A stretch of DNA of 39,006 bases, taken from assembly GCA_029268595.1 (NCBI GenBank), contig JAJUGB010000007.1, forward strand, positions 1 through 39,006, given 5' to 3'. The DNA comes from Alcaligenaceae bacterium. GTDB taxonomy: Bacteria; Pseudomonadota; Gammaproteobacteria; Burkholderiales; Burkholderiaceae_B. The position numbers and the translations under genes were made by a program. Positions 1-39,006 of the stretch are shown here, piece by piece; positions within the stretch are counted from its first letter, which is position 1, and each line of letters opens with the position of its first letter. Below the pieces are notes generated by a model, which saw only the letters and a list, made by a program, of their open reading frames with translations, had not been told where the DNA came from and ran no database searches.

Positions 1-742
1 CCAACTCCTTCCGCTGCCCATGACTTAGCACCCATCCTAAAGGATTGTGAACCGTCGGGATGGTGTAGATGGCACGCAGCCGTTTGTCGCTGCTGAGATC
101 CCGGAGGCGATTCAGATCTGGGCCGTTAGCCAAACAGGGCACAGGCCGCAGGTCGAGCATTTGCAAAGCAGCCGGCATTTTGAAGCCGGGATAGGTCAGC
201 GCGTCCACCGCCACCGCGTCGTATGGCCTTAACAGCGCGCGCATGACGATATCCAGCCCTTGCTGAGCGCCATTAGTGAAAACGATCTGATGTGGGTCTG
301 CCTGTACGCCTCGCTCCGTGCGCAAAAATTCAGCCACTACACGGCGTTCGGACAGCCTTCCCCCTGGGGGTTGCTGGTGCAGCAAGGATTCCAGATCATC
401 CCGTCTTGCGAGCTGTTCCAAGGTTGACCGGAGAATAACTGAACGCCCCGGCGAGGAAGGGTGATTAAACGACAGGTCGTGTGCATCTCGGCTTAACCGC
501 GCCTCGTCCGCTGCGTCCCACTCTTCGTCATCAGGGCGTTCCCGGACGAAGGTGCCGCGGCCAACTTCCCCTATTACCAAACCCCGCGCTTTCAAGAGCG
601 CGTACGCCTTGGACACGGACGCCGTGGCAATGCCTTTCTGCGACGCAAGCTGGCGATGCGTAGGCAGCGCAACCCCTGGCGGATACCGGCCGCCTTGTAT
701 TGCGGCAGCCAGCTCCTCTGCCAGCTGAGACACAAGACTCAT
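1..742 (-). CDS. MocR-type regulator (GntR wHTH + aminotransferase-like domain), partial
   Basis: The minus-strand frame is open from an ATG at 742 to the window edge, giving about 247 residues, so the C-terminal half is missing. Residues 1-75 form a GntR winged helix-turn-helix (LPTHRQLASQKGIATASVSK is the recognition region). After a linker comes the start of a fold-type I PLP aminotransferase domain, with TNGAQQGLDIV near residue 160 and the PTVHNPLG motif near 235. Proteins of this build (MocR/PdxR/TauR) bind PLP, often with an amino compound, and commonly regulate a divergent gene. Here the divergent neighbour is the thioesterase gene at 840, 97 bp away, so control of that gene is a reasonable inference. 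There is no clear Shine-Dalgarno sequence before the ATG, so the start is tentative. The ligand cannot be told from the sequence. Confidence 0.88.
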   Translation of the reverse strand, partial: MSLVSQLAEELAAAIQGGRYPPGVALPTHRQLASQKGIATASVSKAYALLKARGLVIGEVGRGTFVRERPDDEEWDAADEARLSRDAHDLSFNHPSSPGRSVILRSTLEQLARRDDLESLLHQQPPGGRLSERRVVAEFLRTERGVQADPHQIVFTNGAQQGLDIVMRALLRPYDAVAVDALTYPGFKMPAALQMLDLRPVPCLANGPDLNRLRDLSSDKRLRAIYTIPTVHNPLGWVLSHGQRKEL

Positions 743-839
743 AGGTGTACTAAGGACAATTTTTGGAAATTTCTAGTTCAGGAGGGCAGACTGCAGACGT
801 CGTGGGCCTAATTCTTGATCATAAAATAGGAGATTGTCT

Positions 840-1325
840 ATGCCCGAAGCAGTCACCCGTCTTCCTGTATTGGAATATTTGCGTCGGCAAGTGGAGGGGA
901 CCCTCGCTGCAACAGACATGACGCATCTGCGCTACCCAACGGCTATTTCTCAGTTACTCGGTTTTCGTATCGTCGAGGTCGGAGAGTGTCAAGCCACGCT
1001 CGAGATGTGGGCCGATTCAAATAAACACGGCAATCAGCAGGGCACTGTGCACGGAGGGCTGCTTTGTGAGCTGGCCGATGCGGCGATAGGCACCGCGCAC
1101 TCTACAGTGATGGAAGAAGGTCAAAGCTTCACCAGCATTGATTTGCGAGCCACATTCTTGCGACCTGTATGGAATTCCCGTCTGATGGCGCGGGCGCGGG
1201 CCGTTCACCGGGGCCGCACCATCAGCCACTACGAATGTGTGGTTGTGCGGGACGACGGCAAGGAAGTGGCCCGGATTGGAAGCGCGGTCATGACCTTATA
1301 TGGTGAGCAGGCTGCAGGGCGCTAG
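840..1325 (+). CDS. PaaI-family hotdog thioesterase
   Basis: This 161-residue protein has a single hotdog domain, with the family motif HGGLLCELADAAIG in the first half and a following TSIDLRATFLRP beta strand. Such proteins hydrolyse acyl-CoA thioesters, often aromatic or short-chain, in the cytoplasm. The ATG at 840 is preferred because AGGAG at 828-832 lies 7 nt ahead of it. An in-frame TTG at 834 would be only 1 nt from that site. The gene stands alone: it diverges from the MocR gene and converges on the nicB-like gene. It might clear CoA thioesters formed in a nearby catabolic pathway, but none of the neighbouring nicotinate enzymes uses CoA, so that link is weak. Confidence 0.85.
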   Translation: MPEAVTRLPVLEYLRRQVEGTLAATDMTHLRYPTAISQLLGFRIVEVGECQATLEMWADSNKHGNQQGTVHGGLLCELADAAIGTAHSTVMEEGQSFTSIDLRATFLRPVWNSRLMARARAVHRGRTISHYECVVVRDDGKEVARIGSAVMTLYGEQAAGR

Positions 1326-1393
1326 GGCCAGGCTGTCGCATCGAGAGGTTGGGTCGCAGTGCGTGAAGTGCGTGGTAGTACCGATCGGCGAAA

Positions 1394-4291
1394 TCAGTGC
1401 TGGGTGGTGTTTCGCAGCTTGCTTACTTTAGCAGGCAGGTCGCTCCATTCAGGTTTGTCGGGCGCGAACCTGGCGCGCATGTATTCCAGCAAACGTACGA
1501 TTTGTTCATCGTTCATGCTGTCTTTGAACCCTGGCATGTATCCTAAACCGCCGTCCGTCGGGTCGGCAATGCCATGCAAGAGCACCTGGATGGCATTGTC
1601 GGGGTGGTCGCTGTGCAGGTTGGTATTCAGGGCCAGGGACGGCCGTGCTCCGAACAGGGGTGGTCCGCCGCGGGCATCGTGACAAACCGCGCAAGCCCCC
1701 TGGAACAGGTCTTCTCCGGCTAGCGCCATCACCGATAGATCGTTCTTGCTGCGGTCTTCCAGTTGCGCCGCCAGCAGTGCAGGGGCGGTTCCCGAAGAAG
1801 GGGGGTTGATGGAGCTCAAGTAATGGGCCATGGCGCGCACGTCCGATTCGGGCAGTTCGGCCAAGCCCTGGATGATGGGCGCCATGGGGCCGGCCGCCAC
1901 TCCGTGCAGAGGTGAATAGCCGGTACGAAGGTATTCGTAAAGGTCGTCTTCCGTCCACGGGATCGGCGACTTTGACAAGCTGTTTAGCGCTGGCGCTTCC
2001 CAACCTTCTGCGAATCCTCCACCGAGATAATTGAGGCCTTCTTTTTTCTCGGCGCCCAGAGCATTGCGCGGCGAGTGACAGGCGGCGCAATGGCCGGCTC
2101 CTTGGACCAAATACGCGCCGCGGTTCCAAAGCTCCGATTGATTAGGGTCGGGTTGAAATGGTTTGGTGTCGAGGTACAGCAGATTCCAACCGGATACCAG
2201 ACTGCGAATGTTCAAAGGGAAAGGCAGTTCAGTCTTGGGGGGTGAGTACTGGACGGCGGGTTGGGTCATCAGGTAGGCGTAGAGCGACTGCATATCGCCT
2301 TCATCGAGCTTCGCAAAAGACGTATAGGGAAAAGCAGGATACAAATGCCGACCATCACGATGGATGCCCTCGCGCATGGCGCGTTCAAAAGCGGCGTACG
2401 ACCAACCTCCGATGCCTGTTTCTTTATCGGGGGTGATATTGGTCGTGTAGATGATGCCAAACGGGGTTTCTAACGGCCGACCTCCCGCGTTGGGCTGTCC
2501 GCCATCTGCGGTATGGCAGACCATGCAATCTCCGGCGGCCGCCACCAGGCGACCACGCTCAATGGCGGCTTCGGAGTACACAGAAGTGTCTACTGCGACC
2601 GGTGCTATTGCGGGCCGCCACGGCATGGCGGTGGCAATCACACCGCCGACCGTCGCCAACAAGCCGCCCAGTGCCGTATGGGCCCATTTGCGGTATTTGC
2701 TTGGCGGCTGCGCTTGGGCAAGTCCTTGCAAATTCAGGCCATCGAAGGGCGCTTGCCGCAGTCTGATTCCTGTCGCGTCGTAAATCGCATTAGCGATGGC
2801 CGCGGCAGCTGGAAGCTCGGCCTGAGGACTCCAGGCAAGGGGCGCGTCGAGGGAGCGTTTGGAACGAACCAGCTCCACCTTGGGGAAACTGAGAGCGCTG
2901 GTGGCAGCGTCGGACACGGAGGGCTCTGAAAAAATGGGAGTTTGCGGGCCCGACCTCGAGGGCAGCCACCGCACGGCCGCGTCCCGAATCGTCTCTTCGA
3001 TCCGCTCACTCTGTGGCGCATTGTCGAGGCTTTGGGAATCGTGGCCTACGGTGAGCCGAGTAATATCGACAGCACCAGTCTGGCGGTTGACTTCCACCTC
3101 GGCTACCCATGCCGACCAAACGTCGCGAGGAGGCTCCTGCGAGTGATCCACAATATGGGCATACGCAAAACCGCGACCCGACCCGTCTTGGCGTTCAGCA
3201 CCGTCTGCGTTCCAGTGTGCTTGTTGCGTTACTGATTCAATAAGGCGGCGGCCGGGGCCTTCCGGCATGTCTTCCAGCCGCCCTCGCACCGGATCCTTAC
3301 CTTGCTGCAGATACCACTCGTCCAGAAAGGACTCTCGAGCAAATACTTGAGCAGCCGGCAAGGCAGAGGAGGCGCCCAGGGAGCCGAGAGGAGCAAAGAC
3401 AGGCTTCACTTCATAGGTGAAGTCCGGGCCATAACCTTTGGTTCCCAAGGTGCAGTCCGCTGCATAGTGATGTTCTACACCACATAACAGCGCTGCCACC
3501 GACGGGCGGCGAAAGGCGTACTGGTTTCCGGTAAACGAACGATAAGATGTCGTAGCGACGCCGGCGCCTGCTTTCGTGGAATCGGCCGACAGTTGAATAT
3601 GCAGGGGCGGAGTATGTGGCGGACCGTCTTCGGCAACTCGCACCGCCCGATTGACTCGCACGGCCAATAGCGCGGCTTCTACTGCCACATCGTAAGCGTC
3701 ATGGCGTTGGCCAGTGGACACAATACGCACACCGTCTGTGGGCAGCGCGCACAGCTGAGCGATCTCGCGCCGTAGTAAGTCCGGTCGATGGCAGGAGGCC
3801 CACACCGTGAGCTGTTTGTCCTGAGGCTGAGCTATGGCCCAGCTGGCATCAGCGTCTTGTTGGTTTTGCGCCTGCCATACATACTCGCGCGAGAACCGGC
3901 CTTGAGTGTTGCCGGAAGCCGGGCTGGCTGACGTAATCTCGGCGGCCTGCGGTGTGGCCTGGGTGGACTCCAACTGCGCCTGGCTCGACAGAGTCGGCTC
4001 CACCCAGCGCGGATGCAGGCGGGCGCGCGCTTGTCGCGCCTGTTGAGCTTGAGAAGCGACGATTCCTACGAAATTGTGCAGGACAAGGACCTGAACTACC
4101 CCTGGGGTGGCCTCGGCCGCCTGCGTATCCAGGGCGGCCAGCGTGGGTCCGCAATACGCCATGCCGTTCCAGCTTAGAATGGGCGGTCGTAAAGTGACGC
4201 CGTGAAGCAAGTTGGACGAGGGCGGGGCAAGATCGGCCGACCCAAGACTCTCCAATCCGGGTTCTGCCTTTTGAGGGGCGGGTAATGTCAT
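1394..4291 (-). CDS. nicB: NicB-like nicotinate dehydrogenase subunit: degenerate molybdopterin-type domain fused to three cytochrome c domains
   Basis: This 965-residue protein would pass electrons from hydroxylation of a pyridine carboxylate to the respiratory chain. Residues 25-95 resemble the a/b-hammerhead and 130-520 the molybdopterin-binding part of xanthine dehydrogenase/IorB-type large subunits. A membrane segment lies near 536-556, followed by three haem sites: CMVCH at 589-593, CAACH at 735-739 and CAVCH at 867-871. The start at 4291 is chosen because it forms an ATGA overlap with the nicA stop; an upstream ATG at 4354 lies inside nicA. Pseudomonas putida NicB is a larger protein (about 1190 residues). 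This one lacks about 220 N-terminal residues and the catalytic Gly-Glu loop (AWSPQAELPAAAAIANAIYD at 486-505). The Mo-type domain may therefore be structural only, with catalysis supplied by the divergent subunit at 6224-8479. Confidence 0.87.
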   Translation of the reverse strand: MTLPAPQKAEPGLESLGSADLAPPSSNLLHGVTLRPPILSWNGMAYCGPTLAALDTQAAEATPGVVQVLVLHNFVGIVASQAQQARQARARLHPRWVEPTLSSQAQLESTQATPQAAEITSASPASGNTQGRFSREYVWQAQNQQDADASWAIAQPQDKQLTVWASCHRPDLLRREIAQLCALPTDGVRIVSTGQRHDAYDVAVEAALLAVRVNRAVRVAEDGPPHTPPLHIQLSADSTKAGAGVATTSYRSFTGNQYAFRRPSVAALLCGVEHHYAADCTLGTKGYGPDFTYEVKPVFAPLGSLGASSALPAAQVFARESFLDEWYLQQGKDPVRGRLEDMPEGPGRRLIESVTQQAHWNADGAERQDGSGRGFAYAHIVDHSQEPPRDVWSAWVAEVEVNRQTGAVDITRLTVGHDSQSLDNAPQSERIEETIRDAAVRWLPSRSGPQTPIFSEPSVSDAATSALSFPKVELVRSKRSLDAPLAWSPQAELPAAAAIANAIYDATGIRLRQAPFDGLNLQGLAQAQPPSKYRKWAHTALGGLLATVGGVIATAMPWRPAIAPVAVDTSVYSEAAIERGRLVAAAGDCMVCHTADGGQPNAGGRPLETPFGIIYTTNITPDKETGIGGWSYAAFERAMREGIHRDGRHLYPAFPYTSFAKLDEGDMQSLYAYLMTQPAVQYSPPKTELPFPLNIRSLVSGWNLLYLDTKPFQPDPNQSELWNRGAYLVQGAGHCAACHSPRNALGAEKKEGLNYLGGGFAEGWEAPALNSLSKSPIPWTEDDLYEYLRTGYSPLHGVAAGPMAPIIQGLAELPESDVRAMAHYLSSINPPSSGTAPALLAAQLEDRSKNDLSVMALAGEDLFQGACAVCHDARGGPPLFGARPSLALNTNLHSDHPDNAIQVLLHGIADPTDGGLGYMPGFKDSMNDEQIVRLLEYMRARFAPDKPEWSDLPAKVSKLRNTTQH

Positions 4292-4764
4292 TGTTGTTTT
4301 GTGGCAGCCTGGACGGCCGCAGCCATGATTTCGACGTGAGTGCCGCAGCGGCACAGGTTGTACTTGAGCTCTTCCCGTATCTGTTGTTCGGTGGGATGAG
4401 GATTGCGATTAAGCAGCGCCTGAACGGTCATGATCATGCCGTTCAAGCAATAACCGCACTGGGCTCCCTGCTGCTCTATAAAGGCCCTTTGAACCGGGTT
4501 GGGTTCTTGAATGGAGCCCAAGCCTTCAAGCGTGGTGACCTCGCGGGCCACCACCGCCTTCACTGGTACAACGCAAGAACGCGCCGCCACACCATCGACC
4601 AGTACCGTACAGGCCCCGCATTCGCCCAAACCGCAGCCAAACTTGGGGCCGTTCAGTTCCAGGTCGTTTCTAAGCACGTACAGCAGCGGTGTATCGGCTT
4701 CCACCGTGACATGGTGGGTTTGCCCGTTAACGTGAAGGGCGAAGACTTGCGCGCGGTTATTCAT
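4288..4764 (-). CDS. nicA: Nicotinate dehydrogenase-type [2Fe-2S] subunit
   Basis: This 158-residue small subunit of a xanthine-dehydrogenase-family hydroxylase carries two [2Fe-2S] clusters. The plant-type cluster ligands lie in FGCGLGECGACTVLVDG and the following SC (about residues 43-64). The second, helical cluster uses CGYC (about 102-105) and CRC (about 138-140). Its length and motifs fit NicA of Pseudomonas putida. It takes electrons from the molybdenum site and passes them on, here presumably to the haem domains encoded by the next gene, which its stop codon overlaps (ATGA). The gene starts 5 nt after the nicC stop with no clear ribosome site of its own, so translation is probably coupled to nicC. 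Confidence 0.92.
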   Translation of the reverse strand: MNNRAQVFALHVNGQTHHVTVEADTPLLYVLRNDLELNGPKFGCGLGECGACTVLVDGVAARSCVVPVKAVVAREVTTLEGLGSIQEPNPVQRAFIEQQGAQCGYCLNGMIMTVQALLNRNPHPTEQQIREELKYNLCRCGTHVEIMAAAVQAATKQQ

Positions 4765-4769
4765 TGGTT

Positions 4770-5915
4770 TTATGCGGCTTCTGCGCTAATCAGCGGTACG
4801 TTGAAGACATCGTAGCCAAAGCACCAGTCGGGGTTTTCGTTGGTGCGCAGCCAAGTATTATTGTGTGAGACCAACTGGACTTTGCTGGCTCGTTCGGCGC
4901 GGTTGGCGCGATACAGCTCAAACACAGCCTCGTGGTCGGCAAAACCGAGCTCCTCAAAGCATCGTACCAGCATCGCCGCATCTTCGATAGCCATTGCCGC
5001 GCCCTGGGCCATATGCGGTTTCATGGGGTGGCACGCATCACCAAGCAGCACCATGCGGCCACGGCTCCAGAGTGGCAGCGGGTCCCGCTCCAGCAGCGGC
5101 CATACGGTGACTTCCTGTGTACCTTCGATAAGAGCCTGGACTGAAGAGTGCCAGCCCGAAAAGGTGGCGCGCATGTCGTCTTTGGTGCAGGGCAGCCAGC
5201 TTTGCTTGAGATCCCAGTCGGCTTGGGGCACGCCAGTGACGTAATAGATTTCATCGCGGCGTTGAGTTACGAAGTACACCATCATATGGCGGTCTCCTGC
5301 CCACCATTTACAACACATGTCGAATGGCAGTGACCCACTATCCACCGGAGTGGGGAAAACGGCCCGGTGAGCCACATACCCCGTGTATTTGGGAGGCTCC
5401 GGTCCCAAAAGCGTATCTCTTACTCGTGAATTGATGCCGTCGGCGCCAATGACGAGGTCGGCCTCTTCGGTGCTGCCATCCTCAAATTGCATCACCACTT
5501 TATCGCCGACGTCATCTATAGTGCGCAGCTTTTTGCCAAACTGCAGCAAGCCCGAAGGCAGGGCGTCGGTCATGAGTTTGTGAAAGTCTCCGCGGTGCAC
5601 GGTGAGGTAGGAGGCGCCGTAGTGGGACTTAGCGTAGTCGCCAAGCGGGATCTGCGCCATTTGCTCACCTGTGATTCCGTCACGGCTATACCAGTAGTCC
5701 GGGTGCGCGCCTGTACGGTTCAGTTCATCTTCAATGCCTATCCGGCGCATCACCTTCATGACATTGGGACCCAGATGGATGCCGGCTCCCAGACGGGAAA
5801 AGGCCGGTGCCTGTTCGTAGAGCACGACATTAAATCCAGCTTTCGCCATTAAGGCAGCTGCGGCAGTGCCGCCCAAGCCTGCGCCAATAATGGCGATTCG
5901 AGGTGATGTACTCAT
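4770..5915 (-). CDS. nicC: 6-hydroxynicotinate 3-monooxygenase (FAD-dependent)
   Basis: This 381-residue flavoprotein hydroxylase is expected to convert 6-hydroxynicotinate, NADH and O2 to 2,5-dihydroxypyridine with loss of CO2. The FAD-binding GAGLGG is at residues 11-16, the DG motif (GADGINSR) at 157-164, and GDACHPMKPHMAQG lies near 290-303. His47, Cys201, His210 and Tyr214 fall where studied NicC proteins have active-site residues (His47, Cys202, His211, Tyr215). The overall sequence resembles P. putida NicC closely from end to end. GGAGG sits 5 nt before the ATG at 5915. It is the first gene of the operon nicC-nicA-nicB. The ring-opening and later genes (nicX, nicD, nicF, nicE) are not in this window. 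Confidence 0.92.
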   Translation of the reverse strand: MSTSPRIAIIGAGLGGTAAAALMAKAGFNVVLYEQAPAFSRLGAGIHLGPNVMKVMRRIGIEDELNRTGAHPDYWYSRDGITGEQMAQIPLGDYAKSHYGASYLTVHRGDFHKLMTDALPSGLLQFGKKLRTIDDVGDKVVMQFEDGSTEEADLVIGADGINSRVRDTLLGPEPPKYTGYVAHRAVFPTPVDSGSLPFDMCCKWWAGDRHMMVYFVTQRRDEIYYVTGVPQADWDLKQSWLPCTKDDMRATFSGWHSSVQALIEGTQEVTVWPLLERDPLPLWSRGRMVLLGDACHPMKPHMAQGAAMAIEDAAMLVRCFEELGFADHEAVFELYRANRAERASKVQLVSHNNTWLRTNENPDWCFGYDVFNVPLISAEAA

Positions 5916-5951
5916 GATGGCCTCCGTCTGAAGCTGGTGGTGATTGGGTAA

Positions 5952-5971
5952 TTAGAGTGTATACGCTTTAA
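5952..5971. promoter_or_regulatory. Candidate operator palindrome upstream of nicC
   Basis: TTAGAGTGTATACGCTTTAA is an almost perfect 20-bp palindrome centred on GTATAC, with half-sites TTAGAGTGTA and TTAAAGCGTA. It lies 37 bp upstream of the nicC start. Related sequences occur at 6142 and 6210 in the same intergenic region. The nic operons of Pseudomonas and Bordetella are controlled by MarR-type repressors (NicR, BpsR), which bind palindromes of this size. No such regulator gene is visible here, so the assignment is inference. Confidence 0.6.
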
Positions 5972-6141
5972 AAACAGCGGTAAAGTTATTGCGGTTCCGT
6001 GCAGGAAGTGCATTTGCCGCCCGCGTTGCCATTGAATGGAAATGGCGGAAATGTATGAATATCAGTAAGGGTTTACACTGAGCAGGCCCTCTATACGGTA
6101 GATCTTGCTTTGCTGCACTGTGGCCATGGGTTAAGGTTAAA

Positions 6142-6161
6142 TTAGAGGGTGTACGTTGCAT
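6142..6161. promoter_or_regulatory. Second candidate operator (degenerate half-palindrome)
   Basis: TTAGAGGGTGTACGTTGCAT shares the TTAGAG..GTGTA left half with the palindrome at 5952 but has a poor right half. It lies 62 bp upstream of the molybdopterin-subunit start. If real, it would let one regulator control both divergent nic units. Confidence 0.4.
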
Positions 6162-6209
6162 ATGGCCCTGGTTTTAAAAGCGTTCGAACACCGCTTCCCC
6201 GCGGCCCTT

Positions 6210-6229
6210 TTAAGGGTGTACACATGTTT
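6210..6229. promoter_or_regulatory. Third related site overlapping the ribosome site and start of the molybdopterin subunit gene
   Basis: TTAAGGGTGTACACATGTTT contains an 8-bp perfect palindrome GTGTACAC with a left flank like the other two sites. It covers the ribosome-binding site (AAGGG at 6212-6216) and the ATG at 6224. A bound repressor would block access here, but the match may partly reflect the Shine-Dalgarno sequence itself. Confidence 0.3.
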
Positions 6230-8479
6230 TCTCAGCCGCAGACTCAGCTTCAGCATTTATTCAACCAATCGGGCGCCTTGCTCGTGGTGCGGCCTCCGGG
6301 CAGCGCGCCTAAACCTCCTCCGCGCCAGCCGGGCATCGCCTCGGACTACCTGCAGCCGTACGACGACGTGTTTGTCGCGGTTTTGGCCAGTAGCGAAGTA
6401 TTGGCCTTCAATGGCCACGTCGATCTCGGGACCGGAGTGCAGACCGCCTTGGCGCAAATCGTCGCCGAGGAGCTGGATGTCTCGCTGAAACAAGTGCGCA
6501 TGGTGCTGGGACACACCTCGGCCACCCCCAATCAGGGCCCCACAATTGCAAGCGCAACAATACAGATCAGTGCAGTCCCGTTGCGCAAGGCGGCTGCCCA
6601 AGCGCGTCAGTTTTTGCTCAGGCGCGCGGCGGAACGTTTCAGTGTGCCGGTCACTGATTTGCGGGTAGAGGCCGGACAAGTATTCGCTTCAACTGGCGAT
6701 GCGGTCATGTATGGGGATTTGCTGGCGGGCGAGCACCACCGGATACAACTGGCTGACGATGTGCCCTTGAAGCCTGCCGATCAATACCGCATCATCGGGC
6801 AATCCACCCCTCGGGTCGATATTCCTGCGAAAGCGACGGGTCAGCCGGTTTTCGTACACGATGTGCGCGTGCCGGGGATGTGGCATGCTCGAGTCATTCG
6901 GCCTCCTTATGTGGGGCGTGACAGTGGCAGCTTTGTAGGCAACTCTCTTATTTCCTTTGATGAGTCGTCAATCAAGCATATCGCGGACGATATTCGCGTG
7001 GTGCGGCTGGGTGACTTCCTTGCGGTGGCTGCCCGCCGCGAAGAACACGCCATCAAGGCGGCCCGGGAATTAAAGGTGCAGTGGCGAACGCCACCCCCCT
7101 TGCCGCCGCTGAACGATCTTGATCAGGCCCTGCGCGCCTGGCCATACACAGAGCGGCTGTTGCTTGAGCAAGACGAGGCCGATCCGCAATCTCAGAGTAG
7201 CGTCACTTTGGAGCGGAGCTACGAGTGGCCGTTTCAAATGCATGCGTCGGTCGGGCCCTCGTGCTCAGTCGCCCACTATGTAGAAGGGCAGATACGCGTC
7301 TGGTCGGGTAGCCAGAACCCGCATATGCTGAGAGTAGAGCTAAGCCGTTTGCTGGAACGCGATGAAGGCCACATCGAAATCATTCGAATGGAGGCTTCGG
7401 GCTGTTATGGGCGCAATTGCGCGGACGATGTATGTGCCGATGCGGTACTCATTAGCCGGGCCATCGGACACCCAGTGCGCGTACAGCTCACTCGAGAGCA
7501 AGAGCATGGCTGGGAACCCAAAGGCGCGGCGCAAGTCATTGATGTAGCTGGGCAGCTGGATCAGGGCCGCCGGTTATTGTCCTACGATTTCATCACCCGA
7601 TACCCGTCCAACGATGCTCCTACCCTTGCGCTAATCCTCACGGGCAAGGTCAGCAACGAGCCGCGGATGCTTGAAATGGGCGATCGCACGAGCGTGCCCC
7701 CTTATCGTTATCCGCGCATGCGCATTGTCTGCCACGATATGGCGGCGATTGTTCGGTCCGCCTGGCTGCGGGGCGTCTCCGCACTGCCCAATTCATTCGC
7801 GCACGACTGCTTTATAGACGAACTTGCCGCTCTCGCTGATGAAGACCCGGTCGCTTTTCGTTTACGTTACTTGAAGGAGGAGCGGGCCCGTGACGTCTTG
7901 CAAGCGACGGCCGAGCGTGCTGAGTGGCGCGAGCGGCAGACCGGTTCCCGGGGCACGGTAGGACCCGATGGTTTGCTTCACGGCCGCGGCGTCGCCTACG
8001 CCCGTTACACCCACAGCCGGTTTCCCGGGTTCGGGGCCGCTTGGAACGCCTGGGTCGTCGACGTCACTGTCGATCCGAATTCAGGCCGCGTTCGCGTTGA
8101 TAAGGTTGTGGTGGGCCAAGACAATGGAATGGTCGTGAACCCCGACGGGGTACGCCATCAAATCCAGGGCAACGTCATACAAATGATAAGCCGTTGTTTG
8201 AAGGAGCAAGTGGCTTTCGATGCGAAGGGCGTGGTGGATTTAGAATGGGGCGCCTACCCCATCATCAACTTCACCGAGATCCCACCCATCGACGTCCTCG
8301 TCATGCACCGTCCCGATGAACCGCCCATGGGCGCTGGTGAGTCCTCTTCCGTTCCAGCGCCCGCGGCAATCTCCAATGCCTTGTTCGACGCCACAGGAGT
8401 GAGATTCCGCTCTGCGCCGTTTACTCCGCAAAAAGTGCTGGCTGCGTTGCAAGGGGCGATCGAAACCTCACCCGCCTAA
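6224..8479 (+). CDS. Molybdopterin-binding large subunit of a nicotinate-type (IorB-like) dehydrogenase
   Basis: This 751-residue catalytic subunit of the xanthine oxidase family would hydroxylate an N-heterocycle (nicotinate to 6-hydroxynicotinate fits the context). The N-terminal domain of about 200 residues carries GHVDLGTGVQTALAQIVAEE from about residue 64. The hammerhead follows near 215-300, then the molybdopterin domains with GCYGRNCADDV, GQDNGMVVNPDGVRHQIQG and MGAGESSSVPAPAAISNA. Glu706 of GAGE matches the catalytic glutamate of the family. It has no haem motifs, unlike P. putida NicB. AAGGG at 6212-6216 is 7 nt before the ATG at 6224, so earlier in-frame starts were rejected. It probably assembles with NicA and the haem-bearing NicB-like protein, comparable to the three-subunit nicotinate dehydrogenase of Comamonas. 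Confidence 0.88.
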   Translation: MFSQPQTQLQHLFNQSGALLVVRPPGSAPKPPPRQPGIASDYLQPYDDVFVAVLASSEVLAFNGHVDLGTGVQTALAQIVAEELDVSLKQVRMVLGHTSATPNQGPTIASATIQISAVPLRKAAAQARQFLLRRAAERFSVPVTDLRVEAGQVFASTGDAVMYGDLLAGEHHRIQLADDVPLKPADQYRIIGQSTPRVDIPAKATGQPVFVHDVRVPGMWHARVIRPPYVGRDSGSFVGNSLISFDESSIKHIADDIRVVRLGDFLAVAARREEHAIKAARELKVQWRTPPPLPPLNDLDQALRAWPYTERLLLEQDEADPQSQSSVTLERSYEWPFQMHASVGPSCSVAHYVEGQIRVWSGSQNPHMLRVELSRLLERDEGHIEIIRMEASGCYGRNCADDVCADAVLISRAIGHPVRVQLTREQEHGWEPKGAAQVIDVAGQLDQGRRLLSYDFITRYPSNDAPTLALILTGKVSNEPRMLEMGDRTSVPPYRYPRMRIVCHDMAAIVRSAWLRGVSALPNSFAHDCFIDELAALADEDPVAFRLRYLKEERARDVLQATAERAEWRERQTGSRGTVGPDGLLHGRGVAYARYTHSRFPGFGAAWNAWVVDVTVDPNSGRVRVDKVVVGQDNGMVVNPDGVRHQIQGNVIQMISRCLKEQVAFDAKGVVDLEWGAYPIINFTEIPPIDVLVMHRPDEPPMGAGESSSVPAPAAISNALFDATGVRFRSAPFTPQKVLAALQGAIETSPA

Positions 8480-8509
8480 ACGTCTGTCGTTTCTCACATC
8501 CTTATGTAA

Positions 8510-9805
8510 TCAAGGGACAAGGGCAAGACCAACCCGCACCTGCGGCGAGCTCTTTTGGTTATAGCCGAGAAGGGTCTCGCCGTAGCCGTGGAAGTACTGA
8601 ACGTGCAAATAGCCGTTCATATCGAGGAACGTCCGGCGCAAGGGCCAAGCTGCTTCAAGCTGCACGGTCTTGCGCCCGCTTTTACCTTGGCGGTAGAGAC
8701 CTGTCAGAACCAGGCCATTGTCCTGAGCCCAGCGCGCCTTCCAGTCCACATAGCCGGCATAATCTGCGTAGTCGGGGTTGTCCGGCTTACCGAAGTAGCT
8801 TTTGACCCGTGGCGCGAAGGTGAAGGTACTGCCGCCCGAGAAGCGATAGTTGAGTTGCGGCTCCAGGTAATAGCTGTTGATGGAACGCGAGTCCGCCCCG
8901 CTCTTACCGTTGGAGTTATGCTGCACACCAGCCGCCAAACCGGCAAAGACGCGCCGTTCCGGAGACTGCCAGAGGGCGTCCTGATGCCAGAACAGGCTGG
9001 GATTGTAGGTCGTATCGATGAACGGTTTGGATTCGCCCGCCAGATCCCACAGGGACCGCTGCGTGTAGCCTAAATATAGATGGTTGAAGAAGCCCGGGTT
9101 GGAAGCATCGGCTGGCGTGAACAAGCGATATTTGAAGCTGATCTGGAAACGGGCGTTCGTGCCGTCGCGCTTACCCAAATCGAAATAGATGGGTTCAAAC
9201 GGCGAAATCGCATTGCGAAAGTGCTCGAAGGCAGAGGGTGCTGCGGCCAAGGAGCGCTGGCCTGTTGGGGCGGGGCCTTGATCGATCGATGCCCCCGCGG
9301 CCTGCGCTGCGCCTTCAGGTAGCGCAGGGTCGTAATAGGCCCCGTCACGAGCTGCCCCTGCCTGGACGATGGGAGCCTGTGCCGGCGCTTGCGCGATAAG
9401 GCTCTCGTGGGGCGCGCTTGCATCCAGGGCCAATAGTACGGACTCGCCTTCTATGTTGATGGCCTGCAGGCCTTTAACTGCAGCCGGCACTACGGCCCGC
9501 CACGAAAAAGCGGCGAAGTTATTTACAGGAAGATCAACCTGGTTCGGTGCACTTTCCAGATGGGCCAGCGAGCGCACGACCTTCCCGTTGGGGTCCCGCC
9601 ATTGAAGTACCAGCTCTTTAGGAGGGGTCCAACTTAATGTGTTGGGGGTGTCGTTGAATAACGTGCCTTGGACGCGCACCTCTTCACCTGAAGCAGCGCG
9701 AATGGTATCTAGTTGGTAGCTCATGCCGGCTTGAGCGCTAAAGGCCGTGAGAAGAGCCGAGGCGGCCAGGGCAGCTTGCACGGTAAGCCGAGCACGCAGG
9801 GGCAT
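8510..9805 (-). CDS. pldA: Outer-membrane phospholipase A (PldA family) with N-terminal extension
   Basis: This 431-residue OMPLA-type protein hydrolyses phospholipid acyl esters in the outer membrane. A signal peptide (about 26 residues ending TAFSAQA) leads into a region of about 150 residues, rich in beta strands and then Ala/Pro/Gln, before the 12-strand barrel starts near residue 190 (FEPIYFDLGKRDGTNARFQ). The catalytic motif QHNSNG places His296 and Ser298. The protein ends in a beta strand with a near-C-terminal aromatic/hydrophobic pattern, as expected for an outer-membrane protein. Escherichia coli PldA has about 289 residues, so the N-terminal part is extra. The start at 9805 is chosen because it begins right at the signal peptide. 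An in-frame ATG at 9865 is possible, and neither has a good ribosome site. It converges on the molybdopterin gene. Confidence 0.85.
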   Translation of the reverse strand: MPLRARLTVQAALAASALLTAFSAQAGMSYQLDTIRAASGEEVRVQGTLFNDTPNTLSWTPPKELVLQWRDPNGKVVRSLAHLESAPNQVDLPVNNFAAFSWRAVVPAAVKGLQAINIEGESVLLALDASAPHESLIAQAPAQAPIVQAGAARDGAYYDPALPEGAAQAAGASIDQGPAPTGQRSLAAAPSAFEHFRNAISPFEPIYFDLGKRDGTNARFQISFKYRLFTPADASNPGFFNHLYLGYTQRSLWDLAGESKPFIDTTYNPSLFWHQDALWQSPERRVFAGLAAGVQHNSNGKSGADSRSINSYYLEPQLNYRFSGGSTFTFAPRVKSYFGKPDNPDYADYAGYVDWKARWAQDNGLVLTGLYRQGKSGRKTVQLEAAWPLRRTFLDMNGYLHVQYFHGYGETLLGYNQKSSPQVRVGLALVP

Positions 9806-9865
9806 GCGAACTGCGTCAAGTTGAACTCTAGAGACAGAGCTCAAATCAAAAACCAAGTGGGTCAT

Positions 9866-10154
9866 ATGGGATCGAAGCGAACAAATGTTGCGGGCTTCCC
9901 GCTAAGGCGGGGCCCAGGCGTTGCTCACTTTAGCATCGGCACAGGGTAGAATCGCTTCGGTGTGTAAGAGAAGTTATTGACTCTTGCTGGGGTCGATGCC
10001 GTCAACCTGCTGATGGCACTATAATGACGCGTTTTTGCGACAAAGGCGTTGTCACTCTGTGGTGGTGAAGACTGCTTTGCGCCACATGCCCTGTGCCACC
10101 CCGGGTAGCATCGAATTGGTGGCCTAGCTTGCGTCACCTTTGCGTGGCAACGAC
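9866..10154. other. Intergenic region upstream of tRNA-Arg
   Basis: No credible gene is seen in the region between pldA and the repeat array. It has a perfect TATAAT at 10020-10025, without a convincing -35 hexamer 16-18 bp upstream. This could be the tRNA promoter, in which case the precursor would have a leader of about 200 nt that includes the tandem repeats. Confidence 0.35.
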
Positions 10155-10231
10155 GTCAACTTACGTGGCGTCAACTACGTGGCGTCAACTACGGTGTGTC
10201 AACTACGTTGCGTCAACTACGTTGTGTCAAT
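10155..10231 (+). repeat. Tandem array of a 14-bp unit directly in front of tRNA-Arg
   Basis: Five units start with GTCAACT at 10155, 10170, 10184, 10198 and 10212, and a sixth, broken unit (GTCAAT) starts at 10226. The spacing is 15, 14, 14, 14 and 14 bp. The unit is close to GTCAACTACGTTGC. The array ends exactly at the first base of the tRNA. A 14-bp period is about 1.3 helical turns, so the units do not present one face of the helix. Confidence 0.9.
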
Positions 10232-10308
10232 GTCGCGGTAGCTCAACTGGATAGAGCACCGGCCTTCTAAGCCGGGGGTTACGGGTTCGATTCCTGTCCG
10301 CGACGCCA
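10232..10308 (+). tRNA. tRNA-Arg (anticodon TCT)
   Basis: The acceptor stem GTCGCGG (10232-10238) pairs with CCGCGAC, followed by discriminator G and an encoded CCA at 10306-10308. The D arm reads GCTCAACTGGATAGAGC. The anticodon stem CCGGC/GCCGG encloses the loop CTTCTAA, with anticodon TCT at 10266-10268. The T arm has GGTTCGATTCC. It decodes the AGA codon, which is rare in GC-rich genomes. I saw no integrase or repeated 3' end nearby, so it is not obviously used as an attachment site. Confidence 0.97.
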
Positions 10309-10406
10309 ATAACTGTGTAAGACCCGCTGCACCCACACGCGGTCCTCTCGCAGTCGCTTCTGATTCTTCCAACGATTATTGCCGGCCTGGCCGAAACGAC
10401 CTGCCC

Positions 10407-10652
10407 TTATGGTTCGTCGGGTGTATGCGCGTCGCCGTCCATGAACGGCGCCAGGAGCTGGCGGGCGAGCTCCTCTTGCTCTGCCCGGACCATCAGCTTT
10501 TGAGCATTCAGGCTGTCTGTGACGGACCCTGGATACATGGTGCTGAATTGGCTTCCTTGCATGACATAGTGAATGTCATAGGCTCGCATAAGAGCTTCGA
10601 TGGCGCTAGCTTCGGCCTGGGAGCGGGGCGTGTATAGGGTGACAAGTTGCAT
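10407..10652 (-). CDS. DUF2007-type putative signal-transducing protein
   Basis: This small, soluble 81-residue protein begins MQLVTLYTPRSQAEASAIEALM and has a later KLMVRAEQEELARQLL segment. This is the ferredoxin-like pattern of the DUF2007 family (PII-like fold, role unknown). GGAG lies about 7 nt before the ATG at 10652. It sits 78 bp downstream of the GntR gene in the same direction and may be co-transcribed, though it has no known tie to aromatic catabolism. Confidence 0.75.
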   Translation of the reverse strand: MQLVTLYTPRSQAEASAIEALMRAYDIHYVMQGSQFSTMYPGSVTDSLNAQKLMVRAEQEELARQLLAPFMDGDAHTPDEP

Positions 10653-10730
10653 GGCTCGGCTCCACCTATGAGGAATGAGTAGATTGGCCTAGAGCCGAGT
10701 TGCGAACAATGAAGGTTAACCCGCGTGGAG

Positions 10731-11462
10731 TCACCCCTTGAATAAATCCGGTGGCAGATGCTTGACCGCTTCATAGGTCATGCGTATGTGGTCGGCCAGG
10801 ATCTTGCAGGCCTTTTCGCTGTCGTGCGCCAGGGCGGCGTCCAGTATGGCCTGATGCTCGCTGTGCACATCGCGGGGAATGGGTTGCTGAACGATGACCA
10901 AACGGCGATAGCGTTCGGCCTGCTGGTACAGGATTCCCATGAAATGGCGAACCCAGCTGGATGTACAGGCGCTGATCAGAGCGCGATGGAATTCGCGATT
11001 GCGCTCTTCCCATTCGTTAAAGCCCTCGGCGTCGTTATCAGTCAGGCGCGCCTGGGCCCGATCCAGGCGGTGAAAGGCTGCCACGATCCGGCCCTCCCAG
11101 ACGTCGTCTCCCCGTTCGATGGACTGCTTGAGTGCTTCACACTCGAGAAGGATGCGGGTTTGGGTGATGTCGTGGAAATCTTCGATAGATATGGGTTTGA
11201 CATGAAAGCCGCGTTGACCCTGGGCTACGACCAGTGCGTCCGACACCAGCAGGGCCAACGCTTCGCGCAGCGTACCGGCTCCGACACCGTAGGTGTCTTT
11301 GAGATGCTCGACCCGCAAGCGCGTGCCCGGCGCCAAGCGGCCCTCGATAATATCCCGACGCAGACGGTGATACGCCGCGCCAACAAGCGTTTTGGCGGTG
11401 GGCGGCACAGAGCCGGCCGCTACGGTGGAAGGAGTGGCGCCTTCAGCAGAAATATCCAGCAT
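10731..11462 (-). CDS. GntR-family regulator, FadR (FCD) subfamily
   Basis: This 243-residue regulator has a winged helix at about residues 25-92 (AYHRLRRDIIEGRLAPGTRL, then a recognition helix GAGTLREALALL). An all-helical FCD ligand-binding domain spans about 98-230. Candidate metal-binding residues lie in NREFHRALISAC and in the histidines of EHQAIL and DHIRM. Members of this subfamily usually sense carboxylic acids and act as repressors of adjacent catabolic operons. The gene is divergent from the extradiol dioxygenase operon across 156 bp, so that operon is the likely target and an aromatic acid or ring-cleavage product the likely ligand. Both are inference. No strong ribosome site is seen at the ATG at 11462. 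Confidence 0.88.
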   Translation of the reverse strand: MLDISAEGATPSTVAAGSVPPTAKTLVGAAYHRLRRDIIEGRLAPGTRLRVEHLKDTYGVGAGTLREALALLVSDALVVAQGQRGFHVKPISIEDFHDITQTRILLECEALKQSIERGDDVWEGRIVAAFHRLDRAQARLTDNDAEGFNEWEERNREFHRALISACTSSWVRHFMGILYQQAERYRRLVIVQQPIPRDVHSEHQAILDAALAHDSEKACKILADHIRMTYEAVKHLPPDLFKG

Positions 11463-11556
11463 ATCAAGGCCAAGGGTAAGTATTAGTAGCAGTTTACCGT
11501 AATTGCGGCAAAAATGCGGCTAGAGCGATAGAAATGAAAAATCTCGATAAAATCAC

Positions 11557-11585
11557 TTGACGCCGATATTGCGAGGAATTATTCT
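11557..11585 (+). promoter_or_regulatory. Sigma-70 promoter of the meta-cleavage operon
   Basis: TTGACG at 11557-11562 and TATTCT at 11580-11585 are separated by an ideal 17 bp. The expected transcription start is about 25 bp upstream of the GTG start at 11619. A small palindrome TTGCGGCAA at 11503-11511, upstream of the -35 box, might be part of the GntR site. Confidence 0.7.
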
Positions 11586-11618
11586 TAGTTCTGCGCTTCC
11601 TACGGCTAAGGAGACATT

Positions 11619-12482
11619 GTGATCCACCTGCATGACATTCGCTACGTGCGGCTTGGTACCTCTGATTTAGATGGGGCAGTCAGGTACGCAACCGATTTGC
11701 TGGGTTTACAGGTAGCGCACCGGGATGCCAAGAGCGTGTACTTTAAATCCGACAGTCGCGACCATACGCTTTGCTATTTCGAGGGCGATCCGCGCGACCA
11801 TACGGCTGCTTTCGAGGTCGATACCGCCAAAGAGCTTTCAGATGCCGCCGAGCTGCTGGAAGCAAAGGGATACAAGGTTCACCAGGGCACGGCCACCGAA
11901 GCCGAACAGCGTCATGTGCGCGAATTCATTGCCTTTAACGATCCATCCGGCAATCGAATCGAGCTTGTTTACGAGCCGCATCACAGCGGAGTCCGTTACT
12001 TTGCACCGCGCGACGCAGGTATTACCGGATTCAGTCATATTGGTTTGCGCACTCTTGATGCAAGGCGGGACGAAAAATTCTGGACGGAGTTGCTGGGGGC
12101 CAAGGTCAGTGACCGTATTGGCGATGCTCCCTTGTTGCGCATAGACGAAGTGCACCACAAGATTGCGCTTTTCCCTTCGGCGTACCCAGGCGTGCAGCAT
12201 ATCAATCACCAGGTGGAAAGCATTGACGACGTCATGCGTGCTTACTACATCATGAGAGAGCGCAACATACCCATCCGTTTCGGGCCCGGTCGCCATCCCA
12301 CTTCCGGAGCCATGTTCTTGTACTTCGCGGGCCCGGACGACATGATTTACGAATATTCCACTGGCGTGCGTTTAATCACCGAAGAGGACGAAAGAACATA
12401 CCGCCCGCGCAACTTCCCCATGGATCCCACTTCATTTTGCATGTGGGGGTCACGACCGGATATTCCGGAGTTCAGGAAGTGA
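11619..12482 (+). CDS. Type I extradiol dioxygenase (VOC fold), likely acting on 2,3-dihydroxybenzoate
   Basis: This 287-residue Fe(II) dioxygenase has two vicinal-oxygen-chelate domains. Expected metal ligands are His140 (GFSHIGL), His197 (HINHQVE) and Glu245 (YEYSTG). His180, His226 (GPGRHPTSG) and Tyr235 fit the conserved second-shell residues of BphC-type enzymes. It would cleave a catechol next to its hydroxyls. The next gene is a decarboxylase, and the hydroxymuconic semialdehyde dehydrogenase branch follows. A carboxycatechol such as 2,3-dihydroxybenzoate is therefore the best guess, as for DhbA/CmtC. The start is a GTG with AAGGAG 5 nt upstream. It is the first gene of the operon, and its stop overlaps the next start. 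Confidence 0.85.
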   Translation: MIHLHDIRYVRLGTSDLDGAVRYATDLLGLQVAHRDAKSVYFKSDSRDHTLCYFEGDPRDHTAAFEVDTAKELSDAAELLEAKGYKVHQGTATEAEQRHVREFIAFNDPSGNRIELVYEPHHSGVRYFAPRDAGITGFSHIGLRTLDARRDEKFWTELLGAKVSDRIGDAPLLRIDEVHHKIALFPSAYPGVQHINHQVESIDDVMRAYYIMRERNIPIRFGPGRHPTSGAMFLYFAGPDDMIYEYSTGVRLITEEDERTYRPRNFPMDPTSFCMWGSRPDIPEFRK

Positions 12483-13186
12483 GCCAGGTAGGGGTGGCGG
12501 CGGATTTGGCGGCGCAGCGACGTGTCCGTATAGCAGCTCGCGCCTTGGCCCGACACGGCCTGGTGCACGCCTATGGGCACTGCAGTACGCGGCTAGACGC
12601 CGATCACTTCTTGGTTTGTGCCGCTAAACCCATGGGGCTCATTGGGCCGTCGGAAGATGGCACAGTGGTTCCCGTAGACGGAGATCTGCCCGAAGGCGTA
12701 TTGGGCGAAGTCCGGATTCATCAACACATTTATAAGACCCGCCCAGACATCAAAGGGGTCGTTCGCAGCATGCCTCGCGATGTCATGACCTTGTCCGCGG
12801 CTGGTATAACGCCGGCGCCGCGTCACGGCATGGGTTCTTATTTTTCGCCCGGCGTTCCTTTATGGAACGACGTCCAGTTAGTACGTACCGACGCACAAGC
12901 TCAAGGCGTCGCCAGCCTAATTAGCCAATCTGCAGCAGTAGTCATGCGCGGCAATGGGGCGGTCACAGCTGCCGAATCGCTTGAGGACGCCGTCGTTTTG
13001 ACTTGGTATCTGGAAGACGCTGCCCGCATCGAGCTACAGCTTCGCGCGGCCGGTCTGGCTCAAGACGAGCACATTATTTCGCCTGAGGCCGCAGCCGCTC
13101 GAGCGGTACGGGCCGGACGCATCTTTGAGCGCATGTGGGACTACCTCACAGCTGGCGACCTCGAACTCACTTCAACCATCGTTTAA
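12479..13186 (+). CDS. Class II aldolase/adducin-fold decarboxylase (DhbB/CmtD-like)
   Basis: This 235-residue protein has the class II aldolase fold (HAYGHCSTRL near residue 30, LGEVRIHQHIYKTRPDIKGV near 75-94, MRGNGAV near 156-162). It probably removes the ring carboxyl from the extradiol product, giving 2-hydroxymuconic semialdehyde. The three zinc histidines of canonical aldolases are absent: the usual HxH reads RSM (96-98) and the later His-Gly reads Asn-Gly (159-160). This may be normal for this decarboxylase-type branch. The start is GTG at 12479, with GGAG 8 nt upstream and a GTGA overlap with the dioxygenase stop. An ATG at 12437 inside the upstream gene is less likely. Confidence 0.78.
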   Translation: MSQVGVAADLAAQRRVRIAARALARHGLVHAYGHCSTRLDADHFLVCAAKPMGLIGPSEDGTVVPVDGDLPEGVLGEVRIHQHIYKTRPDIKGVVRSMPRDVMTLSAAGITPAPRHGMGSYFSPGVPLWNDVQLVRTDAQAQGVASLISQSAAVVMRGNGAVTAAESLEDAVVLTWYLEDAARIELQLRAAGLAQDEHIISPEAAAARAVRAGRIFERMWDYLTAGDLELTSTIV

Positions 13187-13199
13187 CCATTTAGCAGCT

Positions 13200-14654
13200 A
13201 TGACTGAATTCAAGAATTTCATTGACGGACAATGGGTTACCTCGGGCAAGACCTTCGAGAACCGTAATCCCATCGACAACAGCCTCATCGGCATGGTGCA
13301 CGAAGCCAATGCCCAGCAGGTTGATCAAGCCGTGCGCGCCGCACGCGCCGCTCTCAGTGGCCCTTGGGCTACCATGAAAACACCAGATCGCGTGGCGCTT
13401 TTGCACGCCGTGGCCGATGGCATCAATAAGCGTTTCGACGACTTCCTTGAAGCCGAAATGATGGATACCGGCAAGCCCTACGGTTTGGCCAGCCATGTCG
13501 ATATTCCTCGCGGAGCGGCCAACTTCAAAGTGTTCGCCGACCTGATTCGCAATATTCCGACCGAAACATTCCCCATGGAAACTCCCGATGGAGGCCATGC
13601 GCTCAACTACGGCATTCGTGTGCCACGGGGCGTCATTGCCGTCGTATGCCCGTGGAACCTGCCGTTGCTGTTGATGACCTGGAAGGTGGGCCCGGCGCTC
13701 GCTTGCGGAAACACCGTTGTGGTCAAACCCTCTGAAGAGACTCCGGCCACAGCAACGCTGTTGGGCGAAGTCATGAACGAAGTGGGCATGCCGGCAGGCG
13801 TCTACAACGTGGTGCACGGGTTTGGTCCCGATTCCGCAGGTCAATTCCTGACAGAGCATCCGGACGTCGATGGCATTACCTTCACGGGCGAAACTCGTAC
13901 AGGGGAAGTGATTATGCGCGCAGCAGCCAAAGGCGTGCGTGCGGTTTCTTTTGAGCTGGGTGGCAAGAACCCCGGCATCGTGTTTGCCGATGCCGATTTC
14001 GACAAGGCGGTCGCCGGTATTACGCGATCGGCCTTCGAAAACTCGGGCCAGGTTTGCCTGGGAACCGAACGCGTCTATGTGCAGCGGCCGATTTTCGAGC
14101 GCTTCGTACAAGCCCTGAAAGAGCGTGCCGAAGGCTTCAAACTGGGTGACAACCGCGACCGTAACACCACTTTCGGCCCCCTGGTCTCTCGTGAACATCA
14201 GCGCAAGGTACTCAGCTATTACGAGAAGGCCGCCGCCGAAGGCGCCACCGTCGTCACTGGTGGTGGCGTGCCGGAGTTACCCGAGGCCCTCAAGGATGGC
14301 GCCTGGGTGCAGCCCACCATCTGGACCGGTCTGCCCGAAACTTCGCCTGTCATCCGCGAAGAAATCTTCGGACCTTGCTGTCACATACAGCCATTTGATA
14401 CCGAAGAAGAGGTCATTGCCATGGCCAACGATACGCCTTACGGTTTGGCCGCTACGGTCTGGACCCAGAATCTCAGCACGGCGCACCGCATGTCGGCCGC
14501 ACTCAATGTGGGCCTATGCTGGGTAAACTCTTGGTTCCTGCGCGACTTGCGCACCTCGTTCGGGGGCGCTAAGCAGTCCGGTCTCGGACGCGAAGGTGGT
14601 GTGCACTCCATGGAGTTCTACACCGAGTTGCGCAACGCGTGCATCAAGCTGTAG
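13200..14654 (+). CDS. dmpC: 2-hydroxymuconic semialdehyde dehydrogenase
   Basis: This 484-residue NAD-dependent aldehyde dehydrogenase has PWN at 151-153, general base Glu252 in FELGGKNPG, and catalytic Cys286 in NSGQVCLGTERVYV. Its length and sequence fit XylG/DmpC, which oxidise 2-hydroxymuconic semialdehyde to 2-hydroxymuconate (4-oxalocrotonate enol form). The start at 13200 lies 13 nt after the previous stop; an in-frame upstream start at 13125 lies inside the decarboxylase gene. This gene selects the oxidative (4-oxalocrotonate) branch; no hydrolase of the XylF type is present. Confidence 0.92.
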   Translation: MTEFKNFIDGQWVTSGKTFENRNPIDNSLIGMVHEANAQQVDQAVRAARAALSGPWATMKTPDRVALLHAVADGINKRFDDFLEAEMMDTGKPYGLASHVDIPRGAANFKVFADLIRNIPTETFPMETPDGGHALNYGIRVPRGVIAVVCPWNLPLLLMTWKVGPALACGNTVVVKPSEETPATATLLGEVMNEVGMPAGVYNVVHGFGPDSAGQFLTEHPDVDGITFTGETRTGEVIMRAAAKGVRAVSFELGGKNPGIVFADADFDKAVAGITRSAFENSGQVCLGTERVYVQRPIFERFVQALKERAEGFKLGDNRDRNTTFGPLVSREHQRKVLSYYEKAAAEGATVVTGGGVPELPEALKDGAWVQPTIWTGLPETSPVIREEIFGPCCHIQPFDTEEEVIAMANDTPYGLAATVWTQNLSTAHRMSAALNVGLCWVNSWFLRDLRTSFGGAKQSGLGREGGVHSMEFYTELRNACIKL

Positions 14655-14661
14655 GAAGGTT

Positions 14662-15447
14662 ATGAACCAAAACAAAATCGAACAATATGGCGACGCTTTG
14701 TACGACGCCCTGATCAACCGTCAAGCTATCGATCCCCTCACTGCCAGTGAGCCGGACATGACCATAGAAGACGCGTATAAAGTGCAGTTGCGCATGATCG
14801 AGCGCCGGTTACAGGCTGGCAACGAGCACATCATCGGCAAGAAGATCGGCGTCACCAGTCAAGTGGTCATGGACATGCTCAAGGTCGACCAGCCCGACTT
14901 TGGTCACCTGACGTCGGCGATGGTCTATGGCGACGGCGACGCCATTCCGACGGACAGCCTGATCTCGCCTCGTGCTGAGGGTGAAATCGCGTTTGTGCTG
15001 AAGCACGATCTGACCGGACCCGGCGTCACCAATGCCGACGTATTGCGGGCCACCGAATACGTCCTGCCGTGCTTCGAGATTGTCGACTCCCGTATCCGCG
15101 ACTGGAAAATCAAAATTCAGGACACTGTGGCCGATAACGCTTCTTCGGGCGTGTTTGTGCTGGGCGATGCCGCTGCAGACCCCCGGAAAATCGATCTCTC
15201 TGTAGTGGGCATGACCCTGGAAAAAGATGGCGAGATCCTGGCAACCGGCGCCGGCGCCGCTGCGCTGGGTCATCCGGTTAACGCCGTCACCTGGCTGGCC
15301 AATACGCTTGGCCGTCTGGGCATCTCCCTGAAGGCTGGCGAAGTGATTTTGTCCGGTTCATTGGCCGCGATGATTCCGGTGCAGGCAAATACCAACCTGC
15401 GCGTGAGTTTGGGCGGCATTGGCTCCGTTGGCGTTCGCTTTGTCTAA
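14662..15447 (+). CDS. dmpE: 2-oxopent-4-enoate (2-hydroxypenta-2,4-dienoate) hydratase
   Basis: This 261-residue member of the fumarylacetoacetase-like hydratase/decarboxylase family carries GKKIGVTSQVVMDMLKVDQP, PRAEGEIAFVLK and FEIVDSRIRDWKIKIQDTVA. These are typical of DmpE/XylJ. It adds water to 2-hydroxypenta-2,4-dienoate to give 4-hydroxy-2-oxovalerate, using a divalent metal held by the Glu residues of the AEGE motif. AGGAAGG precedes the ATG at 14662, 7 nt after the dehydrogenase stop. DmpE and DmpH form a complex in studied systems, and here their genes are adjacent. Confidence 0.92.
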   Translation: MNQNKIEQYGDALYDALINRQAIDPLTASEPDMTIEDAYKVQLRMIERRLQAGNEHIIGKKIGVTSQVVMDMLKVDQPDFGHLTSAMVYGDGDAIPTDSLISPRAEGEIAFVLKHDLTGPGVTNADVLRATEYVLPCFEIVDSRIRDWKIKIQDTVADNASSGVFVLGDAAADPRKIDLSVVGMTLEKDGEILATGAGAAALGHPVNAVTWLANTLGRLGISLKAGEVILSGSLAAMIPVQANTNLRVSLGGIGSVGVRFV

Positions 15448-15456
15448 GGAAGATTC

Positions 15457-16245
15457 ATGGCATTACATACTACAACCATTCAAAAACTGGCCGAACACCT
15501 GGATGCCGCGGAAAACGAGTGCCGCGATGTCGTCAAGATCACGGACGAGCATCCCGATATGGATTGGGATGACGCCTACGCCATCCAAGATGCTCTACGG
15601 GCCATTAAAGAAGGGCGGGGCGTACGCATCACGGGCCTGAAGATGGGCCTGACCTCCCATGCCAAGATGAAGCAGATGGGCGTCAAGGATCCCGTTCGAG
15701 GGTTCATCACGGATTACGGCATGGTCGCCGACGGAGGAGAATGCGACACCAGCACGCTCATCCATCCCAAGGTGGAAGCGGAAATCGCATTTGTCACCAA
15801 GAAGGCTTTGTCGGGTCCCGGCTGCCATATTGGTGACGTGCTGGCGGCTACCGATTTTGTTCTCCCGGCCCTCGAAATCATCGATTCGCGTTATCGCGAT
15901 TTCAAATTCGACCTGAAAAGCGTAATTGCCGATAACACTTCGGCCGCGCGATATGTGCTGGGCGGGCGCTCTTGCAACCCAGTCGGTATCGATTTAAAAA
16001 ACCTGGGTGTGGTCATGGAGAAAAACGGCGTCGTGGTCGCCACCGGCGCCGGCTCGGCTGTACTGGGTCACCCGGCCCAGAGTGTGGCCATGCTGGCCAA
16101 TATGCTGGGCGCACGTGGCGAGGAAATCCCTGCAGGCACGCTCATTCTTACCGGCGGAGTCACCGAGGCAGTGGCGGTCGAAAAGGGCGACAGCATCAAC
16201 GTGCGCTACCAGCACCTGGGCTCGGTATCGCTGCGTTTCGTGTGA
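15457..16245 (+). CDS. dmpH: 4-oxalocrotonate decarboxylase
   Basis: This 262-residue paralogue of the preceding hydratase has GLKMGLTSHAKMKQMGVKDP and the metal-binding EAEIAFVTKK, typical of DmpH/XylI. It decarboxylates 2-oxohex-3-enedioate to 2-hydroxypenta-2,4-dienoate, which is passed to the hydratase. The gene order hydratase-decarboxylase and the motif differences between the two (GKKIGVTS against GLKMGLTS) support the assignment. The tautomerase that usually supplies its substrate (4-OT, about 62 residues) is not encoded in this cluster. Confidence 0.9.
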   Translation: MALHTTTIQKLAEHLDAAENECRDVVKITDEHPDMDWDDAYAIQDALRAIKEGRGVRITGLKMGLTSHAKMKQMGVKDPVRGFITDYGMVADGGECDTSTLIHPKVEAEIAFVTKKALSGPGCHIGDVLAATDFVLPALEIIDSRYRDFKFDLKSVIADNTSAARYVLGGRSCNPVGIDLKNLGVVMEKNGVVVATGAGSAVLGHPAQSVAMLANMLGARGEEIPAGTLILTGGVTEAVAVEKGDSINVRYQHLGSVSLRFV

Positions 16246-16278
16246 TGAGCACGTCGGACTTCAATTTAAGGAACTCAA

Positions 16279-17226
16279 ATGACTCAAGCTCGCAAAGTTA
16301 AGGTCGCCATCATCGGGTCGGGCAATATTGGCACCGATCTCATGATCAAAGTGCTGCGCCAGAGCGAGAACCTCGAAATGGCCGCCATGGTCGGCATCGA
16401 CCCAGCGTCAGATGGCCTGGCTCGTGCACAGCGCATGAATGTGCCCACAACGGCTGAAGGCATCGATGGTCTGGTGGCCATGCCCGGATTTTCCGACATT
16501 CGTATTGTGTTTGATGCCACGTCGGCCGGCGCGCACAAACATCACAATGAAGTCTTGCAAAAGCACGGTGTTCAGGTTATTGACCTGACGCCGGCCGCTA
16601 TTGGGCCCTATGTCATACCGTCCATCAACCTGGACGAGAAACTGGATGCGCCCAACATTAATATGGTCACTTGCGGCGGCCAGGCCACCATTCCCATGGT
16701 CAAGGCGGTGGCCAAGGTAGCCAAAGTGCACTACGCAGAAATTGTGGCGTCCATTTCCAGCCGATCGGCAGGTCCGGGCACTCGTGCCAATATCGACGAG
16801 TTCACCGAGACAACCTCTAAAGCCATCCAGGTGCTAGGCGGCGCCACCAAGGGCAAGGCCATTATCATTCTTAACCCCGCCGAGCCCCCCCTCATCATGC
16901 GGGACACCATCTTCACTTTGTCCGAGCCCGCCGATCAAGACGCGATTCGCCAAAGTGTGCAGGAAATGGTGGCCGATGTGCAGCAGTATGTGCCCGGTTA
17001 CCGCCTCAAGCAAGAAGTGCAGTTCGACCTTTATGACGAAAGCAACCCGCTCAATGTGCCGGGTCTGGGCAAGCTGTCCGGATTGAAGACGTCCATCTTC
17101 CTTGAAGTGGAAGGCGCTGCCCATTACCTGCCCGCCTATGCGGGCAACCTGGACATCATGACTTCCGCTGCCATGGCTTGCGCCGAACGATTAGCCGTGA
17201 CGCGGCTTGCGGACTTGGCCGTTTAA
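16279..17226 (+). CDS. dmpF: Acetaldehyde dehydrogenase (CoA-acylating)
   Basis: This 315-residue NAD+- and CoA-dependent enzyme converts acetaldehyde to acetyl-CoA. It has an N-terminal Rossmann motif ([14 protein letters not shown]) and the catalytic Cys132 in [10 protein letters not shown], the same position as in DmpF. In this family the enzyme forms a channelling complex with the aldolase encoded next, 18 bp downstream. Start and length match the family. Confidence 0.95.
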
Positions 17227-17244
17227 GGCCTACTGGAGCACACA

Positions 17245-18270
17245 ATGAGCGACAAAAAACTCTATATCTCGGACGTGACTCTGCGGGACGGCAGCCATGC
17301 GATTCGGCATCAGTACAGTATCGAGAACGTCAAACAAATAGCAAAGGCGCTGGACGAAGCGCGGGTCGATTCCATCGAGGTTGCCCACGGCGACGGCCTT
17401 TCGGGTTCCAGCTTCAACTACGGTTTTGGCGCGCATACCGACCTTGAATGGATCGAAGCGGTCGCCGAGACGGTCCAGCATGCCAAGGTGGCCACTCTGT
17501 TGCTGCCGGGCGTGGGTACCGTGCACGACTTGCGGGCCGCCTATGACGCCGGTGCTCGGGTGGTTCGTGTGGCAACGCACTGCACCGAGGCCGATATCTC
17601 CAAGCAGCACATCGAGTACGCTCGCGAGCTGGGCATGGATGCTGTCGGCTTCCTGATGATGAGTCACATGAACGAACCGGCCAAGCTCGCGCAGCAGGCG
17701 AAGCTGATGGAAGGCTACGGCGCCAGCTGCGTGTACGTGGTCGACTCCGGCGGCGCACTCAATATGAATGACATCCGCGACCGCTTCCGCGCATTCAAAG
17801 ATGTGCTCAAGCCTGAAACGCAAACCGGCATGCATGCGCACCACAACCTGTCGCTGGGCGTGGCCAACTCGATCGTCGCCGTGGAGGAAGGCTGCGACCG
17901 TATCGACGCCAGCTTGGCAGGGATGGGCGCCGGCGCGGGTAACGCGCCGCTCGAGGTCTTCATCGCTGCGGCCGAGCGCTTGGGTTGGAATCACGGCTGC
18001 GATCTGTACAAGCTCATGGATGCGGCGGACGATATCGTGCGACCGCTGCAAGACCGTCCTGTTCGGGTAGACCGCGAAACTCTCGCGTTGGGTTACGCCG
18101 GGGTGTACTCCAGCTTCCTTCGCCATGCCGAAGCGGCCGCTTCCAAGTATGGCCTGAAGACGGTCGACATCCTGGTCGAGCTCGGACGCCGGCGTATGGT
18201 CGGAGGCCAGGAAGACATGATTGTGGACGTGGCCTTGGATTTACTTCAGAAGCAGAAAGAAACGGCTTAA
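17245..18270 (+). CDS. dmpG: 4-hydroxy-2-oxovalerate aldolase
   Basis: This 341-residue HMGL-type TIM-barrel aldolase splits 4-hydroxy-2-oxovalerate into pyruvate and acetaldehyde. The metal site is marked by TLRDGSH at 12-18 and by His197 and His199 in MHAHHN. The C-terminal helical domain (ADDIVRPLQ onward) contacts the acylating dehydrogenase in known structures. It is the last enzyme of the lower meta pathway. A GC-rich hairpin (18279-18300) follows before the transporter genes. Confidence 0.95.
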
Positions 18271-18278
18271 GCCGACGC

Positions 18279-18300
18279 ACCGGCCCCGTGTGGGGCCGGT
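18279..18300 (+). terminator. Intercistronic hairpin between catabolic and transport genes
   Basis: ACCGGCCCC and GGGGCCGGT form a perfect 9-bp stem with a 4-nt loop. No T run follows, so it may be an inefficient terminator or an mRNA-stabilising hairpin rather than a full stop. Genes on both sides run in the same direction. Confidence 0.55.
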
Positions 18301-18345
18301 AACCCAAACGGTTAATAAAAAACTAAACCGTACGAGGAGACAATC

Positions 18346-19509
18346 TTGAAGAAGAATAGACTCAGCCTGCTTATGGCTAGCTTGATGCTGGCCGCTCCGA
18401 TGGTTCATGCCGACGTCACCGTCGGGTTTTCGGGCGTGTTGTCTGGTCCACAGGCAGTTCTCGGCCAAGACCAACGCGACGGATTCCTGCTGGCCCTCGA
18501 AGAGCTGGATGGTAAGTTGGGTGGCCAGAAGGCCAATGTCGTCATTGAAGACGACCAGCTCAAGCCCGACGTTGGCGCCCAGTTGGTTCAAAAATTCATC
18601 GAACGCGACAAGGTCGACGCCATCGTCGGCTTGGGTTTCTCCAACGTGCTCATGGCCGAGTTGCGTCGCATCAAAGAGGCTGGCATTCCGGCTTTGGCCA
18701 CCAACGCAGGCCCTGGCCCCATAGCCGGCAAAATGTGCACGCCCAATCTGTTTGTCGTCGCGTGGCAAAACGACACCATGTCTGAAGCCATGGGCCAATA
18801 TGTGCAGGATCTGGGGCTCAAGAATGTCTACCTGATGACATCCAGCTATCAGGCGGGCAAAGATAAGCTGAACGGGTTCAAGCGCTATTACAAGGGTCAG
18901 ATAGTCAACGAGGTATACACACCGCTGGGCCAGCTGGATTACTCGGCCGAGGTTTCGGCACTGCAAGCCGCCAACCCCGAGGCTTTGTTTGGCTTCTATA
19001 CGGGTGGTTCGGCGGTCAATCTGGTTCGGCAACTGGGCCAGTCTGGGGTGCTGGGCAAAATCCCCGTCTTCTCTGAAGGCATGATAGATGTCAATACTTT
19101 GTCCGCCCTCAAGACCCAGGCCGAAGGCAATATATTTGGCGCCACTTGGTCCCATGCTCTGGACAACGAGCGTAGCAAGAACTTTGTCAAAGCCTATAGT
19201 GAGAAGTACGGGCGCCTGCCTTCTGAGTACGCAGCCAACGGTTATGACGCCGCCTATTTGCTGGACACGGCGGTGCGCAAGGTTAACGGCAATGTTCAAG
19301 ATAGAGAAGCGTTCGTCAAAGCCGTGAAGGAAGCCGGCTCGGAGTTTCCTACGGTAAGGGGCAAGTTCGCATTCAATCGCAACAATATGCCTATCCAGAA
19401 CCTGTATGCGTTCAAGGTAGAGAAACAAGGTGACGAGGCCGTGGTCAAGCAAGTGGCTACCGTCTTCACCGATCACCAGGACGCCTACGTGAAAGACTGC
19501 ACGATGTAA
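18346..19509 (+). CDS. Branched-chain-type ABC importer, periplasmic substrate-binding protein
   Basis: This 387-residue protein has a signal peptide (MKKNRLSLLMASLMLAAPMVHA) followed by a LivK-type periplasmic binding fold (GFSGVLSGPQAVLGQDQRDG; later AANGYDAAYLLDTAVRKV). Members next to aromatic catabolic genes commonly bind aromatic acids rather than amino acids, and the ligand here is probably the substrate of the meta pathway. The start is TTG at 18346, with a strong GAGGAGA 5 nt upstream. A terminator-like hairpin follows the gene and would favour excess binding protein over permease. Confidence 0.92.
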   Translation: MKKNRLSLLMASLMLAAPMVHADVTVGFSGVLSGPQAVLGQDQRDGFLLALEELDGKLGGQKANVVIEDDQLKPDVGAQLVQKFIERDKVDAIVGLGFSNVLMAELRRIKEAGIPALATNAGPGPIAGKMCTPNLFVVAWQNDTMSEAMGQYVQDLGLKNVYLMTSSYQAGKDKLNGFKRYYKGQIVNEVYTPLGQLDYSAEVSALQAANPEALFGFYTGGSAVNLVRQLGQSGVLGKIPVFSEGMIDVNTLSALKTQAEGNIFGATWSHALDNERSKNFVKAYSEKYGRLPSEYAANGYDAAYLLDTAVRKVNGNVQDREAFVKAVKEAGSEFPTVRGKFAFNRNNMPIQNLYAFKVEKQGDEAVVKQVATVFTDHQDAYVKDCTM

Positions 19510-19517
19510 AGCCAGGG

Positions 19518-19548
19518 GCGCACGCTAAACAAAGCGTGCGCTTTTTTT
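19518..19548 (+). terminator. Rho-independent terminator after the binding-protein gene
   Basis: GCGCACGC (19518-19525) pairs with GCGTGCGC (19534-19541) and is followed by seven T. It lies only 23 bp before the livH-like start, so it probably acts as partial termination inside the operon. Confidence 0.85.
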
Positions 19549-19570
19549 CTGCTTCAACAGAAGGTAGGTC

Positions 19571-20491
19571 ATGGATAGCTCGTTGTTTTTGTCGCAGCTG
19601 CTGAACGGTTTGCAGCTGGGAGTGTTGCTGTTCCTGCTGTCGTCCGGTTTGACGCTTATTTTCGGCATCATGAACTTCATTAACCTGGCGCATGGTTCTC
19701 TGTACATGATTGGGGCGTTTGTTGGCGCCGCCAGTTATAACGCCAGCGGCTCTTTTCTGTTTTCCATCGCAGCCGCCATTGCCGCAGCAGCCGTCGTCGG
19801 CGTGTTGATCGAGCACCTTGTGGCGCGGCCTCTGTATCGGTACGACCACCTGTATCAGGTCTTGGCGACGTTCGGGCTCATGATGTTCTTCAATGAGCTG
19901 GCCATTGTCATCTGGGGTACGCGTCCCTATTTTGTGACCATTCCCGAGACGCTTCAGGGGGCAGTCAATGTCTTTGGGATCCAGTACCCGCTATACCGCC
20001 TGCTGATTATTGTGGTCGGCATAGCTGTGGCTTTTGGCGCATGGTTTCTTATCCAGAAGACCCGGTTCGGCATGTTGACGCGGGCGGGCACCAGTAACGC
20101 CGCCATGGTGAGCGTGCTGGGCGCGAATATCGATCTTTTGAAGAAAGTGCTCTTTATGCTGGGCGCCGGTCTGGCAGGCCTAGCAGGGACACTGGCGGGC
20201 CCGCTATTGTCTGTGCAAAGCGGAATGGGCGATCCGGTGCTTATCCTGGCCCTGGTCGTGATCGTGGTGGGCGGCATCGGATCCATACGCGGCGCGCTGG
20301 TTTCGGCAATCATTATTGCCATCATAGACACCTTGGGGCGCACTTACCTCCCGACTTTATTGGCATTTGTTCTGGCGCCTTCGGCCGCCAACACGGTTGG
20401 CTCAGCCGTGGCATCCATGTTGATTTACCTGCTCATGGCATTTGTGCTGGCCTTTCGTCCGCACGGTCTCATGGTTTCGGTCAAGCGCTGA
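19571..20491 (+). CDS. livH: Branched-chain-type ABC importer permease (LivH-like)
   Basis: This 306-residue inner-membrane permease has about eight hydrophobic segments, the typical N-terminal LLNGLQLGVLLFLLSSGLTLIFGIMNFINLAHG and a C-terminal FRPHGL motif. It forms the membrane channel with the LivM-like partner encoded 17 bp downstream. AGAAGGTAGGTC precedes the ATG. Its neighbours suggest uptake of an aromatic acid. Confidence 0.93.
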   Translation: MDSSLFLSQLLNGLQLGVLLFLLSSGLTLIFGIMNFINLAHGSLYMIGAFVGAASYNASGSFLFSIAAAIAAAAVVGVLIEHLVARPLYRYDHLYQVLATFGLMMFFNELAIVIWGTRPYFVTIPETLQGAVNVFGIQYPLYRLLIIVVGIAVAFGAWFLIQKTRFGMLTRAGTSNAAMVSVLGANIDLLKKVLFMLGAGLAGLAGTLAGPLLSVQSGMGDPVLILALVVIVVGGIGSIRGALVSAIIIAIIDTLGRTYLPTLLAFVLAPSAANTVGSAVASMLIYLLMAFVLAFRPHGLMVSVKR

Positions 20492-20508
20492 CGGCAGCGA
20501 GGTTTTCT

Positions 20509-21507
20509 ATGCAATTTCGATTCACCTGGGGCGGCATTGCAGTTTTTGCCTTGTTCGCCGCCTTGGCCTCCATTCCCTTTGTTGCACAGTCGGCGGGCGA
20601 ACCTTTCTATGTCACGTTTTTTGCCCGAGTGCTGGTTTATGCCCTTGCCGCCAGTGCCCTGAATATAGTCTTGGGCTTCGCCGGCCTGGTCAGTTTCGGG
20701 CATGCCATGTTTATTGGCTTGGGTTGCTACGCAGTCGGTATCCTGGCGCACTACGGCATCAGCAGCGGCTGGGTGCAGCTGGGCGCCACCATAGCGGTCT
20801 GTGTAGTGGTCGCCGTCCTAGTGGGCTCCATATGCCTGCGTACAACGGGCATAGGCTTCATCATGATTACCCTCGCATTTTCGCAAATGCTGTATTTCTT
20901 GATGGTGAGCCTAACTGCTTTTGGCGGGGACGACGGCCTGAACATCTACGAACCCAGCAATTTCGGTTTCTTCGAATTAGCCGGCAGCGCCGACGTGTTC
21001 TGGGCGGCATGGGCTGTATTGCTGGTTCTGACTTTGTTTCTAACCCGCTTTCGCACGTCGCCATTCGGCATGGTCTTGCGTGCCACGCACATTAATCCGA
21101 GGCGCGTGGATGCCTTCGGCTATTCGGTGTTCCGGGTTCAGTTGTCGGCTTATGTGCTATCGGGCGTCATTACCGGCATGGCGGGCTTTCTTTTAGCTAA
21201 CCTCACGGCATTTGCGGTGCCCAGTTATATCTCCTGGCATGTGTCAGGCGAGCTCATTGTGATGATCATTATTGGAGGGTTGGGAACCGTCCTTGGTCCT
21301 GTAGTTGGCGCGGTCGTGTTCCTCGTGCTCGAGGAAGTCCTCAAAGGGTGGACGACACATTGGATGTTGATCATGGGGCCCATTATTGTGCTCATAGCCT
21401 TGCTGGGGCGTAACCAGTTCAGCTGGCTCAAGATCTGGCTACGTCGTTCACGCCCAGTACCGACGTCGTCCCCGGCCAGGGCAGCCACTGTAGGAGAAGC
21501 CCAATGA
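20509..21507 (+). CDS. livM: Branched-chain-type ABC importer permease (LivM-like)
   Basis: This 332-residue permease partner of the preceding gene has the family segment YALAASALNIVLGFAGLVSFGHAMFIGLGCYA and multiple membrane helices. Its stop overlaps the LivG start by 4 bp (ATGA), so the two are translationally coupled. The C-terminal 25 residues (RRSRPVPTSSP...) are polar and probably cytoplasmic. Confidence 0.93.
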   Translation: MQFRFTWGGIAVFALFAALASIPFVAQSAGEPFYVTFFARVLVYALAASALNIVLGFAGLVSFGHAMFIGLGCYAVGILAHYGISSGWVQLGATIAVCVVVAVLVGSICLRTTGIGFIMITLAFSQMLYFLMVSLTAFGGDDGLNIYEPSNFGFFELAGSADVFWAAWAVLLVLTLFLTRFRTSPFGMVLRATHINPRRVDAFGYSVFRVQLSAYVLSGVITGMAGFLLANLTAFAVPSYISWHVSGELIVMIIIGGLGTVLGPVVGAVVFLVLEEVLKGWTTHWMLIMGPIIVLIALLGRNQFSWLKIWLRRSRPVPTSSPARAATVGEAQ

Positions 21508-22259
21508 GTGCTCCGGCTTTAATCACTCGGGGGCTGGTCCGACACTTTGGAGGGCTGAAGGCAACGGATGATGTGTCTCTTGACGTGGCGCCCGGCGAGT
21601 TGCACGCGATTATTGGTCCCAATGGGGCAGGCAAGACGACACTGGTCAATTTACTGACCGGCGAGCTCTTCTCCAATGGCGGACGAATATTTATCGGCGA
21701 TGTCGACGTCACGGACGAGACCGTGCAGCAACGCGTGGCCCGAGGCCTCATGCGCTCCTACCAGATCACCTCCGTCTTCGATGGATTCACCGTCATGGAG
21801 AACGTCTGTCTGGCGGCTCGACGCAAGCAAGGTGTTGGATTGGCAGTGTGGAAGCCGCTGACACAGCACGACGATGTGATCAGCACGGCTCATCAAGTTT
21901 TGCACGATTGCGGCCTCGGGGCCGTGCAACACGAGCTTGCCGCCAACCTGGCATATGGACAGCGTCGACAGTTGGAAATTGCCATGGCTCTGGCAGCAGA
22001 TCCGCGCATCCTTCTTCTTGATGAGCCCATGGCGGGCATGAGCGCGGCGGAAGGCGCGGCAGCGATCGAACTGCTGGAATCGCTGAAGGGCAAATACACC
22101 ATCGTGCTTATCGAGCACGATATGAACGCGGTGTTTTCGCTGGCCGATCGCATCACGGTGCTCGTTTATGGACGTATTGTCGCCAGCGGAACGGTGGACG
22201 AAATACGGGCGCACCCGGAGGTTCGCCGCGCCTACCTGGGTGACGACGAGGACGCCTAG
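21504..22259 (+). CDS. livG: Branched-chain-type ABC importer ATPase (LivG-like)
   Basis: This 251-residue ABC ATPase has Walker A GPNGAGKTT, Q-loop around SYQITSVF, signature region LAYGQRRQLEIAMALA, Walker B RILLLDEP and switch histidine in VLIEHDM. All are intact. It pairs with the LivF-like ATPase encoded just downstream, whose Walker A is altered, so it may carry most of the ATP hydrolysis. Confidence 0.95.
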   Translation: MSAPALITRGLVRHFGGLKATDDVSLDVAPGELHAIIGPNGAGKTTLVNLLTGELFSNGGRIFIGDVDVTDETVQQRVARGLMRSYQITSVFDGFTVMENVCLAARRKQGVGLAVWKPLTQHDDVISTAHQVLHDCGLGAVQHELAANLAYGQRRQLEIAMALAADPRILLLDEPMAGMSAAEGAAAIELLESLKGKYTIVLIEHDMNAVFSLADRITVLVYGRIVASGTVDEIRAHPEVRRAYLGDDEDA

Positions 22260-22280
22260 AACATGACAAAAGGAAAGACC

Positions 22281-22979
22281 ATGCTTTCTATACAGAACCT
22301 CGCAGCCAAATATGGCCCGTCGCAGGCTTTGTTCGACGTCGACTTCGAAGTGGGCGCCGGGCAAGTGGTCGGGCTGATAGGCCGTAACGGGATGGGCCGC
22401 ACCACACTGATTAAATGCCTGTTTGGTCTTTTGCGGCCGGTCGGCGGATCCATTCAACTTGATGGGGGCTCCATTGTGGGGCTGCCGCCATATCGCGTGG
22501 GACGCATGGGTCTTTCATTGGTCCCCGAGGGACGGCAGATATTCCCTACCTTGACTGTCGAAGAAAACCTGGTCGCCACAGCGACGGCCGGCGCCAAGGG
22601 CAAGCAATGGACCTTAGCAAAGGTTTACGACCTCTTCCCGCGGCTCCAAGAGCGCCGCAAAAATTTGGGAACACAGCTTTCGGGGGGCGAGCAGCAGATG
22701 CTGGCCATAGGGCGGGCGTTGATGACCAACCCGCGCCTATTGGTGCTGGACGAAGCCACGGAAGGACTGGCGCCCGTTGTGCGGGCCGAGATCTGGAAGG
22801 TGCTTGCCAGGCTCAAGCAGGACGGCCTGGCAATGATAGTGGTGGACAAGAACACCAAAGCGCTGCTGCGCCTTGCCGACTACAACTTTATTCTGGAAAA
22901 GGGGGTGACGGCCTGGCGAGGTACTTCGGCTCAGCTGGCCGCCCAACCCGAAATAATCAATCGCTACGTCGCTGTCTGA
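22281..22979 (+). CDS. livF: Branched-chain-type ABC importer ATPase (LivF-like) with altered Walker A
   Basis: This 232-residue ABC ATPase has signature SGGEQQMLAIGRAL, Walker B LLVLDEATEGLAP and the LivF-type segment EGRQIFPTLTVEENL. The Walker A reads GRNGMGRTT: the ATP-binding lysine is arginine. The segment after Walker B reads VVDKNTKAL where relatives have VEQN. The start at 22281 is preferred over the ATG at 22263 because AGGA lies 8 nt ahead and the protein then begins MLSIQNLAAKYG like its relatives. The last 16 bp overlap the 3' end of the convergent Rieske gene. Confidence 0.9.
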   Translation: MLSIQNLAAKYGPSQALFDVDFEVGAGQVVGLIGRNGMGRTTLIKCLFGLLRPVGGSIQLDGGSIVGLPPYRVGRMGLSLVPEGRQIFPTLTVEENLVATATAGAKGKQWTLAKVYDLFPRLQERRKNLGTQLSGGEQQMLAIGRALMTNPRLLVLDEATEGLAPVVRAEIWKVLARLKQDGLAMIVVDKNTKALLRLADYNFILEKGVTAWRGTSAQLAAQPEIINRYVAV

Positions 22980-24040
22980 GTGGTGGGCCTTTGGGCCGCC
23001 TCGATACTGGGTCTGGAGGCCTTGGCTGCCTGTTCATCGCGAATGCGTTGCTCCAGTTTTCGACGCGCTCGCACGGCGCCGGCATCCGAGGGTAACAGCA
23101 CCGGACGCAACGAAAATAGATCGTCTGTGCCCATGGCGCGCTGTTGCTCGCACAACATGGGTTTGTCCTCTGTGCTGAAGGCGCGCATCATCGCCGTGTG
23201 GCGGTGCGCATTAATTTGCGCATCCTCCATGTGAAACTGACGCGTCAACCAGAAAAAGTAATGAGTGGTTGTGGCGGTCTCGGGTGTGACGATGTGCGCA
23301 TTGTGGGTTTGTAGCGCCTGCAAAGGCCCGCCCCCACAGGGGGTGATTGTGATGTCGAGGTTCATTATGCCTGGAGCCCGCCAACGCACTTCGGTCCGAA
23401 ACTGTACCGGCTGGCCGGGAACGGCTAGGAACTGGTCATAGATGGGGGGCGCCTTATCGTGACGGCATTCCCAGGTAATGTGCACCGCGTCGCCCATTTC
23501 TTCGACGTGTTGTCGGGCGGCGGTGAAGGCGCCGCCACCGACCGAGTCGGCATGCAGAAAGTCCGCGTGGCTCAGATCCATCACGTTGTCGGCTACCAGC
23601 TTGTAATTGCATTCTGTCCACAGATAGCCCTGAGAACCCGCGGTTTCCGGAAGGCCGGACATATGAGAAAAGTCGGGCACTAGTTCCAGCTTTGCTTCAG
23701 CAGACTCGCCCATCCATATCCATACCAGCCCGTCGCGTTCGACTACTGCATAGGGACGCGTGGCTGCAGCTTTGGACGAGCCGTGGGGGTTATGCACGCA
23801 CTTGCCGGAACAGTCGAATTGCAAACCATGGTAGGCGCACTGGATGATGTCGTTTTCCAGTTTGCCCAGATGTAAGGGAACGAAGCGGTGCGGGCAACGA
23901 TCGTGCAAGGCCGCGATAGCACCGGAGCGAAGCCGATAGAAGACGACGGGTTCGTCCAGCAGTGTTCGATGAAAGAGTTCGCCAGGCTTGATCTCTTCGG
24001 CCCAGGCCGCGAGGTACCACGCTTCTCGCAAATACGGCAT
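22964..24040 (-). CDS. VanA-like Rieske non-haem iron oxygenase
   Basis: This 358-residue oxygenase of the vanillate O-demethylase/phthalate dioxygenase group has a Rieske site with CPH at 49-51 and CAYH at 68-71. The mononuclear iron site is NVMDLSHADFLH, with His158 and His163 and bridging Asp155. It would O-demethylate or hydroxylate an aromatic acid; demethylation of 3-methoxysalicylate to 2,3-dihydroxybenzoate would fit the neighbouring pathway, but this is a guess. No reductase (VanB-like) gene is nearby, so electrons must come from elsewhere. The start at 24040 has AGGGAG upstream; longer in-frame starts add unrelated sequence. It is transcribed against the transporter operon, with a 16-bp overlap of the 3' ends. 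Confidence 0.9.
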   Translation of the reverse strand: MPYLREAWYLAAWAEEIKPGELFHRTLLDEPVVFYRLRSGAIAALHDRCPHRFVPLHLGKLENDIIQCAYHGLQFDCSGKCVHNPHGSSKAAATRPYAVVERDGLVWIWMGESAEAKLELVPDFSHMSGLPETAGSQGYLWTECNYKLVADNVMDLSHADFLHADSVGGGAFTAARQHVEEMGDAVHITWECRHDKAPPIYDQFLAVPGQPVQFRTEVRWRAPGIMNLDITITPCGGGPLQALQTHNAHIVTPETATTTHYFFWLTRQFHMEDAQINAHRHTAMMRAFSTEDKPMLCEQQRAMGTDDLFSLRPVLLPSDAGAVRARRKLEQRIRDEQAAKASRPSIEAAQRPTTQTAT

Positions 24041-24083
24041 TGTTGTCTCCCTGATCGCGAAAAACGCGAGTGTTATCGTTGTT

Positions 24084-24098
24084 CCGGTACTGTACCGG
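24084..24098. promoter_or_regulatory. Candidate operator palindrome between the Rieske and hydrolase genes
   Basis: CCGGTACTGTACCGG is a perfect 7-1-7 palindrome 44 bp upstream of the Rieske start and 147 bp upstream of the hydrolase start. A second small inverted repeat, TCGCG/CGCGA, lies at 24055-24069. The shared intergenic position suggests control of both genes. The regulator is unknown. Confidence 0.45.
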
Positions 24099-24245
24099 TA
24101 TCTCCAGGGCTTTTCCAGATCGTTGGCAAACGTCGCGGGTAAAATGGCCGCCTGTATCTTTAACGGGAAGGCTTCGGTTCCACCGATCTTCCTTTTTAGA
24201 GGCCGGCCACACGGACATGCCGGTCCCATTCCAGGAGAAACATCA

Positions 24246-25112
24246 ATGACCAGTTCAGTGTCCAGCGGCGCTCGTGTGCAATGCCCTGTGCAGCAAAGCG
24301 AAGACCAGTACAACCTACGTCAGGCCTTTCCAGACTACCCGCAGGTGTCCGAGCAATGGAAAGCGGCCAGCCTGGCCTTGCGCCAAGCGGTCCAACCCCA
24401 GGTCGACCTGGCCTATGGCCCGCAGCCATTGCAGAAGCTGGACTACTTCTCCAGCGGCAAAGCCGATGCCCCCTTGCTGATCTTTGTACATGGCGGCTAT
24501 TGGCAAGGTGGAGACAAGGCCGATGTGAGCTTCGTGGGCGCCCCATACCTGAAGGCCGGCATAAATGTCGCCTCCATCAATTACTCTTTGGCGCCGGCAG
24601 CGCGTGTCGAGGATATGGTGATCGAAGTACGACAAGCCATTATCTGGCTGGCCGAGCAAGCACAATCCCTGGGTTTTGACGTGAATCGCATCTCGTTGAT
24701 GGGGCATTCGGCCGGCGGCCATCTCGTGTCGTCCATGGTGGCTCAAGGCATGGTCGAAGATGGGCTACCGCCAATTCAGAACGTGTTCGCTGTAAGCGGC
24801 GTGTTTGATCTTCCACCTCTTTTGCCGTCCTCCATCAATAACGCCCTGGCGCTGGACGCCGAGCGAGCAGAGGCACTAAGCCCCATAACGCGCAAGGGGC
24901 CAGAGGCGACCCGCGTTTACACCATTATTGGCGGCGACGAGACCCGACAATTCCACGAGCAATCTGAAGCGCTGGCGCGTGTGTGGAATGTAGTTGAACA
25001 CATCAATGTGCCTAACACGCACCACTTCACCGTGATGAATGTCTTGGGCGACCCGGATTCGCCATACAGTCAGACGGTGGTGCAAGCCATCCTCAGTCCT
25101 GCCCAAGCCTGA
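24246..25112 (+). CDS. Alpha/beta hydrolase, arylformamidase (kynurenine formamidase)-like
   Basis: This 288-residue cytoplasmic serine hydrolase has the oxyanion motif HGGYW at 82-86, nucleophile Ser155 in GHSAGGH, a GGDE aspartate and a C-terminal HHFTVM histidine. This motif set is typical of the eukaryotic-type kynurenine formamidase and related esterases. It may hydrolyse an N-formyl or ester group on an aromatic substrate that feeds the meta pathway. AGGAG lies 8 nt before the ATG at 24246; longer in-frame starts were rejected. bioA begins 11 bp after its stop, so the two may share a transcript. Confidence 0.8.
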   Translation: MTSSVSSGARVQCPVQQSEDQYNLRQAFPDYPQVSEQWKAASLALRQAVQPQVDLAYGPQPLQKLDYFSSGKADAPLLIFVHGGYWQGGDKADVSFVGAPYLKAGINVASINYSLAPAARVEDMVIEVRQAIIWLAEQAQSLGFDVNRISLMGHSAGGHLVSSMVAQGMVEDGLPPIQNVFAVSGVFDLPPLLPSSINNALALDAERAEALSPITRKGPEATRVYTIIGGDETRQFHEQSEALARVWNVVEHINVPNTHHFTVMNVLGDPDSPYSQTVVQAILSPAQA

Positions 25113-25123
25113 TCGGGTGCGGT

Positions 25124-26482
25124 ATGACGGTGAGGGATTTCGCACAAGGTCCTGTCGCCCAAGATTGGGTGGATCGAAGCTTGCGCAGCGTATGGCATCC
25201 GTGCACACAGATGCAACATCACGAGTCCTTGCCGTTGGTGGCTATAAGCCGGGGGCAGGGCGCATGGCTGTTTGACCACGACGGCGGTCGCTACCTCGAT
25301 GCGATCAGTTCCTGGTGGGTTAATGTTCTGGGCCATGCGAACCCGCGCATTAACGCCCAGTTGAAAGCTCAGCTCGATCAGCTGGAGCACGTCATGCTCG
25401 CCGGTTTTACTCACGAGCCCGTGGTTGCGTTGTCCGAGAAACTGAGCGAACTGACAGATCAAACGCTGGGGCACTGTTTCTATGCTTCGGATGGGGCATC
25501 GGCAGTAGAAATCGCGCTCAAGATGAGCTTTCATTTCTGGCGCAATAGTGGCCGAGCCCAGAAGCAGGAATTCGTTTGCCTCCAGGGCAGCTATCACGGT
25601 GAGACCTTGGGCGCGCTTGCCGTCACCGATGTCCAGTTATTTCGTGATGCTTATGGGCCACTGTTGAATCGCGCTCATGTGGCCGCTACGCCGGATGCCC
25701 GGAGTGCGCAGCCTCATGAAAGTGCCGCCGAGGTCGCGCTGCGGGCAGCAGCCCAGGTGGAGACCTTGCTGCAAGAACGGGCGGGACACATCGCGGCGGT
25801 CATTGTCGAGCCCTTGGTGCAATGCGCGACGGGCATGGCCATGTATGACGCTGTCTATCTTCAACGGTTGCGCCAGCTATGCGATCAATACCAGGTGCAC
25901 TTGATTGCAGATGAAATCGCGGTGGGATGTGGACGCACCGGCACCTTCTTTGCGTGCGAGCAAGCCGGCATCTGGCCCGACTTCATTTGCCTTTCCAAGG
26001 GCATTAGCGGGGGGTACCTGCCCCTGTCGCTCGTGATGACCCGCGACGAAATCTATCAGGGCTTTTATAGCAGTGATGTGAGCCGAGGCTTTCTGCACTC
26101 GCACTCGTACACGGGAAACCCGCTGGCGTGTCGGGCGGCGTTGGCTACTTTGCAGATTTTCGAAGAAGACAACGTGCTGGCGCAGAATCAGGATCGTGCG
26201 AAGAGACTTAGCGAGGCATTGAAGCCCTTGGCCCAGCATGAGCGCGTCCAGCACTTTCGCCATAAAGGGATGATCTGGGCTTTTGACGTAGAAGTTGAAA
26301 AGCCCATGGAGGCGGAGTTTGCCAGACGTTGCTTCATGCGTGGACTAGAGCATGAAATTTTGCTGCGGCCCATAGGGACATCGGTTTATTTGATGCCGCC
26401 TTACTGCCTCGATGAAGAAGAAACGCAGCATTTGGCCGACTCCACATTAGCTGTCGTCGAGCAGGTGCTGGATGGGCGCTGA
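25124..26482 (+). CDS. bioA: Adenosylmethionine-8-amino-7-oxononanoate aminotransferase
   Basis: This 452-residue PLP enzyme makes 7,8-diaminopelargonate from KAPA using S-adenosylmethionine as amino donor, the third-last step of biotin synthesis. Diagnostic parts are WHPCTQMQ near the N-terminus, SSWWVNVLGHANP, YASDGASAVEIALKM, DEIAVGCGRTG and the PLP lysine in CLSKGISGGYLP. The gene overlaps bioF by 11 bp. BioB, BioC and BioH are not in the window. Confidence 0.95.
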   Translation: MTVRDFAQGPVAQDWVDRSLRSVWHPCTQMQHHESLPLVAISRGQGAWLFDHDGGRYLDAISSWWVNVLGHANPRINAQLKAQLDQLEHVMLAGFTHEPVVALSEKLSELTDQTLGHCFYASDGASAVEIALKMSFHFWRNSGRAQKQEFVCLQGSYHGETLGALAVTDVQLFRDAYGPLLNRAHVAATPDARSAQPHESAAEVALRAAAQVETLLQERAGHIAAVIVEPLVQCATGMAMYDAVYLQRLRQLCDQYQVHLIADEIAVGCGRTGTFFACEQAGIWPDFICLSKGISGGYLPLSLVMTRDEIYQGFYSSDVSRGFLHSHSYTGNPLACRAALATLQIFEEDNVLAQNQDRAKRLSEALKPLAQHERVQHFRHKGMIWAFDVEVEKPMEAEFARRCFMRGLEHEILLRPIGTSVYLMPPYCLDEEETQHLADSTLAVVEQVLDGR

Positions 26483-27674
26483 TTCACTTTTGTCTGACGT
26501 GCAGCAGAGCCTGGATCTGCTACGAGACCAGCAGTTGCTGCGATCGCGTCGCGAGGTCGACAGTCCGTGTTCACCCCATGTGCTTGTAAACGGCCGCGAC
26601 ATGCTGGCCTTTTGCAGCAATGATTACCTTGGCTTGGCCGCGCATCCGCTTGTGATTGACGCCTTGGCAGAAGGTGCGCGGATCTATGGAGCCGGAAGCG
26701 GCGCCTCACACATGGTCAGCGGACACTCGCGGGCGCATGTCTTACTTGAGGAGCGCCTGGCCGGGTTTCTTTCGCCTCACGTGCCCAGTGCACGTTCTTT
26801 GTCTTTTTCCACTGGTTATATGGCCAATCTGGCCATCCTGTCGGGACTGACGGCATTGAAGGGCGCGGATCACACGGCGGTATTTTCCGAAGAGCTCAAT
26901 CATGCGTCACTGATAGATGGTATGCGCCTGGCTCGGGGGGCGGTCACTGTGTATCCGCACCGCGATACGCGTACACTGGAGCGTCAATTGGCCCAGTGCA
27001 CTGCACGTACCCGTCTGGTGGTGACCGATAGCGTCTTCAGTATGGACGGAGACGTAGCGCCGTTAGACCGGTTACTGTCTCTATGCCAGCGCTACGACGC
27101 TTGGCTCATCGTTGATGACGCACACGGCTTCGGCGTACTGGGTGGCTCCGGACGGGGCGCGCTTGAACACTTTGGTTTGCGGTCCGAGCGTCTTATATAT
27201 ATGGGCACTCTGGGTAAGGCGGCTGGGGTAGCGGGGGCCTTTGTCTGCGCCCACGATCTTGTTATTGAATGGTTGGTGCAAAGGGCCCGTCCATATATTT
27301 ACACGACGGCCGCTTCACCAGCACTGGCACACGCCTTACTAAGTAGTATTCAGCTGATTGAGGGGGCGGAAGGCCGTCGGCGACGCGCACATCTAGCGCA
27401 GTTGGTGAAGCAATTTCGCGAAGGGCTCAGGCTTAGTTCGTGGAAGTTGGTGGCTTCCGATACGGCCATCCAACCCATTGTTGTCGGAAGCAACGAGCAG
27501 GCGCTGCGGGTGTCCATGGCGCTAGAGCAACAGGGACTTTGGGTGCCAGCCATCCGTCCGCCCACTGTTGCAGAAGGTACGGCTCGGCTACGGGTTACTT
27601 TGTCTGCCGGCCATACAGGGCAGCAGGTTCAGACTTTGGTCGATGCCATCAATCACTTGCAGGCTTCTTTATGA
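26472..27674 (+). CDS. bioF: 8-amino-7-oxononanoate synthase
   Basis: This 400-residue PLP enzyme of the alpha-oxoamine synthase family condenses alanine with pimeloyl-ACP or -CoA. It shows CSNDYLGLAAHP, GSGASHMVSGHSRAH, DDAHGFGVLG and the PLP lysine in MGTLGKAAGVAG. It overlaps bioA at its start and bioD at its stop (ATGA), so the three genes form one coupled unit. Confidence 0.95.
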   Translation: MGADSLLSDVQQSLDLLRDQQLLRSRREVDSPCSPHVLVNGRDMLAFCSNDYLGLAAHPLVIDALAEGARIYGAGSGASHMVSGHSRAHVLLEERLAGFLSPHVPSARSLSFSTGYMANLAILSGLTALKGADHTAVFSEELNHASLIDGMRLARGAVTVYPHRDTRTLERQLAQCTARTRLVVTDSVFSMDGDVAPLDRLLSLCQRYDAWLIVDDAHGFGVLGGSGRGALEHFGLRSERLIYMGTLGKAAGVAGAFVCAHDLVIEWLVQRARPYIYTTAASPALAHALLSSIQLIEGAEGRRRRAHLAQLVKQFREGLRLSSWKLVASDTAIQPIVVGSNEQALRVSMALEQQGLWVPAIRPPTVAEGTARLRVTLSAGHTGQQVQTLVDAINHLQASL

Positions 27675-28438
27675 CGCTGCCATCTTCCACAGTGCGTGAA
27701 TCGTCGTTGGCCCAGGCCGAAAAGCCGGCCGATGCGGACGCTTTCGGCTGCTTCGTCACCGGGACGGATACGGAAAAAGGTAAAACCCAGGTTAGCAGCG
27801 CTTTACTCATAGCCTGGGGGCGCCGTGGGTTGCGCACTGTAGGGATGAAGCCGGTGGCCGCCGGCACCGAACACCATGGCGATTCCAAGGTAAACGAAGA
27901 CGTCGAGTGCCTGAAAGCCGCCTCTACTGTACAGGCGCCGCCAGAATGGGTCTCACCCTATTTATGGGACGACCCTATCGCTCCGCACATCGCCGCACGC
28001 CAAGCCGGTGTGCAAATGGACCCTCAAGTCATAGTAAGGGCCTGTCGAGCACTTTTCCAGAGGGCCGATGTGGTGGTCGTGGAAGGGGTTGGCGGGTTCT
28101 GCGTGCCCTTATCGGATTCGGTCAATATGGCGGACGTTGCCAGGCAACTGAACTTGCCCGTAGTGCTGGTTGTGGGGCTCCGATTGGGCTGCATCAACCA
28201 TGCGCTACTCACAAACGAAGCCATTGCCGCTCGGGGCTTGCGGTTGGCCGGCTGGGTGGCCAATACGGTCGATCAGCATATGCCTTATATGGCTGAAAAC
28301 ATCGCGACGCTGGCAGCGGCTTTGCCGGCTCCTTTGCTCGGTCATATTCCTCGGCTCGGATCACGTGAAAAGCACGAGGCGGCCGACTATCTGGACCTTA
28401 GCCTCGTACCCGAGTGGCGCACATATTTAAGCGATTAG
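27671..28438 (+). CDS. bioD: Dethiobiotin synthetase
   Basis: This 255-residue ATP-dependent carboxylase closes the ureido ring of dethiobiotin. The P-loop is GTDTEKGKT (the family usually has GTDTEVGKT), followed by KPVAAG and VEGVGGFCVPL. The start at 27671 forms an ATGA overlap with the bioF stop. A longer in-frame start at 27440 lies inside bioF. The first 25 residues before the P-loop strand are a little longer than usual. Confidence 0.95.
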   Translation: MTLPSSTVRESSLAQAEKPADADAFGCFVTGTDTEKGKTQVSSALLIAWGRRGLRTVGMKPVAAGTEHHGDSKVNEDVECLKAASTVQAPPEWVSPYLWDDPIAPHIAARQAGVQMDPQVIVRACRALFQRADVVVVEGVGGFCVPLSDSVNMADVARQLNLPVVLVVGLRLGCINHALLTNEAIAARGLRLAGWVANTVDQHMPYMAENIATLAAALPAPLLGHIPRLGSREKHEAADYLDLSLVPEWRTYLSD

Positions 28439-28544
28439 CGAAGCGACATACTTGCTAGACTATGCCCAAAGAGGGCAGCGGCGCCGTATTCGATCCGGCT
28501 TTCCAAGGCGCGCCGGCCCAGAACATCATCTAGGAGTCAGTGTC

Positions 28545-30110
28545 GTGGGCAATGCCAATCTTTACGCTTTACTGGAAACAGGCTTTCCTGCTGATCGCAG
28601 CGCGGTAGCCATTGAAACGCCGCAGCGCAGCTATACCTGGGACGATGTAGACCGCCTGTCGGCACAATATGCGAACTTATTGGCCAATTTGGAAATGCCC
28701 GCACAGGCGCGCGTTGCGGTTCAGGTGGAAAAATCACCTGAAGCGCTCATGCTTTATCTCGGCACGCTGAGGGCTGGCCTTATCTATCTTCCCCTCAATA
28801 CCGCTTATCGGGAAGCGGAAATAGAGTATTTCCTGAACGACGCACAGCCTGCGGTGGTTTTCTGTACCAGCAATAACCACGAATGGGTGCAGCGGCTGGC
28901 GACAGAGGCAGGCGCTTCGTATGTGTACACCCTGGACGAGGACGGTTCCGGTAGTGCGGCCGATATGGCGGCAAAGCAGCCCGACCAGTTTCACACCAGC
29001 CACAATCAGCAGGACGACCTGGCGGCCATCTTGTACACCTCGGGAACCACCGGGCGCAGCAAAGGTGCGATGCTTTCTCATGGAAACCTTGGCTCAAATG
29101 CTCAAGTCCTGCATGAGTACTGGGGTTGGCAAAACACCGACGTCCTGCTGCACATGTTGCCCATTTTCCATGTTCACGGCCTCTTTGTCGCCGCTCATGG
29201 GGCCTTGCTGGCAGGAGCACGAATGATCTGGCTGCCCAAGCTCGACATCGATCAAGCTCTGCACTATTTGCCGCAATGCACGGTCATGATGGGGGTACCC
29301 ACTTATTATGTGCGCTTACTGGCCGACCCTCGTTTCACTCGTGAGGTCTGTGCAAATATGCGACTGTTCGTCTCGGGGTCGGCGCCCTTGCTTCCCGACA
29401 CGTTCAACGAATTCCGAGAGCGGACGGGCCACACCATCCTTGAGCGGTACGGCATGAGCGAGACTGTCATGCTCACATCCAACCCCTATCTTGCTGAGCA
29501 CGGAGAGCGCATTGCCGGGACCGTCGGGCGGCCCCTGCCAGGCGTCGGAGTACGCGTAGTAGATGAACAAGACAAAGAGTTGGGCGTGGGTGAAATCGGC
29601 AACGTGCAAGTCCGAGGCCCTAACGTTTTCTGCGGCTACTGGCGCATGCCGGATAAGACCCGGCAGGAATTCACCGAAGACGGGTGGTTCCGTACCGGCG
29701 ATATGGGGGTATGGGGCGCCGTAAAGACCGAGAGCAGTGGCAAAGCAAGTGTCGCCAACACAGTGCCGGACGATTACTTGTCCATCGTCGGCCGCAGTAA
29801 AGACTTGATCATTACCGGCGGCTATAACGTCTACCCGAAAGAAATCGAATCTGTCATCGATCAGATGCCTGGCGTCGCCGAATCGGCCGTCATCGGCATT
29901 CCTCATCCCGATTTCGGGGAAGCGGTGGTGGCTGTCATTGTGCCCAGAGACGGCGCCGAGATCCATCCCCCTTCAGTACAGGCGCAGCTGAAGACGCAGG
30001 TGGCCAACTTTAAAGTGCCCAAGCGCGTGTACGTGGTGGACCATCTGCCCCGCAACACCATGGGCAAGGTGCAGAAGAATGTGCTGCGCGATACGTATAA
30101 AGAGCTTTAG
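28545..30110 (+). CDS. Malonyl-CoA synthetase-like acyl-CoA ligase (MatB type)
   Basis: This 521-residue ANL-superfamily ligase has VAVQVEKSPEALMLYLGTLRAG, the P-loop YTSGTTGRSKGAMLSHGN, HVHGLFVAAHGAL, the adenylation motif ERYGMSET, GWFRTGDMG and C-terminal lysine in NTMGKVQKNVL. These fit MatB-type malonate:CoA ligases. An insertion of about 15 residues (VKTESSGKASVANTV) follows the GDMG motif. The start is GTG at 28545, with AGGAG 8 nt upstream; an in-frame TTG at 28452 has no such site. It lies 106 bp after bioD in the same direction. It could supply malonyl-CoA, the starter for biotin precursor synthesis, or activate another dicarboxylate. Confidence 0.85.
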   Translation: MGNANLYALLETGFPADRSAVAIETPQRSYTWDDVDRLSAQYANLLANLEMPAQARVAVQVEKSPEALMLYLGTLRAGLIYLPLNTAYREAEIEYFLNDAQPAVVFCTSNNHEWVQRLATEAGASYVYTLDEDGSGSAADMAAKQPDQFHTSHNQQDDLAAILYTSGTTGRSKGAMLSHGNLGSNAQVLHEYWGWQNTDVLLHMLPIFHVHGLFVAAHGALLAGARMIWLPKLDIDQALHYLPQCTVMMGVPTYYVRLLADPRFTREVCANMRLFVSGSAPLLPDTFNEFRERTGHTILERYGMSETVMLTSNPYLAEHGERIAGTVGRPLPGVGVRVVDEQDKELGVGEIGNVQVRGPNVFCGYWRMPDKTRQEFTEDGWFRTGDMGVWGAVKTESSGKASVANTVPDDYLSIVGRSKDLIITGGYNVYPKEIESVIDQMPGVAESAVIGIPHPDFGEAVVAVIVPRDGAEIHPPSVQAQLKTQVANFKVPKRVYVVDHLPRNTMGKVQKNVLRDTYKEL

Positions 30111-30237
30111 GGCCAGGTGCCTTGAGGTCGGATAATGCTTCCGAGAATGCAGCTTTACAGTCGGAAGTAGCATTAAGGCCAGTGACGTAACCAGCGGCGA
30201 CCCAGAGTTTACTCATGTGGCGCCAATCCGCTGCACA

Positions 30238-30264
30238 AGAAAAAAGCCCGCTTGGAAAGCGGGC
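30238..30264 (-). terminator. Rho-independent terminator for a minus-strand transcript
   Basis: Read on the minus strand, GCCCGCTT and AAGCGGGC form an 8-bp stem with a 3-nt loop, followed by six T. On the plus strand no T run follows the stem, so it does not suit the ligase gene. No minus-strand protein gene is evident upstream of it, which suggests an unrecognised small RNA, or a bidirectional role. Confidence 0.65.
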
Positions 30265-30365
30265 GAATACTGCGGTCATTGGTGTCGGTGAAACCGTTAC
30301 TACAAAGAATTTTAGCCGTTTTGCAGCGAGAAGAGAACAAGTTCGGTGCGCTCCAAGGCATTGGC

Positions 30366-30396
30366 ACGCTCATGCTCTGGGTACGCTCATGCTCTG
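30366..30396. repeat. Two tandem copies of a 14-bp sequence
   Basis: ACGCTCATGCTCTG occurs at 30366-30379 and 30383-30396, separated by 3 bp. It may be a short duplication or a paired binding site upstream of cspA. Confidence 0.7.
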
Positions 30397-30497
30397 CAGT
30401 TGAATATATATTATTTAGTAACAAGGCTGGCCCTTTCGAGCCTTGGCGCCCATAGTGGGGGTGGGGATATCTTTCCCTTCTACTATTAGGATATACA

Positions 30498-30707
30498 TTG
30501 AAAACAGAAATCGGTATTGTGAAATGGTTTAACAACGACAAAGGATTCGGATTCATCATGCCTGAGTCCGGCGGAAAAGACCTTTTCGCACATTACAGCG
30601 ACATTCAAGGCGCGGGCCACAAAAGCCTGGACGAAAACCAGCGCGTTTCGTTCGTAGCCGCTCAAGGTCAAAAAGGCCCGCAAGCCACCATGATTCAAGT
30701 GCTTTAA
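30498..30707 (+). CDS. CspA-family cold shock protein
   Basis: This 69-residue single OB-fold nucleic-acid chaperone has both RNA-binding motifs: [12 protein letters not shown] at 9-20 and the [10 protein letters not shown] (RNP2-like) strand near 29-38. It helps transcription and translation by melting RNA structure. The start is a TTG at 30498 with AGGA about 7 nt upstream; no ATG precedes the conserved N-terminus. A weak start on an abundant protein suggests control through the long leader, as in other csp genes. Confidence 0.93.
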
Positions 30708-30713
30708 TTACTC

Positions 30714-30733
30714 TGCTCGCGCTTACGCGAGCA
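30714..30733 (+). terminator. Hairpin just after cspA
   Basis: TGCTCGCG and CGCGAGCA form an 8-bp stem with a 4-nt loop (CTTA) 6 bp after the cspA stop. It has no T run and probably stabilises the 3' end or works with the next hairpin. Confidence 0.5.
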
Positions 30734-30745
30734 TAGAGTGATGCC

Positions 30746-30790
30746 AATGGCCAGACCCTTTGAGACATTGGGCCTGGCCATTTCATTTCT
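30746..30790 (+). terminator. Probable Rho-independent terminator of cspA
   Basis: AATGGCCAG at 30746-30754 pairs with CTGGCCATT at 30774-30782, and CCC/GGG pairs inside after one mismatch. A T-rich tract follows. Confidence 0.65.
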
Positions 30791-31291
30791 TGGTCGTGGA
30801 TGCAGTTTGCGCATAGGCGCGTTCAATACGGCAGACCTGGAAAAGTGTGCTTCAGCTGCTGTACGAGTCGCTTTCGCAGTAGATTTGTACGGCGCTTCCG
30901 GGTGTCTTCATCTGCCGGGGATGGGGGGTTGGGGGGAAGGTTCATATTGCAGCCTTGGCCCATTAAAGGGTGGCCGGGGTAGGGTTGAGTGGTCATATGG
31001 CGTCCTGCTCGCCAGCCGGAGACGATCCCGTGCAGCTGACTATTATTGTTGTCACATAGCCAGCATACGCGACGCTTGCTTGTTCTCCTAATCATCAAGT
31101 GAAAGCAATCAAGACGGTGCTGCCGGCGACTTATATAGTTCGGCCGCACCCGCCATCTGATACCGGCTATTCCCCACGGTCCCTGTCACCTGATACCAGA
31201 CAAACGCAGATTCAGGCCTGGGAATTGCTATAGACCGGCTGCTACGCGCAGCCAAATGGCACGCTGCCATTCCCCTTGTACGGAGATCGTC
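30791..31291. other. Intergenic region between cspA and the DUF378 gene
   Basis: No credible gene is seen. Frames across it are low in conserved-looking content and run through the cspA terminator. A small perfect hairpin (AATGGCA/TGCCATT at 31255-31271) lies just before the DUF378 ribosome site and could affect its translation. Confidence 0.4.
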
Positions 31292-31552
31292 ATGGCCAGG
31301 AACTCCCCAAATACTTCTACGTCGGCTCACGCAGTTTCGACTCGACCGTTATCAGTCCTTGACTGGGTGGCGCTTGTCTTGGTTATCATAGGCGGCCTCA
31401 ACTGGGGGCTTGTTGGCGCCCTGAATTTCAACTTGGTGGCCGCGATATTCGGGGAGGCATCCATATTGACCCGACTCATCTACGTTTTGGTGGGTCTGTC
31501 GGCGCTTTACATGATCTACTTCGCGTCGCGTTCAGGATCTCGCACAGTTTGA
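31292..31552 (+). CDS. DUF378 small membrane protein
   Basis: This 86-residue protein has two membrane helices. The family signature VLDWVALVLVIIGGLNWGLVGA is followed by NLVAAIFG and a second helix, LIYVLVGLSALYMIYF. The function of the family is unknown. The start at 31292 is preferred (CGGAGA 5 nt upstream); an in-frame ATG at 31256 lies before that ribosome site. The N-terminal 20 residues are Ser/Thr-rich and probably outside the membrane. Confidence 0.85.
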   Translation: MARNSPNTSTSAHAVSTRPLSVLDWVALVLVIIGGLNWGLVGALNFNLVAAIFGEASILTRLIYVLVGLSALYMIYFASRSGSRTV

Positions 31553-31732
31553 CGTTTTGAGGTTTTGAATTGCGCGGAGTTCCAGCTCGCGGCGGTGGAC
31601 TTCGTTTGTACCAAGTCGGCCTAGAGCCCCAAAAGAGCGGGCAAAGTGATCTTCCCCGAAGTCGTGCATGGCGATCGGGCGCGTCCCTGGCGTCACGTCG
31701 TATTCCAGCCCGTCGTCCAAAATCTGTGTCAT
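31532..31732 (-). CDS. Possible small protein coupled to the upstream ORF
   Basis: This 66-residue frame starts at an ATG that overlaps the stop of the preceding minus-strand frame (ATGA). No family is recognised; it is charged and soluble in character (FGEDHFARSFGAL, EVHRRELELRAIQN). It overlaps the 3' end of the DUF378 gene by 21 bp. It could be a real second gene, or the rest of a frameshifted longer protein. Confidence 0.3.
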   Translation of the reverse strand: MTQILDDGLEYDVTPGTRPIAMHDFGEDHFARSFGALGRLGTNEVHRRELELRAIQNLKTSNCARS

Positions 31733-32106
31733 CGGCCAGTTGAAGTTTTTGTTGTAGTCGATGATTTCTCTAGCCTGCCTGATTCATCCGCACATTGGCT
31801 CTCCCCAAAGGGGATATGCCAGCCTTGATAGTACCGACGCCCTTCGATTTCCTCAAAGCCTAAAAGCATCATGCCGCCATATTCGGTGGCAAGCGTGAGA
31901 ATCTGCGGATCGTTCAAAGCCGGGATGGGTGAGGGCGCGGGAGTGGCGCCGGCGTGTCTTGCACGCCAGACGATCCACTGCTCCACATACCAGCGCGTGG
32001 TCTGGCTGCAAACCGTTTCCACGGCGATGGGGCCCGGCGCCGTGACTCGGTCGACTGGGCGCAACGGTTGACCGAGGCGGTGGGTGTGGGTGATAGTGAC
32101 TTGCAT
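31729..32106 (-). CDS. Uncharacterised protein behind a LexA box
   Basis: This 125-residue protein of unknown family begins MQVTITHTHRLGQPLRPVDR. A middle part rich in aromatic residues (RWYVEQWIVWRARHAG, MMLLGFEEIEGRRYYQGWHIP) looks like a folded domain. The tail is Ser/Thr/Lys-rich. No signal peptide or membrane helix is visible. There is no Shine-Dalgarno sequence: the ATG is only 6 bp from a strong LexA-type site, so the mRNA may be leaderless. It would be SOS-induced if the site works. A damage-response role is inference from the site alone. Confidence 0.45.
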   Translation of the reverse strand: MQVTITHTHRLGQPLRPVDRVTAPGPIAVETVCSQTTRWYVEQWIVWRARHAGATPAPSPIPALNDPQILTLATEYGGMMLLGFEEIEGRRYYQGWHIPFGESQCADESGRLEKSSTTTKTSTGR

Positions 32107-32112
32107 GACAAA

Positions 32113-32132
32113 TACTGGTTTTATGCACAGTA
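32113..32132 (-). promoter_or_regulatory. LexA box
   Basis: On the minus strand the site reads TACTGTGCATAAAACCAGTA. It has the CTG-N10-CAG core with TA flanks on both sides, and 15 of 20 positions match the gammaproteobacterial consensus TACTGTATATATATACAGTA. It lies between the tRNA-His terminator and the start of the minus-strand ORF at 32106. Confidence 0.65.
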
Positions 32133-32142
32133 TTCTAGACGC

Positions 32143-32166
32143 AAAAAAGCCCGCTCGGTTGCGGGC
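32143..32166 (-). terminator. Rho-independent terminator of tRNA-His
   Basis: On the minus strand GCCCGC and GCGGGC form a 6-bp stem with a 6-nt loop, followed by six T. It lies about 90 bp downstream of the tRNA-His 3' end. Confidence 0.85.
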
Positions 32167-32253
32167 TTGTGTTCTCTAATTTCTTTTTTCGTTCTCTATT
32201 TCACAACATGGAAAATCATCGGTTCGCTAACTCTATGACTTTCCTGTAAATTC

Positions 32254-32330
32254 TGGGGTGACCGATGGGACTCGAACCCACGACAACCGGAATCACAATC
32301 CGGGACTCTACCAACTGAGCTACGGTCACC
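32254..32330 (-). tRNA. tRNA-His (anticodon GTG)
   Basis: The gene is read on the minus strand from 32330. It has the extra 5' G of tRNA-His paired to C73, acceptor GTGACCG/CGGTCAC, D arm GCTCAGTTGGTAGAGT, anticodon stem CCGGA/TCCGG with loop TTGTGAT, T arm GGGTTCGAGTCCC, and an encoded CCA at 32256-32254. It is divergent from the cardiolipin synthase gene. Confidence 0.97.
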
Positions 32331-32397
32331 GCTGTTTAATCTGGCCTGAGCCAGAAAAAAAAGTATTCTAACACGAAAATAATTTGATTCTTTTCCT

Positions 32398-33852
32398 ATG
32401 GCGTCGGTGCAGCAAGTCTTTCTGGAGTATTGGCCGCATTTCATTTTTATATTGACTGTTGCGGCGGCTGCGACGGCGGCCATCCATGCAGCGATGAGCA
32501 AGACCGATGTGCGAGCAGCCATTGGATGGGTGGGAATAATACTGTTTTCGCCTCTGTTCGGCGCGTTTCTGTATTTGATTGCGGGTGTTAACCGGGTCAG
32601 GCGCGACCAGATCTCGCAGCTACGCGATAAGTCCCTCAAAGACTATGCCACTCGCGACGATTCGCCTGTCGAAGATGTCGCGCTCCACAGCGCCCCTCAT
32701 TTCCGTTCGTTAAAGACGTTGGGGGACGCCGTAAGCCGCTTTCCTCTTCGAGGAGGCAATCATATTCGGGTATTTTCCGGAGGCGATGAGGCCTACCCGG
32801 CCATGTTGGAGGCCATAGAGACAGCGAGCCGGTCCATTGCTTTGCAAAGCTACATTTTTGACAATGACACGGTGGGACGTCAGTTCGCCGCCGCGCTCAA
32901 ACGCGCGCACGACCGGGGCGTGCAGGTGCGGGTGCTGATTGACGCAATTGGGGCAAAGTATTCGCGTCCCCGGATTGTTCCGCTCCTGCGCAGAAGCGGC
33001 ATACGTACTGCCCTGTTCATGACCAACCCATTGGGGCTTCGCATGCCCTACGCCAACCTTCGCAGTCACCGCAAGATACTCGTCGTCGATGGATGCGTCG
33101 GATTCACGGGAGGGATGAATATCCGGGAGGGGTTTGTTTCGTCCGTGGCAGGAGACAAAATGGCGGGCGACACGCATTTTCGGCTGGAGGGACCGGTCGT
33201 TCTGCAATTAATGTCCGTGTTCGCCCAGGATTGGGAATTCACCACGCACGAGATTTTGACCTTCGATACCTGGTGTTGCGATGTGTGGAAGCCTCCGCAG
33301 CCATTAGTGCCCGCGCGGTGCATCCGTTCCGGCCCTGACCGCTCGATGCTAAGCACCCACAACATGCTTCTTGGCGCATTCGCTGTTGCTCAGTCGCATA
33401 TTCGCATTCAGTCGCCGTATTTTTTGCCCGACACTGTGCTATTAGGTGCGCTGAACACCGCCGCCCGGCGGGGTGTGACCGTGGATATCGTCGTACCGGG
33501 CAAAAATAACTTGCGCCTGGTTAATTACGCGATGACAGCCCAACTCGACCAGGTGATACGCAGCGGCTGCCGCGTTTGGCGCACGAGGGGCAATTTCAAC
33601 CACTCGAAGCTAATCACCATCGATGGAAGTTGGTCGTATATCGGGTCTTCAAACCTCGACCCTAGAAGCTTGCGATTGAATTTCGAACTGGATGTGGAAA
33701 TTTACAGCACCGAGCTTGCGGGCCAGCTGGAGAAACTCATCGACAGAGAAATTGCCAACGCCGACGCTGTGACTCTGGATTATCTCGCTGGACAACACTT
33801 TTTGAAGCGTTTGCGCAACAAGGTCATTTGGCTGGCCAGCCCCTATCTATAA
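32398..33852 (+). CDS. clsA: Cardiolipin synthase (ClsA type)
   Basis: This 484-residue inner-membrane phospholipase-D-family enzyme joins two phosphatidylglycerols to cardiolipin and glycerol. Two N-terminal membrane helices (about residues 10-32 and 40-63) precede the first HKD motif, with His224, Lys226 and Asp231 (SHRKILVVDG), and the second, with His402 and Lys404 (NHSKLITIDG). Its length matches E. coli ClsA (486). The ribosome site before the ATG is weak. A second PLD-type gene follows 62 bp downstream, so the two probably form a phospholipid-remodelling unit. Confidence 0.93.
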   Translation: MASVQQVFLEYWPHFIFILTVAAAATAAIHAAMSKTDVRAAIGWVGIILFSPLFGAFLYLIAGVNRVRRDQISQLRDKSLKDYATRDDSPVEDVALHSAPHFRSLKTLGDAVSRFPLRGGNHIRVFSGGDEAYPAMLEAIETASRSIALQSYIFDNDTVGRQFAAALKRAHDRGVQVRVLIDAIGAKYSRPRIVPLLRRSGIRTALFMTNPLGLRMPYANLRSHRKILVVDGCVGFTGGMNIREGFVSSVAGDKMAGDTHFRLEGPVVLQLMSVFAQDWEFTTHEILTFDTWCCDVWKPPQPLVPARCIRSGPDRSMLSTHNMLLGAFAVAQSHIRIQSPYFLPDTVLLGALNTAARRGVTVDIVVPGKNNLRLVNYAMTAQLDQVIRSGCRVWRTRGNFNHSKLITIDGSWSYIGSSNLDPRSLRLNFELDVEIYSTELAGQLEKLIDREIANADAVTLDYLAGQHFLKRLRNKVIWLASPYL

Positions 33853-33914
33853 ACAAACGCATACTTGGCGAATAATGCTCGCTTGTCTCCCGCCAATAGG
33901 ATGTCAGGAAAAAA

Positions 33915-35468
33915 ATGGGAAAAGCTGTTTGGTGCGGCCTGCTACGCTGGTTTACCTGCCTGGGACTGGTCGTGGGCCTGGCAGCCTGTGCGCCGCTTCC
34001 ACCGTTACAAGGTCGTTCGGTTTCCTATGCTTATACGGACACCAGCGATACCAGTTTGGGCAGGGCTGTAGAGGCGCTGGCACGTAATCATCCGGGCGAA
34101 TCCGGGATAGTGCCACTAACCAGCGGGGGAGACGCGTTTTCCAGCCGCATCCTGTTGGCGGACGCCGCCGAGCGCTCTTTAGATATCCAGTATTACATCT
34201 GGCACAACGACATGGCCGGAACGCTCATGTTCGATGCCGTACGCCGTGCGGCAGACCGCGGCGTGCGAGTGCGTTTGCTGCTCGACGATAACAATACGCA
34301 GGATTTGGACGCGGTACTCGCGGCTCTGGACACTCATCCCAATATCGAAGTGCGCCTTTTCAATCCTTTTATGCGCCGTGATTGGCGCATTCTGGATTAT
34401 CTGACTGATTTTCCCCGCCTCAATCGGCGCATGCACAATAAATCCTTCACAGCCGATAACCAGGCCACCATAGTGGGCGGCCGCAACATCGGAGACGAGT
34501 ATTTTGGCGCGGGTCAGGAGTTTTTGTTCATCGACCTGGATGTCCTCGCCATCGGGCCGGTGGTTCGCGACGTTTCTGCTGATTTCGACCGCTATTGGGC
34601 CAGTGGTTCTTCTTACCCCGCAAGCCGCATCATCAGCCCTGTCGAGGGCTACGAGTTGGAACAAGTAGCACAGGCTGCCGAACGCCTGCGAAAAGAGCCG
34701 CGGTCCAAGGAGTACCGGGACGCCCTCGAGCGCCTGCCCTTCGTACGCGACCTTCTGGGCGGTTCATTGCGTTTCGAATGGGCCAAGACACATATGGTCA
34801 GTGACGATCCGGCCAAGGGGTTGGGACTTGCCGAAGACCACGAGATGCTGCCTCAGAAGTTGGGCCGGATACTAGGTCGGCCACAGCGTGAACTGTATAT
34901 GGTGTCTTCTTACTTCGTGCCGACTCGCGCCGGAGTGGAGTATCTGACGGGTCTTGCTCGACAAGGCGTAAAAATCACCATTCTCACGAACTCTCTCGAA
35001 GCCACCGACGTAGCCGCCGTGCACGCCGGGTACGAGAAACGGCGCAAGCCGCTGCTGGAGGCAGGCATTGTTCTGTACGAGACCAAGCGCATGGCCTCCG
35101 GGGTCTCGTTCCGAGATCGAGGCCTCACGGGCAGTTCAGCATCCAGTCTGCACGCCAAAACCATCTCTGTTGATGGCGCCCGTAGCTTTGTGGGCTCGTT
35201 CAATTTCGACCCAAGGTCTGCTGAATTGAATACGGAGATGGGCTTGGCCATTGACAGCGTATGGATGGCCCAACAGCTGCCACGTACCATTGCCCGCAAC
35301 ATTCGCGAAACCGCTTATCGCGTGCGCCTGAACGACGAGGGCGATCTGGAATGGGTCGAGTACCGCGACGGCCAGCAGATCGTGCACGACTCCGAGCCGG
35401 GAGTCAGCCTATGGCGGCGGCTGGGGGTGTCCTTCTTGTCTCGTCTTCCTATTGAGTGGCTTTTGTAG
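33915..35468 (+). CDS. PLD-family lipoprotein, ClsC/YmdC-like cardiolipin synthase
   Basis: This 517-residue protein begins with a lipoprotein signal (GLVVGLAAC, lipobox Leu-Ala-Ala-Cys around residues 22-25), which predicts a lipid anchor outside the inner membrane. Two HKD motifs follow: His174/Lys176 in MHNKSFTAD and His413/Lys415 in LHAKTISVD. Sequence features such as SLDIQYYIWHNDMAG and VGGRNIGDEYFG are typical of the ClsC group, which makes cardiolipin from phosphatidylglycerol and phosphatidylethanolamine. E. coli ClsC is not a lipoprotein, so the export signal is a difference to note. AGGA precedes the ATG by 6 nt. Confidence 0.88.
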   Translation: MGKAVWCGLLRWFTCLGLVVGLAACAPLPPLQGRSVSYAYTDTSDTSLGRAVEALARNHPGESGIVPLTSGGDAFSSRILLADAAERSLDIQYYIWHNDMAGTLMFDAVRRAADRGVRVRLLLDDNNTQDLDAVLAALDTHPNIEVRLFNPFMRRDWRILDYLTDFPRLNRRMHNKSFTADNQATIVGGRNIGDEYFGAGQEFLFIDLDVLAIGPVVRDVSADFDRYWASGSSYPASRIISPVEGYELEQVAQAAERLRKEPRSKEYRDALERLPFVRDLLGGSLRFEWAKTHMVSDDPAKGLGLAEDHEMLPQKLGRILGRPQRELYMVSSYFVPTRAGVEYLTGLARQGVKITILTNSLEATDVAAVHAGYEKRRKPLLEAGIVLYETKRMASGVSFRDRGLTGSSASSLHAKTISVDGARSFVGSFNFDPRSAELNTEMGLAIDSVWMAQQLPRTIARNIRETAYRVRLNDEGDLEWVEYRDGQQIVHDSEPGVSLWRRLGVSFLSRLPIEWLL

Positions 35469-35504
35469 CGAAAGCAACACTTCCAACAGTTAATCGCTAC
35501 ACCG

Positions 35505-35554
35505 CTATGCCAGTGGAAACCGCAACGCCTCTGCTCCGGTTTTCACTGGCATAG
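35505..35554. repeat. 18-bp inverted repeat (strong hairpin)
   Basis: The arms at 35505-35522 and 35537-35554 pair over 18 bp, with one G-T wobble and a 14-nt loop. No T run follows on either strand. It lies between the ClsC-like gene and the DUF4142 gene. Confidence 0.85.
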
Positions 35555-35600
35555 GGATTGCTGCACCCTGAGATCGTGTCATCCGTCAGGAGTCCGGTCT

Positions 35601-36131
35601 ATGTCTATTGCTCATCTGTTTAGTGCTGTGGTCCTTGGTTGCGCCTACGTGCTCGCCTCGACTGCCGGGGCGGCCGCTGATCTCGATAAGAGCGACGCCG
35701 AGTTCATGCAGAAGGCCGCTCTTTCCGGGATGATGGAAATAGAAGCCAGCCAGCTGGCGAAATCCGCAGCTCAGTCACCCAACGTCAAGGCCTATGCCGA
35801 GCAGATGATCCGCGACCATACAGCCGTCGCCAAGCTGCAAAACGAGCTTGCGCTGCAGAAGGACATTGTGCTGCCCAAAACGCTCAGCCCAGATGTCACC
35901 GCCCGCATTGATCAGTTGCGTGATCTCCAAGGTGAAGCCTTCGACCGGACGTACATCCAGCAGTTCGGGGTAGCGGCTCATGAGGAAGCCGTGGGCTTGT
36001 TCGAATACGCATCACGCAGTTCCGTGGACGTGGACATAAAGGCCTTTGCCGCGCAAACGCTGCCTGCCTTGCGTGGCCACTTGCAGATGGCGCAGACCTT
36101 GCAAGAGCAGCTGCTGAAAGATGGCAAGTGA
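35601..36131 (+). CDS. DUF4142 exported helical protein
   Basis: This 176-residue protein has a signal peptide (about 27 residues ending AGAAADL) and then a ferritin-like helical domain of the DUF4142 family (DAEFMQKAALSGMMEIEASQLA, AEQMIRDHTAV, FAAQTLPALRGHLQMAQTL). These periplasmic proteins are common in stress-response regions of proteobacteria, and their function is unknown. AGGAG lies 8 nt before the ATG. The hairpin at 35505-35554 is upstream. Confidence 0.88.
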   Translation: MSIAHLFSAVVLGCAYVLASTAGAAADLDKSDAEFMQKAALSGMMEIEASQLAKSAAQSPNVKAYAEQMIRDHTAVAKLQNELALQKDIVLPKTLSPDVTARIDQLRDLQGEAFDRTYIQQFGVAAHEEAVGLFEYASRSSVDVDIKAFAAQTLPALRGHLQMAQTLQEQLLKDGK

Positions 36132-36189
36132 ACCTGCATTTTTAACCCTCACTCTTTCAACCACCACACAAACAACGCCAAGGACGAAA

Positions 36190-36705
36190 ATGACAGCGAC
36201 AGCGACCGGAATGCCCAAGGGCCGCGCCTGGTTTGCGGACGAGAGCGCCGCACGCAAGGCAGTGCAGATGGCCCTGCCTCTGATAGAACGGGCCATGCAA
36301 GAAAAAGAAGTCGGAGAAAGCGGTTTTCTTTACATTGTCATCATGGATCCGGCCTCGCAGCCGGGTGTGGACGAATTCGAGGCTTCCATTCTCTACGAGC
36401 ATGCGGTGGGTGACCGCAGCAAATGGGACGCCGATTATGCTCGCTTTGCTCGCGACAAGGCGCGGGTAGTGTGGCGGACCGGAAGGGATGGGCATTCCAT
36501 ACGAGCGGTCTCGCCCCATCTGTTGACTTCCAGCGATTGCGGTATTTGGGGCGCCATCTGCCTGGACGGCATCGTCGTGGGCGTGAGCGGCTGCAATCCC
36601 TGGTATGACGAAGCGTTGGCCGGCAGTATTGCCTATTGCTTTCGAGCCATCGCGAAAGCACGCGCAATAAAGCAGCCAGAAACACCCCGGCTGGCTGATC
36701 TCTGA
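36190..36705 (+). CDS. Uncharacterised protein, possibly GlcG/HbpS-like
   Basis: This 171-residue soluble protein is not firmly recognised. The segment GIVVGVSGCNPWYDEALAGSIAYCFRAIAKA resembles the glycine-rich end of GlcG/HbpS haem- or corrinoid-binding domains, where a GVSG turn precedes a helix. The N-terminal SAARKAVQMALPLIERAM also fits the first helix of that fold. This is a weak likeness only. The start at 36190 has AGGA 5 nt upstream; an in-frame ATG at 36121 lies inside the DUF4142 gene. The ABC exporter gene begins 17 bp after it, so co-transcription is likely. Confidence 0.65.
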   Translation: MTATATGMPKGRAWFADESAARKAVQMALPLIERAMQEKEVGESGFLYIVIMDPASQPGVDEFEASILYEHAVGDRSKWDADYARFARDKARVVWRTGRDGHSIRAVSPHLLTSSDCGIWGAICLDGIVVGVSGCNPWYDEALAGSIAYCFRAIAKARAIKQPETPRLADL

Positions 36706-36722
36706 AGGCCCAGACGCGCGGC

Positions 36723-39006
36723 ATGGATGGTGAAGTAGATAGCTCCATATTGCCCGAGAAGATAACGGCGAAGCTGGCCCGGCGTGAAGTCATGCGCACG
36801 TTGGGTAAAGCCTTGTGGCGCTTCCGATGGCGCACCTTGGCGGCTCTGGCCTTACTGGTTTCGGCCAAACTGTTGATGGTGGCGGTGCCGGTTGCGCTCA
36901 AGCACATCGTGGACGCGCTCGGCGATCCCCGCGTCGCCGTCGTCCCGGTCTTCCTACTCGTGGGTTACGCAGTTTTGCGTTTCGCCGGCGGGCTGTTCAC
37001 CGAACTGCGCGATATGGTGTTTGCGTTGGTGACGCATACGACGATCGCCGACTTTACTCTGCGGATGTTCAACCACCTGCAAAGTCTGAGTGTCCGGTTC
37101 CATACCGGCAGGCAAACTGGCGTACTGGCGCGTGATCTGGAACGGGGCACTGCAGGGGTGGGCTTCCTGCTCACCGCTTTCCTCTTTACAGTGCTTCCGA
37201 CTCTGGTGGAAATCGTCGCCGTAGTCACTATCTTGATCTTGGGCTACAGCCTTGGCTTCGCTTGGATAGTGACCGCCACCTTCATCCTTTACGCGGTCTT
37301 TACTGCTTATTTCACCGAGAAGCGCATTTTCTATCAGCGGCGGCTCAACGAGCTGGACTCCCGAGCCAGCGGTCAGCTAGTCGATAGCCTGCTGAACTTC
37401 GAAAGTGTGAAGTATTACGCCAGTACGGATGTGGAAACGCGCCGGCTCGGGGGGACGCTCAGACGCTGGATCGCCGTCGCCATAGAGAACCAGAAGGCGC
37501 TGTCCCGCCTCCACGTCGGGCAGAGCGCGATTATTGGCTTCGGTGTGGCGGGTGTCATGCTGCTGGCTGGCAGCAAAGTCGTGCAGGGCGAGATGACGGT
37601 AGGCGATCTTGTGCTGGTCAACGCCTACATGATTCAGATCTGTCTGCCGCTAAATACGTTGGGCGTAATGTTCCGCCAGGTACGAGAGGCACTGATCAGT
37701 GCCGAACGTATGGCGAACCTGCTGCGTCTTCCGGTGGAAATGGATCCGGAAAAGCCCATGCCACCATTGCAACTGAGCGAAGGTGAAGTGCGATTCATTG
37801 ACGTCAGTTTCGGTTACGAGCCGGGCCGCCCCATATTGCACAAGGTGGACTTCACAATAGCTCCCGGGCAGACCGTCGCGGTAGTGGGTGGGAGTGGGTC
37901 GGGGAAATCCACATTGGCGCGCCTGCTGTTGAGATTTTATGACGCGCAGTCGGGCAGCATCTTGATAGACGGGCAGGACATCAAGAGCGTCAGCCAGGCC
38001 AGCCTGCGCGAAGCAGTAGGCATCGTGCCCCAGGACACGACCTTGTTCAATAACACCATCGGCTACAACATTGCCTATGGTCGTCGGGGATCTACACGTG
38101 AAGAGGTGATTGAGGCGGCAAAAGCGGCTTGCGTGCATGACTTCATCATGAGCTTGCCGGCGCAGTATGAAACGCGGGTGGGCGAGCGGGGCGTCCGGCT
38201 TTCCGGGGGAGAAAGGCAACGTATCGCGATCGCGCGAACGCTACTCAAGAACCCGTCCATTCTCATCTTCGACGAAGCCACCTCGGCATTGGACTCCCGT
38301 ACGGAACAAGCCATACAGACCCAGCTTGATGCCATTTCCCAGGGACGAACCACCTTGGTCATCGCGCACCGGCTGTCCACCATCGTCGATGCCGACCTCA
38401 TACTCGTTATGGAGCAGGGACGCGTCGTAGAGCGCGGGAGGCACGCCGACCTGTTACGCGACAACAAGCTCTACGCGCATATGTGGCGTCTGCAGCTGCA
38501 GCAAGACAAGTTGGAGCAAGAAGGCAGCCGGTTGACGGCACAACCCGTTAACCTGCTGGCGGTCGTTGCCGGCATGCTGGACCACATCCGGCCGCTGGCA
38601 GAAGAAAAGGGCATACACCTTTACACCATGACGGGCCCCGAAACCGTCCGGGTGACTGCCGACCCGAGTGTTCTGCAGCAGTTGGTATGGGAGCTATGCA
38701 TCAACGCCATTGTTGCCACCTCGGTCGGGGGCCGAATCGCGTTGCGCCTCGAGAAGGAGGGCGGGGCGGCTCGCCTGAGCATTACCGATGAGAGGCCGCC
38801 GCCCAGGCAAGCGGCATCCATAGAAGAAGAGACCTGGCAGGTGAATGCCCTGCATGTGCCTCCGGATCCGGTCCGCATGAACGCACTGATCGAGCAGATG
38901 GGAGGACGTCTGATTGTCGTGCCCCCGCAGACAGGCACGGGCATGACCTACATCATCGAGCTTCCCTTGAGAGCTGTCGCTTCGCTGGCCCCGCGGGTCT
39001 CGGACA
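36723..39006 (+). CDS. Atm1/HMT1-type ABC exporter fused to a histidine-kinase-like GHKL ATPase domain, partial
   Basis: 761 residues are visible and the frame is still open at the window end. Residues 25-330 form an exporter membrane domain of about six helices. Residues 350-585 form the ATPase domain: Walker A GGSGSGKST (389-397), signature LSGGERQ (493-499), Walker B ILIFDEA (513-519) and switch His549. All are intact, and the sequence SVKYYASTDVE is typical of the mitochondrial-type Atm1 group. After a charged linker, residues 605-750 resemble a sensor-kinase catalytic domain: an N-box-like LVWELCINAIVATS with Asn661, a G1-box position with Asp689 but no following glycines, and a G2-like GTGMTYIIELPL. 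No phospho-accepting dimerisation helix is seen. The ATG at 36723 has only a weak ribosome site. Confidence 0.88.
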   Translation, partial: MDGEVDSSILPEKITAKLARREVMRTLGKALWRFRWRTLAALALLVSAKLLMVAVPVALKHIVDALGDPRVAVVPVFLLVGYAVLRFAGGLFTELRDMVFALVTHTTIADFTLRMFNHLQSLSVRFHTGRQTGVLARDLERGTAGVGFLLTAFLFTVLPTLVEIVAVVTILILGYSLGFAWIVTATFILYAVFTAYFTEKRIFYQRRLNELDSRASGQLVDSLLNFESVKYYASTDVETRRLGGTLRRWIAVAIENQKALSRLHVGQSAIIGFGVAGVMLLAGSKVVQGEMTVGDLVLVNAYMIQICLPLNTLGVMFRQVREALISAERMANLLRLPVEMDPEKPMPPLQLSEGEVRFIDVSFGYEPGRPILHKVDFTIAPGQTVAVVGGSGSGKSTLARLLLRFYDAQSGSILIDGQDIKSVSQASLREAVGIVPQDTTLFNNTIGYNIAYGRRGSTREEVIEAAKAACVHDFIMSLPAQYETRVGERGVRLSGGERQRIAIARTLLKNPSILIFDEATSALDSRTEQAIQTQLDAISQGRTTLVIAHRLSTIVDADLILVMEQGRVVERGRHADLLRDNKLYAHMWRLQLQQDKLEQEGSRLTAQPVNLLAVVAGMLDHIRPLAEEKGIHLYTMTGPETVRVTADPSVLQQLVWELCINAIVATSVGGRIALRLEKEGGAARLSITDERPPPRQAASIEEETWQVNALHVPPDPVRMNALIEQMGGRLIVVPPQTGTGMTYIIELPLRAVASLAPRVSD

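Follow-up and report, generated by a model that had tools for sequence, protein, structure and literature searches.

A conserved, apparently inactive molybdopterin domain in the haem subunit of a putative three-part nicotinate dehydrogenase, and its possible role as a docking module

Why should the haem subunit of a molybdenum hydroxylase carry a molybdenum-type domain from which the catalytic motifs are gone? The question is raised by a divergent gene set within the first 8.5 kb of the window (the whole stretch of DNA analysed, 39,006 nucleotides), with nicC-nicA-nicB2 on the minus strand and nicB1 on the plus strand. The earlier note on this DNA had read the two molybdopterin-type subunits as products of a duplicated NicB-like gene whose copies divided the work, and we consider here what each copy has kept, how widely the arrangement is shared, where the inactive domain came from, and what it may do.

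Organization of the locus

The NicB2-type subunit (1394 to 4291, minus strand, 965 aa) combines a dead molybdopterin domain, a hydrophobic anchor, and three CxxCH haem sites. Upstream of it are the genes for a NicA-type [2Fe-2S] subunit (4288 to 4764, minus strand; Fer2 and Fer2_2 matches) and a NicC-type FAD monooxygenase (4770 to 5915, minus strand; FAD_binding_3), both sited between the NicB2 and NicB1 genes. An intergenic region (5916 to 6223) separates this set from the gene for the NicB1-type catalytic molybdenum subunit (6224 to 8479, plus strand, 751 aa), which has no haem; a scan of the region for sigma-70-like promoters gave no match, and one for inverted repeats gave no convincing result. 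On the minus strand the nicA stop codon shares an ATGA with the start codon at 4291, so that NicB2 most likely spans 1394 to 4291, the alternative being a longer GTG-start open reading frame of 986 aa. NicB1 may start at ATG 6224 or further upstream at GTG 6149, giving a 776-aa reading.

The locus has the make-up of the tripartite NicA-NicB1-NicB2 type, with [2Fe-2S], molybdenum, and haem functions on separate subunits and a nicC-type gene alongside. The names NicB1 and NicB2 follow Delftia usage, in which, according to PMC4572682, nicB2 adjoins nicA. The adjoining nicC-type gene and annotated nic-like clusters with homologous genes suggest that the substrate is nicotinate, converted to 6-hydroxynicotinate. 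Context likewise suggests that the product of 4770 to 5915 is a 6-hydroxynicotinate 3-monooxygenase, hence the provisional name NicC; in named clusters with a fused NicB, an FAD-dependent monooxygenase adjoins a 2,5-dihydroxypyridine dioxygenase.

Complementary losses in NicB1 and NicB2

NicB1 has strong Pfam matches to MoCoBD_1 (65.4 bits) and MoCoBD_2 (126 bits) and contains no CxxCH, and NicB2 has three CxxCH sites with Pfam cytochrome c matches and a molybdenum part that scores 29.1 bits for MoCoBD_1, barely over the curated cut-off of 27, and 18.1 bits for MoCoBD_2, under its cut-off of 27. The two proteins are homologous over NicB2 residues about 21 to 527, which align with NicB1 from residue 244 of the 776-aa reading almost to the C-terminus. 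BLASTP finds this relationship at 25% identity (E 6e-34), with the match beginning at the same NicB1 residue, and profile-profile comparison gives a probability of 100 over 486 columns (E 1.5e-63). A chance molybdenum-like match in NicB2 is ruled out by the latter value.

The NicB2 region so defined (2711 to 4231, minus strand) is termed the dead domain on the grounds of homology, motif loss, and modeling. NicB2 has no counterpart of the first ~220 residues of NicB1 and lacks the ligand loops, the catalytic Glu included. The NicB1 motifs GTGVQTALAQ (6428 to 6457, plus strand), NQGPTIASAT, GCYGRN, WLRGV, HQIQGN, and MGAGE (8327 to 8341, plus strand), which we take to be the cofactor contacts (MPT loops), active-site Arg loop, and catalytic Glu of the xanthine oxidase family, are all missing from NicB2; the counterpart of MGAGE in the alignment is LAWSPQAELP. 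NicB1 therefore has the catalytic hallmarks of that family (MPT loops, Arg loop, and GxGE Glu), and NicB2, which lacks them, is a homologue by sequence and predicted fold and not a catalytic member. With the motifs lost, NicB2 as a second active molybdenum subunit is ruled out. The description in the earlier note, of a 6224 to 8479 protein with a full molybdopterin region and no haems beside a 1394 to 4291 protein with three CxxCH sites and without about 220 N-terminal residues, the ligand loops, and the Glu, is borne out on both counts.

The haem arm of NicB2 (1412 to 2575, minus strand) has its CxxCH sites at 2513 to 2527, 2075 to 2089, and 1679 to 1693 and matches chain A of the Gluconobacter structure 8gy3 at E 4e-110.

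Conservation among relatives

Relatives were collected from named genomes, other genomes, and plasmid records. Some are split, with separate NicB1 and NicB2, some have a fused NicB, and the third kind comprises NdhSLM-like sets whose cytochrome is bare. The split form is not special to the window and is present in Alcaligenaceae, Burkholderiaceae, Oxalobacteraceae, Halomonas, and Endozoicomonas. NicB2 rows were chosen by similarity to the window NicB2, with haem and molybdenum matches and none to the first 245 residues of NicB1; since the missing N-terminal match is built into this definition it is no evidence by itself, and what counts as evidence, being independent of it, is the loss of the other motifs together with the co-occurrence with NicB1. 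Left out of the counts are L029 (a near copy of L012), exact duplicates, the incomplete NicB1 sequences of L028 and L030, and the fused-gene fragments L066 and L097 (both included in the hydropathy scan below); the partial NicB2 rows of L023 and L024 are out of the motif counts and in the hydropathy scan, and L024 is also in the reduced molybdenum trees.

The motif losses are shared throughout. The GCYGRN, NQGxT, and HQxxGN patterns occur in 0/35 NicB2 rows, as does GxGE at the aligned place. All 15 checked columns are kept in 36/36 NicB1 rows (32 clusters at 95% identity) and in 14/14 fused P. putida-type NicB rows, a set to which KT2440 NicB does not belong. At the Glu column, three of the 35 dead-domain rows have E (L012, L059, and L060), none within GxGE, and at the Arg column one (L096) has R, outside any WLRG setting. 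Loose patterns also turn up elsewhere in the domain, GTG-like ones in 3/35 rows and Arg-loop-like ones in 11/35; a loose GAGE in L060 (residue 265 of 429) and a loose GAAE in L032 (240 of 566) are both far ahead of the domain end. The loose HQxxGN pattern is missed by 1/36 NicB1 and 1/14 fused rows, in both of which the two checked columns hold.

The earlier note had named two outcomes that would tell against it. A haem protein retaining all molybdenum ligands is not what the window contains, as the ligand motifs are absent; nor is the pseudo-domain present in every NicB, since the fused rows, with intact ligand positions, do not carry it.

NicB2 and a separate NicB1 go together in the genomes sampled, within E limits of 1e-100 to 1e-150 at which weaker relatives are invisible. 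In a set of 61 related genomes, NicB2 (E 1e-120) is present in 10, and a NicB1-type gene (E 1e-140) in those same 10 and no others. An order-wide sample has 12/399 genomes passing E 1e-150, seven of them split (the window's genome included) and five fused; NicB1 is a separate gene in each of the five further split genomes, and the five fused genomes contain the fused gene alone. A class-wide sample has three of 369 passing E 1e-120, namely the window's genome, the split genome G365, and one with only an NdhM-like cytochrome. Separate NicB1 genes are also found in G365 and in 10/10 genomes of named split loci, and the fused gene stands alone in all seven fused genomes examined (G393, G431, and the five from the order-wide sample). 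The earlier note had taken the divergent arrangement of the two subunit genes to mean two transcripts, as it may; the gene order itself is confirmed here and recurs in 36/36 loci showing both (orientation counted by eye), although these are not 36 independent events, because named loci and other genomes may share species; identity reaches 95% or more in four pairs of NicB1 sequences.

Membrane anchor and sidedness

NicB2 has a predicted hydrophobic anchor helix between the dead domain and the haems (residues 532 to 554; 2630 to 2698, minus strand), indicated by hydrophobicity, charge bias, and a model helix at low pLDDT. We scanned the 110 residues ahead of the first CxxCH for the best 19-residue hydropathy window. 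A mean hydropathy of 1.2 is reached in 35/37 NicB2, 15/15 fused, and 4/4 NdhM-like sequences, and the net positive charge is greater before than after the hydrophobic window in 33/37, 15/15, and 4/4, respectively. In the 16 rows printed, the window starts 50 to 53 residues before CxxCH. This anchor segment aligns with a hydrophobic stretch at the N-terminus of 8gy3_A.

Export signals are distributed differently. A Tat motif is present in 4/4 NdhL-like and 5/7 IorB-like molybdenum subunits versus 1/36 NicB1 and 0/14 fused NicB, the sole Tat-like NicB1 being that of L024 (SRRTLL); L108 is provisionally classed with the NdhL-like rows. Inspection of the NicB2 N-terminus reveals no visible signal, and NicB1 and NicA are likewise without an export signal. 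Attachment of c-type haem happens in the periplasm. Because NicB2 has no visible N-terminal signal and its anchor follows the dead domain and precedes the c-type haems, the dead domain should be cytoplasmic and the haems periplasmic; because neither NicB1 nor NicA shows an export signal, both would be expected to contact the dead domain at the membrane's inner face.

This topology, predicted from sequence, has a consequence for electron transfer: with the Fe-S cluster in the cytoplasm and the haems in the periplasm, a membrane-wide gap opens that none of the cofactors we identified bridges, and so either the sidedness or a simple electron path may be wrong. One tentative reading, which we would put at rather less than even, is that the NicB lineage is an inside-out version of an exported, wholly periplasmic Mo-Fe/S-haem enzyme. 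The Tat signal would have been lost in the NicB lineage and the molybdenum part placed ahead of the cytochrome membrane anchor, giving cytoplasmic catalysis and periplasmic haems; in the split form, the dead catalytic copy would then have become a dock in the cytoplasm, at the anchor's inner face. Such an enzyme would be a trans-membrane dehydrogenase that passes electrons through the membrane along a route with no identified carrier.

Origin of the dead domain

Two reduced molybdenum trees, each with five dead-domain rows, group the dead domain with NicB1 and fused NicB (support 88/85 and 97/94), with the NdhL-type and IorB-type subunits falling outside the NicB group; their rows were hand-picked by the analyst, and long branches weaken them. 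In the tree of all rows, the dead domains form one side of a branch (97/97), and with the IorB-type outgroup they fall beside, not inside, NdhL plus fused NicB plus NicB1, a group whose own support is only 42/46. We read this placement as long-branch pull, because both five-row trees join the dead domains to NicB1 and fused NicB. In AU tests, a dead domain outside NicB1, fused NicB, and NdhL is not rejected (p 0.244 in the 88/85 tree and 0.059 in the 97/94 tree), and one with NdhL gives p 0.039 and 0.069, respectively. In the cytochrome trees the NicB2 and fused-NicB haem arms cluster together, with the NdhM-like cytochromes outside (74/94 and 90/94), and neither monophyly of the split haem arms nor that of the fused ones is rejected.

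Descent of the dead domain from a NicB molybdenum domain is supported by these sequence comparisons. Since the reduced molybdenum trees and the haem-arm trees both group split with fused NicB, they also support duplication with complementary loss; the earlier note's account of a duplicated NicB-like gene that split its work therefore fits these trees, and the all-rows molybdenum tree does not settle it. The nicB2 gene lies directly behind nicA, the same place that fused nicB holds, and it may therefore have been the copy left in the original position that lost catalysis. The same gene position is also consistent with a different order of events, in which the molybdenum subunit was duplicated before any fusion and one copy was then fused to an NdhM-like cytochrome, NicB2 being the orthologue of fused NicB and fused NicB arising wherever the spare molybdenum copy was lost. 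A clade uniting the dead domain with fused NicB survives the AU test (p 0.343 in the 97/94 tree) and is recovered at 67/0 in the 88/85 tree, but one uniting it with NicB1 also survives (p 0.49 in the 88/85 tree and 0.298 in the 97/94 tree), and we regard this order of events as possible, though somewhat short of an even chance.

Selection, predicted fold, and proposed role

Crude Nei-Gojobori estimates give dN/dS values of 0.062 to 0.334 for the dead domain in the 11 measurable pairs of 12, 0.009 to 0.237 for the haem part (12 pairs), and 0.035 to 0.100 for NicB1 (six pairs); the values are rough, as dS approaches saturation in several cases and the pairs overlap in the rows that they use. The dead domain exceeds the haem part in 10/11 pairs, the exception being L025/L061. 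These rates indicate that the dead domain is under relaxed, not neutral, purifying selection. A pseudogene confined to one genome is ruled out, the state being common to 35/35 relatives with dN/dS below 1.

An AlphaFold2 model of NicB2 (26 sequences) has a mean pLDDT of at least 80 in 28 of the 40 ten-residue blocks of residues 21 to 420, with the haem arm poorly modeled. The best structural match for the molybdenum parts of both NicB2 and NicB1 models is 8gy3: the dead-domain model superimposes on 8gy3_C 225 to 771 with Z 24.0 (437 residues, rmsd 5.2), and the NicB1 model, as a control, on 8gy3_C 51 to 771 with Z 33.7 (662 residues). The dead domain is thus predicted to keep the fold of a molybdenum subunit.

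We consider it fairly probable that this conserved pseudoenzyme domain docks NicA and NicB1 to the membrane-anchored haem arm in a three-part nicotinate dehydrogenase. NicB1 would bind the molybdenum cofactor and hydroxylate nicotinate, NicA would carry the [2Fe-2S] clusters, and NicB2 would carry the haems, its N-terminal domain being a catalytically dead relic of the NicB molybdenum domain retained by selection as a docking module. Electrons would flow from molybdenum to Fe-S to haem, with physical docking provided by the dead domain, which in the earlier note's reading holds the haem arm to the active subunit. The spread in dead-domain length, 429 to 785 aa across NicB2 rows, exceeds what would be expected of a tight interface.

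That spread could also be read to mean that the molybdenum-like part is left over from a fusion and has no specific function other than to form an N-terminus in the cytoplasm, the anchor and haem arm being all that matters. Fast evolution fits such a remnant, with only 29 of about 540 positions invariant (26 rows) and the window and L005 sharing 42% identity in the dead domain and 74% in the haem part. However, the domain is present in 35/35 NicB2 rows from several families, its dN/dS is below 0.34 in each measurable pair, and the model is confident across most of residues 21 to 420, so we judge a functionless remnant unlikely. Retention of the fold without its cofactor motifs, and pairing with NicB1 in the sampled genomes, would also suit a domain that serves assembly or regulation and is no permanent dock, such as one that holds apo-NicB1 or NicA while the cofactor is inserted; the dead domain and haem arm form one chain in 35/35 rows, which favors a place in the finished enzyme, and we give a transient role a little less weight still. 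The locus adds to the molybdenum hydroxylases a conserved example of a pseudoenzyme domain, for which the intact fused type persisting in related bacteria offers a comparison. The analysis also reveals the composition of the haem subunit in the split nicotinate hydroxylase and makes its membrane sidedness and electron path directly testable.

Comparison with known systems

Achromobacter, close kin of Bordetella, has loci that share the NicB1/NicB2 split. Tripartite nicotinic acid hydroxylases (NicA, NicB1, and NicB2) are reported in Burkholderia gladioli and Bordetella in a 2023 paper (PMC10269826), and Delftia acidovorans has nicA, nicB1, and nicB2, with nicB2 adjoining nicA and nicB1 at the opposite end of the list, much as in the window locus (PMC4572682). 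The likeness of our locus to the B. gladioli, Bordetella, and Delftia type is one of published gene make-up, not of their sequences. The accessible parts of these two accounts do not mention a dead molybdenum domain in NicB2, and a search limited to open-licence papers found no description of a dead or inactive molybdenum domain in NicB; the three-part enzyme is already known.

Fused NicB of the P. putida type resembles the window locus in that NicA adjoins a NicB with a molybdenum part, a hydrophobic segment, and three CxxCH sites; that of Pseudomonas sp. BYT-5 adjoins nic pathway genes. It differs in being one chain with intact molybdenum ligand positions (14/14 rows, KT2440 NicB not among them), whereas the window locus has the functions on two chains and a haem chain without ligand motifs, and so is not of the fused NicAB type.

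Three subunits are also found in the enzyme cloned by Yang et al., with sizes of 21, 82, and 46 kDa, the 46-kDa one being termed a flavoprotein in the review PMC10331938; we take this enzyme to be the Comamonas testosteroni NdhSLM type. The NdhSLM-like sets compared here, which are not Comamonas JA1 sequences, have a bare three-CxxCH cytochrome of 437 to 445 aa as the third subunit and a molybdenum subunit with a Tat motif. NicB2, with 965 aa and a molybdenum-like domain, does not correspond to a third subunit of ~46 kDa (the size as given in PMC10331938) without such a domain.

The nearest solved relative by sequence is the membrane-bound aldehyde dehydrogenase of Gluconobacter oxydans (8gy3), with chain C related to NicB1 and chain A to the haem arm. 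Unlike NicB2, the cytochrome chain 8gy3_A (444 aa) has no molybdenum-like domain, and unlike NicB1, the molybdenum chain 8gy3_C has a Tat-type SRRNFL near its start.

Beyond nicB1, which codes for the catalytic molybdopterin (Mo) subunit, the window continues with an adjoining phospholipase A1 family gene (8510-9865, minus strand). The region from 10731 to 19509 codes for a GntR regulator, a glyoxalase/dioxygenase-family protein, an aldolase, an aldehyde dehydrogenase, two FAA-hydrolase-family proteins, an acetaldehyde dehydrogenase, an HMGL-like aldolase, and a periplasmic binding protein, and looks like a meta-cleavage aromatic pathway, not a group of nic genes. 2,5-Dihydroxypyridine dioxygenase has four matches in the same genome, on contigs C237, C3, C86, and C115 (54% for the top match), all of which fall outside the window.

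This genome also carries a second, NdhSLM-like set on contig C91 (locus L068, 2243-6353), coding for an Fe-S subunit (168 aa), a Tat-type Mo subunit (765 aa), and a cytochrome with three CxxCH sites (437 aa); the Mo subunit shares 55% identity with NicB1.

The haem-bearing NicB2 proteins of loci L018, L021, L035, L036, and L088-L091, from Achromobacter and several other genomes, have a longer Mo-like part (643-785 aa as cut here). A Pseudomonas plasmid carries a piece of the gene for the single-chain fused NicB, lacking its 5' part (L066, 7827-10172), with an IS6100 transposase gene nearby.

Among the compared loci, an N-terminal Tat motif is common in the NdhL-like (4/4) and IorB-like (5/7) Mo subunits but rare in the NicB lineage, with one example among 36 NicB1 proteins and none among the 14 fused NicB N-termini checked. 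This distribution of sequence motifs suggests that the Mo part shifted to the cytoplasm in the NicB lineage.
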